Source: Xanthomonas translucens pv. translucens DSM 18974
Lineage (GTDB): Bacteria > Pseudomonadota > Gammaproteobacteria > Xanthomonadales > Xanthomonadaceae
Direction: 5' to 3'
NCBI RefSeq assembly: GCF_000331775.1
Contig: NZ_CAPJ01000155.1
Location: 1-55,714 of the forward strand
Length of the DNA: 55,714 bases
The position numbers were made by a program, and so were the translations under genes. A model generated the notes under the pieces. The model searched no databases. It was not told the origin of the DNA and was given only the letters and a program-made list of their open reading frames with translations. Of this stretch, positions 1-55,714 are shown piece by piece; positions within the stretch are counted from its first letter, which is position 1, and each line of letters opens with the position of its first letter.

Positions 1-148
1 CGTCGGCGACAGGGGCATCGCCCACCTCCGGCTGCACGACCACGGTACCGACATCGGCGCCAGCGCCGGCGCCGACATAGAGCGTATGCCCCAGCGCCTG
101 CAGCCAGCCATGCTGCTCGGCCGTCCACAGCGGCGCAGCGCTGGACAT
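1..148 (-). CDS. Truncated unknown protein, N-terminal part only
   Basis: An open frame starts with ATG at 148 and runs off the left edge with no stop, giving about 49 residues beginning MSSAAPLWTAEQHGWLQALG. It starts 8 bases after the pssA stop codon on the same strand, so the two are probably cotranscribed. The WLQALGHTLY stretch near the start faintly recalls the N-terminus of DNA polymerase III psi subunits (HolD), which begin with a short helix containing LQxLGI. This is only a weak impression and I do not assign a function. The rest of the gene lies outside the window. Confidence 0.45.
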   Translation of the reverse strand, partial: MSSAAPLWTAEQHGWLQALGHTLYVGAGAGADVGTVVVQPEVGDAPVAD

Positions 149-156
149 CGCCTCGC

Positions 157-933
157 TCACGTCGCGTCCGGCAGCTTGCGCCAGCGCCGCCACAGCCAGT
201 GGCAGGGACCGGACAAGGCGTACAGCACGCCGATCGCCAGCAGCGCGCGCGACAGGTCGATGACCAGCACCGCGATCACCACCGGCGCCAGCACCAGCAT
301 CAGGAACGGCACCCGGTCGGCGCGCGGGCCTTTGGCGGCGCCGCCCTTGAAGCTCCAGAAACGGATCCGGCTGACCATCAGCAGCGCCGCGACCACGGTC
401 AGGCCCAGCGCCACGTAGCGCAGCTGCTCGCCGTCCCAGCCCAGGTTGCCGTCGGCGAACGCCCACACGAAGGCCATCATCAGCCCTGCCGCGGCCGGAC
501 TGGCCAGGCCGACGAACCAGCGCTTGTCGACAGTGCCGACCTGGGTGTTGAAGCGCGCCAGGCGCAGCGCGGCGCAGGCCGCGTACAGGAACGCCACCGA
601 CCAGCCGACCCGGCCCATCACGCTGCCGTCGAACTTCAGCGCCGACAACGACCAGTGGTACATCACCAGCGCCGGAGCCATGCCGAAACTGACCAGATCG
701 GCCAGCGAGTCGTACTGCACGCCGAATTCGCTGCTGGTGCCGGTCAGCCGCGCCACCCGCCCGTCCAGCCCATCCATCACCGCGGCGACGAACACCGCCA
801 CGCTGGCGTGCACGAACTGGCCGTTGGCGGCAGCGATGATGGCGTAAAAGCCGGAGAACAGGCCGGCGGTGGTGAACAGGTTCGGCAGCAGATAGATGGT
901 GCGCGAACGGGGAGGCGGTCGGGATGAGTCCAT
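157..933 (-). CDS. pssA: CDP-diacylglycerol--serine O-phosphatidyltransferase
   Basis: Integral inner-membrane enzyme of 258 aa that transfers serine onto CDP-diacylglycerol, the first committed step to phosphatidylethanolamine. The CDP-alcohol phosphatidyltransferase signature is complete: DGLDGRVARLTG followed by GVQYDSLAD, giving the D-G-x2-A-R-x8-G-x3-D-x3-D pattern at about residues 54-79. Several hydrophobic segments follow. The length fits the short, membrane-embedded type found in Gram-negative and Gram-positive bacteria rather than the E. coli peripheral type. The ATG at 933 places a short basic, proline-rich leader (MDSSRPPPRSRT) before the first membrane segment. It is divergent from the DUF4124 gene that follows, and the edge gene lies immediately downstream. 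Confidence 0.93.
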   Translation of the reverse strand: MDSSRPPPRSRTIYLLPNLFTTAGLFSGFYAIIAAANGQFVHASVAVFVAAVMDGLDGRVARLTGTSSEFGVQYDSLADLVSFGMAPALVMYHWSLSALKFDGSVMGRVGWSVAFLYAACAALRLARFNTQVGTVDKRWFVGLASPAAAGLMMAFVWAFADGNLGWDGEQLRYVALGLTVVAALLMVSRIRFWSFKGGAAKGPRADRVPFLMLVLAPVVIAVLVIDLSRALLAIGVLYALSGPCHWLWRRWRKLPDAT

Positions 934-1011
934 GCCCGGCAGTTTAATCGACTTGCCAGGCCCGACGGCGGGTGCTGCAATCGGCGCTCGCCCCGTGCCA
1001 TGGAGACCGTG

Positions 1012-1404
1012 ATGCGCGCCCTGACCCGGCTTTGCTGCCTATGCCTGCTCGCCGCCAGCGGCGTGGCCGGCGCCGCCACCCTGTACCAATGGAAGGATGC
1101 GCAGGGCGTCACCCACTATTCGCAGAGTCCGCCGGCGGACGGCAAGTACCGGGCGCGGCGGGTCGACAGCCACGGCGGCACCCAGGCCGAGAGCAGCGAG
1201 GTCGCCGCCCCGGCCGAAAACGCCAACTGCCTGAGCGCGCGCAAGAACCTGGACATCCTGGGCAAGCCGGGCAAGGTGCTGACCGACCGCGATGGCGACG
1301 GCAAGCCCGACGGAGAACTGGACGAAGCCCAGCGCGACGCGCAGAAGGGCCTGGCCGAGGCCGCGATCAAGGCCTATTGCGCGCCGCCCGCCGCCGCACA
1401 ATGA
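1012..1404 (+). CDS. DUF4124-domain periplasmic protein
   Basis: Small secreted protein of about 130 aa. I chose the ATG at 1012 over the in-frame ATG at 1000 because GGAGA at 1003-1007 is correctly placed for it and because it begins directly with a clean signal peptide ([17 protein letters not shown], likely cleaved after AGA). The DUF4124 hallmark follows at once: [18 protein letters not shown], a short beta hairpin with W-K-D and YS-x-PP. DUF4124 proteins are common periplasmic proteins of unknown role in Xanthomonadaceae. The C-terminal half is charged and contains a [11 protein letters not shown] stretch that resembles a calcium-binding loop (my inference). proS begins about 100 bases downstream. 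Confidence 0.8.
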
Positions 1405-1504
1405 GCGCGCCAAGGCGGTGCGGAGGCGGCGCAGGCGGCCCCGCATTCCCGCAGCGCCGGCAATGACTGGCAAAATGGGCGCCCGCCGTTCGCGAAGCCC
1501 CTCG

Positions 1505-3199
1505 ATGCGCCTTTCCCAGTTCCACCTGCACACCACCAAGGAAACCCCGGCCGATGCCGAACTGGTCAGCCATCGGCTGATGCTGCGCGCCGGCATGATC
1601 CGCAAGCTCGCCTCCGGCCTGTACACCTGGTCGCCGCTGGGCCTGCGCGTGCTGCGCAAGGTGGAAGCGGTGGTGCGCGAGGAAATGAACCGCGCCGGCG
1701 CCGTGGAAGTGCTGTTCCCGACCATCCAGCCGCGCGAGCTGTGGGAAGCCACCGGGCGCTGGAAGAAGTTCGGCGGCCTGATGCTGCGGATGAAGGACCG
1801 CAAGGAGCAGGAATACTGCTACAGCCCCACCGCCGAGGAGGCCGCCGCTGATTTCGCGCGCCAGGAGCTGAGCAGCTACAAACAGCTGCCGGTCAATTTC
1901 TACCAGATCCAGACCAAGTTCCGCGACGAGATCCGCCCGCGCTTCGGGGTGATGCGTGCGCGCGAGTTCCTGATGAAGGACGCCTACTCGTTCCATGTCA
2001 GCGACGCGGACCTGGCGCGCGAATACGAGAACATGAAGGCCGCCTACGGCCGCATCTTCACCCGCCTGGGCCTGCAGTTCCGCGCGGTGCAGGCCGATTC
2101 CGGCGACATCGGCGGCGACGCCTCGCAGGAATTCCACGTGCTGGCCGAGTCCGGCGAGGATTCGCTGGCGTTCTCCACCGGCTCGGACTACGCGGCCAAT
2201 GTCGAGACCGCAGTCGCCGCCGACCCTGCGCCGCGCCCGGCAGCGCAGGAACAACTGCGCAGGGTCGCCACGCCCACCCAGAAGACCTGCGAGGCGGTGG
2301 CCGAATTGCTCGGTATCGCGCTGCAGCGCACGGTCAAATCGGTCGCGGTGATGGCCGGCGACGCGTTCGTGCTGGCGCTGGTGCGCGGCGATCACGCGGT
2401 GAACGAGATCAAGCTGGGCAAGGTCGCCGGCCTGGCCGGCTACCGCATGGCCAACGAGGCCGAAATCCGCGCTCACCTCGGCAGCGAGCCGGGCTTCCTC
2501 GGCCCGCTGAATCCCAGCCAGCCGATCCGCGTGGTCGCCGACCGCGACGTGGCGGCGATGGCTGATTTCGTGGTCGGCGCCAACGCGGCCGGCTTGCATC
2601 TGGCCGGGGTGAACTGGGGCCGCGACCTGCCCGAGCCGGACGTCGTAGCCGACCTGCGCAACGTGGTCGAGGGCGAGCGCGCCCACGACGGCGGCGAAAT
2701 CCGCCTGGCACGCGGCATCGAAGTCGGCCACGTGTTCCAGCTCGGGCGCCAGTATGCGCAGGCGCTGGACGCCACGGTGCTGGATGAGAACGGCAAGACC
2801 GTGGCGATGGCGATGGGCTGCTATGGCATCGGCATTTCGCGCATCGTCGCCGCGGCGATCGAGCAGAACCACGACGAGGCCGGCATCCGCTGGCCGCCGC
2901 CGATGGCGCCGTGGTCGGTGGCGGTATGCGTGATCAATCCCAAGCGCGATCCGGCGATCGACGCGGCTGGCGAGGCGCTGCTGGCCGAGCTGCAGCAGGC
3001 CGGCCTGGACCCGGTGCTCGACGACCGCGGCCTGCGCGCCGGCGCGATGTTCGCCGATATCGAACTGATCGGCATCCCGCAGCGGGTGGTGGTGTCCGAA
3101 CGCGGGCTGGCCGCCGGCACCTTCGAGTACCGCGCGCGCAGCGGCGGCGAGGCGGAAAACCTGGACCGCGCCGCCTTGCTGGCGCGCCTGCAGGGTTAA
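1505..3199 (+). CDS. proS: Prolyl-tRNA synthetase, bacterial type with editing domain
   Basis: Cytoplasmic class II aminoacyl-tRNA synthetase that charges tRNA-Pro. The ATG at 1505 gives 564 aa starting [20 protein letters not shown], the usual N-terminus and length of the bacterial (ProS type 1) enzyme; the longer upstream frame is not credible. Class II motif 1 surrounds residues 30-70, motif 2 includes the [17 protein letters not shown] region, and motif 3 the [13 protein letters not shown] region. Between motifs 2 and 3 lies the roughly 180-residue YbaK-like insertion that hydrolyses Ala-tRNA-Pro, with [20 protein letters not shown] visible. A rho-independent terminator follows 4 bases after the stop. 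Confidence 0.97.
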
Positions 3200-3203
3200 T
3201 CGG

Positions 3204-3233
3204 AAAGGCCGGGAATATATCCCGGCCTTTTTT
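3204..3233 (+). terminator. Rho-independent terminator after proS
   Basis: Perfect 11-bp stem, aaaggccggga (3204-3214) with tcccggccttt (3220-3230), a 5-base loop atata, and a T run continuing to 3233. It sits immediately after the proS stop codon. Confidence 0.93.
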
Positions 3234-3317
3234 CTTGTGCCGTCGTCTTCATGACACAGCCTCTACATTTGCCGGGGCAATATGCCAATCGAATCAGCGG
3301 CGTTGCCCCGCGTTGAT

Positions 3318-3345
3318 TTGACAAGCGGAATTCGGCGCGTATAAG
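3318..3345 (+). promoter_or_regulatory. Candidate upstream sigma-70 promoter P1 of the H-NS-like gene
   Basis: A perfect -35 box TTGACA (3318-3323) is followed after 16 bases by TATAAG (3340-3345), five of six consensus positions. The region 3240-3490 is clearly more AT-rich than the surrounding coding DNA. No terminator lies between this site and the H-NS-like start codon, so transcripts should read into that gene with a leader of about 140 nt. Confidence 0.5.
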
Positions 3346-3397
3346 TGTCAGCCACGCCGATCCAATGACGGCCTGCCTATCGAAATACCCGGAATAT

Positions 3398-3426
3398 TTG
3401 TCAATTCGATAAAGCGATATTATGAT
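3398..3426 (+). promoter_or_regulatory. Candidate proximal sigma-70 promoter P2 of the H-NS-like gene
   Basis: TTGTCA (3398-3403, five of six) and TATGAT (3421-3426, five of six) are separated by exactly 17 bases. The predicted start site near 3433 falls at the first copy of an 11-bp direct repeat and leaves a leader of about 60 nt. Confidence 0.6.
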
Positions 3427-3430
3427 TCCG

Positions 3431-3455
3431 CTCTAGCCAGGGTCCTCTAGCCAGG
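3431..3455 (+). repeat. 11-bp direct repeat in the 5' leader of the H-NS-like gene
   Basis: ctctagccagg occurs at 3431-3441 and again at 3445-3455, a centre-to-centre distance of 14 bases, right at the predicted P2 start site. It could be an operator half-site pair or simply a small duplication. Confidence 0.6.
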
Positions 3456-3494
3456 CAATGGCTGCATGCCCATCGTCCATTTTCCGGAGTAAAA

Positions 3495-3953
3495 ATGACC
3501 ATCGATCTCAGTGGCCTGTCGGCCAAGCAGTTGGGCGCTCTTATCAAGACGGCCAAGAAGCAACAGACCATCGTCGCCAAGCGCACGCCCATCGCCAAGG
3601 TCCGCACCCTGCTGGCACGCCTGGCCAAGTCCCACGGTTACAGCATCGACGAAGTCGTCGATGGCGCCACTCCAGCCAAGCGTGGCCGCAAGCCGGCTGC
3701 CGGCAAGCCGGGTCCGAAGCCGGGCCGCAAGCTCGGCAAGGTGCCGCCGAAATACCGCAATCCGGCCAATGCCACGGAGACCTGGACCGGCCGCGGCAAG
3801 CAGCCGCGCTGGCTGGCCGAGCAGGTGGCCAAGGGCAAGAAGGTCGACGACTTCCTGATCGCCGCGCCAGCCAAGAAGACCGCGAAGAAGGCCACCAAGA
3901 AAGTCGCCAAGGTCGCCAGGAAAGCCGGCAAGTCCGCGGCCCCGAAAAACTGA
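3495..3953 (+). CDS. H-NS family nucleoid-associated protein (XrvA-like)
   Basis: Protein of 152 aa. The start is set by GGAG at 3486-3489, 5 bases before the ATG. The N-terminal 55 residues form a helical oligomerisation region containing KTAKKQQTIVAKR. A basic linker rich in K, P and G follows (KRGRKPAAGKPGPKPGRK), and then the H-NS-type DNA-binding motif: YRNPANATETWTGRGKQPRWL is the family pattern of Y-x-N-P-x4-TWTGRGxxPxW. The C-terminus is a histone H1-like lysine/alanine tail. Proteins of this type silence AT-rich and horizontally acquired DNA in Xanthomonas; the XrvA group has been tied to virulence-gene regulation. Whether it acts on the O-antigen locus here is unknown. The GRKP motifs in the linker resemble AT-hooks. 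Confidence 0.88.
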   Translation: MTIDLSGLSAKQLGALIKTAKKQQTIVAKRTPIAKVRTLLARLAKSHGYSIDEVVDGATPAKRGRKPAAGKPGPKPGRKLGKVPPKYRNPANATETWTGRGKQPRWLAEQVAKGKKVDDFLIAAPAKKTAKKATKKVAKVARKAGKSAAPKN

Positions 3954-4002
3954 TCGGGAGCCCGATCCGGCAACGGCTCGGGGAGCGTCCGTCGATTCAA
4001 GC

Positions 4003-4027
4003 AACGCCGGCGCAAGCCGGCGTTTTT
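4003..4027. terminator. Rho-independent terminator between convergent genes
   Basis: Perfect 9-bp stem, aacgccggc (4003-4011) with gccggcgtt (4016-4024), loop gcaa, and a five-T run ending at 4027. It follows the plus-strand H-NS-like gene and lies just past the end of the minus-strand exporter gene. The A/T flanks are short on the minus side, so bidirectional use is possible but weaker there. Confidence 0.8.
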
Positions 4028-4052
4028 CATGCCTGCCGCAAGCGCAATGGCG

Positions 4053-5309
4053 CTAGAGATTCTTCCGCGCCGGCACCAGCAGATTGCCGAACAGCAGGCC
4101 GGCGACCAGCGCCATCACGATATTGGTCACCGCCAGCAGCGCCGACTGCCCGCCGGACACGTCGTGCTGCTGCACCATGGTCAGCAGCCCGCGCAGGCTG
4201 GCGCTGCCCGGCACCAGCATGATGATGCCGGGCAGGCGGATCAGCGCGCCCGGCCGGTGCACCAGCCGGCCGAACAGGTTGCCGGCCGCGGTCAGCGACA
4301 TCGCCGACAGGAAGATCCCGACCGGGCTGCCCCAGGCCTCGCCGGCGAAGCGCGCGATCGCGTAGCCGGCCACCGAGGCCGCCATCACCCACGGATAATC
4401 GCGGCCGTTGGCCTTGAACAGCAGCGCGAACGCATACGCGGCCACCAGCAGCGAGGACCATTCCACCCACACCGCCTGCGGCCGCGATGCGTGCACCAGC
4501 GGCTGCAGGCCCAGCAACTGCGCCAGGGTCACCGCGATCACCGCGCCCACGGTGAGCTTGAGGATGGTGGTGACCGCGCCGGCGAAGCGCGCCACGCCGG
4601 ACACCCAGTGCTGGCTGGTCAGTTCGTTGACCGCATTGGTCAGCGCCATTCCCGGCAAGAGCACCACCAGCGAGGCGATGATCACCGAATTGAGGTTCAG
4701 CGGCGCCACGAAGGTTGCCACCAGCGCGGCGACGACGCCGGCCAGCAGCGCCGCCAGCGCCTCGCTGGCCTCTTTGGCCGCCGGGCGCGTGTCGGTGAGC
4801 TGGGTCAACGCGCCGATCAGCAGGCCGATCGCGGTGGCGGTGGCGATGTCCAGCCACGGTAGCCGCCACAGCCCAGCCACGCCCAGCGCGGCCAGGCCGA
4901 AGCCGAGCACCTGCATCGCCTTCCAGCGCCGCCCGGGCGGGCGGTCCAGCTGGCGCAGCGCGGTATGCCCCTGGGCCACGCTCATGCGCCCGCTGGCGAC
5001 GTCGTCGGCGATGCTGTCGGCAACGCTGAGCTTGTGCAGGTCGTTGTCGCCCGGCGCCAGCCGCACCACCCGGGTGATGTCGCTGGAGCCGATCGCCTTG
5101 GTCGGATCGCTGAAGCTGAGGATAACGCCGGTCGGGTTGGACCAGGGTTCGCAGTCCAGGTCCAGCTGCTGCGACAGCGCCACCACCGCCGCCTCCAGGC
5201 GCTGCGCGGTGGTGCCGTAGGTGTGCAGGCGGCCGGCGATCTCGGAGACGAAGGCGATCCGTTGCGCATAGGTGGCGGTGGAAGCGTGGGCGATGGGTGC
5301 GGCTTGCAT
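4053..5309 (-). CDS. ThrE-type threonine/serine exporter family protein
   Basis: Inner-membrane protein of 418 aa. The N-terminal third is the soluble ThrE/DUF1212 domain (EIAGRLHTYGTTAQRLE, DLDCEPWSNPTGVILSF, and the VASGRMS region). It is followed by about ten hydrophobic segments, combining both the five-helix DUF1212 unit and the five-helix DUF3815 unit in one chain, as in Corynebacterium ThrE. I chose the ATG at 5309 (MQAAPIAHASTATYAQR) because the sequence upstream to 5423 has low-complexity shadow character. Substrate specificity cannot be read from sequence. It is divergent from the Mla-type operon with a 99-base gap. Confidence 0.85.
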   Translation of the reverse strand: MQAAPIAHASTATYAQRIAFVSEIAGRLHTYGTTAQRLEAAVVALSQQLDLDCEPWSNPTGVILSFSDPTKAIGSSDITRVVRLAPGDNDLHKLSVADSIADDVASGRMSVAQGHTALRQLDRPPGRRWKAMQVLGFGLAALGVAGLWRLPWLDIATATAIGLLIGALTQLTDTRPAAKEASEALAALLAGVVAALVATFVAPLNLNSVIIASLVVLLPGMALTNAVNELTSQHWVSGVARFAGAVTTILKLTVGAVIAVTLAQLLGLQPLVHASRPQAVWVEWSSLLVAAYAFALLFKANGRDYPWVMAASVAGYAIARFAGEAWGSPVGIFLSAMSLTAAGNLFGRLVHRPGALIRLPGIIMLVPGSASLRGLLTMVQQHDVSGGQSALLAVTNIVMALVAGLLFGNLLVPARKNL

Positions 5310-5408
5310 GTCGGCTAGTATGGCGCCAACCCCGCGCACAGCCACCCTGTGGCGCACGACAACATTGCGCTGCAGGCGAAACAGGTATGCTCGCGCCCCG
5401 GACGCCCC

Positions 5409-6521
5409 ATGATCGAACCGCAACCGCCACTACTCAGCCAGGACGACCGAGACCCCACGCGGGTGCGGCTGTCCGGCAGTTGGACGCTGGCCACCGCGCT
5501 GGCGTCGTCGGACGTGCTGCGCACGCTGCCGGCCGGCACCACCGGCATCGACGCCAGCGGCATCGCCCAGCTGGATTCGGCCGGCGTGCTGCAACTGATC
5601 CGCTACGCCACCCGCAACGGCATCGCCCACGAGGCGCTGAACTTCCGCCACGACCACCAGGCGCTGGTCAGCACCATCGAGGACGTGGCCGACGACCGCC
5701 CCAAGCGCAAGCGCGACTACGGCTTCGCTGCGGCGCTGGAGCGGCTGGGCTACGCGGTACACCGCAACAGCAAGGAGATCGTCGCGCTGGTCGGCTTCCT
5801 TGGCGAGACCCTGGTCAAGATGTTGCGCCTGGTGCACGAACCCCGGCGCTTCCGCATGACCGCCACCGTGCACCAGATGGAACAGGTCGGGCTGGACGCG
5901 GTGCCGCTGGTGGCGCTGCTGTCCTACCTGGTCGGCGCGGTGATCGCGTTCCTGGGCTCGACCATCCTGCGCGACTTCGGCGCCGAGATCTACGTGGTGG
6001 AACTGGTCAGCATCGCCTTCCTGCGCGAATTCGCGGTGCTGCTGACCGCGATCGTGCTGGCCGGGCGCACCGCCAGCGCGTTCACCGCGCAGATCGGCGC
6101 GATGAAGGCGCGCGAAGAGATCGACGCGATCCAGACCCTGGGCCTGGACCCGATGGACCTGTTGGTGATCCCGCGGCTGGTGGCGCTGCTGGTGATGCTG
6201 CCGCTGCTGACCTTCGTGGCGATGATCGCCGGCCTGGCCGGCGGCGTCACCGTCGGCGCCTTCGACCTGGGCATCCCGCCGCAGATGTACCTGGCGCGCA
6301 TGCACGACACCATCCAGCTGCGGCACATGCTGGTCGGCCTGTCCAAGGCGCCGATCTTCGCGGTCCTGATCGCCCTGATCGGCTGCCTGGAAGGCCTGCG
6401 CGTGGAAGGCACCGCGCAATCGGTCGGTGAGCGCACCACCTCCAGCGTGGTGAAGTCGATCTCGCTGGTGATCATCATCGACGCGATCGCCGCGCTGTGG
6501 TTCATGAACGTGGGGTGGTGA
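5409..6521 (+). CDS. MlaE-like ABC permease with fused N-terminal STAS domain
   Basis: Inner-membrane permease of an Mla-type (MCE) phospholipid transport system, 370 aa from the ATG at 5409. Residues 1-95 form a STAS-like domain (VRLSGSWTL and GIDASGIAQLDSAGVLQL), the role played by separate MlaB in E. coli. The MlaE permease domain follows, with hydrophobic helices and the conserved stretches LVGAVIAFLGS, VLLTAIVLAGRTASAFTAQ and MKAREEIDAIQTLGLDP. The last helix ends VVKSISLVIIIDAIAALWF, typical of the family. The ATPase, MCE protein and lipoprotein genes follow on the same strand, so this is the first gene of a four-gene operon. It probably moves lipids between inner and outer membranes; the direction is not known. 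Confidence 0.9.
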   Translation: MIEPQPPLLSQDDRDPTRVRLSGSWTLATALASSDVLRTLPAGTTGIDASGIAQLDSAGVLQLIRYATRNGIAHEALNFRHDHQALVSTIEDVADDRPKRKRDYGFAAALERLGYAVHRNSKEIVALVGFLGETLVKMLRLVHEPRRFRMTATVHQMEQVGLDAVPLVALLSYLVGAVIAFLGSTILRDFGAEIYVVELVSIAFLREFAVLLTAIVLAGRTASAFTAQIGAMKAREEIDAIQTLGLDPMDLLVIPRLVALLVMLPLLTFVAMIAGLAGGVTVGAFDLGIPPQMYLARMHDTIQLRHMLVGLSKAPIFAVLIALIGCLEGLRVEGTAQSVGERTTSSVVKSISLVIIIDAIAALWFMNVGW

Positions 6522-6526
6522 TGTGA

Positions 6527-6563
6527 GGCCGGGAATCGCACATCGGGAATCGGGAATGGGGAA
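6527..6563. repeat. GGGAATCGGGAAT-type interspersed repeat
   Basis: The sequence has three spaced copies of gggaatc/gggaat (ggccgggaatcgcacatc, then cgggaatcgggaatgggga). I recognise it as an interspersed intergenic repeat often seen in Xanthomonas. A related, inverted, diverged copy (caatcccgagtccccgat) lies at about 6607-6624, inside the 5' end of the ATPase gene, so the pair may be the two arms of one element. Confidence 0.6.
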
Positions 6564-6593
6564 AGCCGACTGCATCTGTGGATCCGGCCGGGA

Positions 6594-7424
6594 GTGCATG
6601 CTTTGACCAATCCCGAGTCCCCGATCGCGAATGCCGAAGCAGAACTGGCGATCTCGGTGCGCGGCCTGCTCAACCGCTTCGGCACCCAGACCGTGCACGA
6701 AGACCTGGATCTGGATGTGCGCCGCGGCGAGATCCTGGGCGTGGTTGGCGGCTCGGGTACCGGCAAGTCGGTGCTGATGCGCAGCATCCTCGGCCTGCGC
6801 GAGCCCGACGCCGGCCACATCCGCGTGCTCGGCGTGGACACCGACTCGCGGCGCCGCGAAGACCGCCTGCACGTGGAGCGCAATACCGGGGTGCTGTTCC
6901 AGGACGGCGCGCTGTTCTCCTCGCTGAGCGTGGGCGAGAACGTGCAGGTGCCGCTGAAGGAGCACTTCGGCGAACTGCCCGACAGCTGGCATTACGAACT
7001 GGCGCTGCTGAAGGTGAAGCTGGCCGGGCTGCCGGCCGATGCGCTCAACAAGCTGCCCTCGCAGCTGTCTGGCGGCATGCGCAAGCGCGCCGGGCTGGCG
7101 CGCGCGCTGGCGCTGGACCCGCCGCTGCTGTTCCTGGACGAGCCCACCGCCGGGCTGGACCCGATCGGCGCGGCCGCCTTCGACCGCCTGATCCGCACCC
7201 TGCAGGAAGCGCTGGGGCTGACCGTGTTCCTCATCACCCACGACCTGGACACCTTGTACGCTATCTGCGACCGCGTGGCGGTGCTGGCCGACCGCAAGGT
7301 CATCGCCAACGCGCCGCTGGCCGAGATCGAACAGGTCGACCACCCCTGGATCCAGGACTATTTCCACGGCCCGCGCGCGCGCGCGGCGCGCGACGCCAAA
7401 ACCGCCTGGAGCGAGACCCACTGA
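6594..7424 (+). CDS. MlaF-like ABC transporter ATPase
   Basis: Cytoplasmic nucleotide-binding subunit of the Mla-type transporter. The Walker A motif GGSGTGKS lies at about 52-59, the signature motif LSGGMRKRAGLARAL in mid-protein, Walker B with switch is LLFLDEPTAGLDP, and the H-loop is FLITHDLDT. The reported start is GTG at 6594 (276 aa), but the first 20 residues (MHALTNPESPIANAEAELAI) are encoded in part by a copy of the local repeat. True homology begins at about SVRGLLNRFG, so the real start may be the TTG at 6603 or a GTG near 6657. It lies 72 bases after the permease gene and 3 bases before the MCE gene. Confidence 0.9.
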   Translation: MHALTNPESPIANAEAELAISVRGLLNRFGTQTVHEDLDLDVRRGEILGVVGGSGTGKSVLMRSILGLREPDAGHIRVLGVDTDSRRREDRLHVERNTGVLFQDGALFSSLSVGENVQVPLKEHFGELPDSWHYELALLKVKLAGLPADALNKLPSQLSGGMRKRAGLARALALDPPLLFLDEPTAGLDPIGAAAFDRLIRTLQEALGLTVFLITHDLDTLYAICDRVAVLADRKVIANAPLAEIEQVDHPWIQDYFHGPRARAARDAKTAWSETH

Positions 7425-7427
7425 GCC

Positions 7428-8354
7428 ATGGAAACCAAAGCCAACTACGTCCTGATCGGCGCCTTCACCCTCGTCGCCGGGCTGGCCCTGCTGCTGTTCG
7501 GGCTGTGGGCCGCCAAGTATTCCTCCGACCGCACCTGGCAGGAATACCGGGTGGTGTTCCGTGAGGCGGTCACCGGCCTGTCGGTGGGCAGCCCGGTGCA
7601 GTACAACGGCATCGCGGTCGGCTCGATCACCGAGCTGACCCTGGCGCCGAACGATCCGCGCCAGGTGGTGGCGCGGGTGCGGGTGAACTCGACCACGCCG
7701 ATCAAGAGCGACACCCGCGCCAAGCTGGGCATCACCAGCCTGACCGGGCCATCGATCATCCAGCTCTCCGGCGGCACCCCGGAGGCGCCGGCGCTGACCA
7801 CCATCGACACCAGCGACGCGCCGATCATCCAGACCACGCCCTCGGCGCTGCAGAACATCACCGACACCGCCAACCGCATCGTCGAACGCCTGGACGAAGT
7901 GCTCAGCGACCGCAACGTGGCCAGCATCACCGCCACCCTGCACAACCTGGAAGCGATCAGCGGCGCGCTGGCCGACCGCGACGAAGGCATGCAATCGCTG
8001 ATCCTCAGCGCGCGCGATGCCGCGCGCAATCTCGACGTGACCCTGAAGACCACCAACGGCACCATCCAGCGCCTGGACACCAACCTGGTGCAGCAGCTGC
8101 CGCCGATCCTGGACAAGCTGGAAAGCACGCTGAGCAAGCTCGATTCGGCGTCCGGCAACGCCGACAAGATCCTGGGCGAGAACCGCGCGGCGATCAACAG
8201 CTTCGCCAACGACGGCCTGGGCCAGCTCGGCCCGACCCTGACCGAACTGCGCGGGCTGATCCGCGACCTGCGCCGGGTCAGCGACCGCCTGGACAACAAC
8301 CCCGCGCGCTACCTGCTCGGCCGCGACGCCCCGAAGGAGTTCCAACCCAAATGA
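7428..8354 (+). CDS. MCE-domain (MlaD-like) lipid-binding protein
   Basis: Membrane-anchored periplasmic protein of 308 aa. A single N-terminal helix (about 7-28, VLIGAFTLVAGLALLLFGL) anchors it. The MCE domain follows at about 38-120 (YRVVFREAVTGLSVGSPVQYNGI is the conserved entry), with LGITSLTGPSIIQLSGG closing it. MCE domains hexamerise into a ring that conducts lipid. The C-terminal 160 residues are predicted helical, with repeated leucines and asparagines (NLDVTLKTTNGTIQRLD). This resembles the longer MCE proteins with an alpha-helical extension rather than the short E. coli MlaD (about 180 aa). The stop overlaps the next start. Confidence 0.9.
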   Translation: METKANYVLIGAFTLVAGLALLLFGLWAAKYSSDRTWQEYRVVFREAVTGLSVGSPVQYNGIAVGSITELTLAPNDPRQVVARVRVNSTTPIKSDTRAKLGITSLTGPSIIQLSGGTPEAPALTTIDTSDAPIIQTTPSALQNITDTANRIVERLDEVLSDRNVASITATLHNLEAISGALADRDEGMQSLILSARDAARNLDVTLKTTNGTIQRLDTNLVQQLPPILDKLESTLSKLDSASGNADKILGENRAAINSFANDGLGQLGPTLTELRGLIRDLRRVSDRLDNNPARYLLGRDAPKEFQPK

Positions 8355-9022
8355 AGCCGACGCGCGCCCTCCTGCTGCTCGCCGTCCCGGCCCTGCTGCT
8401 TGCCGCCGGCTGCTCCGCGCTGACCGGCGGCAGCAAGGAGCCGGTGACGATCTACGCGCCCAACGTGCGCGTCGCGCCGAACCCGGCCTGGCCACAGGCG
8501 ACCTGGCAACTGGCGATCGCCAAGCCCAGCGCATCGCGCATGGTCGACAGCCCGCGCATCGCGGTGCGCCCCACCCCGGACGAACTGCAGGTGTACAGCG
8601 GCGTCAGCTGGGCGCAGCCGGCCACCGACATGCTCGAGGACACCGTGGTGCGCGCGTTCGAGGATTCCGGGCGCATCGCGGGTGTGGCCCGGCTCGGCAC
8701 CGGCATCCGCGCCGACTACAAGCTGATCCTGGACCTGCGCCGCTTCGAATCGGACTACGCCGGCCGCGCCGTGCCCTCGGCCACGATCGAGCTCAACGCC
8801 AAGTTGCTGTACACGCCCGACCAGCGCGTGGTCGCCTCGCGCACCTTCCTCGCCGCGCAACCGGCGGCCAGCACCGCGCAGGCGCAGGTCGCCGACGCCT
8901 TCAGCCAGGCGCTGTCGCAGGTGACCGGCGACGTGGTCGGCTGGACCCTGCAGCAGGGCCAGGCCGATGCGGCAACGGCGCTGGCACCGCCGCCGAAGCC
9001 CGCCCCTGCACCACGCCGCTGA
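8351..9022 (+). CDS. ABC-type transport auxiliary lipoprotein (PqiC/DUF330-like)
   Basis: Lipoprotein of 223 aa that overlaps the MCE gene by four bases (ATGA), so translation is probably coupled. It has a signal peptide and lipobox LLAAGC with the acylated Cys near residue 21, followed by SALTGGSKEPVTIYAPN. The body matches the ABC_trans_aux family: YSGVSWAQPATDMLEDTVVRAFEDSG, DYKLILDLRRFESDYAG and ATIELNAKLLYTPDQRVVASRTF. Members such as PqiC partner with MCE systems at the outer membrane. The C-terminus is a proline/alanine-rich tail. It is the last gene of the operon and ends at a repeat cluster. Confidence 0.88.
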   Translation: MKPTRALLLLAVPALLLAAGCSALTGGSKEPVTIYAPNVRVAPNPAWPQATWQLAIAKPSASRMVDSPRIAVRPTPDELQVYSGVSWAQPATDMLEDTVVRAFEDSGRIAGVARLGTGIRADYKLILDLRRFESDYAGRAVPSATIELNAKLLYTPDQRVVASRTFLAAQPAASTAQAQVADAFSQALSQVTGDVVGWTLQQGQADAATALAPPPKPAPAPRR

Positions 9023-9028
9023 CCGCAA

Positions 9029-9165
9029 AGCCCCTCTACTCCGGGAGAGGGGTTGGGATGAAGGTACGGCGCGAAGCGACTCGCGCAGCTTGGATGCGCA
9101 AGGCTGCGCCCGGGCCCTCATCCGGCCCTGCGGGCCACCTTCTCCCGCAGGGAGAAGGGAATTCT
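9029..9165. repeat. REP-like intergenic repeat cluster
   Basis: The gap between the lipoprotein gene and alkB is filled by a compound element. At the left is a hairpin made from cccctct and agagggg, followed by ttgggatgaagg. At the right is ccctcatccggccctgc, followed by ccttctcccgcagggagaagg. The left and right units are roughly inverted with respect to each other. I recognise this as a common Xanthomonas intergenic repeat. It lies between convergent genes and may also terminate transcription. Confidence 0.65.
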
Positions 9166-9171
9166 TGGCCG

Positions 9172-9753
9172 CTAACGCGCGGCGATGTTCCGAAACGTCA
9201 GATTGATCCGCTCGCCGACCGGCTTCGCCGTCCGCGGCAAGGCGTGCCGGTACAGGCGCTGGGTCTGCCCGCCCATCAGCAGCAATCCACCGGCGCTCAG
9301 TTCCAGCGCCTGGCGCAGCGCCGGCTGCTGGCGGTGGCGCAGCACGAAGCGGCGCGTGGCGCCCAGGCTCAGCGAGGCGATCAGCGGATGCGGCCCCAGT
9401 TCCGTCTCGTCGTCGCTATGCCAGCCCATCGCGTCGCGGCCGTCGCGGTAGCGGTTGGCCAGCACGCTGTTGAACGCCACCCCGGTTTCCGCCGCCAGCC
9501 GCTCGCGCAACGGCTGCAGCGCCGGCGGCCACGGATGCGGTGCGAAACGGGTGCCGGAATAGCGATAGCTCGCCTGCGCATCGCCGATCCAGCAGCTCAG
9601 CCGCGGCGAATCCACCAGCTTTCCGAACAGACGGATGCGGTGCACTTCCCAATTCACCGCGGTCAGCAGGTGCGCGAACAGCACCGCCGCCTCGGCCGGC
9701 GCGAGCCAGCCGGGCAGCCATCGGAGGTCGGCGCCGGGCAGATCGAGTCGCAT
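9172..9753 (-). CDS. alkB: AlkB-type 2-oxoglutarate/Fe(II) DNA dealkylase
   Basis: Repair dioxygenase of 193 aa that oxidatively removes alkyl groups such as 1-methyladenine and 3-methylcytosine from DNA or RNA. The core is intact: NRYRDGRDAMGWHSDDE supplies the nucleotide-recognition lid and the iron ligands H112 and D114. The third ligand is H170 in YRHALPR, and RINLTFR near 182-188 gives the 2-oxoglutarate-binding arginines in the family's R-x-N-x-T-x-R pattern. The length and the GGLLLMGGQTQ strand fit the ALKBH2/3-like short bacterial group rather than E. coli AlkB. It is monocistronic, facing the Mla-type operon and divergent from the ETF-QO gene. Confidence 0.92.
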   Translation of the reverse strand: MRLDLPGADLRWLPGWLAPAEAAVLFAHLLTAVNWEVHRIRLFGKLVDSPRLSCWIGDAQASYRYSGTRFAPHPWPPALQPLRERLAAETGVAFNSVLANRYRDGRDAMGWHSDDETELGPHPLIASLSLGATRRFVLRHRQQPALRQALELSAGGLLLMGGQTQRLYRHALPRTAKPVGERINLTFRNIAAR

Positions 9754-9866
9754 CGCGTCACGCTAGCATGCGCGCAGGCACCATACGCCAGCGTGCGGAA
9801 TTTGCCCGATCACGCACAAAGCCTGAAAATGCAGCCAGCCAGAACGAGCCAACCGGAGCGGAGCAG

Positions 9867-11510
9867 ATGACGGGATCGGAGGGCGGCGCCAGCGCGCCGC
9901 AGCCAGTGGAGCGCGACGTCATGGAATACGACGTGGTCACCGTCGGCGCAGGCCCAGCCGGGCTGGCGTTCGCGATCCGGCTCAAGCAGCTCAACCCGGA
10001 CATTTCGGTCTGCGTGATCGAGAAGGCCAGCGCGGTCGGTGCGCAGATCCTGTCCGGCGCGGTGATCGAACCGGCGCCGCTGGACGCGCTGCTGCCCGGC
10101 TGGCGCGACGCCCCGCCGCCGATCTGCGTCCCCGCCGGCGAAGACGAGTTCTGGCACCTGAGCAAGGACGGCGGGCGCAAGTTCCCGATCGTGCCGCCGG
10201 GCATGCGCAACCACGGCAACTTCATCGTCAGCCTCGGCGCGCTGTGCGCGTGGCTGGCGCCGCAGGCCGAAGCGCTGGGCGTGGAGATCTATCCCGGCTT
10301 CGCCGCCGCCGAAACCCTGCACGCCGACGACGGCAGCGTGCTCGGCGTGCGCATCGGCGACATGGGCGTGGCCAAGGACGGGGCGCACAAGCCCGGCTAC
10401 ACCCCCGGCATCGATATCCGCGCCAAGGTCACGGTGCTGGCCGAAGGCGCGCGCGGGCATCTGACCAAGCGCCTGGTCAAGCGCTTCGCGCTGGACGCCG
10501 ACAGCGATCCGCAGGCCTATTCGATCGGCATCAAGGAACTGTGGCAGTTGCCGGAAGGGCGCGTGGTGCCCGGCAAGATCGTGCACACCCTGGGCTGGCC
10601 GGCCGACAACACCACCTATGCCGGCAGCTTCCTGTACCACCTGGAGAACAACCAGGTGGCGCTGGGCTACGTCAGCGGCCTGGACTACCACGATCCCGAG
10701 TACCGGCCGTGGGAGGCGTTCCAGCAGTGGAAGAACCACCCGCTGCTGAAGCCGCTGCTGGAAGACGGCACCATCCTGTCGGCCGGCGCCCGCGCCATCG
10801 CCAGCGGCGGCTGGCAGTCGTTGCCGAAGGTGGAGATGCCCGGCGCGCTGCTGATCGGCGACAGCGCCGGCCTGCTCAACGTGCCCAAGATCAAGGGCAC
10901 CCACCAGGCGATCCGCAGCGGCATGCTCGCCGCCGAACACCTGGCCGCCGGCGCCGCGCTGGACCCGGCCGGGTTCGACGCCAGACTGCGCGGTTCGGCG
11001 GTCATGGCCGAACTGCGCCAGGTGCGCAACATCAAGCCCGGTTTCAAGAAGGGCCTGTGGTTCGGCATGCTCAACGCCGCCTGGGAAACCCTGGTCAAGG
11101 GCGCCTCGCCGTGGACGCTGAAGGTGACCGCCGACTGGTCGTCGCTGGACCGGCTGGGCGAACACGAACAGCCCAGGCGCGACTACGTGCAGCGCGCGCT
11201 GGCGCCGCGCGACCGCCTGCAGGGCGTGTACTTCGCCGCCACCGAACACGACGAAGACCAGCCCGTGCACCTGCAGGTGCTGGACCCGCAGATCTGCGTC
11301 ACCCGCTGCACCGAGGAATACGGCAACCCCTGCACCCGCTTCTGCCCGGCCGCGGTGTACGAGATCGTCGACGACGCAGCCGGCAAGCGCCTGCAGATCA
11401 ACGCCGCCAACTGCGTGCACTGCAAGACCTGCGACATCAAGGACCCCTACGAAATCATCAACTGGGTCACCCCGGAAGGCGGCTCCGGGCCGAATTACCA
11501 GAACCTGTGA
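9867..11510 (+). CDS. Electron transfer flavoprotein-ubiquinone oxidoreductase
   Basis: Membrane-associated enzyme that passes electrons from reduced ETF to ubiquinone. It is the partner of EtfAB encoded 11 kb away. The ATG at 9867 (preceded by ggagcggagcag) gives 547 aa, the usual bacterial length. The N-terminal FAD-binding fold is DVVTVGAGPAGLAFAIRLK. The C-terminal 4Fe-4S domain has CVTRCTEEYGNPCTRFCP and then NCVHCKTCDIKDP, supplying the cluster cysteines. The ubiquinone-binding region and a GDSAGLLNVPKIKGTHQA strand lie between. It ends with the typical WVTPEGGSGPNYQNL. The large upstream extension of the frame is not real coding sequence because it overlaps alkB. Confidence 0.96.
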   Translation: MTGSEGGASAPQPVERDVMEYDVVTVGAGPAGLAFAIRLKQLNPDISVCVIEKASAVGAQILSGAVIEPAPLDALLPGWRDAPPPICVPAGEDEFWHLSKDGGRKFPIVPPGMRNHGNFIVSLGALCAWLAPQAEALGVEIYPGFAAAETLHADDGSVLGVRIGDMGVAKDGAHKPGYTPGIDIRAKVTVLAEGARGHLTKRLVKRFALDADSDPQAYSIGIKELWQLPEGRVVPGKIVHTLGWPADNTTYAGSFLYHLENNQVALGYVSGLDYHDPEYRPWEAFQQWKNHPLLKPLLEDGTILSAGARAIASGGWQSLPKVEMPGALLIGDSAGLLNVPKIKGTHQAIRSGMLAAEHLAAGAALDPAGFDARLRGSAVMAELRQVRNIKPGFKKGLWFGMLNAAWETLVKGASPWTLKVTADWSSLDRLGEHEQPRRDYVQRALAPRDRLQGVYFAATEHDEDQPVHLQVLDPQICVTRCTEEYGNPCTRFCPAAVYEIVDDAAGKRLQINAANCVHCKTCDIKDPYEIINWVTPEGGSGPNYQNL

Positions 11511-11580
11511 GCCGCTTGCGCACTTCCGGGACGATGTGCCGGCTGCGCCGCGACAGGGCGCGTCGCAGCATGACCTTGCG

Positions 11581-14412
11581 ATGAGCGCCGCCTGGCGTAA
11601 GGCCACCCTGGCCGCACGCGCGGCGGTCGAGCGCCACGGCGGCGGCTGGCGCGGCCTGCGCGCCGTCGCCGAGCGTGGCTGGAAAGTGCTGCGCGCGCTG
11701 GGCCTGTCCGGTTTTCTGCGGCGCCTGCGCCATGCCGGGCAGGCGCAGGTGTCGGCAGCGCCGCCATCGGATGCGGTGTTCCCGGCGCCGACGCCGATCG
11801 AGCGCGTGCAACTGCGCGTGGGCGTGATGGCGCACGTTTTTTACCCCGACCTTCTGGGCGAATTGGCCGAGGCGCTGACCACCATGCCGGTGCCGTACGT
11901 GCTGATGGTGTCGGTGATCGACGACGACGCGCAGCGCATGGTCCGACAGCAATTGTCGGCGCTGCCTAACCTGCAGACGCTGCATGTGCGCCAGGTCGCC
12001 AACCGCGGCCGCGATCTGGCGCCGTTGATCGTGACGTTCCGTGAAGACGTGCTGGCGCTGGACGTGGTGGCGCACTGGCATACCAAGAAATCGCTGTATA
12101 CCGGCAGCGAACGCCGCGACTGGCGCAGCTACCTGACCGGCTCGCTGTTCGGTTCGCCGCACCGCATTGCCTGGATCCTGGGCATGTTCGCCGCCGAACC
12201 GAAGCTGGGCATCGTCTACCCCGAGAGCTTCGGCAGCGTGCCGCTGTGGGCGCATACGTGGCTGAGCAATCTGCCGGTGTGTCGCGAACTCGGCCAGCGT
12301 CTCGGCGTCGGTATCGATGCGGCAGCCTACATCGATTTCCCGGCCGGCTCGATGTTCTGGGCGCGCGTGGAGGCATTGCGGCCGATCTACGCGCTGGGCC
12401 TGAGCTTGCAGGATTTCCCCGAAGAGCACGGCCAGATCGACGGGACGCTGCAGCATGCCCTGGAACGGATGTTCGTCGCGGTGGTCCGCCAGCAAGGCCT
12501 GCTGGCAGGCATTCTGCCAGCGGACGGAACGCTCGCGCTGAGCACGGAAGGAAGCCGCAACTGGATGCAGGCCTTCCAGATGCCGTTGGCGACGCGCGTG
12601 GCGCTGTCGGCGATCGATGCAAGCGTGGTATCGCTGGACGTATTCGACACCCTGGTGACGCGCCCCTTCCTGACCCCTGCCGGCGCACGCGCCTATCTCG
12701 CGCATCTGGCCGCCGAAACGCTGGGCGTCGCCGAATTCGTCATGTTGCGCGAGCGTGCCGAAGCGCGCGCGCGCGCAGCGGCCGGACGCGATGTCGATCT
12801 GGACGCCATCTATGCGGCGATGGCGCACCTGGCGGAGGCGAAAGACCTGCCCCTGCACGCCCTGCAGAAACTCGAGCTGGAGACCGAAGCACGCCTGTTG
12901 CAGCCGCGTCGGGCGCTGGTCGCCGCTGCCGCCGCGCTCGCCGCCAACGGCAGGCGCCTGCTCGCCGTGTCGGACATGTACCTGGACAGCGCCGATCTGC
13001 AAAGGGTGTTGCCATCGGCCGTGCGCGCACTGCCACACGCCTGGTATGTGTCTTGCGAAACCGGCTGGCGCAAGGACGACGGCCAGGCCTGGGAACAGCT
13101 GCCGGCGCGCGAAGGCGTGGCCGCGCGGCACTGGCTGCACGTCGGCGACAACGAACAGGCGGATATCCAGCGCCCGCAGATGCACGGCTATCTCACCCCC
13201 GTGCATGTGCTGCGGCCAGCGGCCCTGCTCGACGTGGTCCCGGCATTGCGCCCGTTGCGGCCTGCCGCGGGCGCCGCCAGTCCCTGGCAGGATCAGTTGT
13301 GGCTGGGCCTGCTCAGTCGCCACCTGGCGGATCTGGCCGATGCGCGGCCGCAGCAGTTCGGCGAGCGGCTGCGCCTGGAATCGCCGGCATCGCTCGGCTA
13401 CCTGGTGCTCGGCCCGCTGATCGCCGATTACCTGCTGTGGCTGGCGCGGCTGGCGCTGTCGCGCGGCATTGGCCAGATCCTGTTCCTGAGCCGCGAAGGC
13501 TATGTGTTGCAAAAGGCGTTCGCGCAGCTGCAGGCCGCGTGTCCATCCCTGGCCGCGCTGCGCGGCCGCTATCTGCTGGCCTCGCGCCGCGGCACCGGCG
13601 TGCCGACGCTGCGTGCGGCCGAGGATCTGCAGGCCTTGCTCGGCAATACCTACACCGGCAGCCTGCAGGAGCTGTTGCAAGCGCGGCTTGGCGCACCGGC
13701 GACCGCTGCGATCGCCGCGCAGCTCGGCGCGGCGGACATGCGCAGCACCGTGCTATTGCCGGAGATGCGTGCCGCACTGCTGCAGAAACTTGCGCCCGCG
13801 ATGCCGGCGCTGCTGGCCGTGGCCGCCGCAGAACGCGAAGGCTATTTGCGTTACTGGCGCGATACGGTCGGCGAGGCGCCGGCCATGGTCGCCGACCTGG
13901 GCTACGCCGGCACGATCCAGGCGCAGTTGGCCCGGTTGAGCGGAACCGCGCTGGGTGGCGGCTATTTCGCGGTGAACCGTGGCATCGCCCAGGTCGAGGC
14001 CAGCGGCTGGGCCGAAGCCTGCTATTTCGATGGCCGCAGCACGCAGGCGCCCCCCTCGCCGATCCTGCAACACGACTTGCTGCTGGAAACCTTTCTGACC
14101 GCAGCGCACGGCCAGTTCTCGCACTTCGCCCTGCGCGACGACGGCAACACCGAAGCGGTCTTCGCCGACAGCGAATTGGACGCCACGCAGTTCGCCACGG
14201 TGGCCGCGGTCCAGCAAGGCGCGCTCGACTTCGTCGCCGACCTATGCGCGGTCGGCGGCAGCGAAACCTGGCAATTGACGTTCGACCATGCGCTGATCCA
14301 GGCGCCATTGCGTTGCCTGGGCGAGGGCCGCTGGCAGGCCGGCGACTGGGCGCGCGGCCTGGCGGTCAGCGACGCGTTCACTGGCCGCGGCCGGGTCGCC
14401 GTGACCATCTGA
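11581..14412 (+). CDS. RgpF-type glycan protein fused to a HAD-like domain (COG5610-like)
   Basis: Large cytoplasmic protein of 943 aa with no clear E. coli equivalent. After a 70-residue basic helical lead, residues about 75-340 match the rhamnan synthesis F (RgpF) family: VMAHVFYPDLLGEL, VANRGRDLAPLI, AHWHTKKS and YIDFPAGSMFWAR. Residues from about 345 begin a HAD-like fold with SLDVFDTLVTRPF (D353 and D356, DxFDT) and HVGDNEQADIQRP near 520, followed by a long C-terminal region with ILFLSREGYVLQKAF. This is the composition of COG5610 proteins found in polysaccharide loci. I chose the ATG at 11581 rather than the GTG at 11536. It lies about 10 kb outside the O-antigen block, just after the ETF-QO gene. 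A role in modifying or assembling a rhamnose-containing surface glycan is inference. Confidence 0.75.
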   Translation: MSAAWRKATLAARAAVERHGGGWRGLRAVAERGWKVLRALGLSGFLRRLRHAGQAQVSAAPPSDAVFPAPTPIERVQLRVGVMAHVFYPDLLGELAEALTTMPVPYVLMVSVIDDDAQRMVRQQLSALPNLQTLHVRQVANRGRDLAPLIVTFREDVLALDVVAHWHTKKSLYTGSERRDWRSYLTGSLFGSPHRIAWILGMFAAEPKLGIVYPESFGSVPLWAHTWLSNLPVCRELGQRLGVGIDAAAYIDFPAGSMFWARVEALRPIYALGLSLQDFPEEHGQIDGTLQHALERMFVAVVRQQGLLAGILPADGTLALSTEGSRNWMQAFQMPLATRVALSAIDASVVSLDVFDTLVTRPFLTPAGARAYLAHLAAETLGVAEFVMLRERAEARARAAAGRDVDLDAIYAAMAHLAEAKDLPLHALQKLELETEARLLQPRRALVAAAAALAANGRRLLAVSDMYLDSADLQRVLPSAVRALPHAWYVSCETGWRKDDGQAWEQLPAREGVAARHWLHVGDNEQADIQRPQMHGYLTPVHVLRPAALLDVVPALRPLRPAAGAASPWQDQLWLGLLSRHLADLADARPQQFGERLRLESPASLGYLVLGPLIADYLLWLARLALSRGIGQILFLSREGYVLQKAFAQLQAACPSLAALRGRYLLASRRGTGVPTLRAAEDLQALLGNTYTGSLQELLQARLGAPATAAIAAQLGAADMRSTVLLPEMRAALLQKLAPAMPALLAVAAAEREGYLRYWRDTVGEAPAMVADLGYAGTIQAQLARLSGTALGGGYFAVNRGIAQVEASGWAEACYFDGRSTQAPPSPILQHDLLLETFLTAAHGQFSHFALRDDGNTEAVFADSELDATQFATVAAVQQGALDFVADLCAVGGSETWQLTFDHALIQAPLRCLGEGRWQAGDWARGLAVSDAFTGRGRVAVTI

Positions 14413-14436
14413 GCGGCGCCTGCGCGCGCGGTAGCG

Positions 14437-15069
<633 letters not shown>

Positions 15070-15070
15070 G

Positions 15071-15808
15071 TCAGGCGTCCTTCTGGCGCAGGGTGCGCTG
15101 TTCGATGCGTTTTTCCGGATGCGGGTTGTGCACGATGCGGTCCACGTAGATGCCAGGCAGGTGCACCTGGTCCGGGTCGATGCTGCCGGTGTCGACGAGT
15201 TGCTCGACCTCGGCGATGCAGACCTTGCCGGCCATCGCGCAGGCCGGGTTGAAGTTGCGTGCGGTCTTGCGGAACACCAGGTTGCCGGCCGCGTCGGCTT
15301 TCCACGCCTTGACCAGGGCCACGTCGGCCTGCAACGCGGTTTCCAGCACGTAGTGCTTGCCGTCGAATTCGCGCGTCTCCTTGCCCTGCGCGACGACCGT
15401 GCCGTAGCCGGTGGCGGTGAAGAACGCGGGAATGCCGGCGCCACCGGCGCGCAGGCGTTCGGCCAGGGTGCCCTGCGGATTGAATTCCAGCTCCAGCTCG
15501 CCGGCCAGGTATTGGCGCTCGAATTCCTTGTTCTCGCCGACATAGGACGAGATCATCTTGCGGATCTGCCGGGTCGCCAGCAGCTGACCCAGGCCGAAGC
15601 CATCGACGCCGGCGTTGTTGGAGATCACGGTCAGGCCGGTCACCGCACTGTCGCGCAGCGCGGCGATCAAGGCCTCGGGGATGCCGCACAGGCCGAAGCC
15701 GCCGACCGCCAGGGTCTGGCCGTCGCCGACCACGTCGGCCAGCGCCGTGGCCGCGTCGGGGAACAGCTTGCCGCGCCGTCCGGTCACCCGGGTAGAGGTG
15801 TCGCCCAT
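15071..15808 (-). CDS. scoA: 3-oxoacid CoA-transferase subunit A
   Basis: Alpha subunit of the same CoA-transferase, 245 aa from the ATG at 15808 ([20 protein letters not shown]). I prefer this to the ATG 15 bases upstream because it starts closer to the family N-terminus. The CoA-binding glycine-rich signature is [34 protein letters not shown] and [25 protein letters not shown] are the usual subunit A motifs. It is first in a two-gene operon. The substrate is a 3-oxoacid, probably acetoacetate; 3-oxoadipate (PcaI) is possible. It lies back to back with xanA. Confidence 0.87.
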
Positions 15809-15881
15809 TCGCCAGCTCCGCATCGGAAGTAGACAAGTAGTTTAGCCGCTCGCCGCGCGCGGCCTACTGCGCACTGCCGCA

Positions 15882-15911
15882 ATGACCGATTAAGGGCCGG
15901 ACCGTTACACT
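15882..15911 (+). promoter_or_regulatory. Candidate promoter for xanA
   Basis: TACACT (15906-15911) resembles a -10 box, with ATGACC (15882-15887) 18 bases upstream as a partial -35. It sits in the short divergent gap between scoA and xanA. The match is moderate. Confidence 0.3.
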
Positions 15912-15941
15912 CCAGGTTCCCCCATGCAAGGTTTCTGCCCT

Positions 15942-17288
15942 ATGTCGCTTCCCGCATTCAAGGCCTACGACATCCGCGGTCGCGTTCCCGACGAACTGAA
16001 CGAGGACCTGGCGCGCCGCATCGGCGTGGCATTGGCGGGGCAATTGGAGAGCGGGCCGGTGGTGGTGGGCCACGATGTGCGCCTGGCCAGCCAGGGGCTG
16101 CAGGACGCGCTGTCAGCCGGCCTGCGCGCCAGCGGCCGCGAGGTCATCGACATCGGCCTGTGCGGCACCGAGGAAGTGTATTTCCAGACCGACCACCTGC
16201 AGGCCGCCGGCGGGGTGATGGTCACCGCCAGCCACAACCCGATGGACTACAACGGGATGAAGCTGGTGCGCGAGAACGCGCGCCCGATCAGCTCCGATAC
16301 CGGCCTGTTCGCGATCCGCGACACCGTGGCCGCCGACACCGCGCCGGCCGGCACGCCGACCGCGGCGCAGCACAGCCGCCCGGACAAGTCCGCCTATATC
16401 GCGCACCTGCTGAGCTACATCGACATCGGTTCGCTCAAGCCGCTGAAGCTGGTGGTCAACGCCGGCAACGGCGGCGCCGGCGCCATCGTCGACCTGCTGG
16501 CGCCGCACCTGCCGTTCGAGTTCGTGCGCGTGTTCCACGAGCCGGACGGCCACTTCCCCAATGGCATCCCGAACCCGCTGCTGCCGGAGAACCGCGAGGC
16601 CACCGCCAAGGCGGTCAAGCAACACGGCGCCGACTTCGGCATCGCCTGGGACGGCGATTTCGACCGCTGCTTCTTCTTCGACGAGAACGGCCGTTTCATC
16701 GAAGGCTATTACCTGGTCGGCCTGCTGGCGCAGGCGATCCTGGCCAAGCAGCCGGGCGGCAAGGTGGTGCACGATCCGCGCCTGACCTGGAACACGATCG
16801 AGATGGTCGAGGACGCCGGCGGCGTGCCGGTGCTGTGCAAGAGCGGGCATGCCTTCATCAAGGAGAAGATGCGCAGCGAGAACGCCGTGTACGGCGGCGA
16901 GATGAGCGCACACCACTATTTCCGCGAGTTCGCCTACGCCGACTCGGGGATGATCCCGTGGCTGCTGATCGCCGAGCTGGTGTCGCAGTCGGGCCGTTCG
17001 CTGGCCGACCTGGTCGAGGCACGCATGCAGAAATTCCCGTGCAGCGGCGAAATCAACTTCAAGGTCGCCGATGCCAAGGCCGCGGTGGCGCGGGTGATGC
17101 AGCACTACGCCGCGCAGTCGCCGGCGCTGGACCACACCGACGGCGTCAGCGCCGAATTCGCGCAGTGGCGCTTCAACCTGCGCAGCTCCAATACCGAACC
17201 GCTGTTGCGCCTGAACGTGGAAACGCGTGGCGATGCGGCATTGCTGGAACAGCGCACCCAGGAAATTTCCGACCTGTTGCGCGGTTGA
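15942..17288 (+). CDS. xanA: Phosphomannomutase/phosphoglucomutase
   Basis: Cytoplasmic alpha-D-phosphohexomutase of 448 aa, the length of XanA. It interconverts mannose-6-P and mannose-1-P, and glucose-6-P and glucose-1-P, feeding GDP-mannose, UDP-glucose and dTDP-rhamnose for LPS and exopolysaccharide. All four family motifs are present: the phosphoserine loop TASHNPMDYNGMK (S97), the metal loop DGDFDRC, the sugar-specificity loop GGEMSAHHYFREF, and the phosphate-binding loop RSSNTEPLLRLN. I chose MSLPAFKAYDIRG at 15942 over the ATG 18 bases upstream because it matches the family start. xanB follows after 48 bases. Confidence 0.95.
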   Translation: MSLPAFKAYDIRGRVPDELNEDLARRIGVALAGQLESGPVVVGHDVRLASQGLQDALSAGLRASGREVIDIGLCGTEEVYFQTDHLQAAGGVMVTASHNPMDYNGMKLVRENARPISSDTGLFAIRDTVAADTAPAGTPTAAQHSRPDKSAYIAHLLSYIDIGSLKPLKLVVNAGNGGAGAIVDLLAPHLPFEFVRVFHEPDGHFPNGIPNPLLPENREATAKAVKQHGADFGIAWDGDFDRCFFFDENGRFIEGYYLVGLLAQAILAKQPGGKVVHDPRLTWNTIEMVEDAGGVPVLCKSGHAFIKEKMRSENAVYGGEMSAHHYFREFAYADSGMIPWLLIAELVSQSGRSLADLVEARMQKFPCSGEINFKVADAKAAVARVMQHYAAQSPALDHTDGVSAEFAQWRFNLRSSNTEPLLRLNVETRGDAALLEQRTQEISDLLRG

Positions 17289-17336
17289 TCTCCCCCTCTC
17301 CCCTCCCCCTAGACGCACGATGGAGTTCCCCCGCCC

Positions 17337-18740
17337 ATGAGCGACGTCCTACCCATCATCCTGTCCGGCGGCTCCGGCACGCGGCTCTGGCCGCTGTCGC
17401 GCGAGTCCTACCCGAAACAGTTCCTGCCGCTGGTCGGCGAACACAGCATGCTGCAGGCCACCTGGCTGCGTGCGGCGCCCGTCGCCGGGCATGCGCCGAT
17501 CGTGGTCGCCAACGAAGAGCACCGTTTCGTCGCCGCTGAGCAATTGCAGCAGATCGGCGTCAAGCCGCAGTCGATCCTGCTCGAGCCCAAGGGCCGCAAT
17601 ACCGCCCCGGCCATCGCCGTGGCGGCGCTGGAGGCCACCCGCAACGGCGCCGATCCGCTGCTGCTGGTCCTGCCCTCCGATCACGTGATCCGCGACGAAG
17701 CGGCATTCCAGGCCGCGGTGCGCGCGGCCGCGGCGGCAGCCGAGCAAGGCAAGCTGGTCACTTTCGGGATCAAGCCGACCGCGCCGGAAACCGGCTACGG
17801 CTACATCAAGGCCGGCGCCGGCAACGGCGTCAGCGCGGTCGAGCGCTTCGTCGAGAAGCCGGACCTGGCCACCGCGCAGGGTTACCTGGCGTCGGGCGAG
17901 TACTACTGGAACAGCGGCATGTTCCTGTTCCGCGCCTCGCGCTACCTCGAAGAACTGCGCCGCTTCCAGCCGGCGATCGCCGACGCCTGCAGCACGGCCT
18001 GGGAAGCGTCCAAGCGCGACGCCGACTTCACCCGCCTGGACAAGGACGCCTTCGCCGCCAGCCCGTCGGACTCGATCGACTATGCGGTGATGGAGAAGAC
18101 CGCCGATGCGGTGGTGGTGCCGCTCGACGCCGGCTGGAACGATGTCGGTTCCTGGTCGGCCTTGCTCGAAGTCTCGCCGCAGGACGCGCAGGGCAATGCG
18201 CACCACGGCGACGTGATCGAGATCGATTGCCGCAACACCTATGCCTACGGTTCGCGGCTGATCGCGATAGTCGGGCTGCAGGACGTGGTGGTGGTGGAGA
18301 CCGACGATGCGGTGCTGGTCGGTCACCGCGATCGTATCCAGGAGGTCAAGCAGATCGTGGCCAGGATCAAGGCCAGCGGCCGCTCCGAGGCCACCTGGCA
18401 CCGCAAGGTGTACCGCCCGTGGGGTGCCTACGATTCGATCGACAACGGCCAGCGTTTCCAGGTCAAGCGCATCACCGTCAAGCCCGGCGCCACGCTGAGC
18501 CTGCAGATGCATCATCACCGCGCCGAGCACTGGATCGTGGTCAGCGGCACCGCCGAGGTCACCCGTGGCGAGGAAGTGCTGCTGCTCACCGAGAACCAGA
18601 GCACCTACATCCCGCTGGGCGTGACCCATCGCCTGAAGAACCCGGGCAAGTTACCGCTGGAACTGATCGAGGTGCAGTCCGGCAGCTATCTGGGCGAGGA
18701 CGACATCGTGCGCTTCGAGGACACCTACGGACGCACTTGA
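17337..18740 (+). CDS. xanB: Mannose-1-P guanylyltransferase / mannose-6-P isomerase
   Basis: Bifunctional type II enzyme of 467 aa that makes mannose-6-P from fructose-6-P and then GDP-mannose from mannose-1-P. The N-terminal nucleotidyltransferase domain has [19 protein letters not shown] and FVEKPD. The C-terminal cupin isomerase domain (from about 350) has [19 protein letters not shown], with zinc-binding histidines, and [17 protein letters not shown]. Length and order match Xanthomonas XanB. It forms an operon with xanA and ends at a strong terminator shared with rmlD. GDP-mannose is the precursor of mannose in xanthan and of D-rhamnose and fucose-type sugars. Confidence 0.96.
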
Positions 18741-18760
18741 GTCTTGCTGCAGCGAAAAAG

Positions 18761-18789
18761 AAAAAAGCCGGGCGATGCCCGGCTTTTTT
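18761..18789. terminator. Bidirectional terminator between xanB and rmlD
   Basis: Perfect 13-bp stem, aaaaaagccgggc (18761-18773) with gcccggctttttt (18777-18789), and a GAT loop. The A run on one side and T run on the other make it functional in both directions, fitting the convergent genes on each side. Confidence 0.95.
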
Positions 18790-18816
18790 TGTTTCTGCTT
18801 CAACCCGCGCGGTGCC

Positions 18817-19731
18817 TTACACAAGCTTCGCTTGCGCAGCCAGTTCGCCGATCACGCGGCGCAGGCCATCGCGCCACTGCGGCAACACCAGCGAAAAATC
18901 GCGTTGCAGCCTGGACACGTCCAGCCGCGAATACGCCGGGCGCTTGGCCGGGGTCGGATATTCGGCCGTGGCGATCGGCAGCACGCGCGGCGCGCGCGCC
19001 AGCAGGCCCGCAGCGAGCGCTTCTTCGAAGATCGCCTCGGCGAAGCCGTGCCAGGTGGTCTCGCCGGCGGCGGTCAGGTGCCAGGTCCCCGATTGCGCGG
19101 CAGTGCGCTGCGCGAGGACTTGCGCGGTGACATCGGCGATCAACCCTGCCGGCGTCGGCGTGCCCAGCTGATCGGCGACTACGCGCAGTTCGTCGCGCTC
19201 GGCACCGACGCGCAGCATGGTGCGCAGGAAGTTGCTGCCATGCGCGGCATAGACCCAAGCGGTACGCAAGATCAGGTGCTGCGCGCCGGACGCGCGGATC
19301 GCGGCTTCGCCGGCGAGCTTGGTCGCGCCATATGCGCCGAGCGGCGCGGTCGGCGCGTCCTCCGGATATGGGCGGCTGCCCTGGCCATCGAACACGTAAT
19401 CGGTGGAGTAATGCACCATCGGCACGCCATGCGCTGCACACCAGCCGGCGATCGCCGCGGGCGCCTCGGCGTTGGCGCGCAAGGCCGCGTCGCGCTCCTG
19501 TTCGGCGCGATCCACCGCGGTATAGGCCGCCGCATTGACCACGGCGCTCGGCTGCAGCCGATCCAGCAACGCGCCCAGCGTGTGCGGCTGGTCGAAGTCG
19601 GCGGTCTCGCAGGCGCTGCCGTCGGGCAGGCGTCCACTGCGCGTGGTCGCCAGCAACGGCCCGCATGCGCCCAGCGCGCGCAGCAGCTCCTGGCCGACCT
19701 GGCCGTTGGCACCAAACACCAGTGTGGTCAC
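18817..19731 (-). CDS. rmlD: dTDP-4-dehydrorhamnose reductase
   Basis: Last enzyme of dTDP-L-rhamnose synthesis, reducing the 4-keto group with NAD(P)H; 304 aa. The Rossmann motif is FGANGQVGQELL at the N-terminus, followed by NAAAYTAVDRAE, the YSTDYVFDG strand, and the SDR catalytic pair in YGATK. The start is a GTG at 19731 whose last bases overlap the rmlC stop (GTGA), so translation is coupled. The frame extends a further 122 codons upstream, but that part is a shadow of rmlC. Last gene of the rmlBACD operon. Confidence 0.95.
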   Translation of the reverse strand: MTTLVFGANGQVGQELLRALGACGPLLATTRSGRLPDGSACETADFDQPHTLGALLDRLQPSAVVNAAAYTAVDRAEQERDAALRANAEAPAAIAGWCAAHGVPMVHYSTDYVFDGQGSRPYPEDAPTAPLGAYGATKLAGEAAIRASGAQHLILRTAWVYAAHGSNFLRTMLRVGAERDELRVVADQLGTPTPAGLIADVTAQVLAQRTAAQSGTWHLTAAGETTWHGFAEAIFEEALAAGLLARAPRVLPIATAEYPTPAKRPAYSRLDVSRLQRDFSLVLPQWRDGLRRVIGELAAQAKLV

Positions 19732-20285
19732 GGCGCGTACACCGGCAAACGCTCGGCCGCGATGTCGGCCAGGAACGGGGCCACCGCATCCTTGGCCGAC
19801 AGCAGCGGCTGGCTGATCGGCCAGTCCACGCCGATCGCCGCGTCGTCCCAGCGCACGCCGGCGTCGGCTTCCTTCACGTACACGTCGGTGCACAGATAGC
19901 TGAACACCGCACGCTCGGACAGCACCGCGAAGCCATGGGCGAAGCCTTCCGGGATCCAGAACTGCTTCTTGTTCTCCGCGCTCAGCACCACCGCTGCCCA
20001 GCGACCGAACTGCGGCGAGCCGCGGCGGATGTCCACGGCGACGTCGTAGACCTCGCCTTCCAGCACGCTGACCAGCTTGCCCTGCGGGCGCGGCCATTGG
20101 TAATGCAGCCCGCGCAGCACGCCCTTGGCCGAGGTCGAGACGTTGCTCTGCACGAAGTTGGTCGGCAGCCCGTGCTGGCCGAAACGCTCGGCGTTCCAGG
20201 TCTCGAAGAAATAGCCGCGTTCGTCGCCGAACACCGCCGGCTCGATCACCACGCAGCCGGGCAGATGGGTTTCAATCACTTTCAC
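19728..20285 (-). CDS. rmlC: dTDP-4-dehydrorhamnose 3,5-epimerase
   Basis: Cupin epimerase of 185 aa that inverts C3 and C5 of dTDP-4-keto-6-deoxyglucose. Family motifs are present: the N-terminal [26 protein letters not shown], the active-site RGLHYQ with its catalytic histidine, and [11 protein letters not shown]. The start overlaps the rmlA stop by ATGA and its own stop overlaps the rmlD GTG, so rmlA, rmlC and rmlD are translationally coupled. The length is normal for the family. Confidence 0.96.
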
Positions 20286-21169
20286 GGAACGGTTCCTCGG
20301 ACAGCCAGTTCATGCAGATATTTGCCGTAGTCGTTCTTCAACAGCGGCGCGGCGAGTTTCTCCAGCTGCACGGCATCGATCCAGCCCTGGCCGAATGCGA
20401 TCTCCTCGGGGCAGCACACCTGCAGCCCCTGTCGCGACTGGATGGTCTCGATGAAGTTGGAGGCCTCGTGCAGCGACTGGTGGGTGCCGGTATCCAGCCA
20501 GGCGTAGCCGCGGCCCAGCGGTTCCAGGTGCAGTTCGCCCGCGTCCAGGTAACGGCGGTTGAGATCGGTGATTTCCAGCTCCCCGCGCGGCGAGGGGGTC
20601 AATGCGGCGGCGTGCTCGCTGGCCTGGCCGTCGTAGAAGTACAGGCCGGTGACCGCGTAGTTGGAGCGCGGCTGCGCCGGCTTTTCGGCGATGTCGATGA
20701 CCTTGCCGGCCTGGTCGAACTCGGCCACGCCATAGCGCTCCGGGTCGTTGACCCAGTAGCCGAACACGGTGGCGCCGTGCTGCCGCGCATCGGCGCGGCG
20801 CAGGGTCTCGGTCAGGCCATGGCCGTGGAAGATGTTGTCGCCCAGCACCAGGCAGCTCGGCTTGCCGTCGATGAAATCGCGGCCGATCAGGTAGGCCTGC
20901 GCCAGTCCGTCCGGGCTCGGCTGCACCGCGTATTCGAGCTGCATGCCCCACTGCGAGCCGTCGCCCAGCAGCGCACGGAACAAGGCCTGCTCGTGCGGGG
21001 TGTTGATGATCAGCACCTCGCGGATGCCGGCCAGCATCAGCACGCTGAGCGGGTAATAGATCATCGGCTTGTCGTACACCGGCAGCAGCTGCTTGCTGAC
21101 GCCCTTGGTGATCGGATACAGCCGGGTGCCGGAGCCGCCGGCCAGGATGATGCCTTTGCGTTGGGTCAT
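20282..21169 (-). CDS. rmlA: Glucose-1-phosphate thymidylyltransferase
   Basis: First enzyme of the dTDP-rhamnose pathway, joining dTTP and glucose-1-P; 295 aa from the ATG at 21169 ([19 protein letters not shown]). The nucleotide-binding signature [18 protein letters not shown] is intact, as are [11 protein letters not shown] and [12 protein letters not shown]. It is usually feedback-inhibited by dTDP-rhamnose. A frame extension to 21196 would read through an intergenic palindrome and is not used. It lies 57 bases downstream of rmlB. Confidence 0.96.
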
Positions 21170-21188
21170 GAGGTGCTTCCTAGGAAGT

Positions 21189-21206
21189 CCGCACATCGAT
21201 GTGCGG
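21189..21206. repeat. 18-bp perfect palindrome between rmlB and rmlA
   Basis: ccgcacatcgatgtgcgg equals its own reverse complement and lies in the only sizeable gap of the rml operon. There is no T run, so it is not a standard terminator. It could be an mRNA hairpin that tunes rmlA relative to rmlB, or a protein-binding site. Confidence 0.7.
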
Positions 21207-21226
21207 GCTCTTGCGAGGGACTCGCG

Positions 21227-22282
21227 TTATGCCGCCGTGCCGATGCGTTCCAGCCGATAGCTGCCGTCGAGCACGCCCTGTACCCAGGCCTGGTTGGCCA
21301 GGTACCAGTCCACGGTGATGGCGATGCCCTGCTCGAAGCTGTACTTCGGCTCCCAGCCCAGTGCGTTCTTCAGCTTGGACGCATCGATCGCATAGCGCCG
21401 GTCGTGGCCGGGGCGGTCGGCGACATGGGTGATCTGGCTGGCGCGCGGCTGGCCGTCGGCGCGCGGGCGGCGCGCATCGAGCAGCGCGCAGATCGCCTGC
21501 ACCACCTCGATGTTCTGCTTCTCGGAGTTGCCGCCGACGTTGTAGGTCTCGCCGACCCGGCCCTTGGCCAGCACGGTGCGGATCGCCTCGCAATGGTCGC
21601 CGACGAACAGCCAGTCGCGCACCTGCTTGCCGTCGCCGTAGACCGGCAGCGGCTCGCCGGCCAGCGCCTTGGCGATCACCAGCGGCACCAGCTTCTCGGG
21701 GAAGTGGTACGGGCCGTAGTTGTTGGAGCAGTTGGTGGTCAGCACCGGCAGGCCGTAGGTGTGGTGGAACGCGCGCACCAGGTGGTCGGAGGCGGCCTTG
21801 GAGGCCGAATACGGCGAATTGGGCGCGTACGGCGTGGTCTCGGAGAACTTGCCGGTCTCGCCGAGCGTGCCGTAGACCTCGTCGGTGGAGACGTGCAGGA
21901 AACGGAACGCGGCGCGCGGCGCTTCCGGCAGCGCCTTCCAATGGTCGCGCACCGCTTCCAGCAGGCCCAGGGTGCCGACCACGTTGGTCTGGATGAAGGC
22001 GCCGGGGCCGTCGATCGAGCGGTCCACATGGCTCTCGGCGGCGAAGTTCAGCACGGCGTCGGGCTGATGCTCGCGCAGCAGTTGGGCGACCAGCGCGCGG
22101 TCGCCGATATCGCCCTGCACGAAGACGTGGTCGGGATTGCCCTCCAGCGACGCCAACGTGTTCAGATTGCCGGCGTAGGTCAAGGCGTCCAGATTGATCA
22201 CGCGCACGCCGCGCGACACCGCCTCCAGCACGAAATTGCCGCCGATGAACCCGGCGCCGCCGGTTACAAGCCAAGTAGCCAC
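21227..22282 (-). CDS. rmlB: dTDP-glucose 4,6-dehydratase
   Basis: Second enzyme of the dTDP-rhamnose pathway, 351 aa from a GTG start at 22282. The start is supported by AGGAG nine bases upstream and by the N-terminus [14 protein letters not shown]. Motifs are the Rossmann [25 protein letters not shown], the active-site STDEVYG, and the [13 protein letters not shown] pair. It is the first gene of the rmlBACD operon, divergent from etfB across a 237-base gap. The very long open frame upstream to 23251 overlaps etfB and is a shadow. Confidence 0.95.
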
Positions 22283-22519
22283 TGTGACGTCTCCTGATCG
22301 GGCGCTGCGACGCGCTCCACTGTCCGAACCGAACAGCATATACGCTTTCCCCGGGATGGTCGCCTGCGCCTGCTGTGCCGGGTTCAGGCTGAGGCGGCCG
22401 CCTCCGGCGAACACCATACGCCATCGCATGGCCCGCCGCCGCCGGTTAGAATCCACCGACTGCCCCGTGCCAGCCGCCGCGGCCGGGCCTCCCCGCACTG
22501 CTGAAGGATCTCGTACAAG

Positions 22520-23266
22520 ATGAAAATCCTCGTCGCCTACAAGCGCGTGGTGGACTACAACGTCCGCATCCAGGTCAAGCCGGACGGCTCCGGCGTCGTG
22601 ACCGAGGGCGTCAAGCTTTCCCCCAACCCGTTCGACGAAATCGCCCTGGAAGAGGCGCTGCGCCTGCGCGATGCCGGCATCGCCAGCGAGGTGGTGGTGG
22701 TCACCCTGGCCCCGGCCGATGCCGCCGCGCACCTGCGCAACGGCCTGGCAATGGGCGCCAACCGCGCCATCCACGTGGTCACCGATGCCGCGATCCAGCC
22801 GCTGACCGCGGCCCGCGCGCTGCTCAAGCTGGTCGAGCAGGAGCGGCCGGACCTGGTGATCCTGGGCAAGCAGGCGATCGACGACGACGCCAACCAGACC
22901 GGGCAGATGCTGGCCACGCTGTGGGGCCGCCCGCAAGCCACTTTCGCCGGCAAGCTGGTGGTCGCCGACGGCAAGGCCACGGTGACCCGCGAGGTCGACG
23001 CCGGCCTGGAAACGCTGGAAGTGGATCTGCCGGCAGTGGTCACCACCGACCTGCGCCTGAACGAGCCGCGTTTCATCAAGCTGCCCGACATCATGAAGGC
23101 CAAGAGCAAGCCGCTGCAGACGCTGGCGTTCGCCGACCTGGGCGTGGAGTCCAACGACAGCCTCACCACCACCCATTACGCGCCGCCGCCCAAGCGCAGC
23201 CGCGGCGTGATGGTCAAGGACGCCGCCGAACTGGTGGCCGCACTCAAGCAAAAGGGGTTGTTGTAA
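22520..23266 (+). CDS. etfB: Electron transfer flavoprotein beta subunit
   Basis: ETF beta subunit of 248 aa that accepts electrons from acyl-CoA and related dehydrogenases. The start [17 protein letters not shown] and the signature region [21 protein letters not shown] are typical. The C-terminal recognition loop for dehydrogenases includes the conserved leucine in [21 protein letters not shown]. The stop overlaps the etfA start by one base (TAATG). A TAGAAT at 22447-22452 may be its -10 box, but no good -35 is visible. It marks the conserved edge of the Xanthomonas O-antigen locus. Confidence 0.96.
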
Positions 23267-24222
23267 TGGCCAAGATCCTCGTCGTCGCCGAACACCTGAA
23301 CGGCCAGCTCAACGCGGCCACTGCCAAGACCGTCAGCGCCGCGCAGGCGTTGTCGCCGGAAGCCATCGACATCGTGGTGCTGGCCGCCGACCCGGCCGCC
23401 GTTGCCGCGCAGGCCGCGCAGATCGCCGGCGTGCGCCGCGTGCTCACCGTCGCCGACCCGGCCAACGCACACGCCATCGCGCAGGTGCTTGGGCCGCAGA
23501 TCGCGCAGCTGGCGCAGGGCTACAGCCACGTGTTCGGCCCCTCCACCACCTTCGGCAAGGACCTGATGCCGGTGGTCGCCGCGCTGCTCGGGGTCAACCA
23601 GATCTCCGACCTGATGGCGGTCGATGGCGACTACGCGTTCAAGCGCCCGATCTACGCCGGCAACGCGATCATCAGCGTGCAGGCGCCCGCCGACCAGACC
23701 GTGGTCGCCACCGTGCGCAGCGCCTCGTGGCCGGAAGCGGCCCGCTCCCGTGAAAGTGATAGCGGCAGCGCCGCGATCGAAGCGGCCAGCGTGAGCGCCA
23801 CGCTGCCCACTCACACCCGCTTCGTCGGCCTGGCCGCCGGCACCTCCGACCGCCCCGATCTGCAGAGCGCCAAGCGTGTGGTCTCCGGCGGCCGCGGCGT
23901 GGGCTCGGCGGAGAATTTCCAGATCATCTACACGCTGGCCGACAAGCTCGGCGCCGCGGTCGGCGCCTCGCGCGCGGCGGTGGATGCCGGCTACGTGCCC
24001 AACGAACTGCAGGTCGGCCAGACCGGCAAGATCATCGCACCGGACCTGTACGTGGCGGTGGGCATCTCCGGCGCGATCCAGCACCTGACCGGGATCAAGG
24101 ACGCCGGCACCATCGTGGCGATCAACAAGGACCCGGAATCGCCGATCTTCGAGATCGCCGACATCGGGCTGGTGGGTGACTTGTTCACCTTGCTCCCGGA
24201 ACTGGAAACGGCACTGGGCTGA
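23266..24222 (+). CDS. etfA: Electron transfer flavoprotein alpha subunit
   Basis: ETF alpha subunit of 318 aa, with FAD held in its C-terminal domain. The N-terminus [16 protein letters not shown] follows directly on etfB. The C-terminal FAD domain shows [35 protein letters not shown] and [20 protein letters not shown], all diagnostic. Together with EtfB it feeds the ETF-QO encoded at 9867-11510. It is the traditional flank of the Xanthomonas LPS locus, and the next gene begins 16 bases later. Confidence 0.96.
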
Positions 24223-24238
24223 TGCCGATGCGGCTCCG

Positions 24239-25228
24239 ATGACCTCGCTGCCGCCCCCCGGCGCCGACGGCATGCCGATGCCGCGGCGGCGGCGCCTGGA
24301 CCACCTGGCCGGGTTCGTGCTGCTGTTGTGCGCGGGCTATGTGGCCACGCTGTTCTGGGTGGACCGCGGCAACGGGACGTTCTCGCGCCTGAGCGAGGTC
24401 GGCCAGTTGATGGCGCTGGCCACCTTGCCGGTCAGCGCCAGCTACCTGTTCCGCTACTGGCGCTGGCGCTGGCTGCTGCAGCGTTACGGCCATCCAGTGC
24501 CGTTCGGCGCCGGGCTGGCCGGCTACCTGGCCGGCTTCGCGTTGACCGCAACGCCGGGCAAGGCCGGCGAATTGCTGCGTATCCGCTATTTCGCCCGCAT
24601 CGGCGTACCGGCGCGGCGCACCATCGCCGTGTTCGTGTTCGAGCGCGCCTCCGATCTGCTGGTAATCCTGGCGCTGTCGCTGCTGGCCGCGCCGGTCTTT
24701 CCTACCCTGGGCGTGCTTGCGGCAGTGGTCCTGGCCTTCGTTGGCCTGTTGTTTGGCGCGGCCGCATGGCCGCCGTTGCTGGATCGGCTGACCGCGCTGG
24801 TGCGGTGGATTCCCGGCCGCTGGCTGCAGCGCCCGGCGCAGTTCGCGCTGGCCGCGGCGCTGGAGCTGCGCGGCTGCCTGGGTGCGCGCCAATTCGGGCA
24901 AAGCATGGTCGCCGGAGTGGTGGCCTGGGGCCTGACCTCCCTGGTGTTCGTGGGTCTGTGCCTGGGGATGGGCCTGCAGCTGGATCCCATCGTGGCGTTC
25001 GGCATCTACCCGCTGGCGATGCTGGTCGGCGCGCTGTCCTTCGTGCCAGGCGGCGTCGGCACCACCGAACTGGCGATCGTGCTGATGCTCGACCGCCTCG
25101 GCATCGCCACCGCCGATGCGATCGCCGTGGCGGTGGCGGCGCGCCTGGTCACGCTGTGGTACGCCATTGTGGTCGGCGCGCTGGCGATGATCCGGGCCGA
25201 GTTGCTGCCTCGCGACAAGGCCGTTTGA
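24239..25228 (+). CDS. LPG-synthase-TM family membrane protein (flippase-like)
   Basis: Polytopic inner-membrane protein of about 329 aa matching the lysylphosphatidylglycerol-synthase transmembrane family (UPF0104, AglD/flippase-like). Evidence is the early [15 protein letters not shown] motif (conserved PGKxGE), [18 protein letters not shown], and the late [18 protein letters not shown] motif (PGGxGxxE), with about eight hydrophobic segments. Members are thought to translocate lipid-linked sugars or lipids. It lies between etfA and the HAD-UbiA gene, so moving a polyprenyl-phosphate pentose is an attractive but unproven role. The start could also be the ATG at 24272. Confidence 0.82.
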
Positions 25229-25276
25229 TTCACATAGGTATAATCGCGGCCCCGCAATGGACCGCCAGGCCAGAGA

Positions 25277-26725
25277 ATGCCCGTCCCCTCCAGTCCCACG
25301 CCCCACCCTCCGACAGTTTCGGGGCGCGCCCTGTGCGTGGATCTGGATGGCACCCTGCTGAACTCGGACATTCTCTACGAGTCGGTGCTGGCGCTGCTGG
25401 CACGCAATCCGCTGTACCTGTTCCTGCTGCCGCTGTGGTTGCTGCGCGGCAAGGCGGCACTGAAGCGCGAACTGGCCTCGCGCGTCACCTTGCCGGCCGA
25501 GACCCTGCCCTACAACGAGCAAGTGCTGGAACTGCTGCGCACCACCACGCAGCGTCCGCGCGTGCTGTGCACCGCCTCCGATGCCTTGCTGGTGACGCCG
25601 ATCGCCGAGTATCTGGGCCTGTTCGAGCAGGTGATCGCCAGCGACGGCAAACGCAATCTCTCCGGGCGCAACAAGGCCGATGTCCTGGTCGAAGCGTTCG
25701 GCGCCGGCAATTTCGACTACGCCGGCAACGGCAGCGTGGACCTGCACGTGTGGGAGAAGGCGGGCGGCGCCTGGGTCGTCAACAATGGCAGCGCGCTCAG
25801 CAAGGCCGCCGCGCAGCGCACCACGGTGCACGCGCATTGGCCCGCGCCGCCGCGCGCCCGCGCCTGGCTGAAGGCGCTGCGGCTGCACCAGTGGCTGAAG
25901 AACCTGCTGGTGTTCGTCCCGCTGCTGACCGCGCATCGCTTCCTGGATCCGGAGTCGGTGCTGCAGGCGGCGATCGCGCTGGTCGCGTTCGGCTTGTGCG
26001 CCTCCGGCGTGTACGTGCTGAACGATTTACTCGATCTCACCCCGGACCGGCAGCATCCGCGCAAGCGCAAGCGCCCGTTCGCCGCCGGCCGTCTTCCGCT
26101 GCTGCACGGCGTGTTCGCCGCTGCGGCGCTGACCGTGGCCGGACTCGCGCTGTCGCTGGCCTGCAACCTGGAATTCACCCTGGTGCTGCTGGCCTATTAC
26201 GTGATGACGCTGGCGTACTCGCTGCAGCTGAAGCGGATCGTGATGATCGACGTGGTGTTGCTGGCGGCGCTGTACACGGTGCGCATCATCGGCGGCGCGA
26301 TGGCGATCGGCGTCGAACTGTCGTTCTGGCTGCTGGCCTTCTCGATGTTCATCTTCCTGTCGCTGGCCCTGCTCAAGCGCTATACCGAGTTGCACGCGAT
26401 GCTCAGCAGCGGCAAGACCAAGGCCAGCGGACGCGCCTACTCGGTGGAGGACCTGTCGCTGCTGCAGTCGATGGGTGCCGCCGCCGGCTACATCGCGGTG
26501 ATGGTAATGGCGCTGTACATCAACAGCCCGGAGAGCGTGGAGTTGTACAGCCACCCGAAGGTGCTCTGGCTGGTCTGTCCGGTGCTGCTGTACTGGGTGA
26601 GCCGGGTCTGGGTGATCGCGCACCGCGGCGACATGCACGACGACCCGATCGTGTTCGCCGCCACCGACCGGGTCAGCCAAGTGGTGGTGGTGCTGTGCGG
26701 ACTGTTCGCGCTGAGCGCGATCTGA
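25277..26725 (+). CDS. HAD phosphatase-UbiA fusion, probable polyprenyl-P phosphoribosyltransferase
   Basis: Fusion protein of 482 aa. Residues about 18-190 are a HAD-type phosphatase (CVDLDGTLLNSD, D22 and D24). Residues about 200-482 are a UbiA-family prenyltransferase with nine hydrophobic segments. The first Asp motif is NDLLDLTPDRQHPRKRKRP (249-267) and the second is around Y314, K319 and D325. The NDxxDxxxDRxHPxKxxRP form is that of 5-phosphoribosyl-1-pyrophosphate:decaprenyl-phosphate transferase (Rv3806c) rather than ubiquinone-pathway UbiA. The HAD half would then be the 5'-phosphatase that mycobacteria encode separately. DprE1- and DprE2-like genes follow directly, with the stop overlapping the next start by one base (TGATG), which supports the reading. 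Confidence 0.82.
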   Translation: MPVPSSPTPHPPTVSGRALCVDLDGTLLNSDILYESVLALLARNPLYLFLLPLWLLRGKAALKRELASRVTLPAETLPYNEQVLELLRTTTQRPRVLCTASDALLVTPIAEYLGLFEQVIASDGKRNLSGRNKADVLVEAFGAGNFDYAGNGSVDLHVWEKAGGAWVVNNGSALSKAAAQRTTVHAHWPAPPRARAWLKALRLHQWLKNLLVFVPLLTAHRFLDPESVLQAAIALVAFGLCASGVYVLNDLLDLTPDRQHPRKRKRPFAAGRLPLLHGVFAAAALTVAGLALSLACNLEFTLVLLAYYVMTLAYSLQLKRIVMIDVVLLAALYTVRIIGGAMAIGVELSFWLLAFSMFIFLSLALLKRYTELHAMLSSGKTKASGRAYSVEDLSLLQSMGAAAGYIAVMVMALYINSPESVELYSHPKVLWLVCPVLLYWVSRVWVIAHRGDMHDDPIVFAATDRVSQVVVVLCGLFALSAI

Positions 26726-28032
26726 TGTCGGACGCGGGGCAATCCTGGGGGCGCTATCCGAAGGCGACGCAGACCTTGCTGCCGGTCACCGACCGCGCGG
26801 CGAACCTGCCGCCATTCGACGGCCACGCGCTGCCGCGCGGCAACGGCCGCAGCTATGGCGACAGTTGCCTGAATCCGGACGGCACGTTACTGGGAACGCG
26901 CAGCCTGGACCGGTTCATCGGCTTCGATCCGGCAACCGGCCTGCTGCGCTGCGAAGCCGGGGTCACCCTGGCCGAGATCATCGACCTGGCCTTGCCGCAG
27001 GGCTGGTTCCTGCCGGTGACCCCGGGCACCCGCTACGTGACCGTGGCCGGCGCCATCGCCAACGACGTGCACGGCAAGAATCACCACCGCACCGGCAGCT
27101 TCGGCCACCACGTGCGCGCCTTCGAACTGCTGCGCAGCGACGGCACGCGCCGCCTGTGCAGCCCCGACGACGACGCCGAAGGCTGGTTCGCGGCCACCGT
27201 CGGCGGCCTCGGATTGACCGGCCTGATCACCTGGGCGCAGATCCAATTGCGGCGGGTCGCGAGCGCCGCGCTGGAAACGGAGAACATCCGTTTCGGTTCG
27301 CTCGACGAGTTCTTCGCCTTGTCGGCGGCCTCCGCCGACAGCCACGAATACAGCGTCGCCTGGATCGACTGCCTGGCCAGCGGCCGCGCGCGCGGCCGCG
27401 GCCACTTCACCCGCGCCGACCATTGCCCGGTCCTGCCGGAAGAACGGCCCAAGCCCCCGGGCGCAGGCCTGCCGATGCCGCTGACGCCGCCATTCTCGCT
27501 GGTCAACCAGCTGTCGCTGCGGCCGTTCAACGCGCTGTACTTCTGGCGCCAGCCTGCGCCGCGCAAGCGCGCGGTCAGCCACTTGCTGCCGTTCTTCTAT
27601 CCGCTGGACGGCATCCGCAACTGGAATCGCATGTACGGCCCGGCCGGTTTCCTGCAGTACCAGTGCGTGCTGCCGCCGGCCGCCTCGCGCGACGGCATCG
27701 ACGCGTTGCTGGCGGAGATCGCGCGCAGCGGCAGCGGCTCGTTCCTGGCGGTGCTGAAGGAATTCGGCGCCGCGCGCGCGCTGGGCATGCTGTCGTTTCC
27801 GCGCCCGGGCACCACCCTGGCGCTGGATTTCCCCAATAGCGGCCCGGACGTCTTCCGGCTGCTGGAGCGGCTGGACCGCATCGTCGACGCGGCCGGCGGC
27901 GCTCTGTACCCTGCCAAGGACGCGCGCATGAGCGCGGCGTCGTTCCAGCGCGCCTACGGCCGCTGGCAGGAATTCAGCCATTACCTCGATCCACGCTTTT
28001 CTTCCGGCTTCTGGCGCCGGGTCACGGAGTAG
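26725..28032 (+). CDS. DprE1-like FAD-dependent polyprenyl-P-ribose 2'-oxidase
   Basis: Flavoprotein of 435 aa, probably oxidising C2' of polyprenyl-phosphoryl-ribose, the first half of epimerisation to arabinose. It matches Mycobacterium DprE1 along its length: RGNGRSYGDSCLN, NDVHGKNHHRTGSFGHHVR, WFAATVGGLGLTG, FYPLDGIRNWNRMYGPAGF and LYPAKDAR with the catalytic lysine (K398). At the position of mycobacterial Cys387 (WNICVDFP) this protein reads TTLALDFP, i.e. Ala366. It lies between the UbiA fusion and the DprE2-like SDR with 1-bp overlap and 2-bp spacing. An unrelated FAD-linked sugar oxidase is the alternative, but the match is strong. Confidence 0.87.
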   Translation: MSDAGQSWGRYPKATQTLLPVTDRAANLPPFDGHALPRGNGRSYGDSCLNPDGTLLGTRSLDRFIGFDPATGLLRCEAGVTLAEIIDLALPQGWFLPVTPGTRYVTVAGAIANDVHGKNHHRTGSFGHHVRAFELLRSDGTRRLCSPDDDAEGWFAATVGGLGLTGLITWAQIQLRRVASAALETENIRFGSLDEFFALSAASADSHEYSVAWIDCLASGRARGRGHFTRADHCPVLPEERPKPPGAGLPMPLTPPFSLVNQLSLRPFNALYFWRQPAPRKRAVSHLLPFFYPLDGIRNWNRMYGPAGFLQYQCVLPPAASRDGIDALLAEIARSGSGSFLAVLKEFGAARALGMLSFPRPGTTLALDFPNSGPDVFRLLERLDRIVDAAGGALYPAKDARMSAASFQRAYGRWQEFSHYLDPRFSSGFWRRVTE

Positions 28033-28034
28033 CC

Positions 28035-28763
28035 ATGCAACGCGTCCTCATCATCGGTGCCACCTCGGCCATCGCCGAAGCCACTGCCCGACGCTACGCC
28101 GCACGCGGCGCGGCGATCCACCTGCTCGGCCGCCAGGCCGCGCGCCTGGAGGCGATCGCGGCCGACCTGTCGGTGCGCGGCGCCAGGAGCAGCAGCGGCG
28201 TGCTCGACGTCAACGACGGCGCGCAGCACGGCGCCGCGTTCGACGCGGCATGGTCGGCGCTCGGCGGCGTGGACGTGGTTCTGATCGCGCATGGCACCCT
28301 GCCGGACCAGGCCGCGTGCGACGCCTCGGTCGAGCTGTCGCTGCGCGAGTTCGCCACCAACGGCACCTCCACGATCGCGCTGTGCGCGGCGCTGGCGCCG
28401 CGCCTGGCGGCTGGTGCGACGCTGGCGGTGATCTCCTCGGTCGCCGGCGACCGCGGCCGCGCCAGCAACTACCTGTACGGCAGCGCCAAGGCTGCGGTCA
28501 GCGCCTATCTCAGCGGCCTCGGCCAGCGCCTGCGCCCGGCCGGGATCAACGTGCTCACGATCAAGCCCGGCTTCGTCGACACGCCGATGACCGCCGCCTT
28601 CAAAAAGGGCGCACTGTGGGCCAAGCCCGACCAGATCGCCCAGGGCATCGTCCGCGCCGTCGATCGGCGGCGTGCCGTCGTTTATCTGCCGGGGTTCTGG
28701 TGGGCGATCATGTTCATCATCACGTCCATCCCCGAGTTCGTTTTCCGCAGGATCAAGCTCTGA
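28035..28763 (+). CDS. DprE2-like short-chain dehydrogenase
   Basis: SDR of 242 aa, predicted to reduce the 2'-keto intermediate made by the DprE1-like enzyme and so yield polyprenyl-phosphoryl-D-arabinofuranose. The nucleotide motif is IGATSAIAEATARRYA, the catalytic serine lies in VISSVAGDRG, and YGSAK supplies Tyr and Lys. The C-terminus is hydrophobic (FWWAIMFIITSIPEFVFRRIKL), as in mycobacterial DprE2, suggesting membrane association near its lipid substrate. It starts 2 bases after the DprE1-like stop and ends 1 base before the next gene. SDR specificity is assigned mainly from context. Confidence 0.8.
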   Translation: MQRVLIIGATSAIAEATARRYAARGAAIHLLGRQAARLEAIAADLSVRGARSSSGVLDVNDGAQHGAAFDAAWSALGGVDVVLIAHGTLPDQAACDASVELSLREFATNGTSTIALCAALAPRLAAGATLAVISSVAGDRGRASNYLYGSAKAAVSAYLSGLGQRLRPAGINVLTIKPGFVDTPMTAAFKKGALWAKPDQIAQGIVRAVDRRRAVVYLPGFWWAIMFIITSIPEFVFRRIKL

Positions 28764-28764
28764 C

Positions 28765-29709
28765 ATGACCGACAAACACGCCAAGATCGTCATCACCGGA
28801 GCCGCCGGGCTGGTCGGACAGAACCTGATCGTCGAACTCGAAGAGCAGGGGTACACCCAACTGGTGGCGATCGACAAGCACGCGCACAACCTGCAGATCC
28901 TGCGCGAGCTGCATCCGGCGGTGCGCGTGGTGCATGCGGATCTGGCCGAGCCCGGCGACTGGGCGCGCGAATTCGACGGCGCCGCCTGCGTCGCCCAACT
29001 GCACGCGCAGATCACCGGCAAGACCACCGCGCTGTTCACCCGCAACAACCTGGTGGCCACCTCGCACGTGCTCGACGCCTGCCGCGCAGCCAAGGTGCCG
29101 TACCTGGTCCACATCAGTTCCTCGGTGGTGAACTCGGTGGCGAAGGACGACTACACCAACACCAAACGCGCGCAGGAAGAAATGGTGGTGGCCAGCGGCC
29201 TGCGCCACTGCGTGCTGCGCCCGACCCTGATGTTCGGCTGGTTCGATCCCAAGCACCTGGGCTGGCTGTCGCGCTTCATGGCCAAGACCCCCGTGTTCCC
29301 GATTCCCGGCGACGGCAGGTTCATGCGCCAGCCGCTGTACGAGCGCGACTTCTGCCGCTGCATCGCCAAATGCATCGAACGCGAGCCCGACGGCGAGGTC
29401 TACGACATCGTCGGCGACACCCGCGTGGATTACGTGGACATCATCAAGACGATCAAGCGGGTCAAGAAGCTGCGTACGCTCATCGTGCATATCCCAATCG
29501 GGTTCTTTGCCTTCCTGTTGCGCGTGTATTCGCTGTTCAGCGCAAAGCCGCCGTTCACCGCCGACCAGCTCAAAGCGCTCAGCGCCGGCGATGACTTCAA
29601 GGGTATCGATACCGAAGCGGTATTCGGCGTACGCCAGACGCCGTTCGAGGACGCGATCCGTGAGAGTTACACCGATCCGCGGTATAGCCGTATCGTGCTG
29701 CAGCGCTGA
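28765..29709 (+). CDS. NAD-dependent epimerase/dehydratase family protein
   Basis: Extended-SDR protein of 314 aa from the ATG at 28765. The Rossmann motif is ITGAAGLVGQNLI, with ISSSVVN for the catalytic serine position and YTNTK giving the Tyr-x3-Lys pair. The C-terminal part includes a hydrophobic stretch (VHIPIGFFAFLLRVYSLF) suggesting membrane contact. It resembles 3-beta-hydroxysteroid dehydrogenase-like/sugar epimerase proteins found in glycan loci. It is the fifth gene of the tight plus-strand operon after the DprE2-like gene. The substrate is unknown; a sugar or a lipid-linked sugar is likely from context. Confidence 0.75.
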   Translation: MTDKHAKIVITGAAGLVGQNLIVELEEQGYTQLVAIDKHAHNLQILRELHPAVRVVHADLAEPGDWAREFDGAACVAQLHAQITGKTTALFTRNNLVATSHVLDACRAAKVPYLVHISSSVVNSVAKDDYTNTKRAQEEMVVASGLRHCVLRPTLMFGWFDPKHLGWLSRFMAKTPVFPIPGDGRFMRQPLYERDFCRCIAKCIEREPDGEVYDIVGDTRVDYVDIIKTIKRVKKLRTLIVHIPIGFFAFLLRVYSLFSAKPPFTADQLKALSAGDDFKGIDTEAVFGVRQTPFEDAIRESYTDPRYSRIVLQR

Positions 29710-29724
29710 ACAGACCCGACGTCG

Positions 29725-30759
29725 ATGAACCCACGCAGCGACGACCGGATCGACTTGAGGAGATACGATCTCGGCTTGTTCTTGCTTGCTTTCGCGCTGG
29801 TCTGCCTGAAATCCAATGATGCCCTGGCGCATCCGCAGTTGTGGGCGGAAGACGCCGTTCTTTTCTTGAAAGACCAACTGGAACAGCGGGGACTGCTGCT
29901 GTTCAGCCCATACGCAGGCTATCTGCACGCCGCGCCGCGGCTGGTGACATGGTTCGCGTCCTTCGTCAGCGCGGCCTACACGCCGCTGATCTACAACGCC
30001 AGCGCGATCGCGATCGCCGCCGGGTCGATCTTCATTTGCGCCAAGAACCTGCGCCCGCTGATTCCGCCGTAGCTGTTTCTGGCTGCGTTCTTGCTCACTC
30101 CCACGAATGGGAAGGTGTTCGGCACGATCACCAACATGCAAGGGTTCCTGCAGTTTCCACTGATCACCTACTGTTTCATCGCCCCGAAAGCCAGCAACCC
30201 GATAAGCAGACACCTGCTCAGGGGCGTGCTTGCCGTCGCCGCGTTGACCGGCCCCTTCTCGATCATCTGCATTGCGCTGATGGCGTTGAGCTTCTTTGGC
30301 TTTCTCGTCCTGCGCGTCAGCAGGCGTTCGAACCTGCTCTCCAGTGCTACCGCCTACTTCGAACAGCGCGACTTCATCCTCTTTCCGGCGGCCCGTATTG
30401 GCGTGTTTCTCGCCCTGGCTTTCGCAATCCTCGAAGTCTTCGCCGCAGCGCACAAGTTCACCGTCGAGCCGATGCTGTCGCTGCTTCACGGCGACCGTTA
30501 TTTCTTCGCGTTGAAGATCGTCTTCTGGTGGACCGTCTTCATCTGCCTGAAAGACCTGTTTGGCAGCGAACGGCAAGGCGCCAACTGCACGCTGCTATTG
30601 CTGCTGTTTATCTGCCTGTTGAACAAGGACCACATGCTGCGGCCACGCTTTATCGACTACGGACCCGCCGCAGAACTGCGCAAACTCGACCAGCCGGGCT
30701 CGCATACCATCAAGTTCAACCCGGCAGGCTGGGAAACCACCATCACCCCGAAGCAATGA
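29725..30759 (+). pseudogene. GT-C-like membrane protein interrupted by an amber codon
   Basis: One continuous frame of 344 codons broken only by TAG at 30070-30072 (codon 116). The part before the stop has the GT-C-like entry loop WAEDAVLFLKDQLEQ followed by PYAGYLHAAPRLVTWFAS, typical of large membrane glycosyltransferases that use polyprenyl-phosphate sugars. The part after it continues in the same frame with several membrane helices and a soluble C-terminus ending TITPKQ. A single CAG-to-TAG change would restore the frame. No other damage is visible, so the lesion is recent, is a sequencing error, or is suppressed. The local base composition is near 50-55% GC, lower than its neighbours, which suggests foreign origin. 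Confidence 0.75.
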
Positions 30760-31087
30760 CGCCTGCCCTGGCGGGAGGCCGAAGCCACACATGCGCCATT
30801 TCCATGCGGGGCAAGGCGCGGGGACGGGTATCCGATAAGCGGAAAGCGGCAACGATGTGACCGGCGTTGACACGGGAGCATGCGCCAGTACCGGTGTGTG
30901 CGGCGTACGGCGCGGCGTACCACGTCACGTTCATTGAAGGTATATTCCATTTTTTGCTGCATGCACGCTGGCTGCTCCGCTCTCGCCCCGGATGCCGCCG
31001 GGAAAACCAATGCTTCGCCCGCTGCGCGACGGCATCCGCGCGCCCCTTGCCAGAGCGCCTGCTCGCTCACTTTTCGAAGAAACGTCC
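30760..31087. other. 328-bp gap with no gene found
   Basis: Lies between the two interrupted membrane-protein genes. It holds no convincing ORF and no RNA gene that I recognise. A TTGACA occurs at 30867-30872 but no matching -10 follows at normal spacing. A short AT-rich stretch (tatattccattttttg) lies at 30941-30956. It may be remnant DNA from rearrangement of the locus. Confidence 0.5.
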
Positions 31088-33223
31088 ATGTTCCGCCTAT
31101 TTCATAAATGGCATGCGATTGTCATCCTGAGCATGTCGCTGCTCGCATGCCAGCAGTCTCCGCAGCCCAACCTCGTGCAGGACGGCGGCTGCCCGCCGCA
31201 GCACTCGCCCTATCTCAAGCAGGCGCCGAGCGTCGACGGGCGCATCACCTACTGCGACCAGGGCGACGCTTCCACCGGCCAGATCAGCACAACCGCATAC
31301 CCCGCCGGGACGCGCCGCGTCACCGTGATGATGGCCGGGTATCCGGCGACCGAGGGCGTGCGCGTGCTGGCGGTCGCCACCGATGGCAGTTTCACTTCGG
31401 CCTTGAAGACGGACAACATCGGCGACAGCTGGAAGCCGGTCACCCTGCAATTGCCCGAGGCGGCCCAGACGCACGCGTTCTACCTTCGACTGGTCGACGA
31501 CGCCACCGGCACGTTCGGCTGGGCAGGCCTGGGCTTGGAGCATGCCGGGCTGGCCACGACGCTGCCGACCCATGCGCTGCCGATGGCGTTGGCGATCCTG
31601 ACCGCGCATCTGTGGCTGATCCTCGCCGGCTGGCTGCTGCCACGAACATGGACGGTGCCGGCGCGGGCGCTGTGCGCGCTCCTAGCGCTCGGCACCGCCT
31701 CGGCGTGCGTCATTGCCGGCTACATTGCCTCTCCCGCCCTCGGCGCAATCATCGCCTATGGCGCTGCCGCACTGCCGTTGCTTGCGTTGCCGCTGCGGCG
31801 GCGCCGTGGAGCGGCGCCGCTGGCCGAGGCCACTGCGCTGCACCGCCTGTTCTTTCCCTCGTTGCTGCTGGCATTGCTGATTCTCTGGATCGGACTCTAT
31901 CCGTTTTCATGGGACGGGCAGGACTGGCAGACGGCCGCCACGCGTTGGCGCAACCTGCCGATGGACTCGTGGCTGCCGCTCACCTTCGCCGACATGGTTG
32001 CGGCCGGGCGCCTGGACGTGCCGATGATCGGCGACTGGCTGAGCAGCGATCGGCCGCCGCTGCAGTCGGGCCTGTACCTGCTGTTCTTCCATTCCTGGCT
32101 AGCGCACGGCGGCTTGATCTATCAGGCCCTGTCGACGTGAGCGCAAGCGCTGGTCATCGTGCCGTTGCTCGTCCTGGTCGGCAATCTGCCGCGGCGATCG
32201 CAACGCGCCGCGATCGTCTTCGCGCTCGCGCTGTCTCCGCTGGTGCTGCTCAATGGCCTGTTCGTGTGGCCCAAGCTCTTCGCGGCGACGTTCTGCGCCA
32301 TCTTCCACATCGCCCTGTTCGGGCCGTCCAGCATCGCCCGGCCGGCGCGCTGGCCAATGGCCGGGCTGGCTGCAGCCTTGGCCATGCTGTCGCATGGCGG
32401 CGCGCTGTTCGCCCTGGTGGGCTCCACGGCCGCCTTCGTGCTGCTGAAACGCCGCCAGGCGTTGCCGGTGCTGTTCAAGACCGGCGCCCTTGCGGTGGCG
32501 GCCTACCTGCCTTGGGTCGCCTACCAGCGCCTCATCGACCCACCAGGCGACCGACTGCTGAAATGGCATTTCGCCGGGCACATCCCGGTTACGCAGGACT
32601 CGTTCTTGCACGTGCTGCGTGCGGCCTATGCCGATCTCGGCTTGTGGCCATGGCTCGCCGGGCGCGCCTCCAACCTGAACAGTCTGGTGCATGGCAGCTT
32701 CAGCTTTTTCGGCGACGTATGGACACTGTTCTGGAATCGCAGCCCGGCCGCGATCGCCACCGTCGTGGAGAACAGCTTTTTCTACGGCGCGTATTCGATG
32801 TGGTTCGCATCGCCGCTGTGGTTGTTGCCCTGCGTTGCCTATGCGTTGGTCAAGCGCCGCAGCCTGCGCCCGGTGCGCTTTCCCTCCGACCTGGCGCTCG
32901 CGGCGGCACTGTCGTTCCTGTTCTGGATCCTGGTGATCTACGAGCCAGGGCAGACGGTCATTCATCAAGGCGCCTACTTCAGCTTCTTGGCGAGCATGCT
33001 GGTGATCCTGCTGATGCTGGCTCAATGCTTCCCGCTGGCGCTATACGCCGTTGTCGCGCTCAATCTCGCGGTGGCTGCGCTCGCCTACGCCTTCGACAAG
33101 CCTTTCGACGGTGCATCCTCCGCGATCCATCTCGGCACCACGCTGGCACTGACCGGCGGCTTGCTCGCCGCCTGCAGGCTGGCTTCAGCGGAAACCATGG
33201 ACGACGAGCGTCGTCGGTGTTGA
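31088..33223 (+). pseudogene. Large GT-C-like membrane protein interrupted by an opal codon
   Basis: One frame of 711 codons broken only by TGA at 32138-32140 (codon 351), flanked by YQALST and AQALVIVPLL; TGG would restore it. The N-terminus has an apparent lipobox (MSLLAC, Cys21), then a soluble beta-rich domain of about 120 residues (DASTGQISTTAYPAGTRR, and FYLRLVDDATGTFGWAGLGL), then many hydrophobic segments. The GT-C-like catalytic loop is PFSWDGQDWQTAATRW with IGDWLSSDRPPLQSGLYLL. The second fragment continues with further helices and a periplasmic loop. It is probably a glycosyltransferase or polymerase acting in the periplasm, inactivated as read. The full open length on both sides argues for recent inactivation or an assembly error. 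Confidence 0.75.
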
Positions 33224-33531
33224 TGCGGTCATTGGGTGCCGCGCGTCGCCCTTGAGTCGATGTCGATCGCCCGTTCCGGTGTCTTGCCGCATCCGGGATT
33301 GCGTCCGGTGGCCGTGGCGTGGGACGGCTGGCGCCGGTTCGGACTGCGCGCAGCAGCACCGCCGATCCTGGCGCTGCACGCCTGGCGCCCTGCACCTGCC
33401 GCCCCGCGCCCGGCGGGCCTGACCCACCCCGCCACCGCATCACCCATGGCGATGACACGCTAAACTTGCCTCCTGCCTGCCGCGCCACCCCTGACTGCTG
33501 GCGCTGGCGACCCTCTACCGAAGCCAATCAC
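33224..33531. other. 308-bp gap with no gene found
   Basis: High-GC sequence between the second interrupted gene and the FAD oxidoreductase. I see no ORF with family resemblance, no terminator with a T run and no recognisable RNA. There is no good Shine-Dalgarno sequence directly before the next ATG at 33532. Confidence 0.5.
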
Positions 33532-34836
33532 ATGACCTCAAAGAAGCACTACGCGATCGTCGGCGCCGGCCCCATGGGCCTGATGGCGGCCGTGCGGCTC
33601 CTCGACGCCGGCCACAGCGTGGACATCTACGAACGCGACGACCGCATCGGCGGCATGTCCGCCACCTTCGATTTCGATGGCCTTCCGATCGAGCGCTACT
33701 ACCACTTCATCTGCAAGACCGACGATCCGCTGTTCGCACTGCTGGGCCGTTACGGCCTGTCCGACAAGCTGCATTGGACGGATACCAAGATGGGTTATTT
33801 CTATAACGGAACGCTCTACAAGTGGGGAACGCCGTTCGCCTTGCTGGGCTTCCCGCATCTTGGGCCGATCAGCAAGTTGCGCTACGCGCTGCACGTCATG
33901 TACACCAAGGGCATCAAGGACTGGACGGCGCTGGACAAGGTCAATGCGACCACGTGGATCCGCAAGTGGATCGGCGACAAGGCGTACGACGTGATGTGGA
34001 AGGACGCATTCCGGCTGAAGTTCTTCGAGTACCGGGACAATCTTTCCGCCAGCTGGATCGGCACGCGCATCAAGCGCATCGCGTTGTCGCGGCGCAGCCT
34101 CATGCACGAAAGCCTGGGCTACCTGGATGGCGGCTCGATGACCCTGCTCGACAAGATGGCCGCAGACATCACCGCCCGCGGCGGTCGCATTCTGCTGTCG
34201 CAGGGCATCGACGAAGTCGTCAGCGAAAACGGCAGCGTCAGCGGCGTGCGCGCCGGCGGCCAGTTCGTTGCCTACGATGGCGTGGTCTCCACGGCCCCCA
34301 TCCAATACGTGCCGGCGATGGTGCCGGGCCTGCCGCCCGATTTCAGCGCCCAGATCCGCGCCATCGAAAATATTCCGGTCGCCTGCGTCATCCTCAAACT
34401 GAAGCAACCGGTCAGCGAAAACTTCTGGATGAACATCAGCGACCCGAGCATCGCGATCCCGGGCGTGATCGAGTACAGCAACCTCAACCCCACCACGCCG
34501 CCGGGGCAGAAGATCCTGTACGCCCCGTTCTACATGCCCAAGACCCACCCGAAATGGAGCATGAGCAATGACGCGCTGATCGAAGAAGTGCTTGGCTATC
34601 TGCCGAAGCTCAATCCCTCCTTCGAGCGTGACTGGGTGCTGGCAACCCACTGCCACCGCTATGAATTCGCGCAGACGATCTGCCCGCCAGGCTTCCAGGA
34701 TCGCCTCCCGGCGATGCGCACGCCGCTGAACGGGTTTTTCATGGCCGACACTGCCTATTACTACCCTGAGGACCGTTCGATCTCCGAGAGCCTGCAAGCG
34801 GCGGACCGCTTGGCAGAAGCCGTGCTTCAGGCATGA
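33532..34836 (+). CDS. FAD/NAD(P)-binding oxidoreductase, amine-oxidase or mutase-like
   Basis: Cytoplasmic flavoprotein of 434 aa from the ATG at 33532. The N-terminal dinucleotide fold AIVGAGPMGLMAAVRLLDAGHSV ends in an acidic residue, YERDDRIGGMSA, the hallmark of the amine oxidase/protoporphyrinogen oxidase/UDP-galactopyranose mutase group. IERYYHFICKTDDPLFALL and the C-terminal NGFFMADTAYYYPEDRSIS complete the fold. Members occur in O-antigen and exopolysaccharide loci, but their reactions are mostly unknown; a mutase or a desaturase role are both possible. The stop overlaps the GtrA start by ATGA, tying it to the GtrA and GT-C genes downstream. Confidence 0.78.
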   Translation: MTSKKHYAIVGAGPMGLMAAVRLLDAGHSVDIYERDDRIGGMSATFDFDGLPIERYYHFICKTDDPLFALLGRYGLSDKLHWTDTKMGYFYNGTLYKWGTPFALLGFPHLGPISKLRYALHVMYTKGIKDWTALDKVNATTWIRKWIGDKAYDVMWKDAFRLKFFEYRDNLSASWIGTRIKRIALSRRSLMHESLGYLDGGSMTLLDKMAADITARGGRILLSQGIDEVVSENGSVSGVRAGGQFVAYDGVVSTAPIQYVPAMVPGLPPDFSAQIRAIENIPVACVILKLKQPVSENFWMNISDPSIAIPGVIEYSNLNPTTPPGQKILYAPFYMPKTHPKWSMSNDALIEEVLGYLPKLNPSFERDWVLATHCHRYEFAQTICPPGFQDRLPAMRTPLNGFFMADTAYYYPEDRSISESLQAADRLAEAVLQA

Positions 34837-35234
34837 CATCGCGCAAGTTCATCAAGTTCCTGCTGGCGGGAGGGACCGCTGCCGCCGCCAACTTCGGTTC
34901 GCGCATCCTGCTCGGCCAGGTCATGCCGTACACATGGTCGATCGTGGTGGCCTATCTGATCGGCATGCTCACCGCGTTCGTGCTCAACCGCATGTTCGTG
35001 TTCGAAGCCGCCAGCACCGGCCTGAAGCACCAGGCCATCTGGTTCACCCTGATCAATATCGCCGCCGTGCTGCAGACGCTCGCCTGCAGCCTGGTCCTCG
35101 CACGCTGGATGTTTCCGGCGATGGGCATGCGCTTCCATCCTGAAACGCTGGCGCACGCGATCGGCGTGGCGGCGCCTGTGTTCACCAGCTACTTCGGCCA
35201 CAAGGCACTCACCTTCAAAGAGCGGCCAGCATGA
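34833..35234 (+). CDS. GtrA family membrane protein
   Basis: Small polytopic protein of 133 aa with four hydrophobic segments. It matches GtrA: FIKFLLAGGTAAAANFGSRILL at the start, YLIGMLTAFVLNRMFVF in the middle, and SYFGHKALTF at the end. GtrA proteins flip or help flip undecaprenyl-phosphate-linked sugars so that a GT-C enzyme can add them in the periplasm, as in O-antigen glucosylation. It overlaps the FAD gene upstream and the GT-C gene downstream by 4 bases each, suggesting the three act together. The next gene would be the transferase partner. Confidence 0.88.
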   Translation: MTSRKFIKFLLAGGTAAAANFGSRILLGQVMPYTWSIVVAYLIGMLTAFVLNRMFVFEAASTGLKHQAIWFTLINIAAVLQTLACSLVLARWMFPAMGMRFHPETLAHAIGVAAPVFTSYFGHKALTFKERPA

Positions 35235-36643
35235 ACGGAACTGACATGCAACATACACCTGACCGCCTGCGTCAGTTCCGGCCTGGTTCCGCCTGCTTGA
35301 TCGCGGTGGCCGTGGGCCTGGTCGCACTTGTCGTGCGCCTGCTCTACATCGAACACTTTGCCGTCAGCATGCCGTTCTGGGATCAATGGGACGCGGAAGG
35401 CGACCATCTGCTGAAACCGCTGCTGTCGGGCTCGCTAGGCTGGGCCGAGCTGTTGCATGCGCACAACGAACACCGGATCGTACCGACCAAGTTGGTGACG
35501 CTGGCGAGCTATCTGGCAACCGGGCAGTGGAACAACATCTACGAAGCCAGGATCAGCGCGGTGATCTACGCCACGATTCCCGCCATTCTGGTCTGGCACG
35601 GCATGCGCATCGGTGCTTCGCTGCGCTCGCGCGTGTTGTTGATTGCGGTGGCGATCTGCGCGGCGGTGCTGCCCTATTCCTGGGAGAACTTCCTAGTCGG
35701 CTTCCAGAGCCAGTTCTACTTCCTGATCCTGTTTGCCATCTTGGCGGTCTCGCTCGCCGCGGCAATGCATGAAAATCTCATCGCCATCTGCGGCGTTGTC
35801 TTGCTCTGCGTGATCAGCGTGCTCACCATGGCATCGGGCCTGCTGACGCCGGTCGCAGCGGCGGCCACCTATGCGCTGGCCGCCTGGCTGGTGCCCGGGC
35901 GCAGATGGCCGTCCGTCCTGGCCATTTGCCTGTTGCTGGCGATCGCCGTGCTGGCGTACAAAAGCATGCCGGTCATTCCCGAGCATGCCGTGATGCGCGC
36001 GCAATCCGCATTCGAGCTGTTTGGCGGACTGACCCGCGTGTTGAGCTGGCCGGTGCGCGGCATGCACGTGCCTGCGCTGCTGCTCTGGCTTCCCGGCGTG
36101 CTCGGCGTGGCATTGACGCTGCATGCCCGGCCAGCCACCAAGACCGACATTACGATGGCCGGCCTACTGGTCTGGGGCGGCCTGCAGGCCGCCGCCATTG
36201 CCTATGGGCGAGGCCACGACCTGGTGGAGCTGTCTCCGCGCTATACCGAGATTCTCATTCCCGGGTTGTTCGCCAATGCCTGGTTCGCCATCCGCCTGCT
36301 GCAACTGCGTCACGGCGTTCCTGGGCTGGTCCAACGCGGCACTTACGCGATGGCAGCACTGTTTACGCTCACCTTATTCGGTGGCTGGGCCGAGCGATTC
36401 CACGTCGATATGCAGGCGCTGCGCGCGCGCCACGAAGCCACGCAGGCGCAGGCGCAAGGCGTGCTGTACTACATCGCCTCCAAGGATGACGCAACGTTCG
36501 CAAGCGGGCAGTTGCCGCTGCCTTATCCCAATTCGCAGCGGCTACACCAGCTCCTGCAAGATCCGTATCTTCTCCAGGCGCTTTCCGGCAGCGACCGGCC
36601 CAGGCCGCTGGACAGCTTCACCTCGCCGAACGACGCGCGCTAG
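35231..36643 (+). CDS. Intact GT-C-like multi-spanning membrane protein
   Basis: Inner-membrane protein of 470 aa with about ten hydrophobic segments. The first periplasmic loop has the acidic GT-C-type motif PFWDQWDAEGDHLL followed by ELLHAHNEHRIVPTKLV, a form common in uncharacterised O-antigen-linked glycosyltransferases. A short soluble C-terminal region follows the last helix. It overlaps GtrA by ATGA, so it is likely the transferase served by that flippase. It is the only one of three such proteins in this block that is free of stop codons. Donor and acceptor are unknown; a lipid-linked pentose donor is suggested by the neighbouring DprE1/DprE2-like genes. Confidence 0.75.
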   Translation: MNGTDMQHTPDRLRQFRPGSACLIAVAVGLVALVVRLLYIEHFAVSMPFWDQWDAEGDHLLKPLLSGSLGWAELLHAHNEHRIVPTKLVTLASYLATGQWNNIYEARISAVIYATIPAILVWHGMRIGASLRSRVLLIAVAICAAVLPYSWENFLVGFQSQFYFLILFAILAVSLAAAMHENLIAICGVVLLCVISVLTMASGLLTPVAAAATYALAAWLVPGRRWPSVLAICLLLAIAVLAYKSMPVIPEHAVMRAQSAFELFGGLTRVLSWPVRGMHVPALLLWLPGVLGVALTLHARPATKTDITMAGLLVWGGLQAAAIAYGRGHDLVELSPRYTEILIPGLFANAWFAIRLLQLRHGVPGLVQRGTYAMAALFTLTLFGGWAERFHVDMQALRARHEATQAQAQGVLYYIASKDDATFASGQLPLPYPNSQRLHQLLQDPYLLQALSGSDRPRPLDSFTSPNDAR

Positions 36644-36687
36644 CGGCGGCTAGCGCCCGCCAGCAGTTGCGGCGCTAGAAGCGGCGC

Positions 36688-37230
36688 TCAAGGCTCGCCA
36701 GCGACCAGCGTTCCCATTGCGCATGCCGCCGCGGCCTTTTCGCGTCCGTATACCAGAAAGACCCGATAGCGTCCCGGCTGGATGGCCGGCAACCATGCCC
36801 TGTGGTTGTAACCCGATCGCAGCAACGCCGGCTTGCCGAACGCCTGGGCGACATCCGGCCGTTCTCCGCCAGCGACGATGGGAACCGCGTACGACGCCGC
36901 AGCGGAGTTCAGCACGAGGGTCGCCCCGTCCGGCACCGCATCCGCCGCATCGGCCATCCAGCCGCCGAACGTGACCCAGCCGCGAGGCCTGACCCGGGCC
37001 TGCTGTGCCGGCTTGCCGTCGACCGCATCCAGGCTGCAACGTCCGCCCGCAGGCAAGTCGGAGACCGGCCCCGCATACGGCGCGAACGCCGGCTCGGTCG
37101 CCGCGGCGATGCCTTCGTCGGAAATCGGCGGCTGCCTGTGGCACCCGGCGAGCATCGTGCCGAGCGCCAGCGCAAGCCAAGGCAGGCGCTTCCCGATCCG
37201 GACGCTTTCGGCGCAATGGCGCGCGCTCAT
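36688..37230 (-). CDS. Small lipoprotein with a carbohydrate-locus beta domain
   Basis: Protein of 180 aa from the ATG at 37230, which overlaps the upstream GT2 stop by ATGA. The signal peptide ends in the lipobox MLAGC (Cys near residue 27). The mature part is a single beta-rich domain: VTFGGWMADAADAVPDGATLVLN, GGERPDVAQAFGKPAL, SGYNHRAWL and IQPGRYRVFLVYG. This W-x-D, RPDVA, SGY and GxYxV pattern occurs in proteins from O-antigen clusters, and I take it as a glycan-associated fold of unknown function. It is the last gene of the minus-strand O-antigen operon and is tail to tail with the GT-C gene across 44 bases. Confidence 0.65.
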   Translation of the reverse strand: MSARHCAESVRIGKRLPWLALALGTMLAGCHRQPPISDEGIAAATEPAFAPYAGPVSDLPAGGRCSLDAVDGKPAQQARVRPRGWVTFGGWMADAADAVPDGATLVLNSAAASYAVPIVAGGERPDVAQAFGKPALLRSGYNHRAWLPAIQPGRYRVFLVYGREKAAAACAMGTLVAGEP

Positions 37231-39551
37231 GCAAGCGCTCGACCCGACGATTGCGGTTCCCAAGGGCGCGGCGGATAGGCCAGCGTGAACGGCGTGGATT
37301 CCACCGTGAGATTGACGTTGTAGTACGGATCCTGCTGCAAGGCTTTGCCCCAGCGCGCCTTCATGAAACTCTCTTCGCGCTTGAAGCGGGCGATCTTCTC
37401 CGGCGTGGTCTCGTAGCCGCGCGACGCCGATTCGTGGTGATACAGCTCGGCGAACGGCGTCCACAGGTTGCGATAGCCGGCCTCGCGCACGCGCAGGCAG
37501 AAGTCGACGTCGTTGAAGGCCACTTCCAGTTGCTCGTCCAGGCCACCGACCTGCTCGAACACCGAACGGCGCACGATCGCGCAGGCCGCAGTCACCGCGC
37601 TCAGACTCTGCGCCAGGCCGCCGCGGTGTTTGTCGCCCGGCCAGCCGCGCGCCATGCCAACATAGCAGTGTCCGGCCACGCCACCGATGCCGAGGATCAC
37701 GCCGGCGTGCTGGATCGTGTTGTTCGGGTAATACAGCATCGCGCCGACCACCCCGATCTCGGGGCGCAGCGCGTGGCCGACCATCTCGTCCAGCCAATCG
37801 CGACTGATGACTTCGATATCGTTGTTGAGCAACCCAAGCACCGTGCCGCGTGCCACGCGTGCGCCGGCGTTGTTGATCGCCGAGTAGTTGAACGGATGCG
37901 GATACGACAACACGCGTACGCGCCGATCCTGCTGGACCTGTGCGAAATACTCCCTGGACGCCTCCTCCTGGGAATCGTTGTCGATGACCACGATCTCGTA
38001 GTTCGGGTAGTCGGTGCGCTCCAGGATCGAATCGATGCACTGCTTGAGCAGATCGATGCGATCGCGGGTGGGAATCAGCAGGCTGACCAGCGGCGCCGGT
38101 GCGGGCAGCGGATACGAAATGCGGAAATAGCCGCTGTAGCTCGGCATCTCCAGCACCTTCGCGCCGTTGCCGGTTCGGTCCAGATGCGCCTGGACCGCGC
38201 GCAGCGCGGCAAGATGCGCATACGACTTCTCACCCGGCGCCATCGCGGTGGAGCCGCTGATCATGCGCCAGTGATACAGCACCAGCGGAAGATGGCCGAC
38301 CGCATCGTGCGGCAGCGTCTCGGTGATGCGCAAGGTCAGGTCCCAATCCTGCGCGCCCTCGAATCCCTCCAGGAAACCGCCGACCGCATGCACCGCGTCG
38401 GCGCGATAGACGGTCAAGTGGCAGACGCAGTTCTGCGAAAGGAACAGATCGGGATTCCAGTCGGACTTGAAGTAGGGATCCGAACGCTTCCCTTCCACGT
38501 CGATCTTGTCTTCGTCGGTGAACAGCATCTGCCACTGCGGATTTTTCTCGAACGCGTGGACGCTCTTGAGCAGGGCCAGGGGATGTAGTTCGTCGTCGTG
38601 GTCGAGCAATGCCACGAACTCGCCCCTGGCCATCTGCAGAGCCGTGTTCGACGCCGCGGAAATATGCCCGTTCTGCTCGCGTCGCTGGAACCGCACGCGA
38701 TCGTCGCGTTCGGCATATTCGGCAAGCACCCGCGTCACCGCAGGATCGGTGGAGGCATCGTCGGCGATGCACAACTCCCAATTCGGATAAACCTGCTCGC
38801 GCACGCTTTCGATGCAGCGCCGCAACCAGCGCTCGGGGGTGTTGTACGTCGGCACGATCACCGAAACCAGCGGCCTGCGCGTTAGCGAGGCGAGTTCTGC
38901 ATCTGCAGCCTCTTTCCACGCGGCATCGCGGCAGTCGTAGAACTCCTGCCACACCTCGTAGTCGGAGAAAAACCCCGAACGCATGCGGGTGGCGTATTCG
39001 TGATAGAGCCGATCGGCCATCCTGCGGACGCCCTTGGTCAGCAGATCGATCGTCGTCCGCGCCAATAACCGCAGCTTGCTCACACCGCCTTCGCGGCGAT
39101 CGAACGATGCGCCGAACAGACGCCACATGGCGCCGCCGCGCTCGATGCGCTGCAGGTGCAGGACGGAATGACTGAAATCCACCGGCGCGACAGAGGGATC
39201 GAAGCGGATGCCGGTGGTGGACTCCACCAGACGGACCACGATCTCGAACCGCCGCGTTTCGCCGCTGGGGATATTCAGAGGAAGATCGATGCGCTCGGCC
39301 TCGCCGCTGTGCCTGACCCGATACGTCGGATACAGCACCGGCGCGAACATACGCCCGCGATAGACCGACAGCTCGCCGGTGAGCAGGTACCAGCCGCCCG
39401 CCAGGGCCTCGCCCTGCCAATGCAATTCAACCTGAGGGTCGCTGCCGGAGGCGCGCCACATCGCGTCGTGCGCTGCCGCAGCCGGGAATGTCGGAGGTAG
39501 CGGCGCAATCTGCTGCAGTGGAGTGACGCTAAGTGCAATCGTTTCGGACAT
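37227..39551 (-). CDS. Double-domain GT2 glycosyltransferase (copy 1)
   Basis: Cytoplasmic glycosyltransferase of 774 aa. Residues about 30-150 form an N-terminal beta-rich domain (ASGSDPQVELHW, GGWYLLTGELSVYRG, GIRFDPS). The first GT2 domain begins at 227 (PLVSVIVPTYNTPERW) with DHDD at 317-320. The second begins at about 486 (PLVSLLIPTRDRIDLL) with NND at 576-578 and AFNDVDFCLR at about 678. Both catalytic domains look intact, so this may add two sugars or two linkages, as in WsaE or WbdA types. It is likely to build the O-polysaccharide backbone from dTDP-rhamnose or GDP-sugar donors. It begins directly after the stop of its paralogue (TAG then ATG, no gap). Confidence 0.88.
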   Translation of the reverse strand: MSETIALSVTPLQQIAPLPPTFPAAAAHDAMWRASGSDPQVELHWQGEALAGGWYLLTGELSVYRGRMFAPVLYPTYRVRHSGEAERIDLPLNIPSGETRRFEIVVRLVESTTGIRFDPSVAPVDFSHSVLHLQRIERGGAMWRLFGASFDRREGGVSKLRLLARTTIDLLTKGVRRMADRLYHEYATRMRSGFFSDYEVWQEFYDCRDAAWKEAADAELASLTRRPLVSVIVPTYNTPERWLRRCIESVREQVYPNWELCIADDASTDPAVTRVLAEYAERDDRVRFQRREQNGHISAASNTALQMARGEFVALLDHDDELHPLALLKSVHAFEKNPQWQMLFTDEDKIDVEGKRSDPYFKSDWNPDLFLSQNCVCHLTVYRADAVHAVGGFLEGFEGAQDWDLTLRITETLPHDAVGHLPLVLYHWRMISGSTAMAPGEKSYAHLAALRAVQAHLDRTGNGAKVLEMPSYSGYFRISYPLPAPAPLVSLLIPTRDRIDLLKQCIDSILERTDYPNYEIVVIDNDSQEEASREYFAQVQQDRRVRVLSYPHPFNYSAINNAGARVARGTVLGLLNNDIEVISRDWLDEMVGHALRPEIGVVGAMLYYPNNTIQHAGVILGIGGVAGHCYVGMARGWPGDKHRGGLAQSLSAVTAACAIVRRSVFEQVGGLDEQLEVAFNDVDFCLRVREAGYRNLWTPFAELYHHESASRGYETTPEKIARFKREESFMKARWGKALQQDPYYNVNLTVESTPFTLAYPPRPWEPQSSGRALA

Positions 39552-41864
39552 CTAACTCTCGGGGAAAGTCCCTCGGGTCACCGGGGGAGCGTACTCCATA
39601 GGATAAACGGGATGTGAACCGCGCGCCAGCGCCAGCGCGTGACGGTCGGGATCCAGCGAGAACGCGGGCGCATCGAGCGACAGGCATGGGCTATAGGCCG
39701 GGTCGTCCCCGAGCACCTGCTGCCAACGCGCCTGCATCGTGGCGACCTCGCCGGCAAACCGCGCCTGCTTGACCGGATCGTCCTCGATGCCCCGGCTGGC
39801 CGATTCATGATGATAGGCCTGGGCGTGCGGCGTCCATGCATTGTCGTAACCGTGCGCGCACAGCCGCAGACAGAAGTCGACATCGTTGAACGCCACCGCG
39901 ATCGATTCATCCAGGCCGCCCACTGCGACATAGGCCGCGCGTGTCACTGCCAGACACGCCGCAGTGACCGCCGAATAGCGCTGCGTCAGCAACGCGCGGC
40001 CGTATTCGCCGGCGAAATCGTGTGGCGCGTGGGCGAACGCGTGCGCCGCCACGCCGCCGATGCCCAGCACCACACCGGCATGTTGCAGCGACCCGTCCGG
40101 ATAGAACAGCTTCGCGCCGATCGCCCCCGCCCCCGGGCGTGACGCCAGCCGCACCAGTTCCTGCAGCCACCCCGCATCGGTGATTTCGATATCGTTGTTG
40201 AGCAAGACCACGATCTGCGCAGTGCAATGCGCCACGGCGTAGTTGTTGATCGCGGAATAATTGAACGGGTGGTCGTAGCGCAATATCCGGACCCGCGGAT
40301 CTTGGCCGATCGCTTCGAAATAGGCATGCGAGCGCGCTTCGACGGAACCGTTGTCCACCACCGTGATGCGATAGCGCGAATACGCTGTTTTGGCCAGCAG
40401 CGTGGAAATGCACTGCTCGAGCAGATCGATGCGATCGCGCGTCGGGATGATGATCTCCACGTCCGGCTCGGCGTCCAGCGCATGCTGCACACGCAAGCGC
40501 TGCCGGTCCAGCACATCGATCCGCGCGCCTTGCGGCTGCAATGCCTCGCCGAGCACGCGCGCACGCGCCATCGCATCCGCTTCGCTACGCGCAAACGGCG
40601 CGCAGATCGGGCCGACGTCGCCATTCACGTGGCGCAACATGTGCGGCAGGTGCAGCGGGATCGCGGCGCGCTCGTGGATCAGCGCGCACAGCAGCGAGAA
40701 CCACGGCGCATCCGGGTCGAGGCCATCGAGCAGGCCATCCGCAAGCGCCGTCTTGCGCACGCAGGCGCTGCGCCCGAGATAGTCCTGTTCGTACCAGCGC
40801 AGGCGGTCCCACGCCGGCTTGAACAGCGGCGCGAAACGCCGTCCGTCTTCATCCACCCGGTCCTCGTCGCTGTACACCACGGTCGCGGCATCAAGCGCCA
40901 TCAGCTGAGAGAGCACCTTGGCGATCAGCGGATGGAGGCGATCGTCCGCCGCCAGCACCGCCACGTAGGCGCCTTGCGCAGCCCGCACGCGCGCACCCAG
41001 CAACGCCGAAGCATCCACCCTGTGCAGCGATGGCAGCGCCCGCTGCACGGGCCACTCGCCCAGCTGCCGGGCATCGGCCACGATTTCGACCGCCTGCCCC
41101 GCCAGGCAACCGAGCGCAGCGAGGCATGCCGAGAAATCCGCCCCCGCTCGATCGTGGAATATCAGCGAGAGCACAGGAGTCTGGACACCGATGTCGCTGC
41201 CTGGCGGCGACACCAGCTCGGCCAGCCGCCGATCCTCGCGCAGTAGCCAGGTCGCATAGCCGGCATCGCGCGCCGTGGTGTCCGCACGCTGGCTGCGCAG
41301 CAGGGCCTGCAACGACGCGTTCGCGCCCTGCTCGCGCCACTGCGCCTGCGCCTGATCGACCAGTTCCAGCGCTTCCTGTGGCGCATCGCGCAGCCGCTCA
41401 CCGACACCGCCGCGCAGCAGCAACCAGAAGGCTTCGCGCTCGCTCAACCGGTAACACTCCAGCGGCCCCAGCGCGAACCGCGCATAGGCGTTGGTCGGGT
41501 CGAACCTCAGCGCCTGCAGCGGCGCGGGAAACTGCACCACCACATCCAGGCGGCCACGGCCAGCGGCCAGCGCGAGATCGATCCGGGTGTCTTCGGCGAT
41601 CCCGTTTCCATAGTCCGGATAGAGGCAGGGGTTGGCCAGGCGTCCGTCCAGTTCGCGCAAGACGCCGCGCAGCCGGTACCAGCCGGCGGCGAGCGGCAGC
41701 GCCGGCTGGCCCAGCGCGAACTGCGGATCGGACCCGACCGAATCCCAGGTCGCGACCTCGCCCGCGGCGATGCAGGCAAGATCGGCCAACGGCGTCGCAT
41801 CCCAACGCATGCGCGTCGGCGATCGTCGCCACGAATCCGCCGCAGTCACCGCAACGTCCACCAT
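39552..41864 (-). CDS. Double-domain GT2 glycosyltransferase (copy 2), first domain degenerate
   Basis: Paralogue of the next gene, 770 aa, with the same order: N-terminal beta domain (SVGSDPQFAL, AGWYRLRGVLRELDG, LRFDPTN), a first GT2-like domain from about 229, and a second from about 459 (IIIPTRDRIDLLEQCI). The second is intact, with LLNNDIEI and AFNDVDFCLRL. The first has lost the VSVIVPTYN entry (here VLSLIFHDRAGADF) and reads LAADDR where the sister has LLDHDDE, though SDEDRVDEDG survives. So probably one active site remains. It overlaps the methyltransferase gene by 19 bases. Confidence 0.87.
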   Translation of the reverse strand: MVDVAVTAADSWRRSPTRMRWDATPLADLACIAAGEVATWDSVGSDPQFALGQPALPLAAGWYRLRGVLRELDGRLANPCLYPDYGNGIAEDTRIDLALAAGRGRLDVVVQFPAPLQALRFDPTNAYARFALGPLECYRLSEREAFWLLLRGGVGERLRDAPQEALELVDQAQAQWREQGANASLQALLRSQRADTTARDAGYATWLLREDRRLAELVSPPGSDIGVQTPVLSLIFHDRAGADFSACLAALGCLAGQAVEIVADARQLGEWPVQRALPSLHRVDASALLGARVRAAQGAYVAVLAADDRLHPLIAKVLSQLMALDAATVVYSDEDRVDEDGRRFAPLFKPAWDRLRWYEQDYLGRSACVRKTALADGLLDGLDPDAPWFSLLCALIHERAAIPLHLPHMLRHVNGDVGPICAPFARSEADAMARARVLGEALQPQGARIDVLDRQRLRVQHALDAEPDVEIIIPTRDRIDLLEQCISTLLAKTAYSRYRITVVDNGSVEARSHAYFEAIGQDPRVRILRYDHPFNYSAINNYAVAHCTAQIVVLLNNDIEITDAGWLQELVRLASRPGAGAIGAKLFYPDGSLQHAGVVLGIGGVAAHAFAHAPHDFAGEYGRALLTQRYSAVTAACLAVTRAAYVAVGGLDESIAVAFNDVDFCLRLCAHGYDNAWTPHAQAYHHESASRGIEDDPVKQARFAGEVATMQARWQQVLGDDPAYSPCLSLDAPAFSLDPDRHALALARGSHPVYPMEYAPPVTRGTFPES

Positions 41865-43969
41865 CGGCGTCGTTGCAACTGCGCAAGCATGTCCATCTGC
41901 TGGCCCTGCACGGCAGCGAGCGCATCCAGCTTGGCTTCCAGCGCACGCAGCGCATCGCCCTGCTCCGTCCGGTCCAGCACATGGCTGAGCCGGGCGGTCA
42001 ATTCGCCCTGCTGCGTGCTCCAGTGCTGGATCGAATCGACCAGACGATCGTCGGTGGCGACGATGCGGTCGTGCAAGGCGCCCTGGCCCGCGGCCAACTG
42101 CTGGACGACGGCCTCAATCCGCTGCAACGCCGGCACAGTCTGCGCCAGACCGTCTGCAAGCGCCGTGTGCAGCGCGGCGATGGAGGCATACATGTTCACG
42201 CCGTGCTGGGCCGCCAGATTGAGCGAGTGTTGCAGCGAGGCGAACCCGTCGGCGATCGGTGCGTGCTGCTGCCCGGCGGCAGCAACCGCCCCTGCGGCAC
42301 GCGGCACCGGCGCATCGAGCATCGCTTCGATCGCCTCGCGCTGGTCCTTGCCGGTGACCTGGCGCTGAAACGCCAATTCGCGCTCGAGCCAGAGATCGAA
42401 ATCGCCATGTGCCGAGGGCGCGAACAGCTCAGCCACGACCTCCCGCAGCAGGGTCCGCAAATCGATCGGCTCGCCTCCCGCCATCCCTGCCACGATACTG
42501 CCGCCATAGGTGAACAACAGCGAGCGCAACAGCAGCCAGCCCAGCGTCGGGCGCTCGGCGAGCCACTCGCGATCGAAGTAGACGATCCGGCCATCGGCGG
42601 TGCACAGCAAATTCGATGGGGTGGCATCGAGATAGTCGTCGGGCAGGACGCTGTCCACGCTGTCCAGCGCGACGGCATGCCCCTCGCCGTGCAGCAGCTG
42701 CGCCAAGGCCTGCAAATAGCGCCGCACTTCTGCGACCAGCTCGGCTCGGGTCCAGCCGGGCCGACTCAGTAACGCGCGCAGTGCATCGACCAGCAAGGGA
42801 CCCTGGAAATACTCGGTGTCGCCCTGCACCTGCAGACGCACCCCTGTCTGCGCCGATGGCGCGTCGGACAACCTGCGCGCTTGCACCCGCACCGATTGGC
42901 CCTGCCCGGCGATGAAGATCGTCTCACGGGCGAAGGCGCCCAGCCGCTGCGTGCTGTAGTGATACGCCAACGCCGGTTGCTCGGCCATCGCCGCGACGTC
43001 GGCCACCGCTTCCACCAGGAACGAATTGGCCAGATCCAGCGCCAGGCCGTTGGCCGCGACCACCGGCCAGGCGCGCTGAAGATTGAACGTGGTCGGGGTG
43101 AGCTGCGGATCGCGGCGAACCGCCTGCGCCGCCAGCGCACCGGCATTGAACACGGCGGGGTCGGTCGAGATGCCCCGCTCGGTCAGGATCGTGGCCGGCA
43201 TCTTGTAATCGGGCAACGGCGCCGAGAACCGGCTGCGTGCGTAGCCGGCGCCATGCAGCAGCGCATCGAGCTCGTTGCGTCCGTAGGTGCGCGCGCCGCG
43301 CGCTTGATAGCGGTCCTCCAATCCGACCATCGGCTGCCCCAGATGGTCTTCCGGCACGCCGGCCAGATACTTCAGGCCCAGCTGATTTTCGATGGCCAGG
43401 ATCAGGCGCCCGCCTGGCGCCAGCAGCTGCTTGGCGGCCTGCAGCATGTGCAGCGCGGGGTTGGGTGCCTCGGAAAACAGGCTGGCGTACTCCAGCACGC
43501 CGATCAGGGTCACCACGTCGAAGCGCTGGGCGACGGAAAAATCCTGAAACCGCTCGGCCACCACCGCGACATTGCGCAGCTCGCGGGTGCGCTCGCGGGC
43601 GATGCTCGCACGCCGCAACGAGCCTTCCAGCGCCAGCACCTCGGCCCCGCACTCGCCGAGATAGCGCGTGACCGCGCCGCATCCGGCGCCGATTTCGAGA
43701 ACCCTCGCACCCGGCTGAAGATGCTGCGCGAACGGCCGCAGCAGGTTCGCGCGCTCAGTGGACAGGTGATAACGGCTCGGCCAATCGACGCAAGCGGCCA
43801 CCAGATCGGAAGAAAACACGCTGACATCGGCAGCGGCGCGCAACGTCGCCAACAGCCCATCTTCGGAACTGTCACCATCGCTGTAGTCGATGCTGTCATA
43901 GCCCTCGCGGCGCCATACGGCAACGTCCGCAGGCAGGACATAGCCAGCTGCTGCCAATAAATCAATCAT
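41846..43969 (-). CDS. WbdD-like O-antigen chain terminator (methyltransferase, kinase-like, coiled coil)
   Basis: Protein of 707 aa with AGAGGAAG well placed before the ATG at 43969. Residues about 75-240 are a class I SAM methyltransferase: RVLEIGAGCGAVTRYLGECG (motif I at 89-108), LALEGS, and GGRLILAIENQLG. Residues about 330-540 show kinase-like features: DYLDATPSNLLC (D448, N453) and then RIVYFDREW (D467), resembling a catalytic loop and a metal-binding DFG equivalent. Residues 565-707 are helical and heptad-like, rich in L, A and Q, ending QRRRWWTLR. Methyltransferase + kinase + C-terminal coiled coil is the plan of E. coli WbdD, which caps the O-antigen and sets chain length. Location beside wzm/wzt and the GT2 genes fits. 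The kinase activity is inference. Confidence 0.75.
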   Translation of the reverse strand: MIDLLAAAGYVLPADVAVWRREGYDSIDYSDGDSSEDGLLATLRAAADVSVFSSDLVAACVDWPSRYHLSTERANLLRPFAQHLQPGARVLEIGAGCGAVTRYLGECGAEVLALEGSLRRASIARERTRELRNVAVVAERFQDFSVAQRFDVVTLIGVLEYASLFSEAPNPALHMLQAAKQLLAPGGRLILAIENQLGLKYLAGVPEDHLGQPMVGLEDRYQARGARTYGRNELDALLHGAGYARSRFSAPLPDYKMPATILTERGISTDPAVFNAGALAAQAVRRDPQLTPTTFNLQRAWPVVAANGLALDLANSFLVEAVADVAAMAEQPALAYHYSTQRLGAFARETIFIAGQGQSVRVQARRLSDAPSAQTGVRLQVQGDTEYFQGPLLVDALRALLSRPGWTRAELVAEVRRYLQALAQLLHGEGHAVALDSVDSVLPDDYLDATPSNLLCTADGRIVYFDREWLAERPTLGWLLLRSLLFTYGGSIVAGMAGGEPIDLRTLLREVVAELFAPSAHGDFDLWLERELAFQRQVTGKDQREAIEAMLDAPVPRAAGAVAAAGQQHAPIADGFASLQHSLNLAAQHGVNMYASIAALHTALADGLAQTVPALQRIEAVVQQLAAGQGALHDRIVATDDRLVDSIQHWSTQQGELTARLSHVLDRTEQGDALRALEAKLDALAAVQGQQMDMLAQLQRRRWWTLR

Positions 43970-44006
43970 GCAATGCTTCCTCTTGAATCATCGTCGGCGT
44001 GATTGA

Positions 44007-45371
44007 TCAGACAGCCTGGCGAGAACCTGCGATTTCCAGCTGCATGTCCAACCCGCCCATACCGAAAAAATCGGCGTTGATCACCTTGAAATGGATGCTG
44101 TCGTAGCGCCTGTCGTGCGGCACCACATCCTCTTCGCCGCGGCTGGCCACGCCCACGGACAGGAAATAGTCGCCATCGGCCAGATCGCAGCGGAACGCGG
44201 CCACGACATCGACCGTGCTGCCGGCAGCGCCGCCAGCGGTGAACGCGGGCAGCGGCTTGTACTCGGTATTGGTCCCGTAAACCACCACACCCTCGGTCGT
44301 CTTCAAGGTGAAGCCGACGATCGGCCTGACCACCTCGCGATCGAACACCAACCTGACCACCAGGCGCACCTCCTGGCCGGACTCGAGAATCGGCGGATAC
44401 AGCGTTTGCGCCGAGCGCAACTCGAAGTCGGTGATGCGCACGGCCGCATCGCCCCAGCGGAATTCGTGCGGATTGTAGTTGGGACGCGACTCGTAGCCGC
44501 TGCCTTCGCCGGCGAACGGCAGCGTCTGTGCGAATGGCGCATCCGCGGCCCGCTCGCCCGCGTCGGGCGCGGGAGCCTCGCTGTCGCCGCTGCCGAACAA
44601 CAGATTGTAGTAGGCGTTGACCACGTCCTTGGGCTTGCCCTGACGCAGCACGCGGCCGCTATCGAGCAACTGCGCGAACTCGCAATGCTGCACGATCTGA
44701 TCGGCCGAATGGCTGACCAGCAGGATCGAAGCGCCATCGTCCTTGAGCTGTTTCAGCCGCGCGAAGCACTTGGCCTGGAACTTGGCGTCGCCGACCGACA
44801 AGGCTTCATCGACGATCAGCAGTTGCGGATGCACCTGCGCCTGCACCGCGAACGCCAGACGCACCACCATGCCGCTGGAATAGCTGCGGATCGGCTGGTC
44901 GATGAACGCACCGATGTCGGCGAAGGCGAGGATGCGATCGAGGCTGGCATCCACCTCGTCCTTGCTCAAGCCGAGGATCGCGGCATTCAGATAGACGTTC
45001 TCGCGCCCGGTGAATTCGGGATTGAAGCCGCTTCCCAGCTCCAGCAATGCCGCCACACGCCCCTTCACCTGGATGCTGCCCTCGGTGGGGGTCAGCGTGC
45101 CGGCGATCATCTGCAGGAACGTCGATTTTCCCGAACCGTTGCGACCGATGAGGCCGACCGTCTCGCCGCGGCGCACCTGCAGATCGGCGCCGCGCAAGGC
45201 CCAGAATTCGCGATAGTAGCGGCGCGAACCGCCCACCAAGCCCTGCAGCAGACGATGCGAAGGCCGGTCGTAGATGTGGTAGCACTTGCCGACGCCACGC
45301 GCATCGACCACCAGATCGGCGTCGCTGGACACCGGACTACCCGATTGCACGGCCAGGGGCTTAGAGGACAT
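44007..45371 (-). CDS. wzt: O-antigen ABC transporter ATPase with C-terminal glycan-binding domain
   Basis: Cytoplasmic ATPase of 454 aa, starting at the ATG at 45371 and overlapping wzm by 11 bases. Walker A is GRNGSGKS (76-83), the signature motif is RSYSSGMVVRLAFA, Walker B is LLIVDEALSVGD, and the H-loop is LVSHS. Residues about 285-454 are a beta-sandwich tail (WGDAAVRITDFELRS, VRPIVGFTLKTTEGVVVYGTN, DYFLSVGVASRGEEDVVPHDRRYD), the Wzt-C type domain that recognises the modified non-reducing end of the glycan. This pairs well with the WbdD-like terminator encoded next. The transporter moves undecaprenyl-linked O-polysaccharide across the inner membrane. Confidence 0.94.
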   Translation of the reverse strand: MSSKPLAVQSGSPVSSDADLVVDARGVGKCYHIYDRPSHRLLQGLVGGSRRYYREFWALRGADLQVRRGETVGLIGRNGSGKSTFLQMIAGTLTPTEGSIQVKGRVAALLELGSGFNPEFTGRENVYLNAAILGLSKDEVDASLDRILAFADIGAFIDQPIRSYSSGMVVRLAFAVQAQVHPQLLIVDEALSVGDAKFQAKCFARLKQLKDDGASILLVSHSADQIVQHCEFAQLLDSGRVLRQGKPKDVVNAYYNLLFGSGDSEAPAPDAGERAADAPFAQTLPFAGEGSGYESRPNYNPHEFRWGDAAVRITDFELRSAQTLYPPILESGQEVRLVVRLVFDREVVRPIVGFTLKTTEGVVVYGTNTEYKPLPAFTAGGAAGSTVDVVAAFRCDLADGDYFLSVGVASRGEEDVVPHDRRYDSIHFKVINADFFGMGGLDMQLEIAGSRQAV

Positions 45372-46194
45372 CGGCGAACCCCCGGCGCGTCTTCTGGAAC
45401 ACGAAGTAGCCGAAATAGGCGAACGCCAGCGCACCGAGCGTGTACATCCCCAGGCCCGCCCAATCCGGCGCGCGCCCCCAGAACGCCACATCGCGCGCCT
45501 CGTCGATGATGAAGGTCAAGGGATTGAGGTGGAACACGAACTGGTACTTCGGCGGCAGCGTGCTCACCGGAACGATGGCCGAGGACAGAAACAAGGTGGC
45601 CGTGGCGATCACCCCGGTCATCTGCCCGATATCGCGCAGGAACACGCTCAGCGAGGACAGCAGCCATCCCAGGCCAAGCAACCCGACGGCCAGCGGCAGG
45701 AACACGATCGGCAGGAAGACCAGCGTCGGGTGCATTTCATGCCGCACGATCAGGTTCAGCACCACGAACACCAGCGAATTGGTACAGGCGTGGAACAGGG
45801 CCGACAGCACCATCGTCCACGGCAGCACATCGAGCGGAAACACGATCCGCTTGACCAGGTTCGCATTGCCGATGACCAGGGTGGGCGCGCGCGTCAGGCA
45901 CTCGGCGAACAGGCCGTGCACGATCAGGCCGAGAAACAGCAGCATCGCGAAGTCGGCGATGTTGCCGCTGGTCCCCGGCCAGCGCGATTTCAGCACGTAG
46001 CCGAACGCCAAGGTGTAGATGATCAGCATCATGAAGGGACTGATCAGCGACCACAGCAGGCCGAAGCTGGCCCCGCGGTAGCGGCCGAGCACGTCGCGTC
46101 GGGTCATCTCCATCGTCAGGCTGGGATAGTGCAGCCAGGCATGGAACGGTCCAGTCGGCGAAATGCGATTCGCCCGTTGCAGCACATCGTGCAT
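45361..46194 (-). CDS. wzm: O-antigen ABC transporter permease
   Basis: Inner-membrane permease of 277 aa from the ATG at 46194, one base after the metB stop. The ABC-2 family pattern is clear: DVLGRYRGASFGLLWSLISP near the N-terminus, six hydrophobic helices, and LNPLTFIIDEARDVAFWG near the C-terminus. With Wzt it exports the finished O-polysaccharide. The tight link to metB suggests the operon may read from metB or that an internal promoter lies in metB. The frame extends to 46242 but that overlaps metB, so the ATG at 46194 is preferred. Confidence 0.93.
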   Translation of the reverse strand: MHDVLQRANRISPTGPFHAWLHYPSLTMEMTRRDVLGRYRGASFGLLWSLISPFMMLIIYTLAFGYVLKSRWPGTSGNIADFAMLLFLGLIVHGLFAECLTRAPTLVIGNANLVKRIVFPLDVLPWTMVLSALFHACTNSLVFVVLNLIVRHEMHPTLVFLPIVFLPLAVGLLGLGWLLSSLSVFLRDIGQMTGVIATATLFLSSAIVPVSTLPPKYQFVFHLNPLTFIIDEARDVAFWGRAPDWAGLGMYTLGALAFAYFGYFVFQKTRRGFADVL

Positions 46195-46195
46195 G

Positions 46196-47383
46196 TCAGC
46201 TCCGCAGCGCGCGATCGAGGTCGGCTTGCAAATCCCCCACATCCTCGACCCCCACGCTCAACCGCACCAGCGCATCGCTGATGCCGAGCTGGGCGCGCCG
46301 TTGCACCGGCACCGAGGCGTGGGTCATGACCGCAGGATGGTTGACCAGGCTTTCCACGCCGCCCAGCGATTCGGCCAGGGTGAACAGCTCGGTGCGTTCG
46401 CAGAAGCGCTTGGCCGCCTGCAGACCGCCCTTGAGCACGATCGAGACGATACCGCCGAAGCCGGACATCTGCCGCTGCGCCAGGGCATGCTGCGGATGCG
46501 AGACCAGGCCGGGATAGATCACCTTGTCGAGCGCCGGATGGGTGTCCAGCCACTGCGCCAGCTGCAGCGCGTTGTCGCAATGCGCACGCATGCGCAGCGG
46601 CAGGGTCTTGAGCCCGCGCAGCGCCAGGAAGCTGTCGAACGGGCCCTGCACGCCGCCCACCGAGTTCTGCAGGAACGCCAGTTGTTCGGCCAGTTCGGCG
46701 TTGGCGCCGACCACGGCGATGCCGCCGACCATGTCGGAGTGGCCGTTGAGGTACTTGGTGGCCGAATGCACCACGATGTCCGCGCCCAGCTGCAGCGGGC
46801 GCTGCAGCATCGGCGAGGCGAAGGTGTTGTCCACCACCACCAGCAGGCCGTGCTTGTGCGCGATCGCGGCGATCGCGGCGATGTCGACGATCTTCAGCAT
46901 CGGGTTGGTGGGTGTCTCGATCCACACTATCCTGGTCTTGGGTCCGATCGCCGCGGCGAACGCGGCCGGATCGGTCAGGTCGACGAAGCTGAAGTCCAGT
47001 GCGGCGGTGCGCCGTCGCACACGCTCGAACAGGCGATAGCTGCCGCCGTACAGGTCGTCCATCGCCACCACGTGGCTACCGCTGTCCAGCAGCTCCATCA
47101 CCGTGGAGGTGGCGGCCATGCCCGAGGCGAAGGCGAAACCGCGGGTGCCAGCTTCCAGCGCGGCGACACAGCGCTCGTAGGCGAAGCGGGTCGGATTGTG
47201 GGTGCGCGAGTACTCGAAGCCCTGGTGTTCGCCAGGGCTGGACTGGGCGTAAGTGGAGGTCGCATAGATCGGCGGCATCACCGCGCCCGTGGACGGGTCC
47301 GGATGCTGGCCGCCATGGATCGCCAGGGTCGCCAGCGACAGCGCGGGGCCGTCGCCATTGGGGTTGGACGTGTGGTCCGTCAT
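46196..47383 (-). CDS. metB: Cystathionine gamma-synthase / gamma-lyase type enzyme
   Basis: PLP-dependent transsulfuration enzyme of 395 aa. The PLP lysine is K210 in HSATKYLNGHSD, with the family motifs FEYSRTHNPTRFAYE, FASGMAATSTV, VWIETPTNP and VVDNTF. It is annotated metB in Xanthomonas, and it marks the right flank of the O-antigen locus. Because cbs lies just upstream on the same strand, the pair could equally run reverse transsulfuration (homocysteine to cysteine), in which case this would act as a cystathionine gamma-lyase. Sequence motifs do not separate the two. Confidence 0.9.
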   Translation of the reverse strand: MTDHTSNPNGDGPALSLATLAIHGGQHPDPSTGAVMPPIYATSTYAQSSPGEHQGFEYSRTHNPTRFAYERCVAALEAGTRGFAFASGMAATSTVMELLDSGSHVVAMDDLYGGSYRLFERVRRRTAALDFSFVDLTDPAAFAAAIGPKTRIVWIETPTNPMLKIVDIAAIAAIAHKHGLLVVVDNTFASPMLQRPLQLGADIVVHSATKYLNGHSDMVGGIAVVGANAELAEQLAFLQNSVGGVQGPFDSFLALRGLKTLPLRMRAHCDNALQLAQWLDTHPALDKVIYPGLVSHPQHALAQRQMSGFGGIVSIVLKGGLQAAKRFCERTELFTLAESLGGVESLVNHPAVMTHASVPVQRRAQLGISDALVRLSVGVEDVGDLQADLDRALRS

Positions 47384-47465
47384 GAGGGTTTCCCGGAGAA
47401 GGGGCGTGATTCTAGCAGCGAGGTCTGAACGGCCCCCTGTATCGGGAGCCGTCCACGCGGCACCG

Positions 47466-48836
<1,371 letters not shown>

Positions 48837-48927
48837 CGCATCCGGATGCATCGCGCCGTCATAGCGGCTGGAGCGTTGATTATCCGCGGTATGCGCCGGA
48901 ATGTCAGACAAAGCGCGGAATCGGCAC

Positions 48928-48949
48928 AAAAAAGCCGCGATCGCGGCTT
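48928..48949 (-). terminator. Rho-independent terminator of the DUF465 gene
   Basis: Palindromic stem aagccgcgatcgcggctt (48932-48949). On the minus strand it is followed by a T run (48928-48933 read in reverse). It lies between the DUF465 gene and cbs, so the two are separately transcribed. Confidence 0.85.
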
Positions 48950-49036
48950 CGGGGGAGATGACGCGGACGGTGGCAAGCCGACGAGGAGGCCGGCCACCGC
49001 CCGCGACAATTGAACGCTTGTCGTGGGAAAGAGGAA

Positions 49037-49261
49037 TCAGTGGGGCGTTTGCTGCTCGTCGTAGAGCCGCAACAGCTTTTCCTTGGCCGCGAGCTTTTCC
49101 CGCTTCATCTGCGACAGCGTGAGATCGTCGATCGGCAGCACGCCGAGCTCGGCGTCCATGCACTTCTTGTCCAGGGTCTTGTGGCGTTGGTAGAGCTGCT
49201 TGAACTCCGGATCGGACTTGATCAACGCGTCGATTTCGGTCTGCGGTTGCCCTTCGAACAT
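49037..49261 (-). CDS. DUF465 (YdcH-like) small protein
   Basis: Small soluble helical-hairpin protein of 74 aa. The ATG at 49261 is preceded by GGAGG, a near-ideal ribosome-binding site, which decides the start. The sequence matches DUF465: IDALIKSDPEFKQLYQRHKTLDKK, then LTLSQMKREKLAAKEKLLRLYDE, two amphipathic helices separated by a short turn. The family is widespread in Proteobacteria and its function is not established. It has its own terminator downstream. Confidence 0.88.
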   Translation of the reverse strand: MFEGQPQTEIDALIKSDPEFKQLYQRHKTLDKKCMDAELGVLPIDDLTLSQMKREKLAAKEKLLRLYDEQQTPH

Positions 49262-49599
49262 AGGAATAGCCTCCTTCAGCTGGAAACAAGAACGCCCCGG
49301 CCGGAACGGCGCGGGGCGTTGCCTGGGAGCGGAAGCGCGCGGGCCGCCAGCCACTCCACCGCAACGCCCGGGCCTGCTGCCCCTGGAACGTCTCGCTGCG
49401 GTGCGTGCCACTGCTTCATCGGCCCGGCGTCTCCGTGGAACCAGGCGACGATGTGCCGCCTGGGAGTTCGACCCTACGCCTCCCCACCGGATCCGGCAAG
49501 AGACGACCGCCGGCTTTTCCGCATTCAGTTGCTTGCCGCTCAGGCCCAGGGAAAAACCGCGTTAAACACGGCCACCGGGCCGCCACGGCCAGCGCTGGC
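49262..49599. other. 338-bp gap holding one hairpin, no gene
   Basis: The gap lies between the DUF465 gene and the OmpA-like gene. At 49291-49320, aacgcccc and ggggcgtt can pair around a 14-base loop, with a T-rich stretch beyond on the minus strand, so this may terminate the OmpA-like transcript. The rest shows no convincing ORF or RNA gene. A gttcgaccc near 49467 looks like a tRNA T-loop, but no tRNA fold can be built around it. Confidence 0.5.
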
Positions 49600-50496
49600 T
49601 CAGGGCGCGATCAGCACCTCGGCGGCACGCGCCTTGGTCGCCGGCGCCTTCTTGCCGACTGCCTGCAAGCGGCTCGCGGCGACCCCGCCAGCGACCAGCG
49701 CATCGCGCAACGCGTCGGCGCGCTTCTGCGCAACGCCGGCATCGGCGTCGTAGGCCTCGATCCGCACCCGGCCCTTGGCGCCGATCTGCAGGTACTGCGC
49801 CAGCGCCTTGGCCTGGCCGGCGGCATCGGCCGACAGCGCCGCCTTGCCTGCCGCAAAGGCGCCGCCAGTGACGGTGAAGACCTCCCCGCGCGGCTCGAAA
49901 CGCGACGCCGGCAGCTTGGCCCCGGCGACCAGTTCGGCCTCCTCGCGGGCCAGCTTGGCCGACTTCTGCTGCGCGGCGCTGAGCTTGGCGGTCTGCTGCC
50001 CGGCCACGTTGGTCAGCGCCTGCTCGGCGTCCTGCCGGGCCAACTGATCGGCCTCGGCGGCCTGGCGCAGGCTCGCGGCCTCTTCGGCCTGGATCTGCGC
50101 CTGCACCCGCAGCCGTTCGGCTTCCTGGCGCGCGCGCGCGGCCTCGCGGCGGCTGGCCTCGACCAGCAAGTCGCTGCGGGTCTTCTCCAACTGCTCGACC
50201 TGACGCCGCGCCAGTGCCGCGCGTGCGGCGGTCTCGGCGATCTCGACGCGGCGCTCGGCGAGATAGCGCGCGTCGTCCTGCTCCTTGCGCTTAGCTGCGG
50301 CGAACGCGGCGACCGCCTGCTGCGCCTGCAACCGCTCGTAGGCAGCCGCGTCGGCACTCAGCGGATCGGCCTGCAGCGCGACCAGGCGCTGGTTCAGGAC
50401 CGCCAGTTCCGGATCGTCGGCCGCGAACGCGGCCAGCGGTGCGAACAGCAACAGCAGCGCGGCCAGGCGGCCGGCTATCCCCAGACGGCGGCTCAT
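49600..50496 (-). CDS. OmpA-family periplasmic protein with coiled coil
   Basis: Secreted protein of 298 aa. It has a signal peptide (LAALLLLFAPLAAFA), then a long alanine/glutamate/arginine-rich helical region, about residues 35-190, with strong coiled-coil character. It ends in an OmpA-like C-terminal domain (FTVTGGAFAAGKAALSADAAGQ, VRIEAYDADAGVAQKRADALRDALV), which in this family binds peptidoglycan. The family NxDxxG-type motif is only partly kept (YDADAGVAQKRAD). Its start overlaps the stop of the DUF4398 gene by ATGA, so the two are made together. Confidence 0.72.
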   Translation of the reverse strand: MSRRLGIAGRLAALLLLFAPLAAFAADDPELAVLNQRLVALQADPLSADAAAYERLQAQQAVAAFAAAKRKEQDDARYLAERRVEIAETAARAALARRQVEQLEKTRSDLLVEASRREAARARQEAERLRVQAQIQAEEAASLRQAAEADQLARQDAEQALTNVAGQQTAKLSAAQQKSAKLAREEAELVAGAKLPASRFEPRGEVFTVTGGAFAAGKAALSADAAGQAKALAQYLQIGAKGRVRIEAYDADAGVAQKRADALRDALVAGGVAASRLQAVGKKAPATKARAAEVLIAP

Positions 50497-50885
50497 GGAC
50501 GGCCCTCCCCGGTGTTCAAGCTGCGCTCCAGCTCGGCCACCTCGGCCTTGCGCTGTTTCAGCTGCGCATTGGCCACCGCCTCCTCGCTACGCACCCGCGC
50601 CAGGTCGGCGTCGGCCGCCACGCGCAGCGCCAGCTGCGGTGCGGTCTTGCGTTGGCGGCGGTCCAGCGCCGCCTGTTGCGCCTGCTCCAGGCCCTGGCGG
50701 GCAGTGGCGATCAGGTCCGGTGCGTATTGGTCGGCGTCGGCCTGGATCGCGCGCTGCACCGCCTGCTGCGCGGTCTGCAGTTCCGGCGAGGGGACCTGGG
50801 CAAAGGCCGCGGGCGCGGCGAACAGCGCCAACGCGCCCGCCATCACGTACTGCGGGCAACGGATTTGTGCGAAGCTAGTTTTCAT
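50493..50885 (-). CDS. DUF4398-domain periplasmic protein
   Basis: Small secreted protein of 130 aa from the ATG at 50885. Signal peptide MAGALALFAAPAAFA follows a short basic N-terminus and there is no lipobox cysteine, so it is probably soluble. The mature part is a single helical DUF4398-like domain: LQTAQQAVQRAIQADADQYAPDLIATARQGLEQAQ. Such proteins usually pair with an OmpA-like protein, as here. The function is unknown, possibly envelope integrity. It is divergent from pilU across a 99-base gap. Confidence 0.75.
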   Translation of the reverse strand: MKTSFAQIRCPQYVMAGALALFAAPAAFAQVPSPELQTAQQAVQRAIQADADQYAPDLIATARQGLEQAQQAALDRRQRKTAPQLALRVAADADLARVRSEEAVANAQLKQRKAEVAELERSLNTGEGRP

Positions 50886-50984
50886 CAAGGGGGGCCGTAG
50901 GCGGAGACGTCGAGCACGGCCATTGTCGGAAGCCTGTGGCGCGCTTGCAACGGGCTGTCGCGGATTGTTGGGGAACCATTGCGC

Positions 50985-52127
50985 ATGGATATCGGCTACT
51001 TCCTGAAGCTGATGACCGAAAAGAACGCCTCGGACATGTTTCTGACCACGGGCGCACCGGTCTATATCAAGATCGAAGGCAAGCTGTACCCGCTCGGCGC
51101 CACCGGCCTGCCGCCGGGCATGGTCAAGAAGATCGCCTATTCGCTGATGGACGAGGGCCAGGTGCCGCAGTTCGAGCGCGAGCTGGAACTGAACATGGCC
51201 ATCGCGCTGCAGCACGCCGGCCGCTTCCGGGTCAACATCTTCAAGCAGCGCGGCGAGGTCGGCCTGGTGATCCGCGCGATCCGCAGCAAGATCCCCAGCA
51301 TCGAGGAACTGCACCTGCCGCAGGTGCTGAAGGACGTGATCATGACCCCGCGCGGGCTGGTGCTGATGGTCGGCTCGACCGGCTCCGGCAAGTCCACCTC
51401 GCTGGCGTCGATGATCGACCACCGCAACAGCACCACCACCGGGCACATCCTCACCATCGAGGATCCGATCGAATACCTGCACAAGCACAAGATGTCGATC
51501 GTCAACCAGCGCGAGGTCGGCCTGGACACCCACACCTTCAACAACGCGCTGAAGAACGCGATGCGCGAGGCGCCGGACGTGATCCTGATCGGCGAGATCC
51601 TGGATGCGACGACGATGGAGGCGGCGATCGCCTTCGCCGAGACCGGGCACCTGTGCCTGGCCACGCTGCACTCCAACAACGCCGACCAGACCATCGAGCG
51701 CATCCTCAACTTCTTCCCGGAAAGCGCGCACAAGAACGTGCTGATGAACCTGGCGCTAAACCTGCGCGCGGTGGTCTCGCAGCGCTTGGTCAAGGACAAG
51801 AACGCGCGCCGGCGCCCGGCCACCGAGGTGCTGCTGAACACGCCGATGATCCGCGACCTGCTGCGCCGCGGCCAGATCCACGAGATCAAACAGGCGATGG
51901 AGGAATCGCTGGAGGAAGGCATGGAGACCTTCGACCAATGCTTGTTCCGGATGGTCAAGCAGGGCCAGATCGAGCAGGAGGAAGCGCTGCGCGCGGCCGA
52001 CTCGCGCGACGGCCTGGCGCTGAAATTCCGCCTGTCCGAAGGCGCCAGCGGCGAACACGACCCTTACGCCGACTACGACGCCGGCGGCGGCGCCAGCCCG
52101 CCGCGGATCACCCACGGCTTCGGCTGA
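50985..52127 (+). CDS. pilU: Type IV pilus ATPase PilU
   Basis: Cytoplasmic retraction ATPase of 380 aa, an accessory motor to PilT for twitching motility. Walker A is GSTGSGKS (130-137), with the Asp box TIEDPIEYLH and the His box GHLCLATLHSNNADQ. NFFPESAHKNVLMNLA is the PilU-type sequence. The Walker B region reads LIGEILDATTMEAAIAF: Leu206 occupies the position where PilT-type ATPases usually have Arg (GExRD). Catalytic Glu204 is retained. A TTG six bases upstream is possible, but the ATG at 50985 fits better. pilT is not in the window. Confidence 0.9.
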   Translation: MDIGYFLKLMTEKNASDMFLTTGAPVYIKIEGKLYPLGATGLPPGMVKKIAYSLMDEGQVPQFERELELNMAIALQHAGRFRVNIFKQRGEVGLVIRAIRSKIPSIEELHLPQVLKDVIMTPRGLVLMVGSTGSGKSTSLASMIDHRNSTTTGHILTIEDPIEYLHKHKMSIVNQREVGLDTHTFNNALKNAMREAPDVILIGEILDATTMEAAIAFAETGHLCLATLHSNNADQTIERILNFFPESAHKNVLMNLALNLRAVVSQRLVKDKNARRRPATEVLLNTPMIRDLLRRGQIHEIKQAMEESLEEGMETFDQCLFRMVKQGQIEQEEALRAADSRDGLALKFRLSEGASGEHDPYADYDAGGGASPPRITHGFG

Positions 52128-52138
52128 AACCGCCTTAT

Positions 52139-52310
52139 CCCCTGTAGGAGCGGCTTCAGCCGCGACAGGCGGAGTGGTAATTTTCCGAACTGGCATGCAG
52201 TCGGGACTGAAGTCCCTCCCACAGTGCACCCAGCAGGCTTGCCGCAACTCTCCTGTGGAGCGACCTCAGCCGCGACAGGCGTTACCGAGGATGCCGGTCG
52301 CGGCTGAAGG
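52139..52310. repeat. REP-like palindromic repeat cluster
   Basis: Several short palindromes fill the gap between pilU and maiA. cctgtaggagcggcttcagc (52141-52160) continues into cgcgacagg and folds through gcggct/agccgc. gggactgaagtccct makes a second hairpin near 52203. ctcctgtggagcgacctcag near 52251, continuing into ccgcgacagg, is a diverged copy of the first, and gtcgcggctgaag near 52297 is an inverted copy. The gtaggagcggcttcagccgc unit is a familiar REP type in Xanthomonas and Pseudomonas. It lies between convergent genes, a usual site. Confidence 0.75.
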
Positions 52311-52325
52311 TCCAGACGCCAGGCC

Positions 52326-52985
52326 TCAACCCTGCGCGTCCGGCTGCTGCTCCGGACGCGCCGCGGCGAACGCCGGCAGCGCCAGGCAGGCCTGCTCGAT
52401 CCGCGCGATGGTCGGATACGCCTGCATGTCCACGCCGAAACGGCGCGCATTGAACGCCTGCGGCACCAGGCAGCAATCGGCCATGCCCGGCTGCGCGCCG
52501 TGGCAGTAGCGGCCGGTATCCGCCGATTCGGCGAGCAACTGCTCCAGCGCATCGAACCCCAGCACGAGCCAGTGCCGCATCCATTCCTCGCGCTCGGACT
52601 GCGGCACGCTCCACACGCGCTCGAAGAACTGGCCCACGCGCAGGTTGTTGAGCGGATGCATGTCGCAGGCGATCAGCTGCGCGATCCCGCGCACGCGGGC
52701 GCGGTCGATCGCCGCGTCCGGCAGCAGCGGCGGCTCCGGCCAGCGTTCGTCCAGGTATTCCAGGATCGCCAGCGACTGGCGGATCGGCTGGCCGTCGTGG
52801 CACAGGGTCGGCACCAGTTCCTGCGGATTGAGCCGCGCGTACTCCGGCGCATGCTGCTGGCCGCCGTCGCGCAGCAGGTGCACCGGCAGCGCCTGGTAGG
52901 CCAGCCCCTTCAGATTCAGGCCGATGCGCACGCGATAGGCGGCGCTGGAACGCCAGTAGGTGTATAGCTGCAAGGCCTCTTGCAC
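52326..52985 (-). CDS. maiA: Maleylacetoacetate isomerase (zeta-class GST)
   Basis: Glutathione-dependent isomerase of 219 aa from the GTG at 52985, which matches the family N-terminus (LQLYTYWRSSAAYRVRIGLNLKG). The zeta-class signature SSxxYRVR is visible as SSAAYRVR, with the N-terminal thioredoxin-like fold including NPQELVPTL and RQSLAILEYLDERWP. The helical C-terminal domain includes IACDMHPLNNLRVG. It converts maleylacetoacetate to fumarylacetoacetate in tyrosine/homogentisate breakdown. fah lies just upstream on the same strand, completing the last two steps. An ATG at 53027 is an alternative start. Confidence 0.9.
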   Translation of the reverse strand: MQEALQLYTYWRSSAAYRVRIGLNLKGLAYQALPVHLLRDGGQQHAPEYARLNPQELVPTLCHDGQPIRQSLAILEYLDERWPEPPLLPDAAIDRARVRGIAQLIACDMHPLNNLRVGQFFERVWSVPQSEREEWMRHWLVLGFDALEQLLAESADTGRYCHGAQPGMADCCLVPQAFNARRFGVDMQAYPTIARIEQACLALPAFAAARPEQQPDAQG

Positions 52986-53073
52986 GCGTTCTCTCCCCGT
53001 TCGGACGCTCAAGATACCGGTGAACACCGTCAGCGCCGCGCCGCCGGTCGCCCGCGCGCTGCCGCTGGCCGGC

Positions 53074-54063
53074 TCAGGACCGCGCGGCTGGCTCGATGCG
53101 CTGCTCGATCGCGCCGAAGATGCTCACTCCATCACGGTCCAGCATCTCGATCCGCACCACGTCGCCGAACTTCATGAACGGCGTGCTCGGCTGGCCGTCG
53201 CGCAGCGTTTCCACCACCCGCAGTTCGGCGAAGCAGGAGGCGCCGCGCGTGGTGTCCTGGTTGGCGATGGTGCCCGAGCCGATCACCGCGCCGGCCGCCA
53301 GCGGCCGCGTCCTGGCCGCGTGCGCGACCAGTTGCGCGAAATCGAACTGCATGTCCTCGCCGGCCTCCGGCGCGCCGAACCAGGCGCCGTTGATGTGGGT
53401 CAGCAGCGGCAGGTGCAGCTTGTTGTCGCGCCATGCCTCGCCCAGCTCGTCGGGGGTGACGAACACCGGCGACAGCGCCGAACGCGGCTTGGACTGCACG
53501 AAGCCGAAGCCCTTGGCCAGTTCGGCCGGGATCAGGTTGCGCAGCGACACGTCGTTGACCAGCCCGACCAGCTGGATATGCGCGGCGGCCTGCTGCGCAT
53601 CGACCGCCATCGGCACGTCGTCGGTGATCACCACGATCTCCGCTTCCAGGTCGATGCCGTGGTCCTCGCTGACCACCTTGACCGCATCGCGCGGGCCGTA
53701 GAAGCCGGCGCTGACCGCCTGGTACATCAGCGGATCGGTATAAAAACTCTCCGGCACCTCGGCGCCCCGCGCGCGCCGCACCCGCTCCACGTGTGGCAGG
53801 TAGGCGCTGCCGTCGAGGAATTCGTAGGCGCGCGGCAACGGCGCGGCCAATGCGGCGATGTCCAGGTCGAACTGGCCGTCGGCACTGCCGTCGTTGAGCG
53901 ATTCGGACAACGCGTTCAGGCGCGGCGCCAGATTGCTCCAGTCTTCCAGCGCACGCTGCAGGGTCGTGGCGATGCCGGTGGCGCGTACCGCGCGGGTCAG
54001 GTCGCGGGAAACGACGATCAGGGTGCCGTCGCGACCGCCTTCCTTCAGGGAGCCTAGCTTCAT
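53074..54063 (-). CDS. Fumarylacetoacetate hydrolase family protein
   Basis: Metal-dependent hydrolase of 329 aa from the ATG at 54063 (MKLGSLKEGGRDGTLIVVS). It cleaves fumarylacetoacetate into fumarate and acetoacetate. The FAH-fold acidic cluster is seen in LEAEIVVITDDVP, with LVNDVSLRN, GFVQSKPRSALSP and GSGTIANQD marking the active-site region. This is the shorter prokaryotic form. It is cotranscribed with maiA downstream (88 bases). The acetoacetate released could be activated by the CoA-transferase encoded at 14437-15808. The frame upstream to 54174 is not conserved and is left out. Confidence 0.88.
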   Translation of the reverse strand: MKLGSLKEGGRDGTLIVVSRDLTRAVRATGIATTLQRALEDWSNLAPRLNALSESLNDGSADGQFDLDIAALAAPLPRAYEFLDGSAYLPHVERVRRARGAEVPESFYTDPLMYQAVSAGFYGPRDAVKVVSEDHGIDLEAEIVVITDDVPMAVDAQQAAAHIQLVGLVNDVSLRNLIPAELAKGFGFVQSKPRSALSPVFVTPDELGEAWRDNKLHLPLLTHINGAWFGAPEAGEDMQFDFAQLVAHAARTRPLAAGAVIGSGTIANQDTTRGASCFAELRVVETLRDGQPSTPFMKFGDVVRIEMLDRDGVSIFGAIEQRIEPAARS

Positions 54064-54437
54064 GTCCGTCCAGTGCTGGGGAGCCGATCGGGGGATTGTA
54101 CGGCCAGACCGAATATTGGTTGCAAATGAAACGGAACCGCCGCTGTCGGATGGCCGGCAGCGCCTTTTGTGCAACGCGCCAATTCAGCGTAGACTTGCGA
54201 GGTCTGCATGCGGCCGTCCGTTTCCCTTAGGGATCGCCGGCGAGGTCAGGATCGTTGCGATCCGCTCGCCCGCCCCGCCCGACGCCTTTCGTGGTGCCGA
54301 CAAACCCGAGCGCTGTCTGCTCCGGGTTGATCCACCCTCTCGCAGCGCGGTTCACGGGAACGCTCCGAGCCTCACCCTACTTGCGTCTTCACGCCGGGCA
54401 CGTCCCGGCGACGGCGCGTTATCCGGAGCTTTCCTCG
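54064..54437. other. 374-bp gap, probable long leader of the DEAD-box helicase
   Basis: Divergent region between fah and the helicase gene. No ORF is convincing. A hairpin, cgccggg with cccggcg around a short loop, lies near 54390-54409, about 30 bases before the start codon. tccggagc near 54422 could serve as Shine-Dalgarno, though it is rather far from the ATG at 54438. Structured long leaders are common for cold-inducible helicase genes; that this is one is inference. Confidence 0.4.
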
Positions 54438-55714
54438 ATGTCTTTCGAATCCCTGGGCCTGGCGCCCTTCCTGCTGCGTGCGTTGGCCGAGCAGGGCTAT
54501 GAAACGCCCACCCCCATCCAGTTGCAGGCGATTCCGCTGGCGCTGGCCGGCCACGACCTGATGGCCGGCGCGCAGACCGGCACCGGCAAGACCGCCGCGT
54601 TCGGCCTGCCGCTGCTGCAGCACCTGGGTACCTCGCCGCAGCCGGTCGGCAACGGCGCACGCAGGCCGCGCGCGCTGATCCTGACCCCGACCCGCGAACT
54701 GGCCACCCAGGTACACGACAGCCTGCGCGGCTACAGCAAGTACCTGCGCATCCCCAGCACCACCATCTACGGCGGCGTCGGCATGGGCAACCAGCTCGAC
54801 GCGCTGCGCCGCGGCGTGGACCTGCTGATCGCCTGCCCGGGCCGCCTGCTCGATCACCTCGAGCGCCGCAGCGTGGACCTGTCGGGCATCGAGATCCTGG
54901 TGCTGGACGAGGCCGACCGCATGCTCGACATGGGCTTCCTGCCCTCGATCAAGCGCATCCTGGCCAAGCTGCCCAAGCAGAACCGGCAGACCCTGCTGTT
55001 CTCGGCGACCTTCGAGGAAGGCATCAAGCAGCTGGCCCGCGAGTTCATGCACAACCCGCAGGAAATCCAGGCCACGCCCAGCAACACCGTCGCCGACACC
55101 ATCACCCACCGCGTGCACCCGGTCGATGGCACGCGCAAGCGCGAACTGCTGCTGCACCTGCTGGCCGCCGATTCGCGCATGCAGACCCTGGTGTTCGCGC
55201 GCACCAAGCATGGCGCCGACAAGCTGACCATGTTCCTGGACAAGTCCGGGCTGAAGACCGCCGCGATCCACGGCAACAAGAGCCAGGGCCAGCGCCTGCG
55301 CGCGCTGAGCGACTTCAAGGCCGGCCGCATCACCGTGCTGGTGGCGACCGACATCGCCGCGCGCGGCATCGACATCGACCAGCTGCCGAAGGTCATCAAC
55401 TACGACCTGCCGATGGTCGCCGAAGACTACGTGCACCGCATCGGCCGCACCGGCCGCAACGGCGCGCAGGGCGAGGCGGTGTCGCTGGTGGCGCAGGACG
55501 AGGCCAAGCTGCTGCGCGCGATCTCGCGCATGCTCAAGCGTGAGATGGACATCCGCGACGTGCCGGGCTTCGAGCCGTCCACGCCGATCCGCTGGGGCAA
55601 CAACAATCCGGCCGACGAGCGTCCGGGCGGCCAGCGTCCGCCGCGCAAGAGCACCCATGTGCGGCGTCCGCACGGCGACGCGCCGCGCGCGCACGCGCAT
55701 GCCGGGGCCAAGCC
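54438..55714 (+). CDS. DEAD-box ATP-dependent RNA helicase (RhlE-like), 3' end cut
   Basis: The frame from ATG 54438 runs open to the right edge, giving at least 425 residues; the C-terminus is missing. All helicase motifs are present: the Q motif ([13 protein letters not shown]), motif I (AQTGTGKT), Ia (PTRELA), the PGR motif of ACPGRLLDH, motif II (DEAD in [14 protein letters not shown]), III (SAT), V ([13 protein letters not shown]) and VI ([10 protein letters not shown]). The last visible residues are a basic, arginine/proline-rich tail ([18 protein letters not shown]), typical of RhlE-type proteins that act in ribosome assembly and RNA decay. RhlE is preferred over DbpA or SrmB because of this tail, but is not certain. 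Confidence 0.92.

What the first reader, a model, noticed from the sequence alone, without database searches (positions are those of the whole stretch)
25277..28763. Predicted lipid-linked D-arabinofuranose pathway inside an O-antigen locus
Three back-to-back genes encode a HAD-UbiA fusion, a DprE1-like oxidase and a DprE2-like reductase. In mycobacteria, Rv3806c (UbiA type), a phosphatase, DprE1 and DprE2 make decaprenyl-phosphoryl-arabinofuranose, the donor for arabinan. Here the UbiA Asp motif (NDLLDLTPDRQHP) and the DprE1 sequence match those enzymes, and the HAD half supplies a candidate phosphatase in the same chain. Surrounding genes encode two flippase-type proteins and three GT-C-like proteins. 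That combination predicts a periplasmic pathway adding D-arabinofuranose, or a related pentose, to LPS, pilin or another acceptor. Similar gene sets are known for Pseudomonas pilin arabinosylation; a role in Xanthomonas O-antigen would be new to me.
Basis: partly seen in the sequence, partly recalled or inferred. Interest (0 to 1): 0.82.

Follow-up and report, generated by a model that had tools for sequence, protein, structure and literature searches.

The report
Lipid-linked pentose pathway, probably for L-xylose
An O-antigen locus carries enzymes that build a pentose sugar on a membrane lipid, and a conserved extra trio of genes beside them suggests that the arabinose they make is only an intermediate on the way to the rare sugar L-xylose.

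Summary
The three genes are as described: a HAD-UbiA fusion related to the mycobacterial phosphoribosyltransferase, a DprE1-like oxidase and a DprE2-like reductase, in an ABC-transporter O-antigen locus with L-rhamnose genes.
In 369 genomes drawn from the class, DprE1 occurs in 69 and the epimerase in 13; all 13 also hold DprE1 and the flavoenzyme. Of the 80 best named loci, 65 hold the whole set in the fetched DNA.
I propose that lipid-linked D-arabinofuranose is an intermediate: the flavoenzyme recloses it as a pyranose and the epimerase inverts C4, giving lipid-linked L-xylose; an inverting GT-C would then give beta-L-Xylp, a side chain reported in Ralstonia (PMC10450222). Both added steps are inferred; the flavoenzyme's fold does not single out a mutase, and Ralstonia genes could not be checked. 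Two membrane-protein genes are interrupted here.

The parts
24176..25228 (+). LPG_synthase_TM / flippase-like membrane protein
   Evidence: Pfam PF03706 E 1.5e-38; TIGR00374 over its cut-off
25277..26725 (+). HAD-UbiA fusion: predicted polyprenyl-phosphate phosphoribosyltransferase plus 5-phosphatase
26725..28032 (+). DprE1-like FAD oxidase
   Evidence: solved DprE1 E 1.8e-77; NCBIfam DprE1 370 bits, below cut-off 500
28035..28763 (+). DprE2-like SDR reductase
   Evidence: solved DprE2 E 1.7e-27; NCBIfam DprE2 168 bits, below cut-off 250
28765..29709 (+). Epim: extended-SDR NAD-dependent epimerase, proposed C4 epimerase of the lipid-linked pentose
   Evidence: Pfam Epimerase E 2.5e-21; GxxGxxG, SSS and YxxxK conserved in 10 aligned members; co-occurrence
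29725..30759 (+). membrane-protein gene split by an in-frame stop (ORFs 29725-30072 and 30091-30759)
   Evidence: no Pfam match of either piece
30992..33223 (+). membrane-protein gene split by an in-frame stop (ORFs 30992-32140 and 32159-33223)
   Evidence: no Pfam match of either piece
33532..34836 (+). FADox: flavoenzyme of NCBIfam NF005560, proposed furanose/pyranose mutase of the lipid-linked pentose
   Evidence: model pLDDT 90; fold; co-occurrence
34833..35234 (+). GtrA-family flippase candidate
   Evidence: Pfam PF04138 E 7.5e-18
35231..36643 (+). intact GT-C-fold glycosyltransferase candidate
18817..22285 (-). rmlB, rmlA, rmlC, rmlD: dTDP-L-rhamnose synthesis
   Evidence: four TIGRFAM equivalogs over their cut-offs
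37227..43969 (-). two GT2 proteins and a methyltransferase protein: probable O-chain backbone synthesis and capping
   Evidence: role inferred
44007..46242 (-). Wzt (with C-terminal Wzt_C domain) and Wzm: O-antigen ABC transporter

Best explanation
A three-component side-chain glycosylation system for an L-rhamnose O-antigen, extended by three genes. [quoted passage not shown] Step 2: the DprE1/DprE2-like pair inverts C2, giving undP-beta-D-arabinofuranose (homology). Step 3: FADox recloses the sugar as undP-beta-D-arabinopyranose (inferred). Step 4: Epim inverts C4, giving undP-alpha-L-xylopyranose (inferred). Step 5: GtrA, or the LPG_synthase_TM protein, flips the lipid (inferred from family). 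Step 6: the GT-C at 35231-36643 adds beta-L-xylopyranose to the exported chain (fold shown, activity and linkage inferred).
For: Co-occurrence: in 369 class genomes Epim in 13, all 13 with DprE1 (69 in all) and with FADox (P 1.3e-10, genomes not independent). In the genus the 11 of 20 genomes with a close Epim (82-98% identity) all have HAD-UbiA, DprE1, DprE2, FADox and GtrA at the same locus. Plasmids: 7 of 7 Epim records have FADox beside it; four annotated ones from three classes show the exact order UbiA-DprE1-DprE2-Epim-FADox-GtrA. Best 80 named loci: 79 with FADox, 65 with all parts. Epim is a distinct family: in the plasmid collection hits fall from 50% to 30% identity with nothing between. 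Epim keeps the SDR catalytic residues. D-arabinose inverted at C4 is L-xylose, and the anomer works out as beta-L-Xylp with an inverting GT-C (logic only). R. solanacearum O-chains bear terminal beta-L-xylopyranose in a minor part of repeats (PMC10450222, passages); X. translucens LPS has rhamnose and xylose (PMC8042644, passage). Seven FADox homologues outside the module all lie in lipid-linked-sugar surroundings. GT-C fold.
Confidence: 0.45

Rival explanations
1. The end product is D-arabinofuranose; Epim, FADox and GtrA serve a second sugar that shares the locus.
For: DprE1 occurs without Epim in 56 of the 69 class genomes that have it, and one Xanthomonas-type locus (L030) has HAD-UbiA-DprE1-DprE2-GtrA only. 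PMC11127046 links DprE1/E2 homologues to arabinofuranose. FADox homologues occur in other lipid-linked-sugar loci without DprE1.
Against: Epim was not found without DprE1 in the 369 class genomes or in the 20 genus genomes, which an independent pathway would not require; the six genes keep one order in three classes of Proteobacteria.
Confidence: 0.2
2. FADox is not a mutase but an oxidase or desaturase acting on the sugar or on the lipid, and Epim finishes that conversion; the product is an unknown modified pentose.
For: Fold ranking: phytoene desaturase and protoporphyrinogen oxidase above UDP-galactopyranose mutase. Profile matches are mostly desaturases and oxidases, with E. coli-type UGM (1i8t) at E 2.2e-6.
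Against: Action on the lipid alone would not explain why FADox and Epim go together in 13 of 13 class genomes. The product would be a sugar I know from no glycan (recalled, not searched).
Confidence: 0.15
3. Epim is a C3 epimerase like ORF13 of C. youngae O2, so that C2 and C3 inversion together give lipid-linked D-lyxose (furanose, or pyranose after FADox).
For: ORF13 is an SDR that inverts C3 of the lipid-linked pentofuranose (PMC11127046); this locus has both kinds of epimerase.
Against: [quoted passage not shown] ORF13 works without DprE1/E2 and without a flavoenzyme, unlike Epim in the genomes examined. The sequence of ORF13 was not available here, so kinship was not tested.
Confidence: 0.13

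Closest known systems
Three-component pentofuranose systems of Citrobacter youngae O1/O2 (Kelly et al. 2024, PMC11127046)
   Same: HAD-UbiA fusion making lipid-linked ribofuranose from PRPP, auxiliary epimerase, flippase, GT-C, ABC-transporter O-antigen (paper)
   Different: Here DprE1/E2-like enzymes plus Epim and FADox, and GtrA in place of the small ORF14 transporter; the paper mentions Xanthomonas sets with several epimerases without assigning them
Mycobacterial decaprenyl-phosphoryl-arabinose pathway (Rv3806c, DprE1, DprE2)
   Same: Homologous UbiA, DprE1 and DprE2
   Different: HAD phosphatase fused to UbiA; undecaprenyl expected; O-antigen side chain instead of cell-wall arabinan; two further enzymes
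Pseudomonas pilin D-Araf glycosylation (TfpW systems; PMC11841053, passages)
   Same: Lipid-linked D-arabinofuranose and a GT-C
   Different: Acceptor is pilin; the passages I read mention no Epim/FADox pair
UDP-galactopyranose mutase
   Different: 16% identity, no UGM Pfam match at E 0.001, and two other flavoenzyme families score higher

Membership tests
Three-component pentofuranose glycosylation (PMC11127046) | UbiA-type polyprenyl-phosphate phosphoribosyltransferase with the N/D/D/D motif | tested here: met
Three-component pentofuranose glycosylation (PMC11127046) | HAD phosphatase domain with its nucleophile Asp | tested here: met
   PF12710 E 4.3e-06, just over its cut-off; DLDGT invariant in 5 aligned relatives
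Three-component pentofuranose glycosylation (PMC11127046) | flippase for the lipid-linked sugar in the locus | tested here: met
   GtrA and LPG_synthase_TM present; a different family from ORF14 of C. youngae, which the paper calls MATE
Three-component pentofuranose glycosylation (PMC11127046) | GT-C-fold glycosyltransferase | tested here: met
   for 35231-36643; membership in GT136 itself not tested
Three-component pentofuranose glycosylation (PMC11127046) | pentofuranose added to the O-chain | not testable with these tools
   needs sugar analysis
NCBIfam DprE1 and DprE2 equivalogs | curated score cut-off | tested here: not met
   370 of 500 and 168 of 250 bits; hence named DprE1-like and DprE2-like
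DprE1 and DprE2 relatives | best solved relatives are DprE1 and DprE2 | tested here: met
Extended-SDR sugar epimerases | GxxGxxG and YxxxK motifs | tested here: met
   10 sequences
Extended-SDR sugar epimerases | C4 epimerase activity on a lipid-linked pentopyranose | not testable with these tools
   needs an enzyme assay
UDP-galactopyranose mutase | UGM sequence family (Pfam GLF, name recalled) | tested here: inconclusive
   no such match at E 0.001, while a profile of 5 relatives matches UGM 1i8t at E 2.2e-6
UDP-galactopyranose mutase | fold | tested here: inconclusive
UDP-galactopyranose mutase | furanose/pyranose isomerase activity | not testable with these tools
   needs an enzyme assay

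The most novel reading that the evidence does not exclude
A widespread six-gene module (HAD-UbiA, DprE1-like, DprE2-like, Epim, FADox, GtrA) is a biosynthetic route to L-xylose: built from PRPP entirely on undecaprenyl phosphate, with a ring-changing flavoenzyme and a C4 epimerase that work on a lipid-linked sugar instead of a nucleotide sugar, and with mycobacterial-type arabinofuranose as an intermediate rather than the product.
Probability: 0.42. Interest if true: 0.8.

Novelty: new variant of a known kind. Interest (0 to 1): 0.62.

Why it matters
In the papers searched here (open-licence PubMed Central only) I found no biosynthetic route to L-xylose and no paper linking it to DprE1 or to a lipid-linked mutase. 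If right, one gene set would explain a rare sugar on the surface of plant-associated bacteria, name substrates for two enzyme groups without an assigned role, extend sugar remodelling on polyprenyl phosphate beyond C2 and C3, and give a genome marker for predicting O-antigen composition. The module is common (530 stretches in one-genome-per-species data encode an Epim relative), so the claim is quick to test.

Tried and rejected
Considered and dropped: (1) Ubiquinone-type UbiA: rejected by scores. (2) Epim as a chance neighbour: rejected by co-occurrence. (3) Calling FADox a proven mutase: the fold does not decide. (4) FADox as strictly tied to DprE1: at the NF005560 cut-off it is not. In the genus 14 of 20 genomes are over it, the 11 with Epim plus G005, G017 and G018; in the class 17 of 369, the 13 with Epim plus G026, G044, G187 and G234; of 14 named control genomes Haloferax volcanii and Methanosarcina acetivorans. 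The seven are distant (24-35% identity). G005, G017, G018 and G026 have a GT2 gene directly before FADox; the best NCBIfam models for two of these GT2s are ArnC and PgfS, both below cut-off (L201 by tblastn only). G187 and G234 have GT2-epimerase-FADox in a row, the GT2s only weakly like PgfS. G044 has an LPG_synthase_TM gene and a 654-aa protein on either side.

Led nowhere: viral contigs and phages gave no relatives. Ralstonia was not reached: accession numbers recalled for R. pickettii plasmids and a Ralstonia phage were not held, and 'of' does not take a locus. The paper search for R. solanacearum with these genes gave nothing useful.

Rows left out or unlike the rest: of the 69 DprE1 genomes, 40 regions were fetched and compared; 8 of the 40 show Epim-FADox-GtrA with the DprE genes. 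The other Epim genomes: G001 is L019; G036 was not fetched but has the three on one contig; G305 and G366 have Epim-FADox away from DprE1; G052 has them on three contigs. For the FADox model 64 of 76 usable sequences were aligned, for the GT-C 20 of 21. The genome-contig scan kept 80 of 530, those nearest to Burkholderia stagnalis. The 15 of 80 without the full set: 6 with Epim-FADox-GtrA only, 2 Epim-FADox, 1 UbiA-Epim-FADox, 2 without HAD-UbiA, 2 without GtrA, 1 with only a distant DprE2 hit beside the trio, 1 Epim alone; 12 of the 15 are cut short by contig ends. Whole genomes were checked for 4 of them (L142, L160, L169, L196): DprE1 in 4 of 4; HAD-UbiA at E below 1e-130 in 3, in L142's genome only a UbiA match at E 3.7e-28.

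Papers: PMC11127046 parts 1-5 of 8 read plus passages. Passages only: PMC10450222, PMC4878081, PMC8042644, PMC2238763, PMC4902059, PMC7816849, PMC3391215, PMC9040725, PMC12826051, PMC3364877, PMC11841053. Others: search listings only. L-xylose in further Xanthomonas O-antigens is recalled, not read.
Full report
What is there. Three + strand genes lie back to back at 25277-28763. The first encodes an N-terminal HAD domain and a UbiA domain. Its UbiA half matches the solved decaprenyl-phosphate phosphoribosyltransferase (E 1.4e-27) and scores 171 bits with that NCBIfam family (cut-off 207) against 26 bits with ubiquinone UbiA. The second matches solved DprE1 (E 1.8e-77). The best solved match of the third is DprE2 (E 1.7e-27). 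Both fall short of the NCBIfam equivalog cut-offs, so I call them DprE1-like and DprE2-like. The locus is an O-antigen locus of the ABC-transporter type: rmlBACD, two GT2 proteins, a methyltransferase protein, Wzt with a Wzt_C domain and Wzm.

What the literature already holds. Kelly et al. 2024 (PMC11127046, parts 1-5 of 8 read) showed in Citrobacter youngae that such a HAD-UbiA protein makes lipid-linked ribofuranose from PRPP, that a GT-C adds it to the exported O-chain, and that an SDR (ORF13) turns it into xylofuranose. They predict DprE1/E2 homologues for arabinofuranose-containing glycans and say that more elaborate systems with multiple candidate epimerases or GT-Cs were found in Xanthomonas and warrant investigation. 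An earlier paper lists the same genes for Xoo BXO8, with orthologues in Xac 306, under names such as protoporphyrinogen oxidase and epimerase (PMC2238763, passages).

Epim and FADox are tied to the arabinose genes. In the genus, 14 of 20 genomes have HAD-UbiA and 11 a close Epim (82-98% identity; the other 9 only weak SDR matches). These 11 have HAD-UbiA, DprE1, DprE2, Epim, FADox and GtrA at one locus; L030 has HAD-UbiA-DprE1-DprE2 with a GtrA but no Epim or FADox; two have HAD-UbiA alone. In 369 genomes drawn from the class, DprE1 was found in 69 (E 1e-40), Epim in 13 (E 1e-30) and FADox in 14 (E 1e-60): the same 13 and one at 28% identity. All 13 are among the 69 (P 1.3e-10; the genomes are related, so this is only a guide). 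In most of the 13 the genes adjoin; in G305 and G366 the pair lies away from DprE1 and in G052 the three are on separate contigs. Among plasmid records 7 of 7 with Epim have FADox beside it; four annotated ones, from Burkholderia, Agrobacterium, Rhizobium and a Rhodobacteraceae bacterium, show the order UbiA-DprE1-DprE2-Epim-FADox-GtrA. A scan of one genome per species found 530 stretches encoding a relative of Epim; the best 80 were kept. Of these 79 hold FADox and 65 the complete set in the fetched DNA. Four incomplete loci were checked in their whole genomes: DprE1 in 4 of 4, HAD-UbiA in 3 and a plain UbiA in the fourth.

Why L-xylose. D-arabinose inverted at C4 is L-xylose. From undP-beta-D-arabinose this gives the alpha-L-xylopyranosyl phosphate, and an inverting GT-C gives beta-L-xylopyranose (logic only). 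R. solanacearum O-chains carry terminal beta-L-xylose, in pyranose form, on a chain of L-rhamnose and GlcNAc in a minor part of the repeats (PMC10450222, passages). X. translucens LPS contains rhamnose and xylose (PMC8042644, passage; configuration not given). Lyxofuranose, the C3 alternative, is in no solved structure according to PMC11127046.

Limits. The link to Ralstonia genes could not be tested, and Ralstonia is not among the best 80 loci. The window's own assembly is not held and I saw no sugar data for it. Steps 3 and 4 are inferences. The two interrupted membrane genes could mean that part of the decoration is lost in this strain, or be sequencing errors.

Verdict. Odds: L-xylose route 0.45, D-arabinofuranose as end product 0.2, other flavoenzyme chemistry 0.15, lyxose 0.13, the rest something else.

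Noticed in passing
29725-30759 and 30992-33223: Two membrane-protein genes are each split by an in-frame stop codon here, while the near relative L019 has uninterrupted ORFs of 416 and 743 aa.
   Followed up: partly
26725-28032: In the alignment to solved DprE1 the segment PGWNVCVDFP reads PGTTLALDFP here, so the Cys in that segment (the inhibitor-binding Cys387 of M. tuberculosis, number recalled) is not conserved.
   Followed up: no
11536-14412: A 958-aa protein with an RgpF (rhamnan synthesis F) domain lies on the far side of the rml genes; its role was not examined.
   Followed up: no
L200 7857-12597, L201, L202, L203 8026-10270: Distant FADox homologues follow a GT2 gene; in L200-L202 a roughly 675-aa membrane protein comes next. 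This looks like another lipid-linked-sugar system with the same kind of flavoenzyme.
   Followed up: partly
L222 and control genomes: NF005560 also rings over its cut-off in Haloferax volcanii and Methanosarcina acetivorans, so this flavoenzyme family is not confined to bacteria.
   Followed up: no
L021 5460-6194, L023 5452-6182: About 730 bases separate DprE2 and Epim in these two relatives; in Xoo BXO8 a methyltransferase ORF sits at that place (PMC2238763), which could mean an O-methylated pentose.
   Followed up: no
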